NCBI RefSeq assembly: GCF_017654315.1
Contig: NZ_CP072203.1
Coordinates: 3,162,001-3,226,000 of the forward strand
Source: Gordonia polyisoprenivorans
Lineage (GTDB): Bacteria > Actinomycetota > Actinomycetes > Mycobacteriales > Mycobacteriaceae
Reading direction: 5' to 3'
DNA: 64,000 bases
The translations under genes were made by a program, and so were the position numbers. Each line of letters begins with the position of its first letter. Positions within the stretch are counted from its first letter, which is position 1. The notes beneath the pieces were generated by a model that was given only the letters and a program-made list of their open reading frames with translations, did no database searches and had not been told where the DNA came from. Positions 1 to 64,000 of this stretch are shown one piece after another.

Positions 1-693
1 CTGGGTGCGGCGCTGCATGTCGAGCTTGGCCAGGATGCGTGAGACGTAATTCTTGATGGTCTTCTCCGCGAGGAACATCTTCTGTGCGATCTGCCGATTG
101 GTCAGACCGTCGCCGATCAGGTTGAAGACCTCACGTTCCTGATGGGTCAGCTCCGCGAGCGGATCGGCCTGCGATTTTCCGTCCCGGATCTTGGCCAGCA
201 GGGCCGCGGTGCTGCGGTCGTCGAGCAGCGATCCGCCGCGCCCGACGGTGCGAACCGCGGCCACCAGGTTGCGGCCGAGGATCTGTTTGAGCACGAAACC
301 CGATGCGCCGGCGAGCACCGCGGCGAGCAACGCGTCGTCGTCGGCATAGCTGGTCAGCATCAGGCAGCGCACCGACGGTTCGGCGGCGCGCACGTCACGA
401 CAGAGCTCCACACCGTTGCCATCGGGCAGCCGGACGTCGAGGACGGCGACGTCGGGTCGGGCGGCGAGGATGCCCACCCGCGCCTCGGCCACGGTCGCCG
501 CCTCACCGACCACCTCGATGTCCTCGGCGGTGCCGAGCAGATCACGTAGTCCGCGGCGGACGAGCTCGTGGTCGTCGACGAGAAAAACCCGCACGGGATG
601 TTCGGGACCGGCGTCGGATCGCTCCGCGGCGGTCGGGTTGTCGGGTGTCGGTGCGGCGGGGGTGGCCTGGGGTGGGCGCGGGTCTGTGGCCAT
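1..693 (-). CDS. devR: DevR/DosR-type NarL/LuxR response regulator (3' truncated by window edge)
   Basis: Two-component response regulator. Translating the minus strand from the ATG at 693 gives 231 codons without a stop, running off the left edge. A ~30-residue Pro/Ala-rich leader precedes a receiver domain starting [16 protein letters not shown]; the phospho-acceptor Asp lies in [13 protein letters not shown] and the conserved Thr/Ser and Lys in LMLTSY and FVLKQ. The C-terminus is a LuxR-type helix-turn-helix ([20 protein letters not shown], then [18 protein letters not shown]). These motifs match mycobacterial DevR/DosR, regulator of the hypoxia/NO dormancy response. The N-terminal extension is longer than in M. 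tuberculosis DosR, so the start could lie further in. The cognate sensor kinase is not in the window. Confidence 0.85.
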
Positions 694-734
694 GACACGA
701 AATTACCGCACCCGACGCCGAAGAACGCGACGTC

Positions 735-763
735 GGTCCCCACTCATCCGGGACCTTCGGCTC
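735..763. promoter_or_regulatory. Candidate DosR-like box between devR and desA
   Basis: The divergent region between the regulator gene (starts 693, minus) and the desaturase gene (starts 835, plus) holds GGTCCC at 735-740 and GGGACC at 750-755, an inverted repeat. Positions 750-763 read GGGACCTTCGGCTC, matching about 10 of 14 bases of the DosR core GGGACTTTAGTCCC. A DosR-family gene sits next door, so auto- or desaturase regulation is plausible but unproven. Confidence 0.3.
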
Positions 764-834
764 ACGTGGGACTGGTGAGGTTTCGCAAGAGTGGAACCCA
801 CGGGTACGCGAATCGCCAACTTAGGAGCTGCGAA

Positions 835-1830
835 GTGACAACCCTCATCGGATCCGCAAGCGACACCGGGATGACCGGGTCGGACCTGCTGCGCGAACTG
901 CTGCCGGTCTGTGAGGCCGAAGTCGAGCGTCATATGAAGATGACCAAGGACTGGCATCCGCACGATTACGTTCCGTGGGACAACGGTCGCAACTTCGCCG
1001 CGCTCGGTGGCCTCGACTGGGACCCCGATCAGTCGAAGCTGTCCGAGGTCGCCAAGGCCGCGATGATCACCAACCTGCTCACCGAGGACAACCTGCCCTC
1101 CTATCACCGGGTCATCGCCGAGAACTTCACCCTCGACGACGCGTGGGGCTTCTGGGTGGGGCGCTGGACCGCCGAGGAGATGCGGCATTCGACGGTGATG
1201 CGTGACTACCTCGTCGTCACCCGAGGCGTGGATCCCGTTGAACTCGAAGAGATCCGCCTGCAACACATGACGCACGGATTCAATCCGCTGCCCGAGGACG
1301 ACGGCCAGCGCGACCACAGCTTCGACATGCTCTTCGCGGTCAGTTACGTCAGCTTTCAGGAACTCGCGACACGTGTGAGCCACCGCAACACCGGCAAGGC
1401 CTGCGGCGACCCCATCGCCGATCGCATGCTGCAGCGCGTGGCCGCCGACGAGAACCTGCACATGCTCTTCTACCGCAACATCGTCGCCGGTGCGCTCGAC
1501 CTCGTTCCCGATCAGGCGATGTGTGCGATCTACGGCATCGTGTCGAACTTCCAGATGCCCGGTGCCACCATGCCCAACTTCCGCCGCAACGCCGTCCTGA
1601 TCGCCAAGGGCGGTATCTACGATCTCCCGCAACACCTTTCGGAGGTGGTGATGCCGGTGCTGCGCAAGTGGCGCATCTTCGAGCGCGACGACTTCGGCCC
1701 GCTCGGCCAGATGTATCGGGACAAGCTCGCCGAGTATCTCCAGGAGATGAGCGTCAAGGTCGAGAAGTTCGAACGCGCCCGCGAGCGCGCCCTCGAACGC
1801 GAAGAGCGCAAGGCCAGGGCCGGCGCATGA
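835..1830 (+). CDS. desA: Acyl-ACP desaturase (DesA family, soluble di-iron)
   Basis: Soluble fatty-acid desaturase that introduces a double bond into acyl-ACP substrates. The 331-residue length matches mycobacterial DesA1/DesA2 (about 275-338). The two di-iron ligand motifs are visible: AEEMRHS in the first half and ADENLHM about 90 residues later (E-x2-H type). The GTG at 835 was chosen because AGGAG lies 7-11 bases upstream and the DesA homology starts there; the open frame extends further upstream but shows no homology. It overlaps the next small gene by four bases (ATGA), indicating translational coupling. In mycobacteria DesA proteins feed mycolic-acid synthesis. Which paralogue this is cannot be told from sequence alone. 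Confidence 0.88.
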   Translation: MTTLIGSASDTGMTGSDLLRELLPVCEAEVERHMKMTKDWHPHDYVPWDNGRNFAALGGLDWDPDQSKLSEVAKAAMITNLLTEDNLPSYHRVIAENFTLDDAWGFWVGRWTAEEMRHSTVMRDYLVVTRGVDPVELEEIRLQHMTHGFNPLPEDDGQRDHSFDMLFAVSYVSFQELATRVSHRNTGKACGDPIADRMLQRVAADENLHMLFYRNIVAGALDLVPDQAMCAIYGIVSNFQMPGATMPNFRRNAVLIAKGGIYDLPQHLSEVVMPVLRKWRIFERDDFGPLGQMYRDKLAEYLQEMSVKVEKFERARERALEREERKARAGA

Positions 1831-2150
1831 CGGTGATCGACAACCCGCGGAACCTGTTGGCCGACACCGGCGATGGCTGCGGGCAGTGTTGCGGGTCGTG
1901 CGACTCGGCGCCGTCGGCGCCCGATGTGCCGGACGGCTTCGACGCGGCCATCGCGATGGCCGAGGCCGCCGCAAGCCACAATCCGACGTGGTGGAACGAG
2001 ATTCGGGCCCACGCAGCGGACCCGGCGGCGGGGGAGTACTGCAGTTCGGTGTTGCTCGGAGCGCTGCTCGAGGCGGCGGCGCACCGTCTCGGTGTGCCGG
2101 CGGCCGATGTCTGGGCGCACATCCGACGAACCGGCGAACTCCCCCTGTGA
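1827..2150 (+). CDS. Small cysteine-rich protein coupled to desaturase
   Basis: A 107-residue protein whose ATG overlaps the desaturase stop codon (ATGA). Near the N-terminus (residues ~17-25) lies a tight cysteine cluster, GDGCGQCCGSCD, followed by an Ala-rich helical body with one more cysteine (GEYCSS). I do not recognise a named family. The cysteines could bind an Fe-S cluster or metal. The tight coupling suggests an accessory or electron-transfer role for the di-iron desaturase, which needs a reductant, but this is inference. Codon use and GC are like the neighbours, which supports a real gene. Confidence 0.6.
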   Translation: MTVIDNPRNLLADTGDGCGQCCGSCDSAPSAPDVPDGFDAAIAMAEAAASHNPTWWNEIRAHAADPAAGEYCSSVLLGALLEAAAHRLGVPAADVWAHIRRTGELPL

Positions 2151-2258
2151 CCGATCCCACCGGGTGAACGACGAGTCCGCCGGCCCCGGTGGAACACCGG
2201 TCGTACCCCGGGAGATCTGAGCGCTGCCGATCGGCGCGCAGTCGGTACGGTTCTTCTC

Positions 2259-3500
2259 ATGTCTGCAGCCGCACACCCCGGATCGGGCCATCCGCACTAT
2301 CTGTCGGGTCTGGACCTGATGGGCCGCAAGGTAGTCCTGGTCGGCGGGGGATCGGTGGCCCAGCGACGCCTGCCGAATCTGGTGGCGTGCGGGGCCGAGG
2401 TCCATGTGGTGGCCCTCGAGCCGACTCCGGCGGTCGAATCGTTCGCCGGCATCACCCTGCACCGGCGGGCCTACGCCGACGGTGACCTCGACGGTGCCTG
2501 GTATGCGATGGCCTGCACCGATGACCCCGAGGTGAACGCCGCGGTGGTGGCCGAGGCGGAGCGTCGGCACACGTTCTGTGTGCGCGCCGACGACGCCCGG
2601 TTCGGCACCGCGGTAACCCCGGCCTCCGGTCGGCACCGAGACGTCCAGTTCGGGGTTATCGCCGGCGGTGATCACAAGTTGTCGGCGGCCCTGCGCGCGG
2701 CGATCGGCCGGGCGCTGGCCGACGGCGATCTCCAGGTCGACGAGGCCCCGCACCCGCCCGGCGTGGCGCTGGTGGGCGGCGGCCCCGGCGACCCCGACCT
2801 CATCACGGTCCGCGGATTGCGGTTGTTGATGGCCGCGGACGTGGTCGTCGCCGATCGACTCGCACCGCCGGAGCTGCTGGCGGCGTTGGGACCGCAGGTC
2901 GAGATCATCGACGCCGCGAAGGTCCCGTACGGACGGGCGATGAAGCAGGAAGCCATCAACGATGTCCTCGTCGCGAAGGCGAAGGAGGGCAAGTTCGTCG
3001 TGCGGTTCAAGGGTGGCGACCCCTACGTCTACGGTCGCGGCTTCGAGGAATTACAGGCGTGTGTGGCCGCGGGGGTCCCGGTGTCGGTGGTCCCGGGCAT
3101 CGCCAGTCCCATCTCGGTGCCCTCGGCCGCGGGTATCCCGGTGACGCATCGCGGTGTGACACACGAGGTGGTCATCGTGTCGGGCCATGTGGCGCCCGAT
3201 CACCCCGACTCGCTGACCGATTGGTCGGCGCTCGCGCGACTGCGCGGCACTCTCGTGCTGATGATGGCGGTGGAGCGGGTGGAGAAGTTCGCGCAGGCGC
3301 TGCTGTCCGGCGGGCGCCCCGGCGACACGCCGGTCGCGATGATCGAGAACGGCTCGCTACCCACGCAGCGAGTGCTCCGCACCGATCTCGCGCACGCCGC
3401 GGACACCGCGCAGAGCGAGGGGCTGCGCCCGCCGGCGATCGTCGTCATCGGCGACGTGGCGGGCTTCACCGACGCCGATGACGTGCTCGCGTTCACCTGA
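2259..3500 (+). CDS. cobA: Siroheme synthase: precorrin-2 dehydrogenase / uroporphyrinogen-III C-methyltransferase fusion
   Basis: Bifunctional enzyme of the siroheme/cobalamin branch. Residues ~15-155 form an NAD-binding CysG_A domain (VVLVGGGSVAQRRL) that oxidises precorrin-2. Residues ~165-410 form the SAM-dependent methyltransferase with VALVGGGPGDPDLITVRG, VVRFKGGDPYVYGRG and VVPGIASPISVPSAAGIPVT, all SUMT signatures. The 413-residue length fits the two-domain mycobacterial form annotated CobA/CysG; a full three-domain CysG is ~457, so the ferrochelatase function may be partial. It stands alone, with about 100 bases to the previous gene. Confidence 0.93.
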   Translation: MSAAAHPGSGHPHYLSGLDLMGRKVVLVGGGSVAQRRLPNLVACGAEVHVVALEPTPAVESFAGITLHRRAYADGDLDGAWYAMACTDDPEVNAAVVAEAERRHTFCVRADDARFGTAVTPASGRHRDVQFGVIAGGDHKLSAALRAAIGRALADGDLQVDEAPHPPGVALVGGGPGDPDLITVRGLRLLMAADVVVADRLAPPELLAALGPQVEIIDAAKVPYGRAMKQEAINDVLVAKAKEGKFVVRFKGGDPYVYGRGFEELQACVAAGVPVSVVPGIASPISVPSAAGIPVTHRGVTHEVVIVSGHVAPDHPDSLTDWSALARLRGTLVLMMAVERVEKFAQALLSGGRPGDTPVAMIENGSLPTQRVLRTDLAHAADTAQSEGLRPPAIVVIGDVAGFTDADDVLAFT

Positions 3501-3599
3501 CACACCGCCGACCGGGTGCGCCCACGTGCCACCTGGTGGACGGCGATACGTCAACGGGGATTGGCATAGTCGAGCCCGTCGGCGGTAGCGTCGACCGGT

Positions 3600-5129
3600 A
3601 TGTCGACATTCTCGGCGTCGAGCGATGCCACCACGGCGCCGTCGGACCAGTACCGGCCGGTGTTCGGTCTGGCGATCCTGGTGCTGTCGGGGATGCAACT
3701 GCTGATGGTGCTCGACGGCACCGTCGCCGCGCTTGCCCTGCCGCGTATCCGCGACAGCCTTTCCCTGAGCGAGTCGTCGGCGAACTGGGTCATCACCAGC
3801 TACGTCCTGGCCTTCGGTGGGCTGATGCTCCTCGGTGGCCGTCTCGGCGACGCCTTCGGCCGCAAACGGATGTTCATCCTCGGCGTGGCCGCGTTCACCG
3901 CGACCTCCCTGCTGTGCGGGTTGGCCTGGAACGAGGAGAGTCTGGTCATCGGCCGAGCGCTGCAGGGCGCCTCGGCGGCCATTGCCGCACCGACCGCGAT
4001 GGCGCTGGTCGCGACGACCTTCGCACCCGGGAAACCGCGTAGCCAGGCCTTCGCGATCTACGCCGCGATGACCGGTGTGGGATCGGTCGCCGGCCTCATC
4101 CTGGGCGGCGTGCTGACCCAGATCTCCTGGCGCCTGGTCTTCCTGATCAATGTCCCGATCGGACTCGCGGTGGTGGTGGGCGCGCTGTTCGCCCTGCGCG
4201 AGTCGCAGGGGGAGCGGATGCCCCTCGATGTCCCCGGTGCGGTACTGGCCACGCTGGGCTGCACCTTGCTGGTGCTCGCGGTCAGCGACGGCCCGAACGG
4301 GTGGGACAGGCCCATCGTCGTCGGGTCGTTCATCCTGGGCGGGCTGGCGTTGGTCGCCTTCATCGTCTGGGAGCGACGCGCGGCCAATCCGATCCTGCCG
4401 CTGCGACTGTTCGACAACCGCAGCCGGGTCGCGGCGCTCGGTGCGATCCTGCTGGCCAGCATGATCATGATGTGCATGGCGGTGTTCATCTCGCTGTACC
4501 TGCAGGGAATCCTCAAGTACACGCCGATCCAGAGTGGTCTGGCGGTGGTGCCGTTCGCGGTGGGCCTCGGGGTGGCCGCGGCGATCGCCTCCAAACTCGC
4601 CCTGATGATCCAGCCGCGCTGGCTGGTGCTCGTTGGTGGTGCCGTCATCCTCGCCGGTTGCCTGTACGCGTCGTCGATCGCCACCGAGATGCCCAGCTAT
4701 TTCCCGAGCATCGCGATCCCGGTCGTGGTGATCGGATTCGGCGTCGGCCTCGCCGTCATCCCGCTGACCCTGTCGGTGATCGCCGGGGTCGAGCCGACCG
4801 AGATCGGTCCGCTCACCGCGCTCGCGCAGGTCGCCCAAAATCTCGGCGGCGCCGTCGGACTCGTCGTGGTCGGGGCGATGGTCACCTCCCGCGCGCTCTC
4901 GCAAGGGGGCACCACCGCGCCGGTGGAAACGATGAACGCCACCCAGCTCGCCGCTCAGGCTGATGGCTACGGCCTGGGATTCGCGTGTTGCGCGGGGATA
5001 GCGGTCGTCGCGGCCGTCGTCGTCCTGTTCATGCGGTTCACCCCCGAAGAGGTTGCCGAGGGGCAGGCGGCGCAGGAAGCCGCCAACGCCACCCTCGACG
5101 TCGACGACGTGAGTTCGAGGCAGTCGTAG
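3600..5129 (+). CDS. MFS drug efflux transporter, DHA2 (EmrB/QacA) family
   Basis: Integral membrane protein of 509 residues with about 14 hydrophobic segments, the size and layout of the 14-TM DHA2 proton antiporters. Visible signatures are the LDGTVAALALPRI segment in TM1 (family D1 motif), GGRLGDAFGRKRMF (motif A, loop 2-3) and TGVGSVAGLILGGVLTQ (motif C of antiporters). It probably exports drugs or lipophilic compounds; the substrate cannot be inferred. It converges with the next gene, leaving only 10 bases between stop codons. Confidence 0.88.
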   Translation: MSTFSASSDATTAPSDQYRPVFGLAILVLSGMQLLMVLDGTVAALALPRIRDSLSLSESSANWVITSYVLAFGGLMLLGGRLGDAFGRKRMFILGVAAFTATSLLCGLAWNEESLVIGRALQGASAAIAAPTAMALVATTFAPGKPRSQAFAIYAAMTGVGSVAGLILGGVLTQISWRLVFLINVPIGLAVVVGALFALRESQGERMPLDVPGAVLATLGCTLLVLAVSDGPNGWDRPIVVGSFILGGLALVAFIVWERRAANPILPLRLFDNRSRVAALGAILLASMIMMCMAVFISLYLQGILKYTPIQSGLAVVPFAVGLGVAAAIASKLALMIQPRWLVLVGGAVILAGCLYASSIATEMPSYFPSIAIPVVVIGFGVGLAVIPLTLSVIAGVEPTEIGPLTALAQVAQNLGGAVGLVVVGAMVTSRALSQGGTTAPVETMNATQLAAQADGYGLGFACCAGIAVVAAVVVLFMRFTPEEVAEGQAAQEAANATLDVDDVSSRQS

Positions 5130-5139
5130 CCGGACGTCG

Positions 5140-5853
5140 TCAGCGTGCCGGGCGCACCGAGATCTTCTGCGGTCCGGTGACGATCAGTTCGACCCCGTGA
5201 CCGATCAGGCGAAGTCGCGACAGTTCGGGGTGCATCACCCACCCGTCGGCCGCGTAGGTCAGGCCGGCTTGTAACTCGGTCGGCGGCGCACCCCAGCGCG
5301 CGGTCCACGTGCGCACACCACCGGCGTCGTGCAGCGCGCCTCCGATGAAGATCTGTGGTGTCGTCTCGAACCATCGGCCCCAGATGTGAACGTGCTCGCC
5401 GTCGATCCTGAGGAAGACATTGCCGCCCAGCGCGGTCGCGACATGCTCGTCGGACCAACGGCGCACCATCCGCAGGCTCGAGCGCGGGCCGTCGTAGATG
5501 CCCGGATGCACCGCGTCCATCGTCAACGCGTCGCGGATCTCGTCGGCGTCGCGAACCAGGACCAGGGTGGTCATCGGGGGATGATCGGCACCCAACCAGG
5601 CACGATCGCAACTGATCGCCACCGGCAGATGGGCGCCGAGGGCGGTCCCGCCCACGGTGGTCAACACGTCGAGGACGGTCTCCGCGCGCTCCGGACCGGG
5701 GGTCCGGTCGAAGGTCACGGTGTCGGGGGACACGGCGACGTCGACACCGGGCCACCGCTGCACGAAGGCGTCGAGGTTCTCGTGCGCGAACGGTTCGTCG
5801 CGCATGTCGCGGGTGCGCGGATCGATATTGCACACGAACATCGGCTCGGACAT
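5140..5853 (-). CDS. Hypothetical protein
   Basis: A 237-residue soluble protein; no signal peptide or membrane segment is seen. I do not recognise the family. It has alternating beta-type segments and several tryptophans (HIWGRWFETTPQIF, VRTWTARWG). The ATG at 5853 (MSEPMFV) was chosen because it follows a plausible promoter with TATAGT about 9-14 bases upstream; a short in-frame extension exists further upstream. It is transcribed away from YaaA and converges with the MFS gene. Confidence 0.6.
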   Translation of the reverse strand: MSEPMFVCNIDPRTRDMRDEPFAHENLDAFVQRWPGVDVAVSPDTVTFDRTPGPERAETVLDVLTTVGGTALGAHLPVAISCDRAWLGADHPPMTTLVLVRDADEIRDALTMDAVHPGIYDGPRSSLRMVRRWSDEHVATALGGNVFLRIDGEHVHIWGRWFETTPQIFIGGALHDAGGVRTWTARWGAPPTELQAGLTYAADGWVMHPELSRLRLIGHGVELIVTGPQKISVRPAR

Positions 5854-5860
5854 GACCGCC

Positions 5861-5890
5861 ACTATAGTTAACACGGCAAACGTTAACGCG
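5861..5890 (-). promoter_or_regulatory. Promoter with paired GTTAAC palindromes upstream of the 5140-5853 gene
   Basis: Between the hypothetical gene (start 5853) and the 3' end of yaaA there are two GTTAAC palindromes at 5867-5872 and 5882-5887, starting 15 bases apart. Read on the minus strand, a TATAGT hexamer follows the inner copy. The AT content is high for this genome. This could be a promoter with an operator, or a -35/-10 pair in which TTAACG acts as the -35. Confidence 0.35.
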
Positions 5891-5901
5891 AATGTGGGGC
5901 C

Positions 5902-6642
5902 CTAGTCCGTGATCACCACGATCTCGTCGGCTCGCGCGATCTCCACACGTTGCCCCGCATCGGCGAGGACCGCGGCCAGCGCATTGACGTCACGCACCGT
6001 GCGACGTGTGCGCACCAATTCGCGGGCAATCAGGCCTTTGTAGTGTTTGTTGAAGTGGCTCACCACTTTTCGGCTGCCATCGGCGGCCTCGGTCACCACC
6101 GTCGCGGTGATCGCCCCGGACACCGGGCCGAGTTGCTGATAAATCCCCGATCGCAGGTCGACGACGAGGTCGTCGACGGTGTCGAGGGCGCATGAGAGCT
6201 CCGGCTTCCAGACCGACGCCAACGTCGGGAGTCCGGGGAGCTTCGAGCCCCCGGAGAGTCGGTAGGCCGGGATCGGATCGGTCGAGCGCACGACGCCGAA
6301 CAGTGCCGAGCCGATAGCGAGCCGGTCGGCAGCCTTGGCCTTGCCCGCACGGGTCAGCCCGCGGTGATCGAGAGCGTCGTAGAGGACACCGGTGTAGCGC
6401 TCGATGGCCGGGCGTGTCGGCGAGTGCCACAGGTCGGCGTTGCGGTCGACCTCGGCGAGCTGGGTCTTGCCCAACCCGAGTGCGTCACGGCTCGCGTCGA
6501 GGTCGGCGGACAGCTCGACGAGTGCGTCGGCGAGGCGCTTGCGGATGGGGGTGAGCTCGGTGAACCACAGGGCGTCGAGGTTCAGCGGTGGACCGTCGCC
6601 ACCATCGGATTTCGTCTCGGAGGGCGGCAGGATGACAAGCAC
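5902..6642 (-). CDS. yaaA: YaaA (DUF328/UPF0246) peroxide-stress protein
   Basis: Cytoplasmic protein of 246 residues. In E. coli YaaA limits intracellular free iron during peroxide stress and binds DNA. The N-terminus MLVILPPSETKSDGG and the C-terminal VSHFNKHYKGLIARELV are signature segments of the family (PPSETK; FNKxxKG). Length matches the family (about 250). It lies head-to-head with proS, with 71 bases between starts. Confidence 0.9.
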   Translation of the reverse strand: MLVILPPSETKSDGGDGPPLNLDALWFTELTPIRKRLADALVELSADLDASRDALGLGKTQLAEVDRNADLWHSPTRPAIERYTGVLYDALDHRGLTRAGKAKAADRLAIGSALFGVVRSTDPIPAYRLSGGSKLPGLPTLASVWKPELSCALDTVDDLVVDLRSGIYQQLGPVSGAITATVVTEAADGSRKVVSHFNKHYKGLIARELVRTRRTVRDVNALAAVLADAGQRVEIARADEIVVITD

Positions 6643-6713
6643 CGCAACACTGTATCGACCGCGCCGGGCGGGCCGGGGAAACCGGGTCGCGGGCCCGACT
6701 AGACTTCTGACCC

Positions 6714-8456
6714 GTGATCACACGCATGTCGAATCTGTTCCTGCGGACGCTGCGCGACGACCCGGCCGACGCCGAGGTCCCCAGCCACAAGCTGTTGGTC
6801 CGTGCCGGCTACGTGCGGCGAGCCGCACCCGGCGTCTACAGCTGGTTGCCGCTGGGACTGCGGGTGCTCAAGGCGGTCGAGCAGGTGGTGCGCGAGGAGA
6901 TGAACGCCATCGGCGCCCAGGAGATCCTGCTGCCCGCGTTGCTGCCGCGTGATCCCTACGAGGAGACCGGCCGCTGGACCGAGTACGGCGATGCGCTGTT
7001 CCGCCTCAAGGACCGCAAGGGCGCCGACATGTTGCTCGGCCCGACCCACGAGGAACTCTTCACCCAGCTGGTCAAGGGGGAGTACTCCTCCTACAAGGAT
7101 CTGCCGGTCATCCTGTATCAGATCCAGACCAAATACCGCGACGAGGAGCGGCCGCGCGCCGGGATCCTCCGTGGCCGCGAGTTCGTGATGAAGGACTCCT
7201 ACTCGTTCGACCTCGACGACGACGGACTCAAGTCCAGCTATCACGCCCACCGCGAGGCCTATCAGAAGATCTTCGCCCGCCTCGGGGTGCGCTATGTGAT
7301 CGTCGCCGCCACCTCCGGCGCGATGGGCGGCAGCGCGTCCGAGGAGTTCCTCGCCGAGAGCGAGGTCGGTGAGGACACCTTCGTCCGATGCCCGGAATCG
7401 GGCTACGCCGCCAATGTCGAGGCCGTCATCACCCCTGCGGCGCAACCCATCCCGTTCGACGGGTTGCCGCCGGCAAAGGTGCACCGGACGCCCGACACCC
7501 CGACCATCGACACCCTGGTGGCCTGGGCCAATGCGACTCTCGAGGGAACGTTCACCGCCGCGGACACCCTCAAGAACGTGATGGTCAAGGTCCGCGAACC
7601 CGGCGGTGACTGGGAACTCCTCGGTGTGGGGGTTCCCGGGGATCGGGAGGTTGACTTCAAGCGCCTCGAGGCCTCGCTGGAGCCCGCCGAGGTCGAGTTG
7701 CTCACCGATGCCGACTTCGCCGCCAACCCGTTCCTCACCAAGGGCTACATCGGGCCGAAGGGATTGGCGGCCAACGGGGTTCGCTTCCTCGTCGATCCGC
7801 GCATCGGCGACGGATCGTCGTGGATCACCGGAGCCGACGAACCGAACCATCACGTGGTGGGATTGGTGGCCGGCCGAGACTTCACGCCCGACGGCACCAT
7901 CGAGGCCGCCGAGGTGCGTGACGGCGACCCGTCGCCGGACGGCAAGGGTGAGCTGGTGAGCGCCAAGGGCATCGAGATCGGCCACATCTTCCAGCTCGGC
8001 CAGAAGTACACCAACGCCTTCGAGGTCGACGTCCTCGGCGAGAACGGCAAGCCCGTGCGCCTGACGATGGGGTCCTACGGCGTCGGTGTGTCCCGGCTCG
8101 TCGCGGTGCTGGCCGAACAATGGCATGACGACAAGGGGCTGCGGTGGCCGCGCGCGGTCACGCCGTTCGACGTACACCTGGTCATCGCGAACAAGGATCA
8201 GGCGGCAATCGACGGTGCGCAGGCACTGGCCGCCGACCTCGATGCCGCGGGCCTCGAGGTACTGCTCGACGACCGCAAGGCCTCACCGGGGGTCAAGTTC
8301 AAGGACGCCGAATTGCTGGGTATGCCAACGGTTGTCGTCGTCGGGCGCGGCTACGCCAACGGGGTCGTCGAGGTGCGCGACCGCTTCTCCGGGGACTCGG
8401 TGGAGGTGGCGGTGGCCGAAGCGGTCGACGCCATCACCGCCACCGTCCGCGGCTGA
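6714..8456 (+). CDS. proS: Prolyl-tRNA synthetase (bacterial type)
   Basis: Class II aminoacyl-tRNA synthetase charging tRNA-Pro. The 580-residue length fits the bacterial form with an inserted editing domain (INS) between motifs 2 and 3. Motif 2 is seen as [20 protein letters not shown]; the catalytic end includes [18 protein letters not shown] (motif 3), and the anticodon-binding domain follows (residues ~480-580). Start taken at GTG 6714 by analogy with mycobacterial ProS (MITRMS...); an in-frame ATG lies at 6726. Same position relative to rimP/nusA as in M. tuberculosis. Confidence 0.97.
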
Positions 8457-8492
8457 GGGCGCCGGGCGGATCGGAGTCGGCCGGTCGGCCGG

Positions 8493-8924
8493 TCAGCGCT
8501 GTCCCGGGAAGGCCACGGTGGTGGGCTTGTCGCCCAAGGCGATCCGCCAATCCGCGGCCCGTGATGCCGACCCGGTGAGCTGGTCGACACCGAGGGTCCG
8601 GGCAGAACCGGAATCGGCCTTCTCGAGCACCGAGCGATAGGCGACGGTGCAGTCGACCTCGGCGGCCAGCGCCGCCTTGGCGGCACTCACCGGGTCGTTC
8701 ACCGTCAGCGGCAAGGTGTAGCCCGCCGCCGGTTCCGGAGGCGTACCACCGGCTTTGGTGAGCGCATCGTTGACGGCGTCGCGGGCTGCGCGGTGCGCGA
8801 CGAGGTTGTCGTCGACCGTCGAGCGGCGGGACGCCGAGACGAACGCGGTGAGCACGCCGTAGGTGAAGATCGCCGCGTTCTCGGCATCTGCGGCGTCGGT
8901 CAGGGAGTCGGTGGTGGGACTCAT
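8493..8924 (-). CDS. DUF4439 ferritin-like domain protein
   Basis: A 143-residue all-helical protein beginning with a helix carrying AADAENAAIFTYGVL and a later EVDCTVAYRSVLE, typical of the ferritin-like DUF4439 family found beside rimP in mycobacteria (Rv2844 position). The ATG at 8924 overlaps the stop of the upstream lipoprotein gene (ATGA), so the pair is translationally coupled. Function unknown; ferritin-like folds often bind metal, but no clear E-x2-H pair is visible. Confidence 0.75.
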   Translation of the reverse strand: MSPTTDSLTDAADAENAAIFTYGVLTAFVSASRRSTVDDNLVAHRAARDAVNDALTKAGGTPPEPAAGYTLPLTVNDPVSAAKAALAAEVDCTVAYRSVLEKADSGSARTLGVDQLTGSASRAADWRIALGDKPTTVAFPGQR

Positions 8925-9472
8925 GCCAGCTGAACCTCCGCGAGGGTTGTCGTCGAGGCGCTGATCGACCCGGCCAGACCGGCCGAGTACCCCGACAATG
9001 CGATGGCCGCCGTTCGCGCCGCCTTCGCCGACGAACTCAGAGATGAGCGCAGACCTTCCAGCGAGTTCGCCGCCTGGGTGGGTGTGCCGGGCGCAGCGGC
9101 ACTCGACGAGGCGGTCCCGGACGGTTCGATCTGGCCGGTGAGGGTCTGGTCGAGTCGTGTGATCTCCTCGCGCAACGCCTGGGCGTGCTGCGCCCGCTGC
9201 TCGGCGATCACGCCGAGGGCCGCCGAATAGTCGGTCACCTGCGGGGCGAGAGCCCGCGCCGCGGCTGCGTCGGCCAGCGCCGAGCGTGCGAGGGGCAGCA
9301 GCGCCTGTGCGGTGGTCTCGGCGGGATCGGGTCCGCGATCGCACCCCGCCGCCACGGCGACGGTGACCACCCCGATGCCCGCGACGGCACTGCCCCGCAG
9401 CAGGGTTCGACGAGATACGCCGGCGGACCGGCCGGTCGGTTCATCGGGGTGCGGGAGACTCACCCGACACAT
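8921..9472 (-). CDS. Tat-exported lipoprotein, Rv2843-like
   Basis: A 183-residue protein with a twin-arginine signal (SRRTLLRGSAVAGIG) followed by a hydrophobic stretch and a lipobox, AVAAGC, giving a lipid-anchored protein outside the membrane. The mature part is Ala-rich and helical (AEQRAQHAQALREEITRLDQ). The ATG at 9472 places the twin arginine about 20 residues in; a longer upstream frame to 9526 is less natural. It is the first gene of the two-gene unit with the DUF4439 protein, the arrangement seen between proS and rimP in M. tuberculosis (Rv2843/Rv2844). Function unknown. Confidence 0.75.
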   Translation of the reverse strand: MCRVSLPHPDEPTGRSAGVSRRTLLRGSAVAGIGVVTVAVAAGCDRGPDPAETTAQALLPLARSALADAAAARALAPQVTDYSAALGVIAEQRAQHAQALREEITRLDQTLTGQIEPSGTASSSAAAPGTPTQAANSLEGLRSSLSSSAKAARTAAIALSGYSAGLAGSISASTTTLAEVQLA

Positions 9473-9631
9473 GATGCCAGTCGGGCGTAGCCCGACGGTG
9501 GTCGCGGCACGCCCGTTCGTGCGCACTTCGTCGAGCCCCTGAGGTGTCCTCTACGATGGATGGGCGCCAGCGCAGCCGCACGGGCTGCACGCCACGGGTG
9601 AACCGGACAACTGAAGACGAGGGAGATCACG

Positions 9632-10177
9632 GTGACCATCGACCGGATGAGGGTCCGCGAACTCGTCGGTGAGTTCGTCACCGATCGCGGACTCGACCTC
9701 GAGGACGTGATCGTCTCGACCTCCGCGGGCACCGACGAGATCCGGGTGATCGTCGATTCCGACGCCGGCACCGACCTCGACCTGCTCGGTGAGTTGACCC
9801 GCGACATCTCCGACACGCTCGACGCCCACGACGATCTCTCCGACGACCCGTACACGCTGGAGGTCACCTCGCCGGGCGTCGGCCGGCCGCTCACCCTGCC
9901 ACGGCATTGGCGGCGGGCACGTGGACGCAAGGTCGCGATCAGAGATGTCGACGGCGCCTCGATCACCGGGCGTATCGGCGCGCTCGACGACGAGGCCGTC
10001 GAGATCGTCGTCAATCACCGCGGGCGGATAGCCGTGGAATCTGTCCGCTTCGACGCCGTCGACCGCGCGGTCGTCGAGGTCGACTTCTCGCGTCCGAGTG
10101 TGGCCGAACTCACCCGGTGCGGCCTCGACGACGAGGAGATCGCGCGGCGTCGTGAACCCGGCACCGCAGAACTGTGA
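9632..10177 (+). CDS. rimP: Ribosome maturation factor RimP
   Basis: Small 30S maturation factor of 181 residues. The N-terminal domain shows DLEDVIVSTSAGTDEIRVIV and the family signature YTLEVTSPGVGRPLT; the C-terminal SH3-like barrel follows. The GTG at 9632 has GGGAG upstream. It heads the rimP-nusA-ylxR-infB-rbfA transcription unit. The last bases of the gene fall inside a 19-base tandem repeat that continues into the spacer. Confidence 0.95.
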   Translation: MTIDRMRVRELVGEFVTDRGLDLEDVIVSTSAGTDEIRVIVDSDAGTDLDLLGELTRDISDTLDAHDDLSDDPYTLEVTSPGVGRPLTLPRHWRRARGRKVAIRDVDGASITGRIGALDDEAVEIVVNHRGRIAVESVRFDAVDRAVVEVDFSRPSVAELTRCGLDDEEIARRREPGTAEL

Positions 10178-10241
10178 GCTACGCACCGAACTGTGAGATG
10201 TGCACCGAACTGTGGGATGTGCACCGATGGCGGGATACACC
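10169..10241 (+). repeat. 19-bp tandem repeat spanning the rimP stop codon
   Basis: Three 19-base units start at 10169, 10188 and 10207, each beginning GAACTGTG and ending GCACC, followed by a degenerate fourth unit at 10226-10241. The first unit contains the rimP stop codon. The second and third differ at one base. Further on, ACAAGTGAATA-type elements occur twice near 10279 and 10295. The spacer to nusA (142 bases) contains no gene. The array may have arisen by slippage; whether it affects RNA folding or nusA translation is unknown. Confidence 0.8.
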
Positions 10242-10319
10242 GAACCATGTGGGTCCGGCCATCGAGAACGACCATGTGACAAGTGAATACGCCGACAAGT
10301 GAATAGGAGTCCACGAGCA

Positions 10320-11354
10320 ATGAACATCGACATCAACGCGCTGCGGATGATCGAGTCCGACAAGGGTATCCCGACCGATACGGTGATCACCGCGATCGAG
10401 ACGGCACTGTTGACCGCCTACCGCCACACCGACGGATTCGCGCCGCACGCGCGGATCGACGTGAACCGCAAGACCGGTGCCGTCCGGGTGATGGCCCAGG
10501 AACTCGACGAGCACGGTGAGGTCGTCCACGAATACGACGACACCCCCGAGGGGTTCGGGCGTATCGCGGCGACCACCGCCCGGCAGGTCATCCTGCAACG
10601 GCTGCGTGACGCGGAGAACGAGAAGAGTTTCGGCGATCTCGTGGCCCACGAGGGTGAGATCGTCGGTGGCGTCGTGCAGCAGGATGCCCGGGCGAACGCC
10701 CGCGGCATGGTCGTGGTGCAGATCGGCAACGAGGCCAATGCCACCGAGGGCATCATCCCGTCCGCCGAGCAGGTTCCCGGTGAGACCTACACCCACGGCG
10801 ATCGCATCAAGTGCTACGTGGTCGGCGTCAGCCGCGGACAGCGCGGACCACAGATCACCCTGTCGCGCACCCACCCCAATCTCGTGCGCAAGCTCTTCTC
10901 CCTGGAGGTGCCGGAGATCGAGGACGGGTCGGTGGAGATCGTGGCGGTGGCCCGAGAGGCCGGACACCGGTCGAAGATCGCCGTGCACACCGGCGTCAGT
11001 GGGCTCAATGCCAAGGGGGCGTGCATCGGGCCGATGGGCCAGCGGGTCCGCAACGTGATGAGTGAGCTCGCCGGGGAGAAGATCGACATCATCGACTTCG
11101 ACACCGACCCGGCGGTGTTCGTCGGGAATGCGTTGTCACCGGCGAAGGTTGTCTCCGTCGAGGTCGTCGACCTCGCCGCCAAGGCAGCGCGGGTCGTGGT
11201 GCCGGATTACCAGTTGTCGCTGGCCATCGGCAAAGAAGGACAGAACGCGCGGCTCGCCGCGCGGCTGACCGGATGGCGCATCGACATCCGATCCGACGCC
11301 GACGACGCCCGAGCCGCCGGCTCGGGCACGCCCGGCGGCAGCCGATTGTCCTAG
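10320..11354 (+). CDS. nusA: Transcription termination/antitermination factor NusA
   Basis: RNA-polymerase-binding factor of 344 residues, the short actinobacterial form (M. tuberculosis NusA is 347) lacking the C-terminal acidic repeats of E. coli NusA. N-terminal domain (residues 1-~110), S1 domain (~115-180, [20 protein letters not shown]) and two KH domains with [10 protein letters not shown] and [17 protein letters not shown]. The ATG at 10320 has GGAG 9-12 bases upstream. The gene ends about 28 bases before ylxR. Confidence 0.96.
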
Positions 11355-11381
11355 TCGCGGTCACTAGCGCTAGACTGAGCG

Positions 11382-11783
11382 ATGGTTCAGCGAAAGCCGT
11401 CGACCTCGTCACCCGACGATGGCCGTCGGGGTCGTCCGATTCGGATGTGCATCGGATGTCGGTCCCGTACCGACATCACCGCACTGGTCCGCGTCGTCGC
11501 CCGAGAGGGTGCCGACGGGCCCACGATCGCGGTCGATCTCGCGAAGACCATGCCGGGACGGGGTGCGTGGCTGCATCCGCGGGAGGACTGTGTGTCCGCC
11601 GCGGTGCGGCGGCGAGCGTTCGCCCCGGCATTGAGGGCGTCGCGTCTCGTCGTGAACCCCGACGACCTCGTAGAAGTGTTCGGTGCAGAAGTGATCGGTG
11701 CAACAGCACCATCACCGACCACGGACGACAGCAGGCCCGATACCGGGCCGGAACAGGTAGCAGAAGACATGAGCACACCGTGA
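11382..11783 (+). CDS. rnpM: YlxR family RNA-binding protein (RnpM)
   Basis: Basic protein of 133 residues with the YlxR signatures RMCIGCR and MPGRGAWLHP. Family members bind RNA; in Firmicutes the protein modulates RNase P and has been named RnpM. The C-terminal ~35 residues are acidic and disordered. It lies between nusA and infB, its conserved place. Confidence 0.88.
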   Translation: MVQRKPSTSSPDDGRRGRPIRMCIGCRSRTDITALVRVVAREGADGPTIAVDLAKTMPGRGAWLHPREDCVSAAVRRRAFAPALRASRLVVNPDDLVEVFGAEVIGATAPSPTTDDSRPDTGPEQVAEDMSTP

Positions 11784-11862
11784 AGTCACCACGATGAGCA
11801 CGTATCGGACGTAATCCGAGGCCGTAGCGGGCAGCCCGCTCGGCCTCCAAGTGAGGAGAGCA

Positions 11863-14718
11863 GTGGCAGGCAAGGCCCGCGTGCATGAACTGGCCAAGGA
11901 ACTGGGCGTGACGAGCAAACAGGTGCTCGAGCGACTCAAGGAACAGGGCGAGTTCGTCAAATCCGCGTCGTCGACCGTCGAGGCCCCGGTGGCCCGTCGA
12001 CTCCGCGAATCATTCCCGAACAAAGACGGCGGTTCGTCGGCGCCCAAGCCCGGCACCAACGGTTCCGCCCCCAAGCCCGGCGCGGGTCCGCGTCCGGGCG
12101 CCAAGCCCGGCGGCCCCAAGCCGGCACCGGCAGCCGAGCAGAAGGCCCCGGCTCGTACCGAGCAAACCCGTCCGGCCCCGCAGCCGGCCGCGGCCCCGGC
12201 GGCCCCGGCCCCCGCAGCTCCGACGCCCGCCGCCGCACAGGCGGCCCCGGCGACGCCGGCTGCACCGAAGCCGGCGGCCCCGACACCCGCGGCCGCCCAG
12301 CGGTCCGCGCCGCCCGCACAGCAGCCCGCACCGGCCCAGAAGCCGGGCGGACCGACGCCGGGACCGCGTCCCGGTGGTCCGAAGCCGGGCCCCCGTGCGC
12401 CGCGTGTCGGCAACAACCCGTACTCGTCGGCGCCCGCGCCGGCACCTCGACCCCCGGCCGGTCGTCCCGGCCCGGGCCAGGGCGGTCCCCGTCCCGGCGG
12501 TGGTCGTCCCGGTGCCCAGGGTGGCCGACCCGGCCCGGGCGGACCGCGTCCGGCTCCCGGTCAGGGCGGTCCCCGTCCGAGCCCGGGCAACATGCCCCCG
12601 CGCCCGAATCCGGGTGCGATGCCCAGTCGTGCCGCCCGTCCCGACGCCCGTCCGGGTGGTCGTAGCGGCGGCCCCGGTGGAAACCGCGGCGGCGGTGGCG
12701 GTGGATACCGCGGCGGCGGTGGCGGCGCTCCCGGTGGTGCTCCCGCCGGTGGTGGCGGTTTCCGCGGCCGTCCCGGTGGCGGCGGACGTGGCCGCGGCGG
12801 TGCCGCAGGCGCCTTCGGTCGACCCGGTGGTGCCCCGCGCAAGGGCCGTAAGTCGAAGCGGCAGAAGCGTCAGGAATACGATTCGATGCAGGCGCCGGCC
12901 GTCGGTGGCGTCCGGCTGCCGCGCGGCAACGGTGAGACCATCCGGCTCGCCCGCGGCGCATCGTTGTCGGACTTCGCCGACAAGATCGACGCCAACCCGG
13001 CATCGCTGGTCCAGGCGCTGTTCAATCTCGGTGAGATGGTCACCGCGACCGAGTCGGTCAATGACGAGACGCTCGAGCTGCTCGGTTCGGAGATGAACTA
13101 CACCGTCCAGGTGGTCAGCCCCGAGGACGAGGACCGCGAGCTACTCGAGAGCTTCGACCTGAGCTACGGCGAGGACGAGGGCGACGAGGAAGATCTCGAG
13201 CAGCGTCCGCCGGTGGTGACCGTCATGGGTCACGTCGATCACGGTAAGACCCGACTGCTCGACACGATCCGTAACGCCAGTGTCCGCGAGGGCGAGGCCG
13301 GCGGCATCACCCAGCACATCGGTGCCTACCAGGTCAACACGCACCTCAACGGCGACGACCGGTTGATCACCTTCATCGACACCCCCGGTCACGAGGCGTT
13401 CACCGCCATGCGTGCCCGCGGTGCGAAGGCCACCGACATCGCGATCCTGGTGGTCGCGGCCGACGACGGCGTCATGCCGCAGACGGTGGAGGCCATCAAC
13501 CACGCGCAGGCGGCCGATGTGCCGATCGTGGTGGCGGTCAACAAGATCGACAAGGAAGGCGCCGACCCGCAGAAGATCCGGGGTCAGCTCACCGAGTACG
13601 GCCTGATCCCCGAGGAGTACGGCGGTGAGGCGATGTTCGTCGACATCTCGGCCAAGCAGGGCACCAACATCGACGAACTGCTCGAAGCGGTGTTGCTGAC
13701 CGCGGACGCGTCGCTCGACCTGCGTGCCAATCCCGACATGGACGCCCAGGGCGTGGCCATCGAGGCCCACCTCGACCGCGGACGTGGACCGGTGGCGACC
13801 GTGCTCATTCAGCGCGGCACGCTGCACGTCGGCGATTCGATCGTTGCCGGTGACGCCTACGGTCGTGTGCGTCGCATGGTCGACGAGCACGGCGACGACA
13901 TCGAGGCGGCTCTGCCGTCGCGGCCGGTGCAGGTCATCGGCTTCACCTCGGTGCCCGGTGCCGGTGACAACCTGCTCGTCGTCGAAGAAGACCGCATCGC
14001 GCGTCAGATCGCCGACCGCCGCAATGCGCGCAAGCGCAACGCGCTGGCCGCACGCAGCCGCAAGCGGATCAGCCTCGAGGACCTCGATTCGGCGCTGAAG
14101 GAAACCAGCCAGCTGAACCTGATCCTCAAGGGCGACAACTCCGGTACCGTCGAGGCCCTCGAAGAGGCGCTGCTCGGTATCGACATGGGTGATGAGGTCT
14201 CGTTGCGGGTCATCGACCGCGGTGTCGGTGGTGTCACCGAGACCAACGTGAACCTGGCCGCGGCCTCGGACGCGATCATCATCGGATTCAACGTCCGAGC
14301 GGAGGGCAAGGCGACCGAGCTGGCCAACCGCGAGGGTGTCGACATCCGGTACTACTCGGTGATCTACCAGGCGATCGACGAGATCGAGAGTGCGCTCAAG
14401 GGCATGCTCAAGCCGATCTACGAAGAGGTGGAACTCGGCCGCGCCGAGATCCGCGCGATCTTCAAGTCGTCGAAGGTCGGCAACATCGCCGGCTGTCTGG
14501 TGCAGTCGGGCATCGTGCGCCGCAACGCCAAGGCACGTCTGCTGCGTGACAACGTGGTCGTCGCGGAGAACCTCACCATCGCCTCGCTCAAGCGGGAGAA
14601 GGACGATGCGACCGAGGTACGCGAGGGCTATGAATGTGGTCTCACACTGACGTACAGCGACATCAAGGTCGACGACGTCATCGAGTCCTATGAGCTCCAG
14701 GAGAAGCCGCGCGACTGA
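11863..14718 (+). CDS. infB: Translation initiation factor IF-2
   Basis: GTPase of 951 residues that positions initiator tRNA on the ribosome. A short N-terminal helix domain ([19 protein letters not shown]) is followed by ~270 residues of Pro/Ala/Gly/Arg low-complexity linker. The IF2_N domain comes next, then the G domain with [12 protein letters not shown] (G1), DTPGHEAF (G3) and VAVNKID (G4), then domains II-IV. GTG 11863 ([10 protein letters not shown]) was preferred to the in-frame GTG at 11851 because GAGGAG lies 6-11 bases upstream. The linker is the most GC-rich part of the window and creates long spurious antisense frames. Confidence 0.97.
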
Positions 14719-14736
14719 CGCGTACCACTCTCGAGT

Positions 14737-14784
14737 GCTCCCCTTCCGCGAGCGTGCCGCCCAGGCACCACGCGGGAGGGGAGC
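14737..14784 (+). terminator. Hairpin between infB and rbfA
   Basis: Arms 14737-14750 and 14771-14784 form a 14-bp stem with one mismatch (GCTCCCC pairs with GGGGAGC at the base), and GTGCC/GGCAC can pair inside the loop. It is followed by CCTTTCG rather than a long U-tract. It may be a weak intrinsic terminator or attenuator, or an RNA-processing site in the infB operon. Confidence 0.5.
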
Positions 14785-14813
14785 GCCTTTCGATCCCTTC
14801 GGGAAGGACAATC

Positions 14814-15317
14814 ATGGCTGATCCGGCACGAGCACAACGGCTGGCCAAGCGGATCTCGTCGATCGTCGCGTCGGCGATCTCGCACGACATCAAGGACCCG
14901 CGGCTGGCCCATGTGACCATCACCGACGCGCGCGTCACCGGTGACCTGCATGACGCGACGGTCTTCTACACGGTGATGGGCGAGACCCTGGACACCGAGC
15001 CGGACTACGAGGCCGCCGCGGCCGGTCTGGCGAAGGCGACCGGAATCCTGCGGTCCAAGGTCGGCGCGGGCACCGGGGTGCGTTTCACCCCGACGCTCAC
15101 CTTCGTCCTCGACACCGTTCCCGACGCCGCGCGGCACATGGAGGAGTTGGTGGCGCGAGCGCGGGCGAGTGATGAACTCGTCGCGCGGCGTGCCGCCGAG
15201 GCGAGGCCGGCGGGTGAGGCCGATCCCTACCGGGTGCCCGGTCACGACGAACCCGAGCATGGTGACCCCGAACTTGATGACCCCGAGCATGGTGACAAGG
15301 ACGGCGATCACGCGTGA
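14814..15317 (+). CDS. rbfA: Ribosome-binding factor A
   Basis: 30S maturation and cold-adaptation factor of 167 residues. The KH-type core is visible as [20 protein letters not shown] and [20 protein letters not shown]. The C-terminal ~45 residues are an acidic, repetitive tail ([15 protein letters not shown]). GGGAAGGA lies 5-12 bases before the ATG. Its last four bases (GTGA) overlap the nrnA start. Confidence 0.95.
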
Positions 15318-16282
15318 CCGCAGCCTCGAGTGCGGCGATCGCGCAGTCCATCCGGCAGGTCGCCGACGACAACGGTCCGGTGACCATCCTGTGTCACGTC
15401 CGACCCGACGCCGACACCATCGGCAGCGGGTTGGCGCTCGGGTTGGCGCTCGATCGGCTCGGGGTGGACGTGGAGGTCGCCCATCCCGGCCCGGAGTCGC
15501 TCCCGGAGGCCTTCGCCGATCTGCCCGGGCACAAGTTGCTCGTCGATCCGGCGGCCCTGCGAGGCAGTCGGTTGGTGGTGTCGGTCGACGCCGCGAGCCG
15601 CCCGCGGCTCGGTGAACTCGAGTCGCACTTCACCGGGGCCGAGACCACGATCGTCATCGATCACCACGCGTCGAACACCGGTTTCGGCGACCTTGACTTC
15701 GTCGATCCGCACGCCGACTGCACCGCGGTGCTCGTCCTGCGCGTACTCGACGACCTCGGCGTCGATCTCGATGAGGACATCGCGACCTGTCTGTACGCAG
15801 GTCTGACCACCGACACCGGGTCGTTCCGCTGGGCGTGCCCGGAGTCGTTCCGGGTGGCTGCCCGGCTCGTCGACGCCGGTGTGGACTCCCGGACGTGGAG
15901 TCGCCGGCTGCTCGACACGCATCCGTTCGGCTGGCTCGGCATGGTGTCGGAGATTCTCGCCACCGCAACGCTCGACCGAACTGCTTGTGGTGGTGAGGGA
16001 TTGGTGTATGCCGTGGTGACCCACCGGGCGTTGGCCGGGATGAGCTGGGAAGAGTCGGAGAGCGTCATCGACATCGTCCGAACCACCGCCGAAGCCGAGG
16101 TCGCCGCGGTGTTCAAGGAGATCGACGCCGGTGAGTGGACGGTGTCGTTGCGCTCCAAGAGCACCGTCGATCTGGTCCCCATCGCCCGCACCCATGGCGG
16201 CGGCGGACATCGCCTCGCCTCCGGCTACAGCGACACGGGTACGGCCGACGAGGTGATCGATCGCCTTCGGCGATCCCTGTGA
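15314..16282 (+). CDS. nrnA: Bifunctional oligoribonuclease / PAP phosphatase NrnA (DHH-DHHA1)
   Basis: Cytoplasmic phosphoesterase of 322 residues degrading nano-RNA and pAp; the mycobacterial orthologue (Rv2837c) also hydrolyses cyclic dinucleotides. The DHH domain shows [29 protein letters not shown] and [10 protein letters not shown]; the DHHA1 domain near the C-terminus ends with [16 protein letters not shown] 15314 overlaps the rbfA stop, and the stop overlaps the next GTG, so the three genes are coupled. Confidence 0.93.
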
Positions 16283-17772
16283 CCGAACGCAACGCCCCTG
16301 ATCCCGAGGCCGCACACCCGGAGGACGCAGGCCCGGATGCCGGTGTGCTCGATGCCGGTGTGCTCGATGCCGGAGTGCGTCGGGTCGGCATACTGACCGT
16401 CTCGGCTCTCGCGGTACTGATCGCACCGCCGCTGTATCTGCTGTTGGATCTCGCGGTGGTCGGTCGGCTGGGTGGCGACGAGTTGGCCGCGCTCGCCGTG
16501 GCGACTCTGGTGCTGTCGATCATCAGCACGCAGTTGACGTTCTTGTCCTACGGCACGACCGCACGGTCGGCCCGCAGGTACGGAGCCGGTGACCGTCCGG
16601 GTGCGATCGCCGAGGGCGTGCAGGCGAGTTGGATAGCGGTGGCCGTGGGGCTGGTGATCATCGCCGTCGCGTGGCCGATTGCGCCGTATGTGATGTCGGC
16701 GCTGGTGGGCGACGCCTCGTCGTCGTCGGCGGTCGTGGCCGCCGATGCGACGCAGTGGGTGCGGGTCGCGGTGTTCGGTGTGCCCCTGATCCTGCTGTCG
16801 ATGGCCGGCAACGGCTGGATGCGCGGGGTTCAGGAGACACGTCGACCCATCATCTATGTGGTTGTCGGGCTGGCGATCTCGGCGGTGCTCGTCGTCGGTC
16901 TGGTACACGGACTGTGGTTCTTCCCGCGGCTCGGCATCATCGGCAGCGCCGTCGCCAACGTGATCGGGCAGTCGATCACCGGGCTGTTGTTCGCCGCGCG
17001 CGTGGTGCGTGAGCAACTGGTGAGCGTGCGGTCTTCGGCTGCCGAGGAGTCGGGCAGTGTGTTCGCGGCCTTCGCACCGAACCGCCAGATGATCGCAGCG
17101 CAACTGGTGATGGCCCGCGACCTCATCGTGCGCAGTCTGTCGTTCCAGATCTGTTTCATCTCCGCGGCGGCGGTGGCCGCCCGATTCGGTGTCGCGCAGG
17201 TGGCCGCACACCAACTGGTGCTTCAGCTCTGGGAATTCATGTCGCTGTTCCTCGATTCGGTGGCCATCGCCGCCCAGGCCCTCGTCGGGGCAGCACTGGG
17301 TGCGGGATCGGTGACCATCGCACGCTCGGTCGCCCGGCGGGTGACCCTGGTCTCGGTGATCGCCGCCGCGGTGATGGCCGCGGTGTTCGCGGCGGGCGCG
17401 ACGTCGCTACCCAAGGTGTTCACCTCCGACACGGTGGTGCTCGACGCGATCGGGGTGCCCTGGTGGTTCTTCGTGGCGATGCTGCCGATCGCCGGCGTCG
17501 TGTTCGCCCTCGACGGCGTACTGCTCGGCAGCGGCGACGCAGCCTTCTTGCGCACGGCAACCCTCGTCGCCGCACTCGTCGGCTTCCTCCCGCTGATCTG
17601 GATGTCGCTGATCTTCGACTGGGGACTGGCCGGAGTGTGGAGTGGGCTGGTGGTGTTCATGATCGCCCGACTGGTCGCGGTGTGTCTGCGGATCGCCTCG
17701 GGACGCTGGCATCGCGTGGGCGCGACGACACCGGCGGGCAGCCGGGCCGATCAGGTGCCGGGCGGCGGCTGA
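16279..17772 (+). CDS. dinF: MATE family efflux protein, DinF-like
   Basis: Membrane transporter of 497 residues with 12 predicted hydrophobic segments and two MATE halves (PLYLLLDLAVVGRLGG at the start of TM1; AAHQLVLQLWEFMSLFLDS in the second half). It occupies the DinF position downstream of nrnA as in M. tuberculosis (Rv2836c). The first ~35 residues are an unusual acidic leader containing DAGVL tandem repeats produced by a repeated 15-base unit near 16336-16375. GTG 16279 overlaps the nrnA stop; a more internal start after the repeats is possible. Confidence 0.88.
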   Translation: MTERNAPDPEAAHPEDAGPDAGVLDAGVLDAGVRRVGILTVSALAVLIAPPLYLLLDLAVVGRLGGDELAALAVATLVLSIISTQLTFLSYGTTARSARRYGAGDRPGAIAEGVQASWIAVAVGLVIIAVAWPIAPYVMSALVGDASSSSAVVAADATQWVRVAVFGVPLILLSMAGNGWMRGVQETRRPIIYVVVGLAISAVLVVGLVHGLWFFPRLGIIGSAVANVIGQSITGLLFAARVVREQLVSVRSSAAEESGSVFAAFAPNRQMIAAQLVMARDLIVRSLSFQICFISAAAVAARFGVAQVAAHQLVLQLWEFMSLFLDSVAIAAQALVGAALGAGSVTIARSVARRVTLVSVIAAAVMAAVFAAGATSLPKVFTSDTVVLDAIGVPWWFFVAMLPIAGVVFALDGVLLGSGDAAFLRTATLVAALVGFLPLIWMSLIFDWGLAGVWSGLVVFMIARLVAVCLRIASGRWHRVGATTPAGSRADQVPGGG

Positions 17773-18638
17773 GTGGGTGGCGGACCTGGCCACGCCTGCG
17801 GTGGCGGGGTGGGCCAGGCCGGCGGTGGCTGAGAGGGCCATAGAGGCTGCTGCCCAGGCCACGATGGCTGCCCGGATGTGGCCGGTGACGAGGGTGGCCA
17901 CGGTGCTTGGACGCCCTGGGCTCCCCACGTGGCGGTCGGGCCCGCGGAGGGCGGGGTCGGTCGGTTCCGTCGGATGGCGAGGCCGATGGCGTCGCACGCC
18001 CACACAGCGAGGACTCCCGCGATGATGAACGCCGCCTGAACAGACATGTAGGCGAACCACCACCACGTGGGGGTGTAGTCGTGGTGTTCGAACCACGAGT
18101 ACGGCACGTCCGGCAGGTGATAATTGAGCACCCACGTCGCGACCGCCGCAACTCCGACCGTCGGGATCACACCGATCCACGCGAAGGCTGTCGCGCGCCG
18201 GGCGAGACTCCATCCACCGATCGCTCCGATGAGGAACAACGGAGTGCCGATGTTCGCAATCGTTTCGTACCAGTCGTACAAGTGGAAGTCGTTCACGAGG
18301 AACAGTGCGTCGAGCCCGTGACTGATGGTCAGTAGGACGAAGGCGATCAAGGCGCCGAGTATGCCGCGTACTAGGGTCCGTCCCCAGAGCGCGAGTATGA
18401 CGACGAAGAGTAGATAGATCACCGTCCACGCGATGAAGTTCGCCCAAGAACCGGTGAAATTGCGGTCGGTGACGATGAGGATCACCAGCGACAGCCCCCA
18501 CAGGAGGACGGTGATCGCCGCACTGATCAGCACTCGCACCCACCACGGGCCGCGCCCGCCGGGCATCCGCGAACCGACGGCCGGCGCCGGCACTGCGGGG
18601 ACCGCGGGAGGGTGGGGATAACTCATGGTCGGCATCAT
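17751..18638 (-). CDS. Multi-pass membrane protein with proline-rich tail
   Basis: About 295 residues: a short Pro-rich N-terminus, roughly seven hydrophobic segments from residue ~30 to 215 (for example VLISAAITVLLWGLSLVILI), then a ~70-residue Pro/Trp/Gln-rich cytoplasmic tail (QPLWPSQPPPAWPTPPPQAW). No known family is recognised. The last 22 bases overlap the 3' end of dinF on the other strand. Start is uncertain: ATGs at 18638, 18635 and 18626 are all possible and none has a clear ribosome-binding site. Confidence 0.65.
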   Translation of the reverse strand: MMPTMSYPHPPAVPAVPAPAVGSRMPGGRGPWWVRVLISAAITVLLWGLSLVILIVTDRNFTGSWANFIAWTVIYLLFVVILALWGRTLVRGILGALIAFVLLTISHGLDALFLVNDFHLYDWYETIANIGTPLFLIGAIGGWSLARRATAFAWIGVIPTVGVAAVATWVLNYHLPDVPYSWFEHHDYTPTWWWFAYMSVQAAFIIAGVLAVWACDAIGLAIRRNRPTPPSAGPTATWGAQGVQAPWPPSSPATSGQPSWPGQQPLWPSQPPPAWPTPPPQAWPGPPPTQPPPGT

Positions 18639-18720
18639 GGCACGTCGCCGCGACATCTTCAGGCAAGGGCATCGTGCCGGGCGCCGCCGGACATGACAGC
18701 GCATGGCACGATGGATCCTC

Positions 18721-19719
18721 GTGGCTACTCTCTGGGCGATCAGCGATCTGCACGTCGCACATCGGGGCAACGAGCACATCCTCGACCAGATCCGGCCGAG
18801 GACCTCGGACGACTGGTTGATCGTGGCCGGTGACGTCTCCGAACGCACCGATGACATCGTCGAGACCCTGCGCCGGCTGCGCGCTCGTTTCCACACCGTC
18901 GTGTGGGTACCGGGCAATCACGAGCTCTACACGACGGCCAAGGATCCGCTGCAGGTGTTCGGGGTGGCCCGCTACGACTATCTCGTGCAAGCGTGCCGGG
19001 ACATGGGGATCGTGACGCCCGAGGACATCTATCCGCTGTTCGATCCCGGTGACGGCTCTGCGCCGGTACGGGTGGTCCCCATGTTCCTGCTCTACGACTA
19101 CACCTTTCGGCCCGAGGGCACCTCGACCGCGTTGGCGGCATTGGCACTGGCACGGGAACGCAATGTGGTCGCCACGGACGAATTCCTGCTGTCCCCGGAG
19201 CCTTTCCCGACCCGCGACGCGTGGGGGCGTGCCCGCGTGGCGGCCACCCGGGCACGTCTGGAGGCGCTCGACCCGACCGAGCGGACGATCCTGATCAATC
19301 ATTGGCCGTTGCGGCGGGAACCGACCGACACCCTGATGTATCCGGAGTTCGCGCTGTGGTGCGGAACCACCGAGACCGCCGACTGGCACACCCGGTTCAA
19401 CGCCGCCTGTTGCGTGTACGGGCATCTGCACATCCCGCGGACCACCTTCTACGACCTCGTGCGGTTCGAGGAGGTGTCGGTCGGCTACCCGCGCGAATGG
19501 AAGCGCCGCGGGCTGCCCGAACCGTTGCTGCGTCAGATCGCACCGGATCCCGGTCTGCGCGAAGAGGATCTGCCGCCGCATGGTGCCCGATTCGAGCTGC
19601 CGCCCGACTACGAGCGTCGCGCCGAGGAGTTCGCCCGGCGACTCGAACAGCGCCGCGCCGAACAGGCCGCCCGGCGCGCCGAACGATCGACGAACGACAC
19701 CCGGAGGGACCAACCGTGA
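18721..19719 (+). CDS. Metallophosphoesterase (calcineurin-like), Rv2795c-like
   Basis: A 332-residue metallo-dependent phosphatase. The metal-ligand motifs are in order: SDLHVAH (D-x-H), VAGDVSE (GD), VPGNHELY (GNHE), INHWPLRREP and YGHLHIPR (GHxH). Start taken at GTG 18721 (MATLWAISDLH), matching the M. tuberculosis N-terminus; an ATG at 18703 is in frame. Its stop overlaps the pptT start (GTGA), an arrangement conserved across mycobacteria and suggesting a link to carrier-protein modification. Substrate unknown; the coupling makes phosphopantetheine hydrolysis an attractive idea. Confidence 0.85.
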   Translation: MATLWAISDLHVAHRGNEHILDQIRPRTSDDWLIVAGDVSERTDDIVETLRRLRARFHTVVWVPGNHELYTTAKDPLQVFGVARYDYLVQACRDMGIVTPEDIYPLFDPGDGSAPVRVVPMFLLYDYTFRPEGTSTALAALALARERNVVATDEFLLSPEPFPTRDAWGRARVAATRARLEALDPTERTILINHWPLRREPTDTLMYPEFALWCGTTETADWHTRFNAACCVYGHLHIPRTTFYDLVRFEEVSVGYPREWKRRGLPEPLLRQIAPDPGLREEDLPPHGARFELPPDYERRAEEFARRLEQRRAEQAARRAERSTNDTRRDQP

Positions 19720-20381
19720 TCGAGAAGTTGTTGCCCACCGGGGTGGCCTCGGCGGAATCGTTCGGTGACCCACCGGATCTCACCCCGCTACCGGGGGAGG
19801 AGTCACTGATCTCGCGGGCCGTGGAGAAGCGCCGACGCGAATTCACCACCGCACGCCACTGTGCTCGTCAGGCGTTGGGGCAGCTCGGTATCGAGCCGGT
19901 TGCGATCATGCGGGGCGAACGCGGAATGCCGCTGTGGCCGGAGCAGGTGGTCGGTAGCCTCACCCACTGCGACGGGTACCGGGCGGCGACGGTTGCCTAC
20001 GCGATGGCGGTGCGCTCACTGGGCATCGATGCCGAACCACATGACGCGTTGCCCGACGGTGTCATCGACCACACCAGTCTCCCCGCCGAACGGCAGGTAC
20101 TCGCCGAGCGTCCCGACACGCTGCATTGGGACCGATTGTTGTTCTGCGCCAAGGAGGCAACGTACAAGGCGTGGTTTCCACTGACCCAGCGGTGGCTGGG
20201 TTTCGAGGATGCGCACATCACCGTCGAGCAGGACCGAGGTGCCGACGTCCCCATGGGCACCTTCACCTCCCGCATCCTGATCGACGGCCGGACCGTCGAC
20301 GGGGGGAGTCCGCTCTCGGAGTTCCACGGCCGGTGGATGATTGATCGTGGTCTCATCGTCACCGTGATCGCGGTGCTCTGA
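19716..20381 (+). CDS. pptT: 4'-phosphopantetheinyl transferase PptT (Sfp type)
   Basis: Transfers phosphopantetheine from CoA to carrier proteins of PKS, NRPS and other acyl-carrier systems. The 221-residue length matches M. tuberculosis PptT. Motifs: VGSLTHC, SLGIDAEPHD (Mg-binding D-x-E) and LFCAKEATYKAWFPLT (K-E-x3-K). GTG 19716 overlaps the phosphoesterase stop, and the gene's TGA shares its A with the truB ATG. It is the only phosphopantetheinyl transferase seen in the window and could activate the carrier protein encoded at 58719. Confidence 0.95.
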   Translation: MIEKLLPTGVASAESFGDPPDLTPLPGEESLISRAVEKRRREFTTARHCARQALGQLGIEPVAIMRGERGMPLWPEQVVGSLTHCDGYRAATVAYAMAVRSLGIDAEPHDALPDGVIDHTSLPAERQVLAERPDTLHWDRLLFCAKEATYKAWFPLTQRWLGFEDAHITVEQDRGADVPMGTFTSRILIDGRTVDGGSPLSEFHGRWMIDRGLIVTVIAVL

Positions 20382-21298
20382 TGGCCGACGCCTCCATCGA
20401 GAACGCCGGACTGGTCATCGTCGACAAGGCGGCCGGTATCACCAGTCACGACGTGGTGTCGCGGTGCCGCAAGATCTTCAACACACGTCGGGTCGGACAT
20501 GCAGGCACTCTGGACCCGATGGCGACCGGTGTTCTCGTCGTCGGTGTGGAACGGGCCACCAAGCTCCTGGGTCTGCTGTCGCTGACCACCAAGTCGTACA
20601 CGGCGACGATCCGTCTGGGGGCGGCCACCGACACCGATGATCGCGAGGGTCAGGTCATCAGTCGCGGGCCCGTCTCGGAGATCGGCGATGACGAGATCAC
20701 CAGTGCGGTCGCCGATCTCACCGGTGACATTTCCCAGGTCCCGGCCAAGGTCAGTGCGATCAAGGTCGATGGGCAACGCGCACATGCGTTGGCCCGCACC
20801 GGCGCCGAGTTCGATCTCGCGGCACGTCCGGTGACCGTCTCACGATTCGAGATCGGGGCGATCCGGCGGCCCGACGACGACGGCGGCGAGGCCGGGTTCC
20901 TCGATCTCGACGTCGAGGTCGACTGTTCGGCCGGTACTTACATCCGGTCTCTGGCACGTGATCTCGGCGATGCCCTCGGCTCCGGCGGCCACCTGACCGC
21001 CCTGCGGCGCACCGCGGTGGGGCCGTTCACCCTGGAGCACGCCCGAACCCTCGACGTCCTCGCCGAGACCCCCGAGTTGTCACTGACGATCGACCAGGCG
21101 GCACTGTTATCGTTCCCACGTCGCGACATCGACGACGACGAAGCCGAGTCGATCAGTCAGGGACGTTGGCTTGTTCCGTTGGGCCTCAAGGGAATTCACG
21201 TCGGCGTCGATCCGCGCGGGCAGGCCATCGCATTGATCGAGGAGAAGGGTAGACGCGCCAGTTCGGTGATGGTGGTGCGACCGGCGACATTGCGCTGA
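20381..21298 (+). CDS. truB: tRNA pseudouridine-55 synthase
   Basis: Forms pseudouridine at position 55 of the T-loop of tRNAs. The 305-residue protein has the TruB signatures GLVIVDKAAGITSHDVV and RVGHAGTLDPMATGVLVV with the catalytic Asp in the latter, and a C-terminal PUA-like region. The start overlaps pptT by one base. Conserved neighbour of pptT in mycobacteria (Rv2793c). Confidence 0.96.
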   Translation: MADASIENAGLVIVDKAAGITSHDVVSRCRKIFNTRRVGHAGTLDPMATGVLVVGVERATKLLGLLSLTTKSYTATIRLGAATDTDDREGQVISRGPVSEIGDDEITSAVADLTGDISQVPAKVSAIKVDGQRAHALARTGAEFDLAARPVTVSRFEIGAIRRPDDDGGEAGFLDLDVEVDCSAGTYIRSLARDLGDALGSGGHLTALRRTAVGPFTLEHARTLDVLAETPELSLTIDQAALLSFPRRDIDDDEAESISQGRWLVPLGLKGIHVGVDPRGQAIALIEEKGRRASSVMVVRPATLR

Positions 21299-21380
21299 CC
21301 CTGCGATGGGTGAACCTGCAATCGCGTCCGGTCTGCGTCGGTCGAGTGTGACGGCGCATCGAGTTCGGATGCGCCGGTGG

Positions 21381-22103
21381 TCAGCTCGCCGTCACCAGGT
21401 AGATCGCCCGCGCGGCGATGTCGCCGAGATCGATCGGCGTGCCGTCGTCGACGCTGATCGCGATGGTCCCGGCGAACGGCCGCTTCTCGACGACGGTCAC
21501 CGTGCAGTCGAGTGCGACACCCATCTGGTCGAAGTAGCGCAACATCTCCGGATCGGTGTCGGAGATGCGGGCGATGGTTCCGGAGTCGCCGACGTCGAGG
21601 TCGGCGAGCGAATCGGCGTCCGGGGTGGGCACCGCACCGTCGACCGTGGGGATGGGGTCGCCGTGCGGATCCCGGCTCGGGTAACCGAGTTTGGCGTCCA
21701 GGCGCGCCATCAGGCGGTCGGACACGGCATGTTCGAGGACTTCGGCCTCGTCGTGCACCTCGTCCCAGCCGTATCCGAGTTCGCGCACCAGGAAGGTCTC
21801 GAGCAGTCGGTGGCGACGCACCATCAGGATCGCCGCGTTGCGACCCTCATCGGTGAGAGTGACCGCGCCATAACGCTCATGGGAGACCAGGCCCTGATCG
21901 GCGAGTTTGCGGATCGATTCCGAGGCGGTCGAGGCCGACACTCCCATCTTGTCGGCGAGCAATTTGGTGGTGACCTTCACATCGGCCCATTCCTGCGAGG
22001 TCCAGATGACCTTCAGATAGTCCTGGGTCACGGTCGACAGCGTGGTCACCGCAGGCGGCGATTCGCTGTCCCCGGCGGCGGGGGACAGTCCTCTGTTGGG
22101 CAT
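21381..22103 (-). CDS. mntR: DtxR/MntR-family metal-dependent repressor (SirR-like)
   Basis: Metal-responsive transcription factor of 240 residues. An N-terminal winged helix (VTQDYLKVIWTSQEW, then MGVSASTASESIRKLADQGL), a dimerisation domain with metal ligands (RHRLLETFLVRELGYGWDEV, EVLEHAVSDRLMARLD) and a C-terminal FeoA/SH3-like domain give the three-domain DtxR layout. It corresponds in place to SirR (Rv2788) of M. tuberculosis and is likely manganese- or iron-responsive. Divergently oriented to ribF across ~180 bases. Confidence 0.85.
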   Translation of the reverse strand: MPNRGLSPAAGDSESPPAVTTLSTVTQDYLKVIWTSQEWADVKVTTKLLADKMGVSASTASESIRKLADQGLVSHERYGAVTLTDEGRNAAILMVRRHRLLETFLVRELGYGWDEVHDEAEVLEHAVSDRLMARLDAKLGYPSRDPHGDPIPTVDGAVPTPDADSLADLDVGDSGTIARISDTDPEMLRYFDQMGVALDCTVTVVEKRPFAGTIAISVDDGTPIDLGDIAARAIYLVTAS

Positions 22104-22285
22104 GCTGCTCAGCTTATGTGTCGATCCCCCCGGACGCGAAGAAGCCCGGTCGACAGCCATGAGCGCGGTGCGAACTGCGGTGGCGACACCCGGGGTTCAC
22201 GACGCTCGAGGGCATCGGTCACCGGAGGTTCACACAGTCCGGGCGGTGCTGGTACGGCGCGGCCGGTGGCCGTAGTGTTGTCGGC

Positions 22286-23254
22286 GTGTTGCGTTGGAGA
22301 GGTCTGGAGGACGTCCCCGCGGATTGGGGTCGGTGTGTGGTCACGATCGGTGTCTTCGACGGCGTTCACCGCGGCCACGCGGAGTTGATCAGCGCCGCGA
22401 CGCGCGCCGCCCGAGACCGCGGCGTGCCCGCGGTGCTGATGACGTTCGACCCGCACCCCGCCGAGGTCGTGCGTGCGGGCACCCATCCGCCGCAGCTGAC
22501 CACCCTGACGCGCCGGGCCGAGCTCGCCGAGCAACTGGGCATCGATGTGTTCTGTGTGATGCCCTTCACCCCCGAACTCGCCGCGCGCACACCGAAAGAC
22601 TTCGCGCACGATGTGCTCGTCGAGCGCCTGCACGCCGCCGACGTCGTCGTCGGTGCCAACTTCACGTTCGGCAAGAAGGCCGCCGGCGATGTCGCCAAAC
22701 TCACCGAGCTCGGCGCCAAGTTCGGGTTCGAGGTGCAGGCGGTGTCATTGTTCGGCGAACACGCCGTGACCTACTCCTCTACCTACATCCGGTCGTGTGT
22801 GGCCGCCGGGGACGTCGAGCGGGCGACGGAGGCACTCGGGCGCCCACACCGGGTGGAGGGAGTCGTGGTCCGCGGAGACGGGCGAGGGCGTGAATTGGGT
22901 TATCCCACAGCCAATGTCGCACCGCCGATGCATGCGGCGATCCCGGCCGACGGGGTGTATGCCGCGTGGTTCACCGTGCTCGGGGCCGGTCCGGTGGTCG
23001 GCCAGGTGATCCCCGGCGAGCGGTACGAGGCCGCGGTGTCGGTGGGCACCAACCCCACCTTCTCCGGGCGGACCCGCACCGTCGAGGCCTTCGTCCTCGA
23101 CACCAGCGCCGATCTCTACGGCCAGCACGTCGCCGTCGACTTCGTCAGCCACATCCGCCCGATGGAGCAGTTCGACAGCATCGACGGGCTCCTCGAGGCG
23201 ATGGCCGACGACGTGGAGAAGACGCGCGCCATTCTCGCCGCCTCCGATCAGTGA
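22286..23254 (+). CDS. ribF: Bifunctional riboflavin kinase / FAD synthetase
   Basis: Makes FMN and FAD. The 322-residue protein has an N-terminal nucleotidyltransferase domain (VTIGVFDGVHRGHAELI, MTFDPHPAEVV, YSSTYIRSCVAAGDV) and a C-terminal flavokinase domain (RGRELGYPTANVAPP, VGTNPTF, VDFVSHIRPMEQFD). GTG 22286 start. Followed by rpsO, as in M. tuberculosis. Confidence 0.96.
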   Translation: MLRWRGLEDVPADWGRCVVTIGVFDGVHRGHAELISAATRAARDRGVPAVLMTFDPHPAEVVRAGTHPPQLTTLTRRAELAEQLGIDVFCVMPFTPELAARTPKDFAHDVLVERLHAADVVVGANFTFGKKAAGDVAKLTELGAKFGFEVQAVSLFGEHAVTYSSTYIRSCVAAGDVERATEALGRPHRVEGVVVRGDGRGRELGYPTANVAPPMHAAIPADGVYAAWFTVLGAGPVVGQVIPGERYEAAVSVGTNPTFSGRTRTVEAFVLDTSADLYGQHVAVDFVSHIRPMEQFDSIDGLLEAMADDVEKTRAILAASDQ

Positions 23255-23409
23255 GCGCAGCGCGCAGCGATTTGGGCGCCGAGGTTCACCGCTGGTAAAT
23301 TGGCGGACCGGCGTTGCTGCAGTCCGCGGTGGCGCGCCGCCCCGTATCGGCCCCGGTGGGCTCGGTCGAGGAATGACATTGTCGCGGTACTGAGAAACAG
23401 GAGTATTTC

Positions 23410-23679
23410 ATGGCACTGACTGCTGCCGAGAAGAAAGAAATCCTCGGCCAGTACGGTCTGCACGAGACCGATACCGGCTCGCCCGAGGCGCAGGTCGCGC
23501 TGCTGACCAAGCGCATCACCGACCTCACCGAGCACCTCAAGGAGCACAAGCACGATCACCACAGCCGCCGTGGGCTGCTGTTGCTGGTCGGTCGCCGTCG
23601 TCGCCTCCTGAAGTACGTCGCGAAGGTCGACATCGCGCGCTACCGCTCGCTCATCGAGCGCCTCGGCCTGCGTCGCTGA
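23410..23679 (+). CDS. rpsO: 30S ribosomal protein S15 (uS15)
   Basis: 89 residues, exactly the family length. Signatures: [39 protein letters not shown] and [20 protein letters not shown]. Binds 16S rRNA and nucleates the central domain of the 30S subunit. CAGGAG lies 10-15 bases upstream of the ATG. A strong terminator follows. Confidence 0.98.
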
Positions 23680-23714
23680 CCTCCTCGTCGCGTCGAGGTC
23701 ATCAGACATCAGGA

Positions 23715-23744
23715 GAACCGGTCGCCCTCGGGGGCGACCGGTTC
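23715..23744 (+). terminator. Intrinsic terminator after rpsO
   Basis: Perfect 12-bp stem, GAACCGGTCGCC (23715-23726) pairing with GGCGACCGGTTC (23733-23744), six-base loop, followed by TTGCTGTGT. The strongest terminator-like hairpin in the core region. Confidence 0.85.
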
Positions 23745-24136
23745 TTGCTGTGTCAGTGGTCGTCGTGTCGATGGACTTTGTCGTGTCAATGATAAGGTGG
23801 CGTCGGAACGCCGCCGTGACGTGCGAGTCCGCGGAAGTGATGACGAGTCAGATCGGTCCTCGGTAGTGGCCGCCGGAACACGAGGTTCCGGCCGCTTCGA
23901 TCGAAGGCCGTCTGAGCAAAGGGTGCGCATACGAGCGCGCCGATCACCTCCCGCCGACGATCTCACCCACGCGTGTTCCGGGCTTGCCGCCCACGCGGAC
24001 ACCGACACGTGCAGCCAAGCATGATCGCCGTGTCGTCGCGCCGCGGGCAGCCCCTATCCGCATAGAGAAGGCCGCCGGAAATCGCGGCCACCCACGGCCG
24101 CCGGATGCGGCCGCAACGAAGGGATCAACACCCCAC
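23745..24136 (+). promoter_or_regulatory. pnp leader region (no gene)
   Basis: About 390 bases between the rpsO terminator and the pnp start without a convincing gene. It contains an 8-bp perfect hairpin (arms 23872-23879 and 23885-23892) immediately followed by a 12-base palindrome, CTTCGATCGAAG, at 23895-23906. In many bacteria the pnp leader carries a hairpin used in RNase III-dependent autoregulation; these structures are candidates. The lppU-like gene found here in M. tuberculosis is absent. Confidence 0.45.
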
Positions 24137-26416
24137 ATGTCCGATGTGACCACCACCGAGGATTTCGCCGACTACGACGAAACCATCACCGAGGCCACCG
24201 CCGTGATCGACAACGGCAGCTTCGGTACCCGCACCATCCGCTTCGAGACCGGACGCCTCGCCCTGCAGGCCGCCGGCTCGGTGACCGCCTATCTCGACGA
24301 CGAGACCATGCTCCTGTCGACCACCGCGGCGTCCAAGCACCCCAAGGAGCACTTCGACTTCTTCCCGCTCACCGTCGACGTCGAGGAGCGGATGTACGCC
24401 GCCGGGCGTATCCCCGGATCGTTCTTCCGCCGTGAGGGCCGTCCGTCCACCGACGCGATCCTGACCTGCCGGCTGATCGACCGCCCGCTGCGCCCGTCCT
24501 TCGTCGACGGCCTGCGCAACGAGATCCAGGTCGTCGTCACCGTGCTCTCGCTCGATCCGAAGGATCTCTACGACGTCGTCGCGATCAACGCGGCGTCGGC
24601 GTCCACGCAGCTCGCCGGGCTGCCCTTCTCCGGTCCCGTCGGCGGCGTGCGCGTCGCCCTCATCCCGACCGAGGAGAACAAGGCAGGCCAGTGGGTCGCG
24701 TTCCCGACCGCCGAACAGCTCGAGGGCGCGGTGTTCGACATGGTCGTCGCCGGTCGCATCGTCTCCGGCGAGGGTGATTCCGCCGACGTCGCGATCATGA
24801 TGGTCGAGGCCGAGGCGACCGAGAACGTCATCGAGATCATCGCCGGTGGCGCGCAGGCGCCGACCGAGGCGATCGTCGCCGAGGGTCTCGAGGCCGCCAA
24901 ACCGTTCATCGCCCGCCTCTGTGAGGCGCAGAAGTCCCTCGCGGCGGCCGCCGCCAAGGAGACCGGCCAGTTCCCGCTCTTCCCGCCGTACGAGTCCGAC
25001 GTCTTCGACGCCGTGTCGGCCGCCGCGAGCGAGAAGCTCGCTGCGGTCCTCTCGATCGCCGGCAAGCAGGAGCGCGACGACAAGACCGACGAGCTCAAGG
25101 AACAGATCCTCACCCAGCTCGCCGAGCAGTTCGAGGGCCGGGAGAAGGAAATCGGCGCGGCATTCCGCTCGGTGACCAAAAAGCTTGTGCGCCAGCGTAT
25201 TTTGACCGATCACTTCCGTATCGACGGACGTGGCATCACCGACATCCGCTCGCTCTCGGCCGAGGTCGCGGTGATCCCGCGGGCCCACGGCAGCGCCTTG
25301 TTCGAGCGCGGCGAGACCCAGATCCTGGGCGTCACCACCCTCGACATGGTCAAGATGGCCCAGCAGATCGACTCGCTGACCCCCGAGACCTCCAAGCGCT
25401 ACATGCACCACTACAACTTCCCGCCGTACTCGACCGGTGAGACCGGTCGCGTCGGTTCGCCGAAGCGTCGCGAGATCGGTCACGGCGCGCTCGCCGAGCG
25501 TGCCCTGGTGCCGGTGATCCCGAGCGTCGAGGAGTTCCCGTACGCGATCCGTCAGGTCTCCGAGGCATTGAGCTCCAACGGCTCGACCTCGATGGGCTCG
25601 GTGTGCGCCTCCACCATGTCGTTGCTCAATGCCGGTGTGCCGCTGCGTGCCCCGGTTGCCGGCATCGCCATGGGGCTGGTGTCCGACACCATCGACGGCG
25701 AAACCCGTTACGTCGCACTGACCGACATCCTCGGCGCCGAGGATGCCTTCGGAGACATGGACTTCAAGGTCGCGGGCACCAAGGACTTCGTGACCGCGCT
25801 GCAGCTCGACACCAAGCTCGACGGCATCCCCAGCCAGGTTCTCGCCGGTGCGTTGACCCAGGCCAAGGACGCCCGGCTGACCATCCTCGATGTGATGGCC
25901 GAGGCGATCGACGAGCCCGACGAGATGAGCCCGTACGCGCCGCGGATCACCACCATCAAGATCCCGATGGACAAGATCGGCGAGTTGATCGGCCCCAAGG
26001 GCAAGACGATCAACACCATCACCGAGGAGACCGGCGCCAACATCTCCATCGAGGACGACGGCACCGTGTTCATCGGTGCGTCCGACGGTGAGTCGGCGCA
26101 GGCGGCGATCGACCGCGTCAACGCGATCGCCAACCCGCAGCTGCCCAAGGTGGGCGAGCGGTTCCTGGGCACCGTGGTCAAGACCACCGCGTTCGGTGCC
26201 TTCGTGTCGCTGCTGCCCGGCCGCGACGGCCTCGTGCACATCTCCAAGCTCGGTAAGGGCAAGCGCATCAACAAGGTCGAGGACGTGGTGAACGTCGGCT
26301 CCAAGTTGCAGGTGGAGATCGCCGACATCGATGAGCGCGGCAAGATCAGCCTCATCCCCGTCGACGACGACGCCAAGGCCGCCCCGGCCGAGGAGAAGGC
26401 CTCCGCCGACGCCTGA
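24137..26416 (+). CDS. pnp: Polynucleotide phosphorylase / guanosine pentaphosphate synthetase
   Basis: 3'-to-5' phosphorolytic exoribonuclease of 759 residues. Two RNase PH-like domains ([20 protein letters not shown]; later [14 protein letters not shown] and [17 protein letters not shown]) flank a helical domain; KH ([19 protein letters not shown]) and S1 ([20 protein letters not shown]) domains follow. ATG 24137 begins [10 protein letters not shown]; longer in-frame upstream sequence lacks homology. In actinobacteria this protein is also called GpsI. Confidence 0.97.
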
Positions 26417-26435
26417 TCGTCGGATCGGATCGGCC

Positions 26436-26473
26436 CACCGGCCCGTTCCCGCCTCGGCGGGGGCGGGCCGGTG
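26436..26473 (+). terminator. Intrinsic terminator after pnp
   Basis: CACCGGCCCG (26436-26445) pairs perfectly with CGGGCCGGTG (26464-26473), and CCCGCC/GGGGG in the loop can extend the stem. No U-tract follows, which is common in high-GC actinobacteria. Confidence 0.65.
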
Positions 26474-26539
26474 TCGTCGGTGCCGGTGTCGTGAATGCCG
26501 CCACAGGTTCTGTGAGTGTGTGTCAGTAGCCTGGCGGTC

Positions 26540-27307
26540 GTGTGCTTGATCCTGTTCGCCCTCGCGGTCGACCCGTCCCATCGCCTCGTCCTCGCCGCCA
26601 ACCGTGACGAGTTTCATCAACGGCGCAGCGCCGCGGTGCACCGGTGGGACGATCTGCCGGTGATCGGTGGACGCGATCTCGAGGCGGGTGGTACCTGGCT
26701 CGGTCTCGCACCCGACGGGCACCGGCTGGCCGCGGTGACCAATGTGCGTGACGGGATCGCACAACCGCAGCCGGACAAGCGTTCTCGTGGTGGACTGCCC
26801 GTCGACTTCGTGACCGGTACGGGCAGTGCCGCCGATGCCGCGGCAGCCCTTGTCGCGACGGCCGACCGCTATGCCCCGGTGAATCTGCTCGTCGACGACG
26901 GAGCCGAGATGTGGTGGGCCACCAACCATCTCGAACCCCGTGCCATGCGGGTGGAGCCGGGAATCCACGGGTTGTCCAACGGGGCACTAGACGAGCCGTG
27001 GCCGAAGGTGACGTCCGGGATCGCACAGCTGACCGGCGCGCTGACGTCATCTGACCCGTCGTCGTCCGACCCCGAAGCACTGCTCGACGCCCTGCACGAC
27101 ACCACCGTCGCCGACGACGCCGCGCTGCCGCACACGGGGGTTCCGCTCGACAGCGAGCGCGCACTGTCGGCGATGTTCGTCGACATGGGGGAGTACGGCA
27201 CCCGGGCCAGTACGGTGGTTCGGATCGCCCCCGACGGCCATGGCGACATCACCGAACGCCGCTACACCCCCGACCAAGGTCCCTCCACCGCGGTGATCAC
27301 CATCTGA
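26540..27307 (+). CDS. NRDE family (TANGO2-like) protein
   Basis: 255 residues starting MCLILFALAVDPSHRLVLAANRDEF in segments: Cys2 would become the N-terminal nucleophile after Met removal, and AANRDEF is the family signature (NRDE). A second conserved stretch is AGGTWLGLAPDGHRLAAVTN. The family belongs to the Ntn-hydrolase-like fold; eukaryotic TANGO2 is linked to haem/lipid handling, while the bacterial role is unclear. GTG 26540 was chosen because it places Cys at position 2. Confidence 0.82.
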   Translation: MCLILFALAVDPSHRLVLAANRDEFHQRRSAAVHRWDDLPVIGGRDLEAGGTWLGLAPDGHRLAAVTNVRDGIAQPQPDKRSRGGLPVDFVTGTGSAADAAAALVATADRYAPVNLLVDDGAEMWWATNHLEPRAMRVEPGIHGLSNGALDEPWPKVTSGIAQLTGALTSSDPSSSDPEALLDALHDTTVADDAALPHTGVPLDSERALSAMFVDMGEYGTRASTVVRIAPDGHGDITERRYTPDQGPSTAVITI

Positions 27308-27335
27308 TAGCTCGCCACCGGGCTAGATTGCTCGG

Positions 27336-28004
27336 GTGACCCACGCCGTCCTGGATGTCCTGCCGATCGCCGTCGCCCTGCTCATGGCCTCCCTGCCCCT
27401 GGTGATGGTGAGCATGGCGTTGGTCATCAAGCGCACGAGCGTGATCGGATGGTGCTTTCTGCTCGGTTGGCTGACCGGTCTCGCCGCGGTGCTCGTGGTG
27501 CTCATCGCGATCGTCGACGTCGGCTCGCTCTCCGGCGGCTCGGGGCCCGCGATGGGCATCGTGGGACTGGTCGCGGGTCTCGCGTTGTTCGGATGGGGAA
27601 TCCGCAAGTGGCAGAAGGCATGGACGACCGATGGCGCCGAGAGCGAGGTCCCGGGGTGGTACTCGATGATCGAGGAGATCGGTGCCGCGAAGGCCGCCGC
27701 ATCGGGATTCGGTCTGGCGGCCCTCAACCCGAAGAATCTGCTCATCACGGTGTCGGCGGCCGCCGCGATCGCCGAGGCCACCGCCGACGTCGGGGCTCAG
27801 GCGGTGGCGATCGTCGTGTTCGTCCTTGTCGGCAGTCTTGCGGTGGCCGCACCGACAATCGCCACGAGCATTGCCGGCGAGCGCGCCGAACCGACACTGG
27901 CGCGACTCGACGCGCTGATCACCCGGCACAATGCGCTGATCGTCGGCACGGTGCTGATCGTGCTGGGCTTTGTGGTGATCACCAATGGGCTGGAGGCGCT
28001 GTGA
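27336..28004 (+). CDS. GAP-family (LysE-like) membrane protein
   Basis: A 222-residue integral membrane protein with six hydrophobic segments (for example VLPIAVALLMASLPLVMVSM and ALIVGTVLIVLGFVVITNGL). ALNPKNLLITVSAAAAIAEA resembles the GAP/Sap family proposed in mycobacteria to move glycopeptidolipid-type lipids and related to LysE exporters. Substrate is unknown here. GTG start at 27336, 28 bases after the preceding stop. Confidence 0.7.
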   Translation: MTHAVLDVLPIAVALLMASLPLVMVSMALVIKRTSVIGWCFLLGWLTGLAAVLVVLIAIVDVGSLSGGSGPAMGIVGLVAGLALFGWGIRKWQKAWTTDGAESEVPGWYSMIEEIGAAKAAASGFGLAALNPKNLLITVSAAAAIAEATADVGAQAVAIVVFVLVGSLAVAAPTIATSIAGERAEPTLARLDALITRHNALIVGTVLIVLGFVVITNGLEAL

Positions 28005-28014
28005 CGTCTCACGT

Positions 28015-28050
28015 CGACGCCTGCGCCCCATCGAGGGAGCGCAGGCGTCG
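28015..28050. terminator. Bidirectional terminator between GAP gene and ald
   Basis: Perfect 12-bp stem CGACGCCTGCGC (28015-28026) with GCGCAGGCGTCG (28039-28050), 12-base loop, between two convergent genes. Confidence 0.8.
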
Positions 28051-28077
28051 GCGTGCCGAGATCGTCTGGTGATCTCC

Positions 28078-29193
28078 TCAGTGCGCGGAGAACGGATTCG
28101 CGGTGACCGGGATATCCAGGGCGGCACCGACTTCCGGGGTGAAGAGGTGTCCGTCGTGGGTCGACAGTCCGGCGGCCAGCGAGGCGTCGTCGCGGCAGGC
28201 CGCCTCCCACCCCTTGTCGGCCAGGCGCAGCACGTACGGCAGGGTGGCGCCGGTGAGGGCCTGGGTCGAGGTGCGCGCAACCGTGCCGGGCATGTTGGCC
28301 ACGCAGTAGAAGACGCTGTCGTGCACGGTGAAGGTCGGATCGTCGTGGGTGGTGGGGCATGAATCCTCGAAGCAGCCGCCCTGATCGATCGCGATGTCGA
28401 CCAGCACCGAGCCGGGCTTCATCTGTGCGACAAGGCTGTTGGGTACCAGGACCGGGGCCTTGGCGCCCGGGACGAGAACCGCGCCGATGACCAGATCGGC
28501 CTGCTTGATCGCCTCGGCCAGGGCCAGCGACGTGGAGTAACGGGTGTGCACCCGACCACCGAAGCGTGCGTCGATCGCGCGCAGCTTGGTGATGTCGAGA
28601 TCGAAGACGGTGACCTGGGCGCCCATGCCCATGGCGATGGTCGCAGCGTTCACGCCGCTGACCCCACCGCCGATGACGACGACGTCGGCCGGTTCGGTTC
28701 CGGGAACGCCGCCCATGAGGACTCCGCGGCCACCTTCGGACCGCATCAGGTGATAGGCGCCGACCTGCGGGGCGAGCCGACCCGCGACCTCACTCATCGG
28801 GGCCAGCAACGGGAGCGAGCCGTCGGCGGCACGGACGGTCTCGTAGGCGATCGAGGTGGTCTTCGACGCGAGCAGCGCGTCGGTGCACGGACGGCTGGCG
28901 GCGAGGTGCAGATAGGTGAACAGGGTTTGCCCGGCGCGCATCCGCGAGTATTCGGCGGCGATGGGCTCCTTGACCTTGAGGATCATCTCGGCTTGGTCCC
29001 AGACCTGATCGGCGGTCGAGAGGATCTGCGCCCCGGCCTCCTTGAAGTCGTTGTCGGAGATCGCCGATCCGAGTCCGGCGCCGGCCTCGACGACCACCTC
29101 GTGGCCGCGGTGGGTCAGCTCGGCGACTCCGGCCGGGGTGGCGGCGACGCGGTACTCGTTGTTCTTGATCTCGGTGGGGATGCCGATACGCAT
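28078..29193 (-). CDS. ald: Alanine dehydrogenase
   Basis: NAD-dependent L-alanine/pyruvate interconversion; 371 residues, as in M. tuberculosis Ald. N-terminal [23 protein letters not shown]-binding [19 protein letters not shown] and conserved [25 protein letters not shown] lies 10-14 bases before the ATG. Divergent from an AsnC-type regulator, the arrangement of ald/aldR in mycobacteria. Confidence 0.96.
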
Positions 29194-29384
29194 GACGGGT
29201 TCTCCTTGACGGTGGTGGTCTGTGGCGCCGACGGTGATGAGCGTCGACCAGGAATGCTCATGGCTGAATGTTCCTCGATGAACTAGCCTCAAGAGTGAAG
29301 TAACTTCGGAATCGATACAAGTGACATGAACATGATTCTTGAACTCGTCGGTATGCCGAAGATCCGTCGACCAGGAGGTATTGG
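29194..29384. promoter_or_regulatory. ald-aldR divergent control region
   Basis: This 191-base region between divergent ald and its regulator is locally AT-richer, especially 29270-29345 (runs such as GAACATGATTCTTGAAC at ~29328-29344, an imperfect palindrome). In mycobacteria AldR binds several sites in the equivalent region and alanine modulates binding. Individual operators cannot be assigned from one sequence. Confidence 0.5.
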
Positions 29385-30754
<1,370 letters not shown>

Positions 30755-30764
30755 GGCGCCGCTC

Positions 30765-31307
30765 ATGGCTCCCGACCCCGATCCGTCCCGTTCCGATCCG
30801 GCCCGATCGGATGCGGAACAGTCGTCCGCGCGGCCCAAGAAGGCCCGCGAGCGCGACGCCCGCCCGATCGTGTGGATGATCGCATTTCTCGTCATCGCGA
30901 TGTGCGTGTACTTCGTGCTGCTCGGGAAGCGTGGCGTCGACCTGATCACCAGCGGGACCGCGGCCGGCATCGGCATCGGGATCGGCGTGTTGATCCTGCC
31001 GTTCCTGGGGATCTGGATGATCGTGGCCACCCTGCGGGCCGGTATTGAGCATCAGCGGCTGGCGCGCGCGATCGCCGAGGAGGGACGTGAACTCGACGTC
31101 TCCGACATGCCGCGCCGACCGTCCGGCCGCATCGAACGCGATGCCGCCGACGCGCTGTTCGCCCAGGTGCGCCAGGAGTGGGAGGCCGACCCGAATGACT
31201 GGCGCAACACCTACCGCATCGCCCGCGCCTACGACTACGCCGGCGACCGGAGCCGCGCCCGGGAAATGATGAAACGTGCTGTCGCGCAATACCGCGGGCG
31301 AGTGTGA
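30765..31307 (+). CDS. Membrane protein, Rv2772c-like
   Basis: 180 residues: a charged, disordered N-terminus, two hydrophobic segments (VWMIAFLVIAMCVYFVLLG and a Gly/Ile-rich second one), and a helical C-terminal domain with TPR-like character (ADALFAQVRQEWEADPNDW; TYRIARAYDYAGDRSRAREM). It lies between dapB and the flavodoxin-like gene, matching the order of M. tuberculosis. Its TGA overlaps the ATG of the next gene (TGATG). Confidence 0.75.
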   Translation: MAPDPDPSRSDPARSDAEQSSARPKKARERDARPIVWMIAFLVIAMCVYFVLLGKRGVDLITSGTAAGIGIGIGVLILPFLGIWMIVATLRAGIEHQRLARAIAEEGRELDVSDMPRRPSGRIERDAADALFAQVRQEWEADPNDWRNTYRIARAYDYAGDRSRAREMMKRAVAQYRGRV

Positions 31308-31573
31308 TGGCAACACTGCTGATCGTGCACCACACCCCGTCGCCGCACTGTCAGGCGATGTTCGAGGCAGTCGTCTCCGGTGCCACCGATCCCGACATCA
31401 CCGGAGTCGAGGTGATGCGCCGGGCGGCGCTGTCGGTGTCGGCCAGTGACTTCCTCGACGCGGACGGCTACGTATTGGGGAGCCCGGCAAACCTCGGCTC
31501 GATCTCGGGTGCCCTCAAGCATTTGAGTTGCGATAACCCCGCTATTACGTGTTCTTGGAGGTCGGCGGCATGA
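31304..31573 (+). pseudogene. 5' fragment of flavodoxin-like gene, cut by element integration
   Basis: The host reading frame (ATG 31307; GTG 31304 possible) begins with a phosphate/FMN-loop-like HHTPSPHCQAMFEAV and runs to GSISGALKH. It is native up to the junction at 31520-31521. After that the frame reads element DNA for 17 codons and stops at 31573. The missing second half lies at 45903-46137. The intact gene would encode a ~150-residue flavodoxin-like NAD(P)H oxidoreductase-type protein in the Rv2771c position. The truncated product lacks half the fold and is unlikely to function. It is still translationally coupled to the membrane-protein gene upstream. Confidence 0.9.
31505..31540. other. 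attL
   Basis: Host sequence GCCCTCAAG ends at 31519, followed by core CA (31520-31521) and element sequence TTTGAGTTGCGATAAC. The intact copy of the gene at 31783 continues CACGCC after the same CTCAAG, which fixes the breakpoint to the CA dinucleotide. A two-base crossover is what serine recombinases use. Confidence 0.85.
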
Positions 31574-32022
31574 AGCGCTTGCTGATCATCCATCACACGC
31601 CCTCGCCGCACTGTCAGGCGATGTTCGAGGCGGTCGTGAGCGGTGCGACCGACCCGGAGATCGAGGGCGTCGAGGTGGTGCGCCGGGCGGCGCTGTCGGT
31701 GTCGACGAGCGACTTCCTCGACGCGGACGGCTACGTGCTGGGCAGCCCGGCGAACCTCGGCTCGATTTCAGGTGCTCTCAAGCACGCCTTCGACTGTTCG
31801 TACTACCAGATCCTCGACTCGACGCGGGGCCGACCGTTCGGGCTGTACCTGCACGGCAACGAGGGCACCGAGGGTGCGGAGACCGCTGTCGACCGGATCA
31901 CCGCCGGGCTCGGCTGGGAGAAGGCCGCCGAGTACGTCATCGCGTCGAACAAGCCCGACAAGACGGTGCTGGAGCGGTGCTGGGAGCTGGGGGCGACGGT
32001 CGCCGCCGGTCTGATGGGGTAG
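31570..32022 (+). CDS. Complete element-borne copy of the interrupted flavodoxin-like gene
   Basis: 150-residue flavodoxin-like protein (MKRLLIIHHTPSPHCQ at the FMN-binding end; YVLGSPANLGSISGALKHAF mid-protein; LYLHGNEGTEG near the third loop). About nine of ten residues match the two host fragments, but DNA differences are scattered through the gene, so it is a diverged homologue and not a recent duplication. GGAG lies 11-14 bases before ATG 31570. It lies inside attL and so belongs to the element. It probably replaces the activity lost on integration. Being on the same strand and ~50 bases from the junction, it can be transcribed from the host dapB-side promoter. It contains its own attB-like sequence at 31774-31795. 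Confidence 0.85.
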   Translation: MKRLLIIHHTPSPHCQAMFEAVVSGATDPEIEGVEVVRRAALSVSTSDFLDADGYVLGSPANLGSISGALKHAFDCSYYQILDSTRGRPFGLYLHGNEGTEGAETAVDRITAGLGWEKAAEYVIASNKPDKTVLERCWELGATVAAGLMG

Positions 32023-32030
32023 GCACCGCG

Positions 32031-32924
32031 TCACTGCGGTTGCCACCCGTCATTGAGGTCCTTATCGTGGGCCGAGGCCACGTAGCCGACTGCCTCGACG
32101 ACCGCCGGGCACACGGCGTTCATCGCCTCGCCGAGCTGTAACCAGCGCTCTGCCCCGGTGGGGTCAACGTAGTGAAAGACCTGCTCGAACGCGAACACCG
32201 GCATGAGGTCGACAGCACCTCTATCAGCGGGTCGCGCGAACTCAACACGCGCGAGGACTCCGCCCGCCTCGACAATTCCCTCGTACACGTTCGACTTCAC
32301 GCCGCCGGGTGGTGCCGGTGAGACGCGCACCTCGGCCATCCGAACTGCGTTGTTGGCCACCACGTTTAGCAGTCGATGTTTGTCAGTGTTCGAGAGGTGC
32401 TGGAGCACGTGCAGTGGGTGCAGTTTGTCAGCGCCTGCGTGGTACGGCTGTTGGGACTCGAACACCTTGGTGACGGTCGGGCCGTACCACTTCTTCCGTT
32501 TGCCAATCCACTTCTCGAACGACGCCTCGGAGGGTCTGAGTGGAAACTCCACCTCGCGTGGGTTGTTCGCCTGAATTCGCGACGGCGTGATAGCCCAGAC
32601 CGCGTGGTCCATTGCGGCTCTGAGGTTGTGGATGACGTCGCCCATGAGCAGTGACGACCTCGTGTAGTCGGGGACTTCATCGAGCGTCCACTCAGCCCAC
32701 ACGATGGGCTCCGACGCCTCAGACATGTTGCTGCGTCGGGAGTACTTCTTCTCGGCGGTGAGCAGTTCTTCGAGTAGGTCCCGCAGCTCATCTCGAATCT
32801 CGAATGCGCGCTCGATCTTGTCCAGGCCCGGCAGGCGCGCGCTCTCGCTCTCACTCATGCGCAGAGCGTATCCGCTGCGGCTGCCCCCACCGCCGCTATC
32901 GTCGCCGGTGGGTGTCGAGGCCAT
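32031..32924 (-). CDS. Hypothetical cargo protein with R-x4-H motif
   Basis: 297 residues, no signal or membrane segment. Residues ~35-65 are a charged helix (DKIERAFEIRDELRDLLEEL). Around residues 98-110 the sequence is VIHNLRAAMDHAVW, an R-x4-H arrangement like that of HEPN ribonucleases. A further conserved-looking stretch is LQHLSNTDKHRLLNV. Similar NLRxALDH...NxDKHR proteins occur as hypotheticals in actinobacteria, but I cannot name the family. ATG 32924 is supported by GGAAGG upstream; an internal ATG at 32858 lacks one. Divergent from the next gene; the pair looks like cargo at the left end. Confidence 0.6.
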   Translation of the reverse strand: MASTPTGDDSGGGGSRSGYALRMSESESARLPGLDKIERAFEIRDELRDLLEELLTAEKKYSRRSNMSEASEPIVWAEWTLDEVPDYTRSSLLMGDVIHNLRAAMDHAVWAITPSRIQANNPREVEFPLRPSEASFEKWIGKRKKWYGPTVTKVFESQQPYHAGADKLHPLHVLQHLSNTDKHRLLNVVANNAVRMAEVRVSPAPPGGVKSNVYEGIVEAGGVLARVEFARPADRGAVDLMPVFAFEQVFHYVDPTGAERWLQLGEAMNAVCPAVVEAVGYVASAHDKDLNDGWQPQ

Positions 32925-33056
32925 CCATCGTCACCTTCCACACCGCTCCCGGTGACCGATCTCCCGCCGGGGGCGGTGTGCCCGTCGTGTGTCCGTCACT
33001 CGGATCAATTTCGTCCATCCGGGCCCGTTGTCGTAGTGGCGGTGTATCTGTATGCC

Positions 33057-34634
33057 ATGACTCTGACAGTGCCCGACGACATCCCGCGCTTCCGCTACAT
33101 GCGTTACGTTCGGCCTCCCGCAAAGACGACCGGGACCCAGCGCGACGCACAGCCGCTGTTCCCGATCCAGCCAAGCACTCGCAAGATGCGCGTTGGCATT
33201 GACGTCGAGACCTTGCCAGAACCAACTTCGGAACTCTTGAGGGTTGTCGGTCGGGACGAAGAGGTTGAGCCGATCTTGATGGTCCAGAACGATGCTGGCG
33301 AACCGACAGGGTGGCTTCGCGCCCTCGGCTCTAGCGAGTGGTACGAGTTCACATTCACCACCGTGGAGGACGCCCCGAAGTTCGCCGACGCATCCACTGT
33401 TGGCATCTCCGGCTATCGAGACGGCGAGCGCTGGCTGGGGACTTCGGGGAACTTCTTCAGCATCTACGCGCAGCTCGATGAAGCAGCTCGCAAGGCATAT
33501 TCGGACGACGATGGCCTGACCCTTGCCGATCGGCATAGAGCGTCGGCACTGGCAGCGGCTGCCGGTGCTGTTGGCGTAGACGTCGTCGTGACGACGGCTC
33601 CGACCGCGCTGCGCGACGACGTGGCCGACAACGATTCAGTCATCAGTGTCACCCCCGATCAGCTGCTACCCCTGTTTGGTCATTACCTTCGCAGCACAGG
33701 AAACCACGTGCTGGAATCGGAGAAAGGTGGATTGCAGGGGGGAGGTACGTATGTCCGGAAGTACAACGCCACATCCGTTGCCGACCTTTACCTTGCTGGT
33801 ATTGACGCTTCGGTACCGCATCTCACTGCGATACGCCTGATGGCCACGATGGGCCGTGACTCTGATCTCGTCGAGTCCATGGCCGCGATAGCGCTGCGCC
33901 TCAGCCGTGCAGCGCGAGCAGTCGACAATCTCCTCGCTGCACTCAGTAACGGCAGCTCATCTGAGATGCAGCGGTCGGATACTGCCGAAACCACCGCAGA
34001 GGCATTCGACCGAATCTTGCTGTATCTCTGTGCGGCGATGGACAGATACGCTCGTGTGACCCAAACGTTGTTCGACACGAGTCTGAATCCGGACAAGCAG
34101 CGTGGTTCGCTCACCTCGACGGTCGAATTGCGTTCAGTGATCGAGAAGTTCGAACCGACCGACACATCGGAACTCGAAGCGCTCGGGGCGTATGCGCGGG
34201 TTATCGGTCAGCTACGAAACCGTATCCATGCGCTGCCGCTCGATACGCAGCACCAGCTATCTCGGGGCTACGGTTCGTCGACAACGGTGGCGGTGACTCT
34301 GGACGGCCTCGCTGAGTTTGATCCGGACAGCACACCGCTGAACCAGGACCAACTAGACCGCTTAGGAGTTTGGAACGCACAGTCCTCAAATCCCTTTGAA
34401 CCACGTTCATATGCCGCTGATCTAGCGACACTGGCGACCACGTTGTTCAAAGAAACGCTCCGATATGTCGAGGAGTTCTCACGTTTCCTCATCCGCAATA
34501 AGACTCTGGCGACGATCACAACTGTGCAGCACCCAGTGCTGGGCTGTTGGGCGGACGATCCACGCCCGATGCCAGATGCGACCGGGAATGAGGTGCTGTA
34601 TCGGGAGATGCTGGGGTGGGCGGACTTTGGGTAG
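33057..34634 (+). CDS. Hypothetical cargo protein, 525 aa
   Basis: Large soluble protein not recognised. The N-terminal ~160 residues look beta-rich (MRVGIDVETLPEPTSEL; WYEFTFTTVEDAPKF). From ~residue 200 the protein is mainly helical, with a late LRNRIHALP near residue ~387, reminiscent of HEPN-type RN-x-x-H segments but not a clean match. Codon use is visibly less GC-biased than in neighbours, suggesting recent acquisition. The ATG at 33057 was chosen over an upstream frame start at 32952, whose extra residues look non-coding. Function unknown; a phage-defence or interference role is only a guess from position. Confidence 0.6.
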   Translation: MTLTVPDDIPRFRYMRYVRPPAKTTGTQRDAQPLFPIQPSTRKMRVGIDVETLPEPTSELLRVVGRDEEVEPILMVQNDAGEPTGWLRALGSSEWYEFTFTTVEDAPKFADASTVGISGYRDGERWLGTSGNFFSIYAQLDEAARKAYSDDDGLTLADRHRASALAAAAGAVGVDVVVTTAPTALRDDVADNDSVISVTPDQLLPLFGHYLRSTGNHVLESEKGGLQGGGTYVRKYNATSVADLYLAGIDASVPHLTAIRLMATMGRDSDLVESMAAIALRLSRAARAVDNLLAALSNGSSSEMQRSDTAETTAEAFDRILLYLCAAMDRYARVTQTLFDTSLNPDKQRGSLTSTVELRSVIEKFEPTDTSELEALGAYARVIGQLRNRIHALPLDTQHQLSRGYGSSTTVAVTLDGLAEFDPDSTPLNQDQLDRLGVWNAQSSNPFEPRSYAADLATLATTLFKETLRYVEEFSRFLIRNKTLATITTVQHPVLGCWADDPRPMPDATGNEVLYREMLGWADFG

Positions 34635-34664
34635 TAGGTGGTCGCTCGGCGCGAACGCGATGGA

Positions 34665-35192
34665 TCAGGCTCGCACGCCTGCCGGGGTGATCCCGAAGGT
34701 GCCTGGCGTCGCACCGCTCCTGATGTTGGCGAGTGCGAACGATCGCGCGTCGGCGTCGTCGAGGGGCAGGAACAGTGCGCGGTCGACGTCGGGCTGCGAG
34801 ATCTTGCCATCGGTGTAGAGCTGGTGTGCGAGGCCGGTGATCGAGCCCCAACAGTTCGCCACCAGTCGGGGTACCTGCCCGCTGTGGTCGCCCGATTCGC
34901 GGATGGCGCGGGCGTCGAAGGCGTGGCGATCGAGCTGGAGGCGCAGCCCGCGCGAGGTGGGCGGTCCGCCGTGCCGTGCGAACGCCTCGGCGTAGGGACC
35001 GGCGAAGCAGATGTCGGCGCGGCGCTGGTCGGTGAAGGTGGTCTTGTAGGTCACTCGGCCACCGCTGTCGGGGTCGTCGGGGGTGAGTACCGCTGACGAG
35101 ATCTCGCCGCCGTAGATGGTGGCGATGACGGCGTGGGCGGCCTCGTGGATGGCGGTGGCGAAGCGGTCGCGCCGTGCCTTGGTGGCCTTCAT
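34665..35192 (-). CDS. M41-like HExxH metallopeptidase-like protein
   Basis: 175 residues. FATAIHEAAHAVIATIYGG carries a zinc-binding HExxH (HEAAH), followed by GRVTYKT and a helix DICFAGPYAEAFARHG that corresponds to the AG-x2-AE segment of FtsH-type M41 peptidases; a last helix has ISQPDVDRAL. No AAA+ domain is present, so it resembles the stand-alone M41-like proteins of actinophages. AGGAG lies 11-15 bases before ATG 35192. It may be a processing protease, but substrates are unknown. Confidence 0.65.
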   Translation of the reverse strand: MKATKARRDRFATAIHEAAHAVIATIYGGEISSAVLTPDDPDSGGRVTYKTTFTDQRRADICFAGPYAEAFARHGGPPTSRGLRLQLDRHAFDARAIRESGDHSGQVPRLVANCWGSITGLAHQLYTDGKISQPDVDRALFLPLDDADARSFALANIRSGATPGTFGITPAGVRA

Positions 35193-35313
35193 TTCTGCAC
35201 TGCTCCTGGAGGATTGAGGTTGACCGACGCCGGTCTGGCGGCCCACAGCCAAGCCCAGACCGGCGTCGGTGTGGTGGCGAGGAGCCGACCTCATCGCCAC
35301 GCGGGATAGTTGG

Positions 35314-36096
35314 TCAGGGGGTGAGGGTGGCCGCTGCCACCGCCTTCTCGTAGCCGACGACCACCGAGCGCTCGGCGACGACCACGAACTGGTTGTAGCG
35401 CTCCTCGATCGTCTCGCGGACCTCGACTGTGTTGCGCCACCCGAACGTCGGCGAGGTGCCGACGATGGTGTGGCCCAGACCCTCGACGTAGCCGCCGCCG
35501 AAGACCCACGTGTGGCCCATCGGCGACTTGAGCGTGCCGCCGTTGCGGATGATGAGCCCGTATCGGTCTGCGTGGGCGGCGAGCCCGGCGGAAGCGTGGA
35601 TCACGCCAACCGTGTTGGTCTTGGCGAACTCGGCCTCGATGTGACCCACCGCCTCCACGATGTCGGTGGCGGCCTCAGCGGTTCCGGCGTCGACCAGCAG
35701 GCGGGCGGCGAACTCGCGCTCGACGGCGACGGGCTCGATGAGACGAAGGTTCTGCGCTGCGCGCTCGCGGACCTCGGCCTGGGAGGGCACGGTGAGATCG
35801 CACATGTCGAACGCCCACACCGTGTACGGGTCGAACGGGTCTGGCAGGCCGGGTCGCTCGCCGTCCTTGATCGAGTCGCCGGGGTCTCCGCACCATGGCG
35901 CGTCCCAGACACCGAACGCCTCCTCGCCGCCGTAGTTGTGCGGCCGAACGCGGACGCCCGAGGCGAGCCACCTGGGCACGTCAGTTGCGCCCTGCGCCAA
36001 GAAGCTGGTCGCCGCGTACAAGCCATCCGGTGCCGGGTTGATCAGCGGTGCGTCGAACTCAACGGGGTTGAGCGTCTGCGGGGTTGGGGTGGTCAC
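35314..36096 (-). CDS. Putative capsid-like / virion structural protein
   Basis: 260 residues. The N-terminal stretch DAPLINPAPDGLYAATSF, the middle DPFDPYTVWAFDMCDLTV followed by an AERA-type helix ending in AVEREFAARLL, and the C-terminal GHTWVFGGGYVEGLGHTIVG recall structural (capsid-type) proteins in actinophage genomes, from memory of the general pattern rather than a firm family assignment. Its start overlaps the upstream gene's stop by four bases (ATGA), so the two are co-translated. If it is a capsid, the element may build its own or remodelled heads. Alternative: a non-structural phage hypothetical. Confidence 0.4.
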   Translation of the reverse strand: MTTPTPQTLNPVEFDAPLINPAPDGLYAATSFLAQGATDVPRWLASGVRVRPHNYGGEEAFGVWDAPWCGDPGDSIKDGERPGLPDPFDPYTVWAFDMCDLTVPSQAEVRERAAQNLRLIEPVAVEREFAARLLVDAGTAEAATDIVEAVGHIEAEFAKTNTVGVIHASAGLAAHADRYGLIIRNGGTLKSPMGHTWVFGGGYVEGLGHTIVGTSPTFGWRNTVEVRETIEERYNQFVVVAERSVVVGYEKAVAAATLTP

Positions 36097-36773
36097 TGGT
36101 TGGCCTCCATGTCGATGCCGAGGTCGGCGAGGGTGCGGCGGGCGGCTTCGGGGTCGTCTGCCGTCGTGGTGGTCGCGGTCGGGTTCTGGGATCGGTAGAA
36201 CGCGGCCTTGTCGATTCGGTGATCGAGGTCGGCGGCGGCCCGGTCCAGGGCGCGCAGGGACTCGACGAGGGTGTCGGACGCCGAGGGCGTCGCCCGGCTC
36301 AAGAGATCCGCGAGCGGGCCGGACAGGGGTGCGGCCATGTCGACGACGCCGGTCTGCCAGGAGCCGTCGATGAGGGCGGCGCGGGTGATCTCGGGAGGTG
36401 CGACGGCGTGCAGGGTGCGCAGCGCACGACGTGCCCGGTCGCGGTCGGTGTAGCCGACGCGGGCGACCTTCCTGTCGTTCACCATCTCGATGGTGGTGTC
36501 ACACAGCTGCGCAACGGCTTCCACGACCGCCTGGGCGGCGCCGACGTATCCCGCCGACGCTGGGCATGGCTCGCCGGTCAGCTTGTCGGCGACGGGGCCG
36601 ACGACAGCGTGGACTTCGGCGGCGAGGTCGAAGTCGGCACCGTAACGCAGCGGGCGATACACGAACTTGCGGCGCTGCGCTCGAAGTTCGTCCTGCGTGT
36701 GGGACTTGGCGGGCGGGTCCTCGAAGGTGCGGGGGCGGACACCGTAGCCGGTAGCGCCGGTCGAGATGGTCAT
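36093..36773 (-). CDS. Hypothetical protein coupled to capsid-like gene
   Basis: 226 residues, Ala-rich and helical (YVGAAQAVVEAVAQLCDTTI; LVESLRALDRAAADLDHRID). Not recognised. Start ATG 36773 lies 2 bases after the stop of the 58-residue gene upstream; a TTG at 36779 is in frame. Its stop overlaps the next start (ATGA). Position directly before a capsid-like gene would fit a scaffold or connector protein, but no motif supports this. Confidence 0.55.
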   Translation of the reverse strand: MTISTGATGYGVRPRTFEDPPAKSHTQDELRAQRRKFVYRPLRYGADFDLAAEVHAVVGPVADKLTGEPCPASAGYVGAAQAVVEAVAQLCDTTIEMVNDRKVARVGYTDRDRARRALRTLHAVAPPEITRAALIDGSWQTGVVDMAAPLSGPLADLLSRATPSASDTLVESLRALDRAAADLDHRIDKAAFYRSQNPTATTTTADDPEAARRTLADLGIDMEANQ

Positions 36774-36775
36774 GG

Positions 36776-36952
36776 TCAACTCCTCACGAGCTGTTCAGTA
36801 GGGCAGGGCAATTCGATGGGGGCGGCGGTCTTGGTCAGCGATCGGCGGGCGGTGATGATCAGGGCCGTGATGGTGGCGGCGGTGATGTCGCAGACGTCGC
36901 GGGCCACCCAGGCGACCGCCCAGGTGGCGACGGCTCCAAGCAGCGGAGCCAT
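36776..36952 (-). CDS. Small protein with hydrophobic N-terminus (58 aa)
   Basis: Starts MAPLLGAVATWAVAWVARD; roughly the first half is hydrophobic and could be one membrane segment or amphipathic helix. ATG 36952 shares one base with the stop of the upstream gene (TGATG), and its own stop lies next to the following gene's start, so it fits a coupled operon. Function unknown. Confidence 0.5.
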   Translation of the reverse strand: MAPLLGAVATWAVAWVARDVCDITAATITALIITARRSLTKTAAPIELPCPTEQLVRS

Positions 36953-37233
36953 CACAGCACCACCGGAACGCGGCGTTCGCCACGACGGGCAGCGGCGGCT
37001 TGGGCGTCTCGGCAGAACCCATCGCACAGCCCGATGTAGGGCACGCCGTTGATCTTCACGACGGCGATTTCGGATCGGTCGAACAACGCGGTCACGGCCT
37101 CCTGCTTGGCCCAGAACGTGCCGTCGACACGGCGCAGGATGGTCGAGAGTCGGATCAGGTCGTCGGCGTCGGGGTCGACGCGGTGAAGGTGGTCGAGGAT
37201 CTGGCCCTCGATAGTCGTCTCAGTGGTAGTCAT
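36952..37233 (-). CDS. Small hypothetical protein (93 aa)
   Basis: Starts MTTTETTIEGQILDHLHRVD; the body has a possible winged-helix shape (LIRLSTILRRVDGTFWAKQE) and two cysteines in GLCDGFCRDAQA. GAGGAG lies 7-12 bases before ATG 37233. It may be a small DNA-binding protein, but no family is recognised. Upstream in-frame sequence to 37437 lacks coding character. Confidence 0.55.
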   Translation of the reverse strand: MTTTETTIEGQILDHLHRVDPDADDLIRLSTILRRVDGTFWAKQEAVTALFDRSEIAVVKINGVPYIGLCDGFCRDAQAAAARRGERRVPVVL

Positions 37234-37313
37234 GGTCGTCTCCTCGGTCGTGCTTGTCTGTTCTCGGGCGAAGGTGCAGCAGTGCGCCGAGGCTCGCACT
37301 GCTGCGAGGGGGA

Positions 37314-37547
37314 TCAGGTCATCGCTCCCACCGCCCCCTCCAGCAGATCGTCGGCGCGGTTGGGGTCGAGGTACCCGGCGCGGACCTCGCGGTCGAGGGC
37401 GGCACGCAGCCGGTACCACGACAGCGCCGCCCTGCACTCGTCGACGCGAGGGCCGCTGGTCTCACCTCGCGACGCGAGGACACCGAGCCGAGATCGCCAC
37501 GCGGCCATAGTCCGGTCGCGGGGGTGTGAGATCGCCGTGGTGCTCAT
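37314..37547 (-). CDS. Small hypothetical protein (77 aa)
   Basis: Starts MSTTAISHPRDRTMAAWRSR and ends with an acidic helix (DPNRADDLLEGAVGAM). Helical throughout, basic in the first half. Not recognised. First gene after the repeat/hairpin region, so it probably opens the 37547-to-34665 minus-strand operon. Confidence 0.45.
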   Translation of the reverse strand: MSTTAISHPRDRTMAAWRSRLGVLASRGETSGPRVDECRAALSWYRLRAALDREVRAGYLDPNRADDLLEGAVGAMT

Positions 37548-37611
37548 GCTTGCCAGTCAAGCAAGCAGGGGTGCAAAGCCACTCGGGGCGAAAGTGCCGG
37601 CAAGCGTCGCA

Positions 37612-37677
37612 GGCGCGGAAAACTGTATTGCCGGTGTTGCCGCGCGGGCGCGGAAAACTCTATTGCCGCTGTTGCCG
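37612..37677. repeat. Two 31-bp direct repeats
   Basis: Copies at 37612-37642 and 37647-37677 differ at two bases; each holds GCGCGGAAAACT followed by TATTGCC. Start-to-start distance is 35 bases (about 3.3 helical turns), suggesting two protein-binding sites on similar DNA faces upstream of the 37547 operon. Confidence 0.8.
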
Positions 37678-37716
37678 GGCACGCCCGAGGGGCGGTGTCG
37701 AGGGGGCAGATATGAC

Positions 37717-37786
37717 TCGACCGCCCTGCGGGACGGTCGGAGCGGCTACGGGACTTCAAGCTCCGACCGACCCGCGAGGCGGTCGA
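37717..37786. other. Large near-perfect hairpin (27-bp stem, 16-nt loop)
   Basis: Left arm 37717-37743 and right arm 37760-37786 pair at 24 of 27 positions: outer TCGACCGCC/GGCGGTCGA, middle GCGGG/CCCGC, inner CGGTCGGAGC/GCTCCGACCG. Loop 37744-37759. It sits downstream of the 37829-38320 gene and upstream of the 37547 operon in a ~280-base gap. It could be a terminator (no U-tract), a structured RNA, a single-strand origin or a packaging site. Confidence 0.8.
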
Positions 37787-37828
37787 TGTAGTGATCATGC
37801 ACCCGCCGGGTGCAGGGGACGGGCCGAG

Positions 37829-38320
37829 TCAGATGGGCGTCTCGTTGAGACGGGCCCATGCGGCTTGCATCTCGGCGGTCACCTCGGTGCCGACTGAGCG
37901 GACCCAGCGCAGGGTCGGCTGTCGTCCGTTGATGTGGGCGACGAGGCGCGTCTGCTCGATCTCGGCGGCGTCGACCTCGCGCGCCTCGATCAGGTTGAAG
38001 TCGAGATCGAATACGAGGAACACGGCGGTGGTGAAGTCGGTCGAGCGGAACGCGCTGAACTTCGCTGCGGTCCCGGCGGATCGCAGGCCCATCGCCTTGA
38101 CCTGGATGCGCTGACCGCCCGGCGCGGTGATGTCGTGGGACTTGGTGCTGTTGGCCTCCAGCACACCGCCGCGTGCCGCGTGGACCACCGCCTCGGCGAC
38201 GTCGCCCAACGGCTTGTTGCTGGTGCGCACGAGGTCGCGTCGGCGTAGCTCGGCGATGATCGCGGCGTCGAGCTGGAGCAGATCTTGCACTCCCAGGGCT
38301 GTGAGGTCGACGGCGGTCAC
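37829..38320 (-). CDS. PD-(D/E)XK nuclease-like protein (DUF6998-like)
   Basis: 163 residues. Residues ~37-50 (KPLGDVAEAVVHAA) precede THE core: SHDITAPGG then QRIQVKA, giving Asp63 and Gln73-x-Lys75, the arrangement of PD-(D/E)XK nucleases with Q in place of E. This resembles the actinobacterial proteins annotated DUF6998/restriction-like. GTG 38320 overlaps the stop of the resolvase gene (GTGA), so both are made from one message. Could be a nuclease acting on foreign or element DNA. Catalytic activity is uncertain. Confidence 0.6.
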   Translation of the reverse strand: MTAVDLTALGVQDLLQLDAAIIAELRRRDLVRTSNKPLGDVAEAVVHAARGGVLEANSTKSHDITAPGGQRIQVKAMGLRSAGTAAKFSAFRSTDFTTAVFLVFDLDFNLIEAREVDAAEIEQTRLVAHINGRQPTLRWVRSVGTEVTAEMQAAWARLNETPI

Positions 38321-38898
38321 TGCGGTGCGCCGCTCACGAGACGTTGGCGCGCGTTGTAGATCGTCGCGCGGCTCACGCCGTACTCGGTGGCCAGCGCTGT
38401 GGCCGACTCGCCCTCGGCCAGCCGGTCGGCGACCTGGCGCGCCTGGGCGTCAGACAGGGCTGCCTTGCGGCCCTTGTACTTGCCCGCTGCCTTGGCCACG
38501 GCGATGCCCTCGCGCTGGCGTTCCAGGATCAGCGACCGCTCGAACTCGGCGACCGCGCCCATCACAGAGAGCATGAGCACCGAGCACGGGTCGGACTCGT
38601 CGCGGGTGAAGGTCATGGACTCCTTGACGAACCGGACGCTCACGCCCCGGTCGGTGAGGTCATCGACGATCCGGCGCAGGTCGACCAGTGAACGGGCCAG
38701 CCGGTCCATCGAGTGGACCACCAGCTCATCACCCTCACGCAGGTACTCCAGGCACGCGGTGAGCTGGGGTCGGTTGGTGTCTTTGCCTGAGGCGTGGTCG
38801 GTGAACAACTTGTCGAGGTGAACCCCGTCCAGCTGTCGGGCTGTGTTCTGTTCGGGGGTCGATACCCGCTGATAGCCGATGGTCTGGCCCTTGCTCAT
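38317..38898 (-). CDS. Small serine recombinase (Tn3 resolvase/invertase family)
   Basis: 193 residues. The nucleophile Ser13 lies in IGYQRVSTPEQN; the catalytic arginines lie in SMDRLARS (Arg66, Arg69); the dimer helix E region follows (VAEFERSLILERQREGI), and a C-terminal Hin-type helix-turn-helix ends in ATALATEYGVSRATIYN. This is the compact resolvase layout, distinct from the large integrase at 44415. Just upstream lies a candidate res site with inverted TGTCTA-type half-sites. Likely resolves multimers of the excised element or inverts a segment. Confidence 0.9.
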   Translation of the reverse strand: MSKGQTIGYQRVSTPEQNTARQLDGVHLDKLFTDHASGKDTNRPQLTACLEYLREGDELVVHSMDRLARSLVDLRRIVDDLTDRGVSVRFVKESMTFTRDESDPCSVLMLSVMGAVAEFERSLILERQREGIAVAKAAGKYKGRKAALSDAQARQVADRLAEGESATALATEYGVSRATIYNARQRLVSGAPQ

Positions 38899-38912
38899 CC
38901 TGCGCTCCTGAG

Positions 38913-39030
38913 TGTCTGTCTAGATTCTTAGACAAGAATAGGCGACCGTCAAAGAACTGGCAGGCGACTCTAGGTAGACGCGCGACGTGGGTGCCGTCGC
39001 CGTCTCGATTGGCTACGCCCTAGACAGACA
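38913..39030. promoter_or_regulatory. Candidate res site / resolvase promoter
   Basis: 118 bases directly upstream of the resolvase start. TGTCTGTCTAG at 38913-38923 is repeated as its exact reverse complement, CTAGACAGACA, at 39020-39030. TGTCTA (38917-38922) and TAGACA (38929-38934) form a closer pair, and TAGAC recurs at 38975. Tn3-type res sites are ~115-120 bp with inverted half-sites in several subsites beside the resolvase gene, which fits. Confidence 0.6.
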
Positions 39031-39034
39031 ACAG

Positions 39035-39214
39035 CTATCGCTGATCGTCGAGGCCCGGCACATCGGTGCGGATCACGGTGACGGGTCGGTGGCCACCGCC
39101 GATCGGACGTGCCAACGGGTTCGCACCTGGCGCGTAGACCTGGCCGGGCGGGAGCTTGTACCGGCGCTGCGCCGTGGTGGTCTGCTCCACCTCGACGACC
39201 TCAGCGTCGATCAC
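39035..39214 (-). CDS. Small hypothetical protein (59 aa)
   Basis: Begins GTG-encoded MIDAEVVEVEQTTTAQRRYK and is basic and Pro/Gly-rich. GTG 39214 overlaps the stop of the upstream gene (GTGA), making a coupled third gene of the 40202 operon. The IDAEVVE motif also ends the TerS-like protein two genes upstream, suggesting a shared short segment. Function unknown. Confidence 0.5.
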   Translation of the reverse strand: MIDAEVVEVEQTTTAQRRYKLPPGQVYAPGANPLARPIGGGHRPVTVIRTDVPGLDDQR

Positions 39215-39741
39215 GTCCTCGTCGCCCTCGGTGGCCTCCTGCCGTGCCGGGGGTACGTCGGCCTGGGCGCAGCCTCGTGGCCCGTCTGCGGCTCGCTGAG
39301 CGCCGGGGCGGGGTCGTCCCACGGCTCTGGCTCACCGAGGGCGTCCGGTCCGGCGATGGGCGGCAACGTCCGTGGCAGCGTTGGGGTGTCGTCGTCCTCG
39401 ACCCACTGCCCGCGCATCGTTCGCAGCGCGTCCTCCAGCTCGTGGGCGGGCAGCAGGCCCAGCCGGACGGCCCTGCGCGTCACCGTCACCCAAAGATCGT
39501 GGAACGGGTGAGCGGGGTCGGCCACCACGTCGCCGAAGAACTCGACCGCCTCGGCGGCGAACTCGACGCCGATGTCGTCGGCGGACGTCTCGCCGGTCGC
39601 GATGGAGCGCGACGAGTCCAGGGACGTCTGGATGAGGGCGAGGTCGTCGGCGTCGATAGGGCGCTCGGCGACGTCGGTGGCGACGTCGTAGGCCGAGTTG
39701 ATCGCGGCTGCTCGGGCTGCCTCGGTGGACTTGGTGCTCAT
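39211..39741 (-). CDS. Hypothetical protein (176 aa)
   Basis: Helical, acidic N-terminal ~120 residues (YDVATDVAERPIDADDLALI; FAAEAVEFFGDVVADPAHPF) and a Pro/Arg-rich tail. Not recognised. Its start overlaps the TerS-like gene's stop (ATGA) and its stop overlaps the next GTG. Partnership with the TerS-like protein is likely from coupling. Confidence 0.55.
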   Translation of the reverse strand: MSTKSTEAARAAAINSAYDVATDVAERPIDADDLALIQTSLDSSRSIATGETSADDIGVEFAAEAVEFFGDVVADPAHPFHDLWVTVTRRAVRLGLLPAHELEDALRTMRGQWVEDDDTPTLPRTLPPIAGPDALGEPEPWDDPAPALSEPQTGHEAAPRPTYPRHGRRPPRATRT

Positions 39742-40202
39742 GGTTCGACGACCTCCGCGTCAATGGTGTTGGTGTTCAGGGCTTCGAGGGTCCGCCGCCT
39801 TGCCTCCTCGATGGCGTCACGGGGTGACGGGGTGACCGTGACGGCGACGGCGTGCTCGGTCTGGGCAGGCGCGTAGAGCCCGTTGAGGCGGCTCGACTCG
39901 GCGGTGAGCGATCGCAGCTCCTTCGAGAGTTTCAGCATCGTGTCGGTGTCGCCGTTCGCGTTGGCATCGACGAGTCGGGAGAACAACGTCGACTGGAGGA
40001 TGCGCAACGTCTCCGAGGTCACCCCGCGTTCGGACGCGGGGTCTGGCTGGTGCTGGGCGAGGTAGGTCTTCACCGACATATGCGCGGCCTGCCGGGACCG
40101 GTATCCGAGATCGTCGGCGATCCGTTGCCAGGTGGCACCCATCGCGCGAAGTTGCAGCGCTCGCCGTGCGCGCTCGCGTTGAGCGATCCGTGTCGTAGCC
40201 AC
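39738..40202 (-). CDS. HTH protein resembling phage terminase small subunit
   Basis: 154 residues. The basic N-terminal helix-turn-helix (ALQLRAMGATWQRIADDLGY) is followed by a helical segment, FSRLVDANANGDTDTMLKLS, and ESSRLNGLYAP, the pattern of small-terminase-like proteins in actinophages. In phage satellites a private TerS redirects helper packaging to satellite DNA; that is inferred here. It is the first gene of the minus-strand operon leaving the origin region. Alternative: a generic HTH regulator. Confidence 0.5.
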   Translation of the reverse strand: MATTRIAQRERARRALQLRAMGATWQRIADDLGYRSRQAAHMSVKTYLAQHQPDPASERGVTSETLRILQSTLFSRLVDANANGDTDTMLKLSKELRSLTAESSRLNGLYAPAQTEHAVAVTVTPSPRDAIEEARRRTLEALNTNTIDAEVVEP

Positions 40203-40384
40203 GTCAAAAGTCTGTCAAGCGGGGGTGCAGTGACAATACTGGTCAATGTCGGCGTTGTGCGTTGCGGGCGTGGACGATTCGATCGACACAGCTCCCCACA
40301 GCCCCAGTGCCAGGCGCTCACCCGTCCGCGTCGCGCGTGAATGTCGGCCACGGTCACACAGCCACCAGCACCGCCGAACGACCC

Positions 40385-40796
40385 TTAGCCCAACTCTAGC
40401 CCCGGTCTAGCCCCTTTTCGCTCAGGTCTAGCCCCTGGTCTAGCCCCCAAGCGTTTTCGCCATCACCGCAGGTAGGCGAGGAATCATCTCGAAATCGCCT
40501 GGTAGGTCTAGCCCCTCTAGCCCCCTCCCGCCCGTATGCAGACGAAAGCCCTTGTCACTAGCCACATTTCCCCAGGTAGATAGATAGATAATTGAAATAA
40601 GTTCCTGTTGTCTTTCGGCTGGACGGGCTACGGTTCCGGCGTCCTCGCGGAGGAGGGGGCTAGAGGGGCTAGACCTGAGCTGCCGAAAGTGTGCGAAAGT
40701 GGCCGTACGCTGGTGGTTTGAGAGTGGCACCCAGGGGGCTAGGCCTGGGGCTAGACCCACCGAAAAAGGGGCTAGACCGGGGGCTAGAGTGCTAGA
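40385..40796. other. Putative replication origin: mirrored iteron arrays around an AT-rich core
   Basis: TCTAGCCCC occurs on the plus strand at 40395, 40406, 40427, 40439, 40507 and 40516, with a degenerate copy at 40385. Its reverse complement, GGGGCTAGA, occurs at 40656, 40665, 40747, 40768 and 40780, with degenerate copies at 40735 and 40790. Read outward, start-to-start spacings are 9, 68, 12, 21, 11 on the left and 9, 70, 12, 21, 12 on the right. Between lie ~130 bases with the window's most AT-rich stretch (GATAGATAGATAATTGAAAT, 40579-40598). Iterons flanking an AT-rich region are the layout of SaPI origins. No gene is seen in 40203-41177. Confidence 0.7.
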
Positions 40797-40996
40797 CCTC
40801 AGCACCCGCGAAATCGAGGTCGACCGCGCCGTGCTGGGTGAGCTGTGGGTCATCTGGCGGTGAGATCGACTGTCCCACAATACCTATCGTTGTTGGCGTT
40901 GTCGACTCGCCAGGCGCAACAAGGCTGCCAGGGACCCGCCCGAGCGGATATAGTCTGGTTCCAGTCGCACTAGCTTCAATCTGTCCAGCAGTAGCC

Positions 40997-41032
40997 GGTG
41001 CGCACGCTCTGCCCGGTGCGCACGCTCTGCCC
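40997..41032 (+). repeat. 18-bp tandem repeat in the 5' region of the replication operon
   Basis: GGTGCGCACGCTCTGCCC occurs twice back to back (40997-41014, 41015-41032), followed by a partial third copy. It lies ~145 bases upstream of the HTH gene at 41178, in non-coding sequence; possible operator or slippage product. Confidence 0.7.
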
Positions 41033-41177
41033 GGTGCGGTCGCTGACCGAGATGCGCCCGCCGGAACTGAGCGTCACGCTAGCCGCCACGCGGGGCTTCG
41101 GCCCACCGCGCAGCGCTGACCTGAGGGTGAAGCTGGATCACCCGGCTCGGGGACCGCTGCGAATTCCACGACGCACC

Positions 41178-41513
41178 ATGGAGTTCGCAGTGTCCCAGAC
41201 ACCCAGCCCTCTCATTTCCGCGCCTCAGCTCGCCGAACACCTCGGCGTGGCTCCCGTGACCGTCCTTCGCCTCGTTCAGCGTGAGGGCCTGCCCGCACAT
41301 CGTGTCGGCACCGGAACTGCCCGGCGCACTTATCGCTTCGACATCACCGAGGTGGACACGTGGCTGCGTGCCCGCGACAGCGACGCACAGTCCATGGGAG
41401 AAGCGGTGGCTCCCAGCCAAGACGAGTTCGTTGCCGCGACGTTGGCCAAGTTCACTCCGGATGATCTTCGGCGCGCCGGCGAGGTCCTCCGCGCGCTCGC
41501 CGATGCGCGATGA
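41178..41513 (+). CDS. MerR/Xis-like helix-turn-helix protein
   Basis: 111 residues. ISAPQLAEHLGVAPVTVLRL followed by RTYRFDITEVDTWLRAR is the helix-turn-helix plus wing of the excisionase/HTH_17 family; the C-terminus is a helical extension (LRRAGEVLRALADAR). ATG 41178 begins at the homology; longer upstream frame is repeat DNA. The stop overlaps the DUF3987 gene's ATG (ATGA). Candidate recombination directionality factor or replication regulator; it might also bind the CTAGCCCC repeats. Confidence 0.65.
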   Translation: MEFAVSQTPSPLISAPQLAEHLGVAPVTVLRLVQREGLPAHRVGTGTARRTYRFDITEVDTWLRARDSDAQSMGEAVAPSQDEFVAATLAKFTPDDLRRAGEVLRALADAR

Positions 41514-43444
41514 GTGCGCCGTCGATCGCCCGTGCACAGTCCGGAAATGAGAGTGCCCGCCCCCAGGCCGAGACCCCAGGGGCGGGCAGCGACGAGGCCG
41601 ACGCTATGACCTACAGCACCGATGATACCAAGAACCCCAACAACATCGGGGACGACAGCCCCGCTCAGTGGTGGAGCGCACGACAACTCGCCGACGAGTT
41701 CGAGAGCCCATACGGGGGCTGTGTCCGCGACAACCTCGGCCTCCATGCATGGAACGGGGTGAAGGAGGCGTTTCTGGCACTGACTGGCGACGCCCCGAGC
41801 AACCTAGCGACCTACGACGAGCTGATGATCATGCCCGCAAGTGTCGCGGAAGCGGAAGCGGGTGGATCGCTCACTCGCGCCGAGGTCGCAGCCTACGCCG
41901 ACGCTCACGGCCTGGACGACCCGCATGTGATCGCCGACCGGCTGGCAGAAGAAGGTTCGCTGCACGCCGAAGCACACCGCCGCGAGGTTCGCGAGCTGTT
42001 CCAGGCCGGGCCGTTGCCGTTGAGCGTCAACAAGGTTCCGTCCTTCCCGGTCCACGCGCTGCCCCCGGTGCTCGGCGACATGGCGCAGGCCGTCGCCGAC
42101 AACCTCGACGTCGATGTGTCGTTGTGCGCCCCGATGGCTCTGGGTGCGATCTCGGGTGCGCTGTGTGGCCGTGTCGATGTTCGTGTGGACGACGACCGGT
42201 GGATCGAGAACGGCGTCAGCTACACCGTGATCGTCGGCGAGTCCGGCGACTACAAGAGCCCCGCGATGGCGCAGATGCTCACCGGACCACTGCACGACGC
42301 GGAGCGCGAGCTGATCGACCGGTGGCTCGCTGAGTCGATCGAGGACGCCCCCGCGCCCGCAGATGACAACAGCGATGGGGACACCGCCGGTTCGGATCTC
42401 GCGGTGGTCGGCGATTCGAAGCCGATCGGGGCGTACCCGTGCCTCATCGCCTCTGACATCACCTCCGAAGCGCTCGCGATCAAGCTGGCAGCCCAGGGCG
42501 AGCGGATCATGGTCGCCGACGCTGAGGGCGACATCTTCGACACGTTGGCGGGACGCTACAGCGCCTCGCCGGGGATCACGATTCTCCTGCACGCGTACAC
42601 CGGTGAGACCCACTACGAGGATCGTGTGGGGCGGGCGTCGATCCGCCTGGATCGTCCCGCCGTCACCATGTGCGTCGCCACCCAGCCCCACGTCGCGCAG
42701 GAGGCCCTGTCCAACCCGCGATTCGTCGGTAAGGGACTCATCGCCCGTGTCGAGTTCGCTCACCCTGAGTCGGTGAAGGAGCGCTACCGGCGCGGTGCCT
42801 CCAGTGGGCAGCCGCCGGTGCCGCCATCGGTGCGTTCGGACTACACCAAACGAATCGCGGACCTTGTATTGTCACTGCACGGCGAAGCGCGACGCACTGC
42901 TCAGCTCGACAACGCCGCGCAGCTACGCATGAAACAGGTTGTCGCGCTGTACAAGGCGCGCCGATACGGCGATGACGGCGACCTGGCCGGTTCGCCAGAG
43001 CTGGAGACCTGGGTCGCGAAGTCCGCCGGGCGGGTCGCACGGCGCGCCCTGCACCTGCACATGGCCGAGCACGGCCCGAAGGGGGCCGACCTCCTCATCA
43101 GTGCGGAAACGGTGAGGCGAGCCGCCGAGATCGAGGAGTGGTACATCGTCAACGCTAAGCAGGCGTTCGGTGTCGCGTTCATCGAGAACGCCGACCGGCG
43201 CAAGCCTGAGGTGAAGATCGAGGACGCGAAGGCCATGAGCGCGTGGCTGATCCGCGCGCACAGCGCGGACCCGTTCAAGCCGATCCGGATCTCCAAACTC
43301 ACCGCTACAGGGCCGAAGCGGTTGCGCCAGAAGACCAAGCGCGATGCGGTGCTCGACCTCCTCGTCGACCTCAACCACATCGTGCGCACCAAGGACGGCG
43401 GCGCGGACGCGGTGTACCTGAATCCGGACCTTGCGGAGGTTTAG
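41510..43444 (+). CDS. DUF3987 replication protein (putative helicase/primase-associated ATPase)
   Basis: 644 residues. The DUF3987/YfjI domain spans ~170-530 with a Walker-A-like loop, VGESGDYKSP (Gly243-Ser250 region, degenerate compared with GxxxxGKS), and a Walker-B-like VADAEGDIF. DUF3987 proteins are common replication proteins of phages, satellites and integrated plasmids. Coupled to the HTH gene and adjacent to the iteron region, which supports an initiator or helicase role. The first ~32 residues are low-complexity and an internal ATG (Met33) could be used. Its stop overlaps the convergent DUF2971 gene by 4 bases. Confidence 0.75.
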   Translation: MSAPSIARAQSGNESARPQAETPGAGSDEADAMTYSTDDTKNPNNIGDDSPAQWWSARQLADEFESPYGGCVRDNLGLHAWNGVKEAFLALTGDAPSNLATYDELMIMPASVAEAEAGGSLTRAEVAAYADAHGLDDPHVIADRLAEEGSLHAEAHRREVRELFQAGPLPLSVNKVPSFPVHALPPVLGDMAQAVADNLDVDVSLCAPMALGAISGALCGRVDVRVDDDRWIENGVSYTVIVGESGDYKSPAMAQMLTGPLHDAERELIDRWLAESIEDAPAPADDNSDGDTAGSDLAVVGDSKPIGAYPCLIASDITSEALAIKLAAQGERIMVADAEGDIFDTLAGRYSASPGITILLHAYTGETHYEDRVGRASIRLDRPAVTMCVATQPHVAQEALSNPRFVGKGLIARVEFAHPESVKERYRRGASSGQPPVPPSVRSDYTKRIADLVLSLHGEARRTAQLDNAAQLRMKQVVALYKARRYGDDGDLAGSPELETWVAKSAGRVARRALHLHMAEHGPKGADLLISAETVRRAAEIEEWYIVNAKQAFGVAFIENADRRKPEVKIEDAKAMSAWLIRAHSADPFKPIRISKLTATGPKRLRQKTKRDAVLDLLVDLNHIVRTKDGGADAVYLNPDLAEV

Positions 43445-44379
43445 CGGTAGCTACTTGATGTCGTAAACACGTCGGCATTACCCGGCCCAACGAGGCGTTC
43501 AAAGAGGGAACGCATCGCAAACTTGGCGCTCTCGGGGTGAGCGTTAGGGCCAATTCGGACGGACGGACGCGGCTCGTCTGGAAAGTGCTTGGCGTGGCCG
43601 TTCATAAAGTCGAATGGGAGGAATACGCGCACGCCATCCGTACCCGACGTGTAACGAAGATCGTCCGCTTCGTGGTAATGATCAAAAGCCAGCAGACGCC
43701 ACTCGTGTTCGGCCTCGAACGTGGGGTTCTTGATGAAGTGGCCGATGAGGCGAGCCTCTTCAATCATCGTTGCAACCGTTTCGATAACGCCGTCGGTGAA
43801 AGTGTCATTGTCTGGGTCAAATGGGGCACCGGAGTCAATTGTCGAGAACCACTTCGTCAAGTGGTGATCGAATAGCTCGCGCATTATGGCTTCGACGTCA
43901 GATTCGTCGTAGATACAGGGAGCTAGTAGCCACCCCGAGGATGATGCTGCGTCCCGGATTAACTGACCGGGCAAACCTATGCAGTAGCCGCCGCTGCGGG
44001 GACAGTACGCCCGCCACTGGGAGAGGGAGTCGCCTACGCGAGACAGCGATACCAAGTAGGTCTTCGGCGAGTCTCGGATCAAGTAGCCGAAATCCTCGGT
44101 CGAAGTCCTACGTTCGGCCCAGCTCGCGAAGCGCATACGTTCATCGCGGTCGTCGGACTCTCTCATATCGAGGTTAAATTGACCCGCGATTACATTGAGC
44201 CAACGAAACGCTCGGGCGACCTCCTCAGCGTCGTTCATCTGTTCCGGTAGCCCACCCCACAGCTCACCCCCGGTGGTGATCTGGATCAGAGATCCCGAAT
44301 TTGTGTAGTGGTAGAGCATCTCGGGAACCGTGATTCCCAGTAGAGATTTGGCAGTCGGCAGGTGGTCGAGGTTCAGCAC
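43441..44379 (-). CDS. DUF2971 family protein (cargo)
   Basis: 312 residues. The family hallmarks are in order: MLYHYTNSGSLIQI with LWGGLPEQMNDAEE, LSQWRAYCPRSGGYCIGL, EAEHEWRLLAF and VRIGPNAHPES. DUF2971 proteins are scattered in accessory regions and often lie near phage-defence genes; no activity is established that I can cite. GC content and codon use are lower than in adjacent genes. GTG 44379 start. It lies between the replication gene and the integrase near the right end, typical of satellite cargo. Confidence 0.75.
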   Translation of the reverse strand: MLNLDHLPTAKSLLGITVPEMLYHYTNSGSLIQITTGGELWGGLPEQMNDAEEVARAFRWLNVIAGQFNLDMRESDDRDERMRFASWAERRTSTEDFGYLIRDSPKTYLVSLSRVGDSLSQWRAYCPRSGGYCIGLPGQLIRDAASSSGWLLAPCIYDESDVEAIMRELFDHHLTKWFSTIDSGAPFDPDNDTFTDGVIETVATMIEEARLIGHFIKNPTFEAEHEWRLLAFDHYHEADDLRYTSGTDGVRVFLPFDFMNGHAKHFPDEPRPSVRIGPNAHPESAKFAMRSLFERLVGPGNADVFTTSSSYR

Positions 44380-44414
44380 GCAAAGAGCTTATGCCGCTTG
44401 ACCTCGTGGGTGGG

Positions 44415-45818
44415 CTACCTCGCGTCGCCGGGTTGGCGCGGGGTGATGGTGATGGCATCCGAGGGCTTGTGCCAGCGGCCCCGGCCCACGCGGTCGATGG
44501 TGATGGTCATGGTCGATCGGATGAACTCGCGGCGAGCGATCAGGGGCAACTCGCCCCACAGTGCCATCGGGTCGGGAGCCGTGGCGAGATCTCGCACCAC
44601 GGGGTCGGTGAACACCGGGGCCGAGGCGGCCTCCAGGTCGGCGATCTGAGCCTCCAGGCGGGTCGCCACTCGCGCCCCGGTGCTCGGCGGCATACGGCCC
44701 TCGGCGATCTCGTTCTCCACGTCCTCAAGTCGCTGGCGCAGCTCGGCCAGCCGTGCCGGTGCGGTGGGGTCAGACGCCGGGACCTCGGCGAGGGCGGCCA
44801 GCGACTCGGGCGTGGTGAGGATGCCCTTGACGACACCCAAGATCACGCCGTCCGTCGCCTGCATGTTCCGACCGACACAGTGCGACTTGCACTGGTAGAC
44901 CTCGTAGTTGCCGCCGTCCTTGCGGCGTCCGCCGCGCGCCTTCCAGACGTACTCGCCGCACACCGCGCACCGCGCGATGCCGGTCAGGAGATGCTTCACC
45001 GGCACACCGCGCGGGCCGGTCTTGCGCCCGGCGAACAGCGCCACCAGATCGTGGTGCTGTTCGTCGGTGAGAATCGGCTCCCAGGTGCCCTTGCTGTGGA
45101 TCTCCTGCGGTCCTCGCTTGCCGTCGACCTTCGCGCTGACGGTCCGGTACCCGGCGTAGGTCGGGTTCACCATGATCCGGCGCAGCTTCGCCGAGTCCCA
45201 GCCGAGCGGGTCCTGAGTCTCGATCCACCGCACCACCGACCCGAAGCTGTGCCCATCGAGCACACGCCGCGCAGCCTCGGCGACCAGGGGAGCGCGCGAC
45301 GGGTCGGGGACGCGGCCCGTCGACTTGCCGGTGTCGGGGTCGCGAACGATCTTGTAGCCGTATGGGACTCGCCCGTGGGGCTTGCCCTGGGCCAGGTTCT
45401 CGCGGTGGGCGCGCTTGATCCGCTTCCGAATGTCCTCGGCCTCGCGCTCGGCCAGCAGTGCGTCGAGCCCGGTGGTGAATCTGTCGTCGCCGTCTTCGAG
45501 GTCGAACAGCCGCCCGCTGTAGGAGAGCATCACCTGACGGTCGGTGCAGAGGCGGCGCAGATCGACGTAGTGGTCCATGGACCGGCCAGCGCGTGAGGGC
45601 TCCCAGACCACCAGCACGTCGCCGGGGCGCAGCACCTCACTGAGCCGGGCGTACTGCGGGCGGTCCTTGGTGGCGAAGCGGGTAGCCGACCGATCGTTGT
45701 CGGTCAGCACCTCGGCGACCGGCCACCCATTGCGCTCGCACACCGCCCTGCACTCCGCCTCCTGCTCGGCGACCGAGCGGCCACCGGCAAGGTCGCGCGA
45801 GACGCGCGTGTAGATCAC
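44415..45818 (-). CDS. int: Large serine integrase
   Basis: 467 residues. Catalytic domain with nucleophile Ser7 in MIYTRVSRD and EPSRAGRSMDHYVDLRRL; recombinase domain (YGYKIVRDPDTGK, WDSAKLRRIMVNPTYAGYRT); zinc ribbon CAVCGEYV...CKSHC (Cys284, 287, 310, 314); then a coiled-coil segment (PARLAELRQRLEDVENEIAE). This is the phiC31/Bxb1-type layout. The annotated GTG at 45818 yields an unusually short N-terminus; related integrases begin RAVIYTRVS, and the frame is open upstream toward attR without an ATG/GTG/TTG, so a non-standard or leaderless start is possible. It lies 82 bases from attR, as expected for an integrase beside attP. Confidence 0.93.
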   Translation of the reverse strand: MIYTRVSRDLAGGRSVAEQEAECRAVCERNGWPVAEVLTDNDRSATRFATKDRPQYARLSEVLRPGDVLVVWEPSRAGRSMDHYVDLRRLCTDRQVMLSYSGRLFDLEDGDDRFTTGLDALLAEREAEDIRKRIKRAHRENLAQGKPHGRVPYGYKIVRDPDTGKSTGRVPDPSRAPLVAEAARRVLDGHSFGSVVRWIETQDPLGWDSAKLRRIMVNPTYAGYRTVSAKVDGKRGPQEIHSKGTWEPILTDEQHHDLVALFAGRKTGPRGVPVKHLLTGIARCAVCGEYVWKARGGRRKDGGNYEVYQCKSHCVGRNMQATDGVILGVVKGILTTPESLAALAEVPASDPTAPARLAELRQRLEDVENEIAEGRMPPSTGARVATRLEAQIADLEAASAPVFTDPVVRDLATAPDPMALWGELPLIARREFIRSTMTITIDRVGRGRWHKPSDAITITPRQPGDAR

Positions 45819-45884
45819 TGCGCGGGTCGGCGCACGTCGGGAGTCGGAGTAGGTGCTGGTCAGCGCGGCGCTCGTAGTAAGAGA

Positions 45885-45920
45885 GTTTACGACAAATAAA
45901 CACGCCTTCGACGGTTCGTA
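45885..45920. other. attR
   Basis: Element sequence GTTTACGACAAATAAA ends at 45900, then core CA (45901-45902), then host sequence CGCCTTCGACGG continuing the flavodoxin-like gene. Joined with attL, the inferred attP arms form an imperfect inverted repeat about the CA (GTTTACG... against GTTATCG... on the opposite strand), typical of serine-integrase attP sites. Confidence 0.85.
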
Positions 45921-46137
45921 CTACCAGATCCTCGATTCGACGCGAGGCCGACCATTCGGGCTGTACCTGCACGGCAACGAGGGCACCGAGGGAGCGCAAG
46001 CCGCCGTCGACCGGATCACTGCCGGACTGGGCTGGACCAAGGCCGCCGAGTACGTCATCGCGTCGAACAATCCGGACAAGGCGGTGATCGAGGCGTGCTG
46101 GGAACTCGGGGCGGGGGTTGCCGCGCAGCTGATGTGA
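45903..46137 (+). pseudogene. 3' fragment of flavodoxin-like gene
   Basis: Encodes the second half of the interrupted gene, AFDGSYYQILDSTRGR through ELGAGVAAQLM, co-linear with residues ~73-149 of the intact copy at 31570. It is still an undamaged frame, consistent with recent insertion and precise excision being possible. A GTG at 45853 in element DNA is in frame and could make a 94-residue fusion, but it overlaps the integrase start region on the other strand. Confidence 0.9.
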
Positions 46138-46224
46138 TCACCGGGCCGAATACGTCGGTGGTGCTGGGCCGCCACCTGCGACGAACCCTCACCCCGCTGC
46201 CGCCGGAATGACGTGCGATATGGC

Positions 46225-46247
46225 CGCATCTGTTACGAACAGATGCG
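46225..46247. terminator. Bidirectional terminator
   Basis: Perfect 10-bp stem CGCATCTGTT (46225-46234) / AACAGATGCG (46238-46247) with a three-base loop, between the flavodoxin fragment and the convergent dehydrogenase gene. Confidence 0.75.
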
Positions 46248-46293
46248 ACCACATCGTGGCGACCACCGACCTGCGGTGCGGCGACGTCGGTGA

Positions 46294-47544
46294 TCAGGCA
46301 GTGACGCCCGAGGCCGAGAACATCGGGTCGTAGTCGTCGCGCTTCATCAGGCTGTGGAGCTGGCGGCGGCGTACGCCCATGTTCCCGCCGTCGTAGACCG
46401 GGAAGCACAACACGTCCTCCATGATCCCGGCGATCGGCGTCTTGTCGGTGTAGGCGTCTACGCCGACCAGGCGCATGGCGTCGTAGACGACCTGTACCGA
46501 GGTCTCCGAAGCATATATCTTGACCATGTGGCCGATCTCTTCGTCGGCGCCGTTGGTGTCGTCGAACAGTTGACAGCCCTTCCACGTCAGGTACCGGGAT
46601 GCCTCGATACGCATTTTGATATCGACCAGCATGTAGCCGACGTTCTGATATTCGATGACCGGAACCGGGCCGGATCGCTTGTCGGTCAGCGCGAACTCGT
46701 AGGCGTAGTCGAACGCCGCACGCATGCGGCCCACGCATGCCGCACCGATCGCCGATGCGGTCCAATTGAATGCTCTCGCCACGATCGTCATTCCGTCACC
46801 AGGGGCGCCGATGATGTTTCGAACTGGGATACGCACGTTGTCGAAGTGGATTCGCGGGGAGATGGTCGCGCGGTGACCGGCGGTGTCGATGTAGGAGTCG
46901 ACAGTGATACCGGGTGTGTTGCCTGGGACGATGAACACCGCCAACGATTCCTGGGGCGGAGCACTCGGGTCAGTTCGCGCCACCACAGTGATCAGCTCGG
47001 AAATGTCTCCATGCCAACCACTTCCGTTGGTGGTGTAGTGCTTCTTGCCGTTGATGACCCATTCGTCGCCGTCGAGCGTGGCAAAGGTCTGCACGCCTGC
47101 TTTGACGTCGGTGGTGTCGAAGTTCGCACCGCCGGCCACCTCGGTGAAGGCAAAGGCCGCCAGGAGCGGTGCGTCACCGCAGAAGCGTGGCAGGAACTCC
47201 TGCTTTTGCTCCTCGCTGCCGAACCTGATGATCGGTTGGAGGCCGAGACCGGTACCCAGCAGTGTGGTCGGAGTGTTGATGTCGACGCGACTGAGCTCTT
47301 CGGCGGCCACTGCGAAGTTGACGGAAGTGAATTCTGTACCGCCGTATGCGGCAGGGATGAGCGCCTTGAGGAAGCCCGCGTTGACCATTTCCTGATAGAA
47401 CGGTTTGATCTGTTCGAATCGTTCCTCTGGCTTGTGGAACGGCGCAATCGTGTCGGCGACCTTGGACAGCACGGTGTCGGCGAAGCCGCGGGCCGCCTGC
47501 TGCAGTGCAAGCTGGTCCGGACTGAGGGTCAGGTCGATTGTCAT
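46294..47544 (-). CDS. Acyl-CoA dehydrogenase family flavoprotein
   Basis: 416 residues with the standard layout: helical N-terminus (LALQQAARGFADTVLSKVAD), GFLKALIPAAYGGTEF, FAD/substrate segment AAFAFTEVAGGANFDTTD, beta domain with WVINGKKHYTTNGSG, and C-terminal IEYQNVGYMLVDIKMRIEAS. A canonical catalytic Glu near the C-terminus is not obvious, so it could be a dehydrogenase or a flavin monooxygenase/nitroalkane-oxidase-type relative. GAGAGG precedes ATG 47544. Divergent from an AraC regulator, which probably controls it. Confidence 0.75.
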   Translation of the reverse strand: MTIDLTLSPDQLALQQAARGFADTVLSKVADTIAPFHKPEERFEQIKPFYQEMVNAGFLKALIPAAYGGTEFTSVNFAVAAEELSRVDINTPTTLLGTGLGLQPIIRFGSEEQKQEFLPRFCGDAPLLAAFAFTEVAGGANFDTTDVKAGVQTFATLDGDEWVINGKKHYTTNGSGWHGDISELITVVARTDPSAPPQESLAVFIVPGNTPGITVDSYIDTAGHRATISPRIHFDNVRIPVRNIIGAPGDGMTIVARAFNWTASAIGAACVGRMRAAFDYAYEFALTDKRSGPVPVIEYQNVGYMLVDIKMRIEASRYLTWKGCQLFDDTNGADEEIGHMVKIYASETSVQVVYDAMRLVGVDAYTDKTPIAGIMEDVLCFPVYDGGNMGVRRRQLHSLMKRDDYDPMFSASGVTA

Positions 47545-47915
47545 GGTGTACCTCTCGTGGGCGTGACAAGTGTTGTCGGACAGATTCTGTGGGTGTTCCC
47601 GGACGGCCGGGGGTGCACCGATCGTCGCAGTGGGTGGCAGCGGGAGGATTGGACAACTGAGACCAACGACTTGGATCGACGTGCCACGTTGGATTACCTC
47701 GGCGACGCTGTTTCGTGGGTATGTCGGAGGTGATTCGCCGTGATTTCGACGTGCGCACATTTGCCGCGTCGGCAGGATGGATGAAAGCCAACGTCTGCGT
47801 CATGAATCGGCAATATTTGTGCGACAGTGGCGCATCATCATTGTCGGGGCAGCGCGACGAGGCGGGATATAGGTACGGGTCCGGCCAACGGGCAAGCCCA
47901 GGGAACGGAGACGAG
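47545..47915. promoter_or_regulatory. Divergent intergenic region (371 bp)
   Basis: Between the divergent dehydrogenase and AraC genes; no gene is supported. It is AT-richer than its surroundings (for example the stretch near 47800-47845). It likely carries both promoters and the AraC-type operator, but no clear direct repeat was found by eye. Confidence 0.4.
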
Positions 47916-48938
47916 ATGGCGTACTGGTCCACGGCCGAACTGAGCTTGTCCGACCAGTCGCAGTTCTGGGCGGAGGTTGTGTGCAGAGCATTCACGCCTT
48001 TGGTGCCTCGCCGGACACGAGCACATCAGTCCGACAGTATTGCGCCTGACGGGATGCCCGGATGGGTGCGGACGCGGCCGTTGAGTGCGACTAACACCGC
48101 CGAGATCTCGGCCTGTACTCAGCTGATCACCCACGGTGCTGCCGAGGTGCGGCAATCCCCAGAGGATGTGTTCTTCGTGAACATGCAACTCGCCGGGACG
48201 TGCTACGGAGAACAGGAAGGCAACCGCTGCGTGGTGCGACCCGGCTCTTTCGCCGTCTTCGACACAACCCGCCCGTACTCTCTGGAATTCCGCGAGTCGG
48301 ATAGAAACCTCTGGCGGGCAATCTCTTTCCGGATTCCGCAGTCGCAATGGTTTCAGGTGACGTCAGCACTGCCCCTTACCTCGGCAGAAATCAACGGTGC
48401 GGTGGGTGCCGGTGCGGTGGTGAAGTCGATGATGGCCTCACTGTGGAATCAGCAGGCGCACCTGTCGGGGTCGTCTGTCGACGCACTGGATCATGCCTTC
48501 ACCGAAGTACTGGCCGGAGCGCTCGGGCCCGACACGACCGGTATCCGGCATCTCTCCGAGACCGTTGGTGGGCGAGAGTATCTCGTCGAGAACGCCCGCA
48601 GGTACATCCGCGCGGTACTGAGCAGGGGCCGGGTGACCGCTCCCGAGGTGGCACGGGCGTCATGCGTGTCGGTCCGCTCGCTCCATCGCGCATTCGAGGA
48701 GTCGGGAACCACATTTGCCGAGTTTGTGCGCACCGAGCGAGTTTCGGCAGCATGCCGCGACTTGACGAACAACCCTGGTCGCTCAATGGCGGAGGTCGCT
48801 GCGAGCTGGGGATTCTGTGACAGTTCGCATATGACACGGACCTTTCACGCGACGCTCGGGTGTACCCCGACGGAGTACCGCGCCCGCGCGGGTACATGTG
48901 CTCCCAGCCGTTCGCGGGCGATCGACACCTGCGCGTGA
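47916..48938 (+). CDS. AraC-family transcriptional regulator
   Basis: 340 residues: an N-terminal AraC-binding-like sensor domain (~1-200; SFAVFDTTRPYSLEF is characteristic of the AraC_binding_2 type) and a C-terminal double helix-turn-helix (~235-330; VTAPEVARASCVSVRSLHRA, SMAEVAASWGFCDSSHMTRT, LGCTPTEYRAR). GGAG lies 6-9 bases before ATG 47916. Probably an activator of the divergent acyl-CoA-dehydrogenase gene; effector unknown. It ends where the transporter remnant begins. Confidence 0.85.
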   Translation: MAYWSTAELSLSDQSQFWAEVVCRAFTPLVPRRTRAHQSDSIAPDGMPGWVRTRPLSATNTAEISACTQLITHGAAEVRQSPEDVFFVNMQLAGTCYGEQEGNRCVVRPGSFAVFDTTRPYSLEFRESDRNLWRAISFRIPQSQWFQVTSALPLTSAEINGAVGAGAVVKSMMASLWNQQAHLSGSSVDALDHAFTEVLAGALGPDTTGIRHLSETVGGREYLVENARRYIRAVLSRGRVTAPEVARASCVSVRSLHRAFEESGTTFAEFVRTERVSAACRDLTNNPGRSMAEVAASWGFCDSSHMTRTFHATLGCTPTEYRARAGTCAPSRSRAIDTCA

Positions 48939-48959
48939 CCGTCCTGGGGGTCACGGCGT

Positions 48960-49425
48960 CTCGGGCTCATTGCCCGAGTCGCCGGACGGACCGCCCCAGG
49001 TATCCGGCCGGCGTATTCTTCGGTCTCGGTCTCAACACCGAGACAGAGGTGGCACTACCGGCTCTTGCTGGCACCGGAGCGGTTGCCGGTCTGCCGTGGT
49101 ATGCGGTTCTGGTGCTTCCCTGCTCTTGGCCAGCGGCTGAGCCTGACGGACACCGTGGAAGGGATGTTCATGACGGTCGCGTGCGACTGGGTACTGGCTC
49201 ATCCCGTGCGCAAGATCTAGTACAAGCTGACGATCACCGGTCTCTCGATCGCGGTCGCGTTCCTCATCGGAACGATCGAACTCGGCGGTGTACTGCATGA
49301 CGACTTCGGCAGAACCATGCCGCCATCAGGTGGATCAGCGGCGTGGACCTCAACTCCTCCCGTATCGCCATCGTCGTCGTGTTCGTCCTCGTGTGGGCGG
49401 TGGCCATCGGTACTGGAGGCTTGCC
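48960..49425 (+). pseudogene. Remnant of a nickel/cobalt (NiCoT, HoxN/NixA-type) transporter gene
   Basis: Translating in shifting frames gives NiCoT segments in the right order: VFFGLGLNTETEVAL, AGLPWYAVLVLP, then after a one-base deletion near 49139 LTDTVEGMFMTVACDW and AHPVRKI, an in-frame TAG at 49218-49220, KLTITGLSIAVAFLIGTIEL and GGVLHDDF, then after another shift [20 protein letters not shown]. The N-terminal half is missing, as if replaced by the AraC gene end. The gene cannot make a working transporter. It shows that the sequence between the flavodoxin-like gene and thyA has been rearranged. Confidence 0.8.
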
Positions 49426-49516
49426 GGGGTCGACGACCGCGCTGTCGCGCTTGGCGCAGGGCCGAGCCGCGTCGCGTCGCGTCGCCGGCAGGCGAGGCTG
49501 GCCTAGACTGGCTCAC

Positions 49517-50350
49517 GTGAGCACGGCGATTCACGGCAGCGCGCCGACCGGTACGATCCCCACCCCGTACGAGGACCTGTTGCGGTTGGTGCTCGACACC
49601 GGCACCCCGAAGGCCGACCGCACCGGGACCGGTACGCGCAGCCTGTTCGGCCATCAGTTGCGCTACGACCTCGCCGCCGGATTCCCGCTGATCACCACCA
49701 AGAAGGTGCATCTGAAGTCGATCGTCTACGAGTTGCTCTGGTTCTTGCGGGGAGACTCCAACGTGCGATGGCTGCAGGACCGCGGGGTCAGCATCTGGGA
49801 CGAATGGGCCGACGCCAACGGTGATCTCGGCCCCGTCTACGGAGTCCAGTGGCGCAGCTGGCCGACGCCGTCGGGGGAGCACATCGACCAGATCTCGGCC
49901 GCGCTGGACATGCTGCGGACCAACCCGGACTCGCGCCGCAACATCGTCTCGGCCTGGAACGTCGGGGAGATCCCGCAGATGGCGCTACCTCCCTGCCACG
50001 CGTTCTTCCAGTTCTACGTCGCCGACGGCAAGCTCTCGTGCCAGCTGTATCAGCGCAGCGCCGACCTGTTTCTCGGCGTGCCGTTCAACATCGCGTCCTA
50101 CGCCCTGCTGACCCACATGATGGCCCAGCAGGCCGACCTCGACGTCGGCGAATTCGTCTGGACCGGCGGCGACTGCCACATCTACGACAACCACGTCGAG
50201 CAGGTGACCCGCCAACTGTCGCGGGAGCCCTACCCGTACCCGACACTCGCGTTGCGCAAAGCGGATTCGATCTTCGACTACGACTTCGACGATGTCGCCG
50301 TCGTCGATTACCGGTCGCACCCCGGGATCAAGGCGCCGGTGGCGGTCTGA
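49517..50350 (+). CDS. thyA: Thymidylate synthase ThyA
   Basis: Folate-dependent dTMP synthesis; 277 residues. [20 protein letters not shown], the catalytic Cys in [40 protein letters not shown] and [15 protein letters not shown] 49517 ([20 protein letters not shown]) begins at the homology; the frame extends upstream through the transporter remnant without meaning. Followed by dfrA, forming the folate pair. Confidence 0.97.
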
Positions 50351-50423
50351 CCTGTCGCGGTCCGGGTGTGCGCACCCGCATTGCGCCGCATGAGTTGTCG
50401 GGGGCGGCCGTTACGCTGGGTTC

Positions 50424-50918
50424 ATGGGCGGCATCACACTCATCTGGGCGCAGGATCGGGTCGGCGCGATCGGCCGTGACAACACCATCCCGTGGCGTGT
50501 GCCCGAGGACATGGCACGGTTTCGCGAGGTCACCGGCTCGCACGCGGTCGTGATGGGACGCAAGACCTGGGAGTCACTGCCCGAGCGTTTTCGGCCACTG
50601 CCCGGGCGGCGCAACATCGTGATCACCCGCTCGCAGACCTATCGCCCGGAGGGGGCCGAGGTGGTCCACACGGTGGCCGACGCGCTGGCGCTCGCCGGCG
50701 CCGACGCGGTGGTGATGGGCGGCGGAGAGATCTACACGGCCGCGATGGACCACGCGACTCACCTGCGGGTCACCGAGATCGACATGCTGGTCACCGGTGC
50801 CGATGCGTTCGCCCCGGTGATCGACGAGAGGTGGCACGCGACGACCGAGACCGACTGGGCGCAGTCGAGTACCGGGACGTTCTATCGGTTCGTCGACTAC
50901 GTGCGGCACACGTCGTAA
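50424..50918 (+). CDS. dfrA: Dihydrofolate reductase
   Basis: NADPH-dependent reduction of dihydrofolate regenerated by ThyA. 164 residues with IGRDNTIPWRVPEDMARFRE (substrate site), VVMGRKTWESLPERFRPLPG and VMGGGEIYTAAM. 73 bases after thyA; probably the same transcript, as in mycobacteria (Rv2764c-Rv2763c). Confidence 0.96.
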   Translation: MGGITLIWAQDRVGAIGRDNTIPWRVPEDMARFREVTGSHAVVMGRKTWESLPERFRPLPGRRNIVITRSQTYRPEGAEVVHTVADALALAGADAVVMGGGEIYTAAMDHATHLRVTEIDMLVTGADAFAPVIDERWHATTETDWAQSSTGTFYRFVDYVRHTS

Positions 50919-50919
50919 C

Positions 50920-52155
50920 GTGGCCGCCGTCCTCACCACGGCTCAGGCCCGCCGCATCGCGCTGACGGCACAGGGATTCGCCGACCGGCCACCGACCGGG
51001 GCCGTCACCATGCGCCTGGTCGAACGAGTCGTGGCCCGCACCAAGCTGTTTCAGATGGATTCGGTCAACATCGCGGTGCGGGCGCACTATCTGCCGCTGT
51101 TCAGCCGGCTCGGCCCCTACGATCAGGCGCTGCTCGATCGGGCCGCCTGGCGGCCCGGCCGCGGGCGCCGGTTGTTGACCGAATACTGGGCGCACGAGGC
51201 CGCGCTCATCCCCGTCGACGACTGGCCGCTGTTCGGGTTCCGGATGGCCGAGTACCGCGACGGACGCTACCGTCACACGCGAGACACCATGCGACGCAAC
51301 CGTGAACTCGCCGACGATGTACGCGCCGTGATCGCCGAGACCGGGCCGGTGACCCCGCGGCGCATCGAGGAAGCCCTCGGTATCGAGCGCGCACCGCAGG
51401 CCGCGGGCGGCTGGTGGAACCGCGGCGAGGTCAAACACCTCTGCGAGGCGATGTTCGCCTCCGGCGAGTTCGCCGCGACCCGCGACGACGTCTTCGGACG
51501 TCACTACGACCTCGCCGAGCGGGTTGTCGGCGCCGATCGGGTGGACCGCCGTGTCGAGCGGGACGATGCGCACCGCGAACTCGTGACGCGTGCAGCATCG
51601 GCCCTGGGGGTGGCCACTGTCGCCGATCTCGCCGACTACTACCGACTCAAGACCGCCGACGTGCGGCCGGCCATCGCCGACCTGATCGACTCCGGTGTCC
51701 TGCAACCGGTTTCGGTGGATGGGTGGCGCGATGGTGCGTACCTCCACACCGCTGCAACGGTTCCCGCCCGGGTCCGCGCGGCCAATCGTGAACGGGGAGC
51801 CATTCTGTCGCCGTTCGATCCGCTGGTGTTCTTTCGGCCTCGTACCGAACGAATCTTTGGTTTTCACTATCGAATCGAGATCTACGTTCCCGAACACAAA
51901 CGCGTGCACGGGTATTACGTCCACCCGTACCTGCTCGGCGACGAGATCGTGGCGCGCGTCGATCTCAAGGCCGATCGGCAGCGTGGGGTGCTGATGGTGC
52001 CGGGAGCATTTTCCGAGGCGGGACAACATCTTTCGGAGATCGCGTCGGTATTGCGACGCGACCTGCAGGTGTTGGCCGACTGGCTCGGGATGGAGTCGGT
52101 CGAGATCGGTTCCCGCGGGGACCTTGCCGACACGCTACGTCATCTCTTCGACTGA
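50920..52155 (+). CDS. YcaQ-like winged-helix DNA glycosylase-family protein (HTH_42)
   Basis: 411 residues of the HTH_42/YcaQ-AlkX family. N-terminal ARRIALTAQGFADRPP and LFQMDSVNIAVRAHYLPLFS, then LLTEYWAHEAALIPVDDWPL carrying the Q/E-x-D-like active region of this family, and C-terminal winged helices (LLGDEIVARVDLKADRQRGV). E. coli YcaQ unhooks interstrand DNA crosslinks; streptomycete relatives confer resistance to DNA-alkylating natural products. GTG 50920 lies 1 base after the dfrA stop. Role here: DNA repair, inferred. Confidence 0.8.
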   Translation: MAAVLTTAQARRIALTAQGFADRPPTGAVTMRLVERVVARTKLFQMDSVNIAVRAHYLPLFSRLGPYDQALLDRAAWRPGRGRRLLTEYWAHEAALIPVDDWPLFGFRMAEYRDGRYRHTRDTMRRNRELADDVRAVIAETGPVTPRRIEEALGIERAPQAAGGWWNRGEVKHLCEAMFASGEFAATRDDVFGRHYDLAERVVGADRVDRRVERDDAHRELVTRAASALGVATVADLADYYRLKTADVRPAIADLIDSGVLQPVSVDGWRDGAYLHTAATVPARVRAANRERGAILSPFDPLVFFRPRTERIFGFHYRIEIYVPEHKRVHGYYVHPYLLGDEIVARVDLKADRQRGVLMVPGAFSEAGQHLSEIASVLRRDLQVLADWLGMESVEIGSRGDLADTLRHLFD

Positions 52156-52361
52156 CAAGCCAGAACTGCGCAAAGTAACGCCCCGACAGGGTTCCCGATA
52201 ACCACCACAAGTCGCGCTCATCGGCGAGGACGGCGGAAAAGCGTCGCTCGTGGCCGTGATCGGCGAGCGTCGAAGAGGTGGTGCGGATCGTCGCGCAGGG
52301 TTGCGATGCCGTCCGTTCCGGCACAGGGTGACGACAGGCCCGACCCGACAGAGGAGCTGGT

Positions 52362-55244
52362 GTGGAGCCATTGGAACAGACAGCGGCAGATCGGACAGCA
52401 CGGGACCGACCGGGCGGTCCGCACGGTGTCGCGGGAGACCCCGGCGGGAAAGCGCGCGGGCTGGTACGGCTGGCCGACATCGGCGTCGCCGTTCCCGAGT
52501 GGGTGGTGCTCGGTGCGGATCTGTTCGAAAGGTATGTGACGGCAACAGGTCTCACGAATCTGAGGGAGCTGGTGAACTCGGCCGAGGACGAGCGCTCGGC
52601 ACAGCGGTATGCGGCAGACCTACGGGAGCGAATTCTGGCGTCGCCGACGCCCGGCGACATCGACGATGCAATCGACGCGGCGTGGTTGCGGCTCGGCGGG
52701 GGACCGGTGGCGGTGCGGTCATCGGTGGCGGCCGAGGACGGTGCCGACCTCTCGTACGCAGGCCAGTTCGAGACCTACCTCAATGTCACCGGAACACAGG
52801 ATATCTCGCTCCGGGTGCGTCACTGCTGGGCGTCGGCGTATGCGGCGCGGGTGCTCACCTACGGGTGGGCGCGCGGGGTCCACGACGTCGGTGCGATCGC
52901 CGTGGTGCTGCAGCGACAGCTCGATCCGTGGACCAGTGGCGTCGTGTTCACCGCCAATCCGATGACCGGTGCGCGTGACGAGATGGTCGTCAGCGCGGTG
53001 TACGGACTCGGGGAGGGGCTCGTCTCCGGCGCCGTCGACGCCGACACCGTCATCGTCGGTTCCGACGGGTCGGTGCGCGATACGACCGTCGGGGACAAGG
53101 ACTTCCGGGTCGTCACGCTGCCCGGTGGTGGCGTCGCGAGCGTCGTCGTCGACGACGCCGAGCGGCGGCGCGCGGTTCTGACCGACGGCCAGATACGGGA
53201 ACTCGTCGCGACCGCCGAGCGGGTCGAGAGGGCCCTCGGTGGACCCCAGGACATCGAATGGGCCTTCGACGGTGCGGGTCTGTGGTTGCTGCAGGCCCGC
53301 CCGATCACCACCGTGAAGACCCCCGCGCCTCCGTCGAGACCGGTGTCGGACCGGCTGATCCGCGGTGCGGGCGAGTGTGTGGCCGACGACGATCTGCGAA
53401 TCTGGGACAACTCCAACATCATCGAGAGCTTCAACGGGATCACCTCGCCCCTGACCTACACGACTGCCGCCGACATCTACGGTCGCGTCTACCGCGGCTA
53501 CGCCGAGTCGATGCATCTGCCGCGAGCGGCACTCGCCCAGATCGACACCTGGACGCCGGTGATGCTGGGCTGTTTTCACGGACGTGTGTATTACAACCTG
53601 CTTCACTGGTACCGGATGGTCGGCATCGCGCCGGGGCATGCCCTCAACCGCAAGGTCCTCGAGGCCGCGCTCGGAGTCGCCCAACCACTCGACAAGGACC
53701 TGGCGCGAACGCTCAAGCCCTACTCCCTGGCCAACCCGATCCGGCGGCTCGCCGTGCGAGCGGTCACCACGGCAGTGTACCTCCGTCGGATGCGCGACAT
53801 CGACGACCTCGTCGAGGACTTCCTCACCGAGTTCTATCGCGTCTACGACCACTTCGAGAACCTCGATGTGGACACCATGACCGGTGAACAGGCCTATCGC
53901 ACCTATCGCGAGGTGGAGGGCGATCTGGTTCGCCGATGGGGCCCGCTGATGGTTCTCGACGCCATCCTGCTCACCCTGACCGGCGCGATGTATCTGTTGA
54001 CCAAGATCTTTCTGCCCAGGGCGCCCGAATGGTTCCTCTACGCCGTCGTCGGACCGGGCGCCGACGTCGAGTCCGCCGAACCGGCCCGGGCGATGGCCGC
54101 ACTCGCCGACCTGGTGTCCGCGGACCCCGACGTCCGAGAACTTGTCACCACCGCCGAACCCGCCTCGATCCGCCGTGCCCTGCACGAAGGCGGCCACGAT
54201 ACGGTCGCCGCAGCGGTGGAGGACTACCTGCAGCGCTACGGATACCGAAGTCTCGACGAACTGAAGCTCGAAGTCCCCGACCTGCGTGAGGATCCGTCGT
54301 CGGTGTTCGTCATGCTGCGCAGCGCACTGGCGCGCAACGCGGAATCGGCCGCACCTCCCGACCCGGGCACGCATTCGGATCCGGCCATGCGCTCCCTCGG
54401 TCCGCCGCCGGAGTCCGCCCAGCAGTACCTCGACGCCCACCTGCACGGACTGCGTCGCCGGACGTATGACGCGCTGCGCGGCAAACTATCCCGGTGCGCC
54501 GCACATCGCGAGCGGCTGCGATTCGCTCGCACAAGGGCTTTCGGCATGGTCAAACGGTTGATCCGCGTGATGGGTCGCGACCTCGCCGAGCGTGGGGTGC
54601 TCGACGACTTCACCGACGTCTTCGAGCTGACCGTGACCGAACTCCGCGAATGTTACGAATCGGGCCCACCCGACGATGTAACGGCCATGGTGTGCGCACG
54701 CAGATCGGCCCGCCACGCGGACTCGACCCTGATCGCGCCGGAACGCTTCGAGACCCGCGGACAGCGGTTCGACGACGAGGCACTCGCCGCGCAGGGCTGG
54801 ACTCCCGTGGCCGAGACCGCCGCTGCGCCTGCGGGATCGGTGCTCGCGGGCGCCCCGTCGTGTGCGGGATCGGCCGAGGCGACCGCCCATGTGGTGACCG
54901 AACCGATCGGCGTCGACGGCGGGATCCTCGTGGCCTATCGCACCGACCCCGGGTGGGTGGCCGCACTGCCGTCCGCCTCGGCACTGGTCATCGAACGCGG
55001 CAGCCCGCTGACCCACGTAGCCATCGTCGCCCGCGAACTCGGCATCCCGACAGTGGTGCAACTCCGTGACGCGACGGCGTTGCTGCGCACCGGGATGCGG
55101 GTGCGCGTCGACGGCACCGCGGGAACCGTGACGGTCGTGACGGACGCGCCGCAACCGACCGATACCGCACCCGACGACCCGCCATCGTCGGCCACCACCA
55201 CCCCGGACGGGGCGCGACTCGAGAGGACCCCCGACCATGCGTGA
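52362..55244 (+). CDS. PEP synthase / rifampin phosphotransferase-like enzyme
   Basis: 960 residues, first gene of the seven-gene operon. The ATP-grasp PPDK_N domain spans ~25-325 (GGKARGLVRLADIGVAVPEW; VRSSVAAEDGADLSYAGQFE; SGVVFTANPMTGA; DIEWAFDGAGLWLLQARPIT). A middle domain (~350-800) carries IWDNSNIIESFNGITSPLTY and RVYYNLLHWYRMVG, as in rifampin-phosphotransferase-type proteins. The swivelling phosphohistidine domain (~850-930) has GSPLTHVAIVARELGIPT with His885 as phospho-carrier. All three RPH/PEPS modules are present; the PEP/pyruvate TIM barrel of true PEP synthase is not. It should move a beta-phosphate from ATP via His to an unknown acceptor. GAGGAG precedes GTG 52362. Confidence 0.82.
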   Translation: MEPLEQTAADRTARDRPGGPHGVAGDPGGKARGLVRLADIGVAVPEWVVLGADLFERYVTATGLTNLRELVNSAEDERSAQRYAADLRERILASPTPGDIDDAIDAAWLRLGGGPVAVRSSVAAEDGADLSYAGQFETYLNVTGTQDISLRVRHCWASAYAARVLTYGWARGVHDVGAIAVVLQRQLDPWTSGVVFTANPMTGARDEMVVSAVYGLGEGLVSGAVDADTVIVGSDGSVRDTTVGDKDFRVVTLPGGGVASVVVDDAERRRAVLTDGQIRELVATAERVERALGGPQDIEWAFDGAGLWLLQARPITTVKTPAPPSRPVSDRLIRGAGECVADDDLRIWDNSNIIESFNGITSPLTYTTAADIYGRVYRGYAESMHLPRAALAQIDTWTPVMLGCFHGRVYYNLLHWYRMVGIAPGHALNRKVLEAALGVAQPLDKDLARTLKPYSLANPIRRLAVRAVTTAVYLRRMRDIDDLVEDFLTEFYRVYDHFENLDVDTMTGEQAYRTYREVEGDLVRRWGPLMVLDAILLTLTGAMYLLTKIFLPRAPEWFLYAVVGPGADVESAEPARAMAALADLVSADPDVRELVTTAEPASIRRALHEGGHDTVAAAVEDYLQRYGYRSLDELKLEVPDLREDPSSVFVMLRSALARNAESAAPPDPGTHSDPAMRSLGPPPESAQQYLDAHLHGLRRRTYDALRGKLSRCAAHRERLRFARTRAFGMVKRLIRVMGRDLAERGVLDDFTDVFELTVTELRECYESGPPDDVTAMVCARRSARHADSTLIAPERFETRGQRFDDEALAAQGWTPVAETAAAPAGSVLAGAPSCAGSAEATAHVVTEPIGVDGGILVAYRTDPGWVAALPSASALVIERGSPLTHVAIVARELGIPTVVQLRDATALLRTGMRVRVDGTAGTVTVVTDAPQPTDTAPDDPPSSATTTPDGARLERTPDHA

Positions 55245-58200
55245 TCGAACCGGCCGTGACGCACCCGAGATCATCCGAGGATGGCTGCGCGACCCCGCAC
55301 CGGACAAGGGCATTCACCTCGCCGATGAGGACGGCGGTTGGACCTTCCACTCCTACACCGACATCGCGGGGCGAGCGTTGCGCATCGCCGGTGCCATGCG
55401 AGAGCACGCGGTACGGCCCGGTGACGGAGTGTGCGTGATCCTGCCCACCGATGTCACGTGCGCGGCAGCGTTCTACGCGGTGTGGGCGTGCGGCGCGGTC
55501 TTCACTCCGATCACCCCACCGACCTTTGCCGACCTCGACGAGTACACCGCGCACGCCGCGTCGATCCTCGCCCAGGCGGCTCCCGCGCTCGTCGTGACCG
55601 CCCCGGGCCTGACGCCACTGGTGACCGACGCGGTGTCCGCGGCCGGACTCGATGCCCCGGTCATGGAGGTGGGCGCCGCAGGTTCGGATGCGACGCCGCT
55701 CGACGATCTCGCGCCGACGACCGAATGCGCTCTGCTGCAGTTCACCTCCGGATCCACCGGCACGCCGCGCGGGGTCGAGATCTCCTGGCCGAACCTCGCG
55801 ACCAACACCGCGATGATCACCGACCTGCTGTGCTGGCGTGCCGATGAGCCGATGGCGTCGTGGCTTCCGCTCTACCACGACATGGGATTGGTCGGCGGTT
55901 TCCTCACCACGGTCACCAATCAGGAAGATCTGTACCTGATGCGACCCGACCAGTTCGTGCGTGATCCGGTGCGCTGGTTGCGCGCGATGGAGATCGCCCG
56001 CCACACACCGTCTCCCTCGTTCTCCTTGGGCTATCTGGCCCACCGTGTTCGCCCCGAGGACATCGACGGTCTCGACCTGTCGGGATGGCGCACCCTCGCG
56101 GTCGGTTCCGAGCCGGTGGAACTGTCGGATCTGCAGTCGTTCTGCCGTCTTGTCGCCCCGCAGGGCTTCGACCCGGCAGCGATCACCCTGGCCTACGGAC
56201 TGGCCGAATCGACATTGATGGTCAGTTCCTCGAGGCGGGACCGACCGATCACCCTGCTCCGACCGGCCTCGCCGCTTCGGTTCGGGGAGACGGTCGACAC
56301 CGGCCGGTGTGCGGTGTTCGACGTCGACGCCGACTATGCGGGATCGGGATGGATTGCCGGCCTGGGGTGTTCGACCCCTGACTCCGAGGTCGCCGTCGTC
56401 GATGACGATGGCCGGCCGGTGCCCGAGGGGGTACTCGGTGAGGTCACGGTCCGCGGTGGCTCCGTCGCGCGCGGCTATCTCGCCGGTTCATCGGGCGGTT
56501 CGACGCGCATCGTCGACGGGGTGCTCCACACCGGTGATGCCGGTTTTCTCCGCGACTCCGAGCTCTACGTCCTCGGTCGGATGGGATCGAGCCTGAAGGT
56601 GCGGGGCCGCTCGGTGTTCATGGAGGACGTCGAATCGACGGTGGCGGTGGAATGCGGGATCACCAAGGGCAAATTGGCAGCGGTGGCGATCACCGATGCC
56701 GGGTCGAGAGGCGTCGCACTGTTCGCCGAGACCGCGCCGGGAGAATGGATCTCCCACGCCCGCACGGTCATTCGCGGGCAGCTCGGGCCCGCTCAGACGG
56801 TCACCGTCATCACCGGAGGGCGCGGCCTGATCCGGCGCACCTCGAGTGGAAAGCCGCGCCGGCGCCACATGTGGCAGATGTTCACCGCAGGTGAGATGGC
56901 CGACGCCGTGGTGCATGAGGTCGACGGGACCGCGAGTACCGCTGCGACGAGCACCGTCGCGTCCGCCCGGGAGGCCGGCGACGACCGGGCCGTTCCGACG
57001 CTGCCCGCGCAGCGCGTGGCTCAACTCCTCGATACCGCACTCGACTCGATCGTCGTTCCCGACAACTGTGCGATCGTGTTCGAGGGGTCGCTGGCCGAGG
57101 GATTCGGCAACGAGGGCTCCGACGTGGACTTTCTCGTCGTGGCGGGCGGTGACGAAGAACTACCGACGTTACCGACCGTGCTGTTCGGTGACGGGCGCCG
57201 CCTCGAGGTGCGCACCCGCTCGCTCGCTCAACTGCGGCACCACTTGCAGACGGTCGCCGATCATCTGGCCGCCGGCACCGTTTCCGAGCTCGACGAGGAT
57301 CTCCTCAACCGGTGTCAACGATTCCTGCGCTCGACCACGATTCGCACGAGCGCACTCGTCGACCTCGACGAGCTGCGGGCGATCATCGACCACCGCCGGT
57401 TCGGCGGCGTGATGGCGCGATGGTGGCGCCACCGCACGGTCTCGGTGCTGCGGCATGTCACCACTCTGCGGACCCTCGGCGCCGACGACGAAGCGCTCGG
57501 GTGGATGCGTGATGCACTCGTCCAGGCAGCCAAGGCATGGTGCGCCGAGCGCGGCGAAACCTATGTGGAGACCAAATGGCTTCCCCGGCAACTCGATCGG
57601 ATCGGCGACGAGAAGATCACCGACCGGTGGACGGCCGCGACCGCACCGTCGGTGCCCGACGCCGACGCGACCGGTTCGTGGTGGGTCACTGCCACCGACC
57701 TGCTCGCGGACCTCGGAATCGACGCGAACGAGTGGACGGATGCGCGGCAGCTTCGGCTCGCGCGTGTTCCCGGGGTGACAACGTGGACCATCGGTTCGCG
57801 TGTGCACGTGGTGCGTGGCGCGCGGGACGTCTTCGTGCTCTCCGATCCCGCGGCACAAGCGTGGCGGCAGATGGTGTTCCGTCGTCCGGTGGCCGAGATC
57901 TGCGACCGTGCCGGGCAGGCGGAGCACGGCCCGGTCGCGGAGTACCTTGCCGAGTTCCTTCGACTCGGTGTCGTCGGAGTGGACTGGGCAGGCGCCGGGC
58001 CCATCCGGCCGGCGATGGCGATGTGCGAGGCCACCGAACCGTACACACCACCGCCGGCCATGAGCGGTCCGATCGTCGGACTGGGTGGGGCAGTCGCCGC
58101 GCCGGGGTTGGGCATTGCAGAGCTCTCGCCGTTGCCCGCAGAACGTTTCGCCTCGGCCGGCCTGCAACTCACCTGGGCCAACATCGTCGCCGAGAACGCG

Positions 58201-58722
58201 CGGGAAGATCTCGTCGGCGCCCTCAAGAGTGGGCAGGGCGGTGTGGCCGATGTTGCGGCGCATCGCCTGATCGCCATGATCGCCCGAATGGTGCTCTCGG
58301 CGTGGGGAGTTCATCCTCTCCCTCCCGATGCCACCCCGGCAGCCACGCTCCGCAGGGTCCTGCAGAGCCCGATGATCGAACCCTCGATACCCGCCGTCAT
58401 CGAGCGGGCCGCCCATGTCCGTTTCGACGACATCTTGTCTTCCGGCGGCGACGGACTCGCCGAACTCGAGGTACTCGACGGACTCCTCGGCGCGGTCCGG
58501 GCACTCGTCGGAAGTGACTTCCCCGCCTCCTTCGACTCCCGCGACCAATGGCGCCGCACCCTCGAGATCGCCTACGACTGGGTTCGTCTGGGCACTCACC
58601 TGGGGGTTCGGTTGCCGCTGGCCGAGGCCGCCGACCTGATGAACAGCGGAGGCGGACAACCACATCCGGTCGCCGACGCCCCGCCGGCACCGTCCACGCC
58701 GCTCGGGGGTGGCGCCCGGTGA
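55237..58722 (+). CDS. Fatty acyl-AMP ligase - nucleotidyltransferase - PqqD-like fusion
   Basis: 1161 residues. (1) ~1-555: fatty acyl-AMP ligase with LLQFTSGSTGTPRGVEISW (ATP loop), WLPLYHDMGLVGGFL, LAYGLAESTLMVS and GDAGFLRDSELYVLGRMG, the FAAL form that loads carrier proteins. (2) ~595-800: nucleotidyltransferase of the MNT/KNT fold, GSLAEGFGNEGSDVD (Gly617-Ser618, Asp629, Asp631), then helices. (3) ~850-915: PqqD-like winged helix (DVFVLSDPAAQAWRQM; YLAEFLRLGVVG). (4) ~930-1120: helical region. I know of no described enzyme with this order. It overlaps the gene upstream by 8 bases and the carrier protein by 4. It likely activates a fatty acid for the ACP and nucleotidylates some intermediate; the second step is inference. 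Confidence 0.8.
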   Translation: MRDRTGRDAPEIIRGWLRDPAPDKGIHLADEDGGWTFHSYTDIAGRALRIAGAMREHAVRPGDGVCVILPTDVTCAAAFYAVWACGAVFTPITPPTFADLDEYTAHAASILAQAAPALVVTAPGLTPLVTDAVSAAGLDAPVMEVGAAGSDATPLDDLAPTTECALLQFTSGSTGTPRGVEISWPNLATNTAMITDLLCWRADEPMASWLPLYHDMGLVGGFLTTVTNQEDLYLMRPDQFVRDPVRWLRAMEIARHTPSPSFSLGYLAHRVRPEDIDGLDLSGWRTLAVGSEPVELSDLQSFCRLVAPQGFDPAAITLAYGLAESTLMVSSSRRDRPITLLRPASPLRFGETVDTGRCAVFDVDADYAGSGWIAGLGCSTPDSEVAVVDDDGRPVPEGVLGEVTVRGGSVARGYLAGSSGGSTRIVDGVLHTGDAGFLRDSELYVLGRMGSSLKVRGRSVFMEDVESTVAVECGITKGKLAAVAITDAGSRGVALFAETAPGEWISHARTVIRGQLGPAQTVTVITGGRGLIRRTSSGKPRRRHMWQMFTAGEMADAVVHEVDGTASTAATSTVASAREAGDDRAVPTLPAQRVAQLLDTALDSIVVPDNCAIVFEGSLAEGFGNEGSDVDFLVVAGGDEELPTLPTVLFGDGRRLEVRTRSLAQLRHHLQTVADHLAAGTVSELDEDLLNRCQRFLRSTTIRTSALVDLDELRAIIDHRRFGGVMARWWRHRTVSVLRHVTTLRTLGADDEALGWMRDALVQAAKAWCAERGETYVETKWLPRQLDRIGDEKITDRWTAATAPSVPDADATGSWWVTATDLLADLGIDANEWTDARQLRLARVPGVTTWTIGSRVHVVRGARDVFVLSDPAAQAWRQMVFRRPVAEICDRAGQAEHGPVAEYLAEFLRLGVVGVDWAGAGPIRPAMAMCEATEPYTPPPAMSGPIVGLGGAVAAPGLGIAELSPLPAERFASAGLQLTWANIVAENAREDLVGALKSGQGGVADVAAHRLIAMIARMVLSAWGVHPLPPDATPAATLRRVLQSPMIEPSIPAVIERAAHVRFDDILSSGGDGLAELEVLDGLLGAVRALVGSDFPASFDSRDQWRRTLEIAYDWVRLGTHLGVRLPLAEAADLMNSGGGQPHPVADAPPAPSTPLGGGAR

Positions 58723-59042
58723 GCATCGACGAGCAGCACACCTCGGGCCCGGACCGCCAGGTCCGACGGATCGTGGTCGCGATGGCGCCGAATCCGCCCG
58801 CGGATGCGCCGGCGGCAACCGATCGCCTCCGCGAGGACCTCGGATACGAATCCGTCCGGCTCATCGAGCTCACCATCGCCCTGGAGAGAGCGTTCGGCCT
58901 GTCGCCCCTGCCGCCCGCCGAACTTGCCGGCGTGCGCCGGGTCTGCGACGTCGTCGCCCTCATCCGTCGCCAGATCGGAGACGACCACAGTCTCCCGGTC
59001 GGCGCCGACAGATCGGAGAAGGCCGATGACCCCGTCACATGA
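58719..59042 (+). CDS. Acyl carrier protein
   Basis: 107 residues. The phosphopantetheine site is LGYESVRLIELTIALERAFG, with Ser45 as attachment residue (E-S instead of the usual D-S). N-terminal ~20 residues and a C-terminal acidic tail lie outside the four-helix core. GTG 58719 overlaps the ligase stop (GTGA) and the gene's 3' end overlaps the SDR start by 17 bases. Predicted partner of the FAAL domain and substrate of PptT. Confidence 0.85.
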   Translation: MSIDEQHTSGPDRQVRRIVVAMAPNPPADAPAATDRLREDLGYESVRLIELTIALERAFGLSPLPPAELAGVRRVCDVVALIRRQIGDDHSLPVGADRSEKADDPVT

Positions 59043-60126
59043 TCGCCGGCGTGATCACATCCTGGTGACCGGTGCCGCGGGCCTGGTCGGTACCGAGGTG
59101 TGTCTCAGGCTCGAGGCGGCGGGCTGGCCGGTGATCGGCGTGACCCATCGCAACGAATCACTGATCGCCAACGACGGTGCACCCGTGACCATTTCCGACA
59201 CGATCACCGGTGACGTGCGACTCGCCGGATTCGGTCCGGCGATGGCCGCCCGGGCCGATTCGCTGGCCGGTCGGGTGTCGACGATCGTGCACTGCGCGGC
59301 GACCACCGCCTTCGATGCCGCCGACGAGGACTACGCGCAACTCAATGTGGGTGGCACCGCGCATGCGGTCGACCTCGCGCGCGCCTGGGACGTCCCGTTG
59401 GTGCACGTGTCGACCGCATACGTCTGCGGCATGCGGGGCGGCACGATCGCCGAGGACGAGCTCGACGTCGGCCAGGTATTCGGAACCCGTTACGAGAAGA
59501 GCAAATTCGATGCCGAGAAGCTCGTCGAACGGGCCCGTGCCGACGGGCTTCGCGCGGTGACGGTCCGGCCTGGCATCGTGACCGGCGTGAGCACCGACGG
59601 CGCCATCCGGGACCACAAGAACCTCTACACCGTCGTCAAACTCATGGTCGAGGGCAAACTGCGCACGCTGCCGGGGCGCTATGACGCCACACTGTCGCTC
59701 GCGCCGGTCGATCATGTCGCCGACATCGTCGCCGCCGCCGCGTGCCAAGCCGTAGATCTCGATGGAAAGGTGCTGCACGCGGTGAGTTCTCGACCATTGA
59801 CCCTGCGGGAGCTCTCCGACGTCCTGGCCGAGTATCCCTCCTTCCATGTGGCCACCTTCGTCCCGGATGCCACCTTCGATCCCGATGCACTCGAGGTGAT
59901 CGAACGCGAGTACTTCCGCCGGGTGGGCTCGCTCTACACCAGCTACTTCCAACGGCGACAGTACTTCTCGACTCGCAATGCCGAGACTGTTCTGGGGCGG
60001 CCGGCACCGGACTGCGGCCCCGAATACCTGCGCTTGCTGCTCGACCATTGCCTCGACATCGGCTATCTCGGTGCGCCCCTGCCCGATGTGGAGACCGTTC
60101 TCGCCGGCCTCGGTGGTGCTCGATGA
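59026..60126 (+). CDS. Extended SDR / thioester-reductase-like protein
   Basis: 366 residues. NAD(P)-binding HILVTGAAGLVGTEVCLRL, VSTIVHCAATTAFDA, HVSTAYVCGMRGG and catalytic RYEKSKFDAEKLVE (Y-x3-K), then VTVRPGIVTG; the layout is that of NAD_binding_4/thioester-reductase domains. It may reduce an acyl-ACP to an aldehyde/alcohol or act on a keto intermediate. GGAGAAGG precedes ATG 59026, inside the ACP gene's end. Confidence 0.8.
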   Translation: MTPSHDRRRDHILVTGAAGLVGTEVCLRLEAAGWPVIGVTHRNESLIANDGAPVTISDTITGDVRLAGFGPAMAARADSLAGRVSTIVHCAATTAFDAADEDYAQLNVGGTAHAVDLARAWDVPLVHVSTAYVCGMRGGTIAEDELDVGQVFGTRYEKSKFDAEKLVERARADGLRAVTVRPGIVTGVSTDGAIRDHKNLYTVVKLMVEGKLRTLPGRYDATLSLAPVDHVADIVAAAACQAVDLDGKVLHAVSSRPLTLRELSDVLAEYPSFHVATFVPDATFDPDALEVIEREYFRRVGSLYTSYFQRRQYFSTRNAETVLGRPAPDCGPEYLRLLLDHCLDIGYLGAPLPDVETVLAGLGGAR

Positions 60127-61115
60127 CTCTGAAGACCGAACGCGCACACCACGCGATGACCCCCATGACCGCCGATCTGCTCACCCGGATCGGCGTCGAC
60201 GGCGCCGACCTGTCGACCCGCCTCGGCGACACCTACGTGCTCGAGGCGATCGAACATCTCGATCGGATGGGCGTGGAGGCAGGCTGGTTCGCCACCCGGT
60301 GCTCACTACTGCTCCTCAAACCCGACGCGGTGGTGGCCCGGGGTGTCGCGCCGACGCTGGAGTGGCTGTCGGCACATCGGTGGCGAGTTCTGCACGCCGC
60401 GCGGGTCGAGTCGGGACGCCACCTCGCGAGGGCGTTGTGGCAGACCTCGTGGACACGGGCGTCGGTGGAGCGCCGCCGACTGGCCGACCTCCTGGTCGAG
60501 ATATGCGACTCCATGGTCCTGCTCGTCACCGACGACCGAAGCGCTGTCGGCGTTTCCGAGGGCGCTGTCGAGGACGTCGAGGGCGCTGTCGGCGTCGTGC
60601 AGGGCGCTGTCGGCGGGGAGTCGGCGACCGAGCGGCTGACGCGGGAGAAGGGACCCACCGATCCGACGGCGGGTGCCCCGGGTGAGCTGCGGCATGCGCT
60701 CGGTCACCGCAGCTACCTGCTGAATCTCGTGCATACACCCGACACGCCCGTCGAGGTGTTGCGGGAATGGGCGATCATGCTCGACGAACCAGCGCGCGCG
60801 GCCTGCCTGCAGGACGTGATCGACGGTGGTGTCGGCGTCGACGAGCGGGTGGCGGCGTTGGCTGCGGAACTGTATTCGCAGACACCGGCGCGTGAATTCG
60901 GGCGCGCAGTGGCTGCCGAGCTGGTCGCTGCCCAGATGAGTGCTGCTGCATGTACTGCGACCCCGGTGCCCGACCTCACCGATGACCGGGTCTGTGCCGA
61001 CATGCTGCGCAGCGCCTGGGCGAACGGGATCGACCTGGACCCGTGGTCGGTGATCGTGCTCGGCTCCCACATTCTGCCCATGACATCCGACCCGACCCGA
61101 CGGGAGTGCAGATGA
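60123..61115 (+). CDS. Nucleoside-diphosphate-kinase-like protein with inserted repeat
   Basis: 330 residues. Residues ~60-95 show the NDPK opening (SLLLLKPDAVVARGVAPTLE) and ~180-215 the closing part (LRHALGHRSYLLNLVHTPDT then VEVLREW) with the catalytic His in NLVHTPDT. Between them lies an acidic insertion (~140-165) built from repeated E/Q-GAV units (EGAVEDVEGAVGVVQGAVGG) that canonical NDPKs lack. The C-terminal ~110 residues are extra. A 150-residue housekeeping Ndk is therefore not what this is; it may act on a pathway nucleotide or phosphate. ATGA overlaps on both sides. Confidence 0.65.
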   Translation: MTLKTERAHHAMTPMTADLLTRIGVDGADLSTRLGDTYVLEAIEHLDRMGVEAGWFATRCSLLLLKPDAVVARGVAPTLEWLSAHRWRVLHAARVESGRHLARALWQTSWTRASVERRRLADLLVEICDSMVLLVTDDRSAVGVSEGAVEDVEGAVGVVQGAVGGESATERLTREKGPTDPTAGAPGELRHALGHRSYLLNLVHTPDTPVEVLREWAIMLDEPARAACLQDVIDGGVGVDERVAALAAELYSQTPAREFGRAVAAELVAAQMSAAACTATPVPDLTDDRVCADMLRSAWANGIDLDPWSVIVLGSHILPMTSDPTRRECR

Positions 61116-62107
61116 CCACGCACATGACACCGGCCCCGGACCATCTCACCGTGGCGCCCACCTTCCACAGTCAGACGATTCCGCGCGAACTCGTTCATCG
61201 GTGTTCCGTCTCGGAGGTGTTCGTCACGTCGTTGTCGCGCGCACAGCCGGATCTCGGCGACGACGAATTCCGCGTCGGTGCGCAGCTTCCGCGGATGCAC
61301 GCCTACTTCGGGGATCACCGTGGGGCGCAGGCGGGTCGTCACGACCCGTTGTTGGTGATGGAAACCGCGCGGCAGGCCGCAATCGCGGTGACCCACCAGT
61401 TCTTCGACGTACCGCTCGACAGTGCCTTCCTGGTCCGCACCTTCAACGGCGCCGCCGACGCACCCGTTGACGACGAGTTGTGGCGGCCGCGATCCCGGCC
61501 CGCAGACGTTGACATCTCCGTCGGCATCGGCGCCCGCCATGTGGTCGCCGACCGGCTGACGGGACTCGACATGGTGCTGGCGATCTCGGCTGATGGTGTG
61601 CCGTTGATGACCGTGGACGGGTCGTTCTCCTGGACGACCCGCGCGCAATGGTCGGCCCTGCGAGCCCGGGCGCGCGACGGTGCGGAACGCGGGCGCGTCC
61701 ACGTGGCCGAGCCGGCAGATCCACATGTCGTCGGCCGCTGCGACCCGCGCAACGTCGTGGTCGGGGTGCGCGCGCGGGACGGCCACGAGACGCGGGGCGA
61801 ACTCGTCGTCGACACCGCCCACCCGGGATTGTTCGATCACGAACTCGACCACGTGCCGGGCACCCTGCTCCTCGAGGCGGCGCGACAGATCGCGCTTGCC
61901 CATGTCGGTGCCGACGTGCGGATCGCAACGGTCCGCTGTTCGTTCGGCCGGTTCGTCGAACTCGATCGGTCGGCGATGTGCATCGCACGTGTCGATCACG
62001 GGCACGACCCGACCGACCCCGGAGCGGCCACCTCGGTGATGGTGACGATCGAGCAGGGCGGCGCCGTGTGTGCCGAGATCCGGCTGGGTGTGGTGACCGG
62101 GACGTGA
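61112..62107 (+). CDS. AfsA-family (A-factor biosynthesis) hotdog protein
   Basis: 331 residues with two tandem AfsA hotdog repeats. Repeat one: LVHRCSVSEVFVTSL, AQLPRMHAYFGDH and DPLLVMETARQAAIAVTHQF. Repeat two: DPRNVVVGVRAR, FDHELDHVPGTLLLEAARQI. In Streptomyces AfsA condenses a beta-ketoacyl thioester with dihydroxyacetone phosphate, the first step to gamma-butyrolactone signals; Rhodococcus has a related gblA system. Here it is embedded between an NDPK-like and a UbiA-like gene, so the acceptor could differ. GGGAG precedes ATG 61112. Confidence 0.82.
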   Translation: MTTHMTPAPDHLTVAPTFHSQTIPRELVHRCSVSEVFVTSLSRAQPDLGDDEFRVGAQLPRMHAYFGDHRGAQAGRHDPLLVMETARQAAIAVTHQFFDVPLDSAFLVRTFNGAADAPVDDELWRPRSRPADVDISVGIGARHVVADRLTGLDMVLAISADGVPLMTVDGSFSWTTRAQWSALRARARDGAERGRVHVAEPADPHVVGRCDPRNVVVGVRARDGHETRGELVVDTAHPGLFDHELDHVPGTLLLEAARQIALAHVGADVRIATVRCSFGRFVELDRSAMCIARVDHGHDPTDPGAATSVMVTIEQGGAVCAEIRLGVVTGT

Positions 62108-63036
62108 TGGTGGCCGAAACCCTTCGGGCGTCGTCGGTCTCGGTCGTGCGCATTGCCCGGTTCACCGCGGTCATGTTCAAGCCGCAGTATCTGCTTTTCG
62201 GGGTCCTGTGGGTGCTGGCGGCCGAAGGGACTGCGGCCCGGCTCAGCGAGGTGCGTTGGGATCTCGGTCCGGCAACCGTCGTGCGTGTGGTGGTCGTGGT
62301 GCTCGTTCTGCTGTTCCTGCGGATGGTCGACGAACAGAAGGATCTCGACTACGACCGCGTGTATCACCCGGGCCGGCCGCTGGTGACCGGTGCGGTCACC
62401 GCTGCCGATCTGCGCGTCGCGATGCTCGTGCTCGGTGTGGTCGTGGTGGTGCTGTCCGGGATGGCGAGTGCGGGCTCGGCGATCGCGATCGCGGCGGTGC
62501 TGGCCTACGGGCTCGGTCTGTGGGCCGCCGAGACGCTGTGGCCTGCGTTGCGACGCTCGGTGCTCGGCAATCTCGCAGTCACCTACCCGGTGCAACTGGT
62601 GTTGGCGGCGTACGTGATCGGCTCGGCGGTCGACACCGGACAAGTGGGGGCAACATGGTCGACGGCGTGGGTCGCGGTGCTCATGGCCGGGTCGTTCCTG
62701 CAGTTCGAGTTTGCGCGGAAGATTTCCCGCCGGCCGCGACCCGGTGAGATGTACTACTCGAATCCGCTCGGTGCCGCCGGCGCGGTCGGTGTCTCGATGG
62801 GCTTCGTCGCCCTCACAACCGTCGCGGTCCTGGTGATCTGGACGCCGTGGCGGTTTGGAGTAGTTTCTGCCCTCTTCGGTTGGACGGCAGTCGTTCTCGC
62901 CGTCGTCCCGGTCGGCGCCACGGCGGTGTGGCTGCGCTCGCGCCATGAGGATTACCCGCCGACGCCCGCCGCGGTGTACGTCCTGAGCGTCTACCTCGCG
63001 GTGATCGGCGCGGCGCTGGCCACCCCGACGGGATGA
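62107..63036 (+). CDS. UbiA-family prenyltransferase
   Basis: 309 residues with eight or nine hydrophobic segments. The first Asp-rich motif is VDEQKDLDYDRVYHPGRPL (D-x3-D-x3-D pattern); the second region, LQFEFARKISRRPRPGEMYY, carries the E-x2-RK form seen in some UbiA homologues. It should transfer an isoprenyl group from a prenyl diphosphate to a membrane-accessible acceptor. The TGA of the AfsA gene shares a base with ATG 62107. Last gene of the operon. Confidence 0.85.
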   Translation: MVAETLRASSVSVVRIARFTAVMFKPQYLLFGVLWVLAAEGTAARLSEVRWDLGPATVVRVVVVVLVLLFLRMVDEQKDLDYDRVYHPGRPLVTGAVTAADLRVAMLVLGVVVVVLSGMASAGSAIAIAAVLAYGLGLWAAETLWPALRRSVLGNLAVTYPVQLVLAAYVIGSAVDTGQVGATWSTAWVAVLMAGSFLQFEFARKISRRPRPGEMYYSNPLGAAGAVGVSMGFVALTTVAVLVIWTPWRFGVVSALFGWTAVVLAVVPVGATAVWLRSRHEDYPPTPAAVYVLSVYLAVIGAALATPTG

Positions 63037-63063
63037 GGTGACCCAGCGATGATTACCGCACCC

Positions 63064-64000
63064 TCATCGCCTCGGCTCGAGGCGCACCCGGACCTGCGAG
63101 GGAGCGGCGACGAAATCGGTCGTCGACGGCCGCGCCCGGCGGCGGCCGGCCGGACGGACATTCCAGCGCGAGTAGAGTGCCGCCGAGCACAGCAGGATCG
63201 TCGAGATCGCGAACGTGTTTCCCGGGCAATGGCGTTCTCCCACACCGAAAGCGAGATCGGCTTTCCGGTCGAGATGCCCGGCTCGGTCCGCCTCCCATCG
63301 GTTCGGGTCGAAGGTCTCCGGATCGGTGTAGAACTGTGGGTCGTGCAGGACGAGGTACGGGCTGTAGATCACCGTCGAACCGTCCGGCAGGGTGAGACGT
63401 CCGGTGTCGTCGTCGCCGAAGGTGACCGGCCCGTCGGCGGTCTGACTGCTGATCCACGGCCCCCACATCCGCAGTGTCTCGGCCACCACCCGACGCAGGT
63501 ACGTGAGCTGTTCGAGGTGGTCGGGGTGTACCGGTCCCTCGCCGACGACGCGTTCGACCTCCTGTGCAACAAGGGAACTCACGTGCGGGTTGCGGGCGAC
63601 CTCGTACCACACCCAGGCCAGGATCGATGCCGTCGAACCGACGCCGGCGGCCACCATAAGCAGCAGTTCGTCGATGATCTCGTCGTCGGACAGGCCGATT
63701 CCGGTGTCCTCGTCGGTGTGTCCGACGAGGACCGACAGGACGTCGCCGTGATCGACGCCTTGGCTTCGGTAGCGGCGAACGACGGTGCCGATGGCCTCGC
63801 GCAGCATCGCCGAATCGCGGGCGAAACGCCGGTTCGCGCGCATCCGCATCCGGCGGACGGGGGCGGGCAGCGCGCCGCGGATGATCACCTCGCCGAGCAA
63901 CCAGGGCACGGTCTCACGCACCCGATCGAGCGCGTCGGCGCCGAAGTCGGCACGGAACAGCGTCGAGGTGACGGTCTGCAACACCAGACCGTGCGCCTCG
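63064..64000 (-). CDS. Cytochrome P450 (N-terminus beyond window)
   Basis: The C-terminal ~312 residues of a P450; the frame stays open to the right edge. I-helix LLLMVAAGVGSTASILAWVW (A-G-x2-S/T-T variant), K-helix ETLR, and haem loop FGVGERHCPGN (F-x2-G-x-R-x-C). Convergent with the UbiA gene, 27 bases apart. It may oxidise the product of the operon, but being on the opposite strand it could belong to another unit. Confidence 0.88.
   Translation of the reverse strand, partial: EAHGLVLQTVTSTLFRADFGADALDRVRETVPWLLGEVIIRGALPAPVRRMRMRANRRFARDSAMLREAIGTVVRRYRSQGVDHGDVLSVLVGHTDEDTGIGLSDDEIIDELLLMVAAGVGSTASILAWVWYEVARNPHVSSLVAQEVERVVGEGPVHPDHLEQLTYLRRVVAETLRMWGPWISSQTADGPVTFGDDDTGRLTLPDGSTVIYSPYLVLHDPQFYTDPETFDPNRWEADRAGHLDRKADLAFGVGERHCPGNTFAISTILLCSAALYSRWNVRPAGRRRARPSTTDFVAAPSQVRVRLEPRR

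What the first reader, a model, noticed from the sequence alone, without database searches (positions are those of the whole stretch)
52362..63036. Undescribed-looking operon joining phosphotransfer, acyl activation, AfsA chemistry and prenylation
Seven genes overlap end to start, so they form one pathway: RPH/PEPS-like kinase, FAAL-nucleotidyltransferase-PqqD fusion, ACP, SDR, NDPK-like protein, AfsA protein and UbiA enzyme. FAAL plus ACP supply an acyl thioester; AfsA enzymes condense a beta-ketoacyl chain with a phosphorylated C3 unit; UbiA attaches a prenyl group. The phosphate- and nucleotide-handling proteins have no place in known butyrolactone routes. I cannot match this set to a characterised product; a prenylated or nucleotide-linked lipid or signal is possible.
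Basis: partly seen in the sequence, partly recalled or inferred. Interest (0 to 1): 0.85.

Follow-up and report, generated by a model that had tools for sequence, protein, structure and literature searches.

The report
Salinipostin-type operon in Gordonia
The seven overlapping genes are a real, conserved operon, but not an unmatched one: they resemble the gene set that marine Salinispora bacteria appear to use to make salinipostins, here with extra sugar-transfer and oxidation genes that may give a decorated, so far unseen product.

Summary
In detail: seven intact genes (window 52362-63036) overlap end to start. The claim that the set matches nothing characterised does not hold. The same functions form a nine-gene run in a genome of exactly 5,183,331 bp, the published size of Salinispora tropica CNB-440. 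It holds that genome's only AfsA match, so I take it to be the salinipostin (spt) operon; spt gene count and numbering are recalled. The window has eight of the nine functions (FAAL and nucleotidyltransferase fused) and lacks the flavin oxidoreductase. In 31 of 36 further loci of the family search all eight keep one strand and order. The block, with a glycosyltransferase-P450 fusion and a second glycosyltransferase, sits between two genes that follow each other in six other Gordonia. The UbiA-like protein keeps one Asp motif but has an invariant ExARK where a second is expected, so ordinary prenylation is unlikely. Best reading: a butyrolactone core joined through phosphate to a fatty-alkyl chain, then oxidised and glycosylated. 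The kinship is well supported; the product is inferred.

The parts
52362..55244 (+). PPDK/rifampin-phosphotransferase-like protein (960 aa), ATP-grasp part plus swivelling His domain; 46% to S. tropica gene 1
   Evidence: His885 in 38 of 38 aligned rows. NCBIfam would name it phosphoenolpyruvate synthase (NF004881, 918 of 883 bits)
55237..58722 (+). Fatty acyl-AMP ligase (about residues 1-570) fused to an ANT/KNTase-like nucleotidyltransferase with a large further region (about residues 590-1161)
   Evidence: two separate genes in S. tropica (39% and 39%)
58719..59042 (+). Acyl carrier protein, start GTG 58719, Ser45 as expected phosphopantetheine site
   Evidence: Ser in 31 of 31 rows; 46% to S. 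tropica
59026..60126 (+). Extended SDR with male-sterility/thioester-reductase-like domain; proposed acyl-ACP reductase
   Evidence: 47% to S. tropica
60123..61115 (+). NDPK-like phosphotransferase, 330 aa, with Lys66, Asn201 and catalytic-type His204 kept
   Evidence: 31% to S. tropica
61112..62107 (+). AfsA/ScbA-family butyrolactone synthase, two hotdog stretches; the only AfsA match in this genome
   Evidence: (219.2 bits, cut-off 200); 30% to S. tropica; tree
62107..63036 (+). UbiA-superfamily-like membrane protein with DxxxDxxxD and invariant ExARK where a second Asp motif is expected
   Evidence: 31% to S. tropica
63064..64000 (-). C-terminal part of a GT4 glycosyltransferase-cytochrome P450 fusion (879 aa; L029 3064-5703, i.e. 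on to about window position 65703)

Best explanation
This is a salinipostin-type (spt-like) biosynthetic operon. Proposed working: the FAAL domain and the ACP load a fatty acid; the SDR reduces the acyl thioester to an aldehyde or alcohol, which becomes an alkyl chain. AfsA condenses a beta-ketoacyl chain with dihydroxyacetone phosphate to a butenolide phosphate (established AfsA chemistry, recalled). The PPDK-like and NDPK-like proteins, both with phosphohistidine-type active sites, and the nucleotidyltransferase activate the alcohol or the phosphate stepwise; the UbiA-like protein, with its Mg-diphosphate-type motif, joins alkyl chain and butyrolactone through phosphate, as in the phosphotriester of salinipostins. 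The GT4-P450 fusion and the GT1 enzyme, which lie in the same inserted block, then oxidise and glycosylate the product. Shown here: homology, conservation, boundaries, conserved active-site-type residues. Inferred: every chemical step, their order, and the product.
For: Nine-gene run in a 5,183,331-bp contig, equal to the published size of S. tropica CNB-440 (passage), holding the only AfsA match of that genome. Eight of nine functions shared at 30-47% identity. All eight on one strand in the same order in 31 of 36 further loci of the family search. Residues invariant in 38 of 38 rows (some near copies): PPDK His885, NDPK Lys66/Asn201/His204, NT EGS...SDxD, UbiA D75/D79/D83; ACP Ser in 31 of 31. 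Boundaries: in 6 of 6 single-contig Gordonia genomes that I picked, AlkZ is followed by HAD without the operon, with gaps of 91 and 82 bases in two and 1.8-3.9 kb in four; in the window's genome the seven genes, GT4-P450 and GT1 fill that place. Three loci without AfsA and NDPK (L092, L096, L097) keep PPDK, FAAL-NT, ACP, SDR and a UbiA-like protein and carry two thymidylate-kinase-like proteins (Pfam-tested in L096, by eye in the others); L110 has one. That points to a monophosphate-to-diphosphate step. Salinipostins are enol phosphates with a long alkyl ester, related to A-factor (PMC6681047, passages).
Against: Kudo 2020 and Creamer 2021 are not held: that spt has nine genes with AfsA as spt9 is recalled, and the spt paper that I could read in passages (PMC8609351) gives no gene list. 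The window has no counterpart of the S. tropica flavin (LLM/F420-type) oxidoreductase and no nitroreductase. AfsA identity to S. tropica is only 30%; in the AfsA tree operon rows are not one group (three changes), the S. tropica row has a long branch at an open fork, and the Mycobacteriales operon clade has 91/85 support, not starred. NCBIfam's phosphoenolpyruvate-synthase model passes its cut-off for the first gene, so an ordinary PEP-synthase-like role is not excluded. The ANT-like fold match is modest. GT and P450 are not universal: GT1 14, GT4 11, P450 16 of 31 loci, lower bounds because stretches are cut at 20 kb.
Confidence: 0.65

Rival explanations
1. The end product is a free gamma-butyrolactone or butenolide signal; the phosphate- and alkyl-handling genes serve another or an accessory product.
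For: AfsA passes the ScbA/BarX cut-off. The spt operon is recalled to make both salinipostins and plain butyrolactones. A TetR protein resembling ScbR (128.5 of 150 bits) lies elsewhere in the genome.
Against: None of the nine genes of the block is a receptor, unlike the gblA-gblR(-gblE) layout of Rhodococcus (PMC5735094, passages); no NF041196 match above cut-off in the genome; eight functions kept together in 31 of 36 loci.
Confidence: 0.2
2. One reading: UbiA is a true prenyltransferase and the product is a prenylated or nucleotide-linked lipid.
For: Conserved DxxxDxxxD motif; a nucleotidyltransferase resembling the ANT type; an HMG-CoA reductase gene near a UbiA-like gene in the related locus L092.
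Against: ExARK replaces the expected second Asp motif in all 37 rows and all 38; UbiA is under Pfam's cut-off; no prenyl-diphosphate synthase domain among the proteins of the block; the review passages speak of alkyl groups in salinipostins (PMC6681047).
Confidence: 0.1
3. Independent recruitment: the likeness to the S. tropica operon is convergent use of common families.
For: Low identity for AfsA, NDPK and UbiA (30-31%); AfsA tree does not group the operon rows.
Against: The same families, including the unusual NT and NDPK-like types, stand together in nearly the same order in family genomes, in six loci of another order and in S. tropica.
Confidence: 0.03

Closest known systems
   Same: PPDK, FAAL, NT, ACP, SDR, NDPK, UbiA-like and AfsA genes in one run; the first six functions in the same order
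   Different: Window: FAAL and NT fused; AfsA before UbiA, not last; no LLM/F420-type oxidoreductase; GT4-P450 fusion and GT1 beside it
   Same: PPDK, NT, SDR, NDPK, AfsA, UbiA in the same order
   Different: No FAAL or ACP hit; a nitroreductase follows UbiA; no GT4-P450 or GT1 hit
Clusters of Nocardia, Tsukamurella and Mycobacterium-like genomes (L002, L060, L061, L063, L064, L071-L101)
   Same: All eight functions in the window's order in 31 of 36 loci; many with GT1 and GT4-P450
   Different: A nitroreductase hit in 16 of 31 (mostly between AfsA and UbiA); P450 without GT4 in some (L063, L064, L093, L098, L099)
Classical gbl signal clusters (Rhodococcus gblA-gblR-gblE, PMC5735094 passages)
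   Same: AfsA-family synthase
   Different: Window has no adjacent receptor and adds phosphotransfer, FAAL, NT and UbiA-like genes
Rifampin phosphotransferase RPH (5fbs and others)
   Same: ATP-grasp stretch and C-terminal His stretch align
   Different: Far below the curated RPH cut-off (326.1 of 999 bits); substrate unknown

Membership tests
Salinipostin-type (spt-like) cluster | AfsA-family synthase inside the operon | tested here: met
   NCBIfam ScbA_BarX 219.2 bits, cut-off 200. The S. tropica protein itself scores 195.2, just under it
Salinipostin-type (spt-like) cluster | PPDK, FAAL, NT, ACP, SDR, NDPK and UbiA-like genes with the AfsA gene | tested here: met
   Each found in the S. tropica locus L109 by tblastn with the window's proteins
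Salinipostin-type (spt-like) cluster | Ninth gene: flavin/F420-type oxidoreductase as in S. tropica | tested here: not met
   None among the nine genes of the block; L109 has one (Bac_luciferase, TIGR03619). Relatives have a nitroreductase or neither, so I do not treat it as defining
Salinipostin-type (spt-like) cluster | Product is a cyclic enol phosphate with alkyl ester | not testable with these tools
   Needs expression and mass spectrometry
Classical gamma-butyrolactone signal cluster | Adjacent receptor (gblR/ScbR type) | tested here: not met
   None in the block; no genome match above the NF041196 cut-off (best 128.5 of 150)
UbiA prenyltransferase | Two Asp-rich motifs (recalled as defining) | tested here: not met
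   First kept; ExARK in place of the second in 38 of 38 rows
Rifampin phosphotransferase | Score over the curated RPH cut-off | tested here: not met
   326.1 against 999 bits
Phosphoenolpyruvate synthase (NCBIfam NF004881) | Score over the curated cut-off | tested here: met
   918.4 against 883 bits; the name is an annotation, the reaction was not tested
Nucleoside diphosphate kinase | Lys and catalytic-type His of the NDPK fold | tested here: met
   Lys66, Asn201, His204 in 38 of 38 rows; profile match to solved NDPKs, best E 3.7e-8. Substrate unknown

The most novel reading that the evidence does not exclude
The operon makes a glycosylated, oxidised salinipostin-like phosphotriester (sugar and oxygen added by the GT4-P450 fusion and GT1), and its phosphotransfer proteins turn a saturated fatty alcohol into an alkyl diphosphate that the atypical UbiA-like protein uses as donor: a reaction new to the UbiA superfamily. 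The presence of thymidylate-kinase-like proteins in related loci that lack NDPK is the hint.
Probability: 0.25. Interest if true: 0.72.

Novelty: new variant of a known kind. Interest (0 to 1): 0.45.

Why it matters
It ties an apparently orphan Gordonia operon to a class of phosphate natural products with antimalarial (salinipostins) and lipase-inhibiting (cyclipostins) activity (PMC6681047, passages), and shows that Gordonia, Nocardia, Tsukamurella and Mycobacterium-like genomes carry a version with glycosyltransferase and P450 genes that predicts new members. It also gives a defined set of proteins (PPDK, NDPK or thymidylate-kinase-like, ANT-like NT, atypical UbiA) with which to work out how the rare phosphotriester is built.

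Tried and rejected
Promoter and terminator scan of 51900-64000: nothing above the shuffles. The NT part has no clear relative among solved structures by sequence (best E 0.029); a model and fold search were used. The AfsA tree alone cannot decide spt kinship. SAM_HAT_N was meant as a mark for Salinispora but matches all 3 genomes tested and 8 of 14 controls, so it is not used. Paper searches whose listings showed no description of this gene set: (30 of 44 papers listed); of the listed papers I looked at passages of seven, the rest only as listings. Of the NDPK-only hits, L065-L070 show no other gene of the set (L068 shows nothing) and were dropped; L107 and L111 have only weak matches.

Rows dropped or merged before counts: the family search gave 38 loci in 37 genomes, the window included; 36 of the other 37 were fetched, one (G613, at a contig start) was not. 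In the tree, 19 of 72 rows (near copies or fragments) were left out and the window row was added.
Full report
What is there. The seven genes are intact and overlap by 8, 4, 17, 4, 4 and 1 bases. Pfam and NCBIfam confirm a PPDK/RPH-like protein, a fatty acyl-AMP ligase, an ACP, an extended SDR with a male-sterility/thioester-reductase-like domain, an NDPK-like protein, an AfsA protein and a weak UbiA match. The first gene passes NCBIfam's cut-off as a phosphoenolpyruvate synthase (918.4 of 883 bits) but not as rifampin phosphotransferase (326.1 of 999). The window lies in a 6.03-Mb single-contig genome; its closest named relative is Gordonia polyisoprenivorans NBRC 16320, with operon proteins at 80-96% identity.

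How conserved. AfsA was searched in 59 Gordonia genomes, the window's included: 8 match, of which only the window's and G031 (89%) lie in this operon; for the others the short stretches show no other gene of the set. In the family, 36 of the 37 further NT loci were fetched; in 31 of 36 all eight functions stand on one strand in the window's order, and the five without are L092, L095, L096, L097 and L100.

The match to a known operon. G1154 is a single contig of 5,183,331 bases. PMC4712552 (passage) lists Salinispora tropica CNB-440 with 5183331 bases. Its locus L109 holds, in order, PPDK, FAAL, NT, ACP, SDR, NDPK, UbiA-like, an LLM/F420-type oxidoreductase and AfsA, and that AfsA is the genome's only match. 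Identities to the window for the eight shared functions are 46, 39, 39, 46, 47, 31, 31 and 30%. That the salinipostin operon has nine genes, spt1-9, with the AfsA gene as spt9, I recall from Kudo 2020 and Creamer 2021; neither is held; I saw Creamer 2021 only as a title in a reference list. PMC8609351 (passages) names spt among nine experimentally characterised Salinispora clusters, in 112 strains of seven species, and lists salinipostin standards; it gives no gene list and did not detect the spt product. In a sample of 31 genomes of the genus as the database draws it, 3 have this AfsA.

Boundaries. In 6 of 6 other Gordonia genomes (single-contig ones that I picked from the 59) the gene called AlkZ here is followed by the HAD gene with no hit to PPDK, UbiA, GT4-P450 or GT1; by match ends the gap is 91 and 82 bases in two and 1.8-3.9 kb in four. 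In the window's genome, and in G. polyisoprenivorans, the seven genes, the GT4-P450 fusion and GT1 lie between AlkZ and HAD. So the block is nine genes in about 15 kb. Sixty-four of 64 database homologues of the fusion carry both GT4 and P450 domains, and those with names come from Gordonia, Nocardia and Tsukamurella; the search's length limits shut out stand-alone P450s or GT4s, which do exist (P450 alone in L063, L064, L093, L098, L099). GT1 is nearest, but far below cut-off, to rifamycin glycosyltransferase Rgt (103.5 of 800 bits) and to activator-dependent glycosyltransferases (67.3 of 440).

How it may work. Active-site-type residues are invariant in 38 of 38 aligned rows (some near copies) for PPDK, NDPK, NT and UbiA, and the ACP serine in 31 of 31. 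RPH structures align over the ATP-grasp part and over a C-terminal stretch with the His. The NT part resembles aminoglycoside nucleotidyltransferases, enzymes that put a nucleotide on a hydroxyl group, in a modest fold match. UbiA keeps RxxDxxxDxxxD, but ExARK stands where a second Asp motif would be expected. In four of the five family loci without AfsA other genes are seen: a ketosynthase-ACP-thioesterase protein (Pfam-tested in L096; similar by eye in L095 and L097), an HMG-CoA reductase (L092), an ABC transporter ATPase (Pfam-tested in L096) and two thymidylate-kinase-like proteins (Pfam-tested in L096; similar by eye in L092 and L097); L110 has one. NDPK has no hit in L092, L095, L096 and L097; PPDK is found at 34-35% in L092, L096 and L097 but not in the stretch held for L095. 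This suggests a portable set that makes and transfers an activated alkyl phosphate, with AfsA as one of several partners. That is inference.

Results against. The AfsA tree needs three changes of label for the operon rows and leaves the S. tropica row at an open fork with a long branch. The oxidoreductase is missing in the window. GT1, GT4 and P450 are seen in 14, 11 and 16 of 31 loci, lower bounds because stretches end at 20 kb. The ANT-like match and the UbiA label are both weak by score.

Standing of the claim. Kinship with the S. tropica operon: very likely. A phosphate-linked alkyl butyrolactone as product: more likely than not. Glycosylation and oxidation of it: plausible from the shared block only. 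Whether earlier surveys of spt-like clusters already listed Gordonia or the fusion I cannot tell; the searches named in Tried and rejected found no held paper that says so.

Noticed in passing
L092, L095, L096, L097 (family genomes G512, G453, G674, G592): Related loci with FAAL-NT-ACP-SDR but no AfsA or NDPK hit; among them UbiA-like proteins, thymidylate-kinase-like proteins, ABC transporter parts, a ketosynthase-ACP-thioesterase protein and, in L092, an HMG-CoA reductase. Product unknown to me.
   Followed up: partly
L110 (G1254) 4507-11600: Short cluster of ACP, SDR, a small membrane protein with a UbiA-like motif but no Pfam hit, PPDK, NT and a thymidylate-kinase-like protein, without an AfsA hit.
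   Followed up: partly
L111 (G974) 1440-13830: Two NDPK-like genes near weak NT and SDR matches, without the rest of the set.
   Followed up: no
   Followed up: no
G000:C1:135372-135899 (L112): TetR-type protein closest in this genome to the butyrolactone receptor model (128.5 of 150 bits), far from the operon.
   Followed up: no
Gordonia genomes G016, G044, G048, G050 (L021-L024): Other AfsA-family genes at 36-38% identity; no other gene of the set in the short stretches seen.
   Followed up: no
L101 (G625): The NT match of an otherwise complete operon is in three pieces; the genome is rated 83% complete, so sequencing errors are possible.
   Followed up: no
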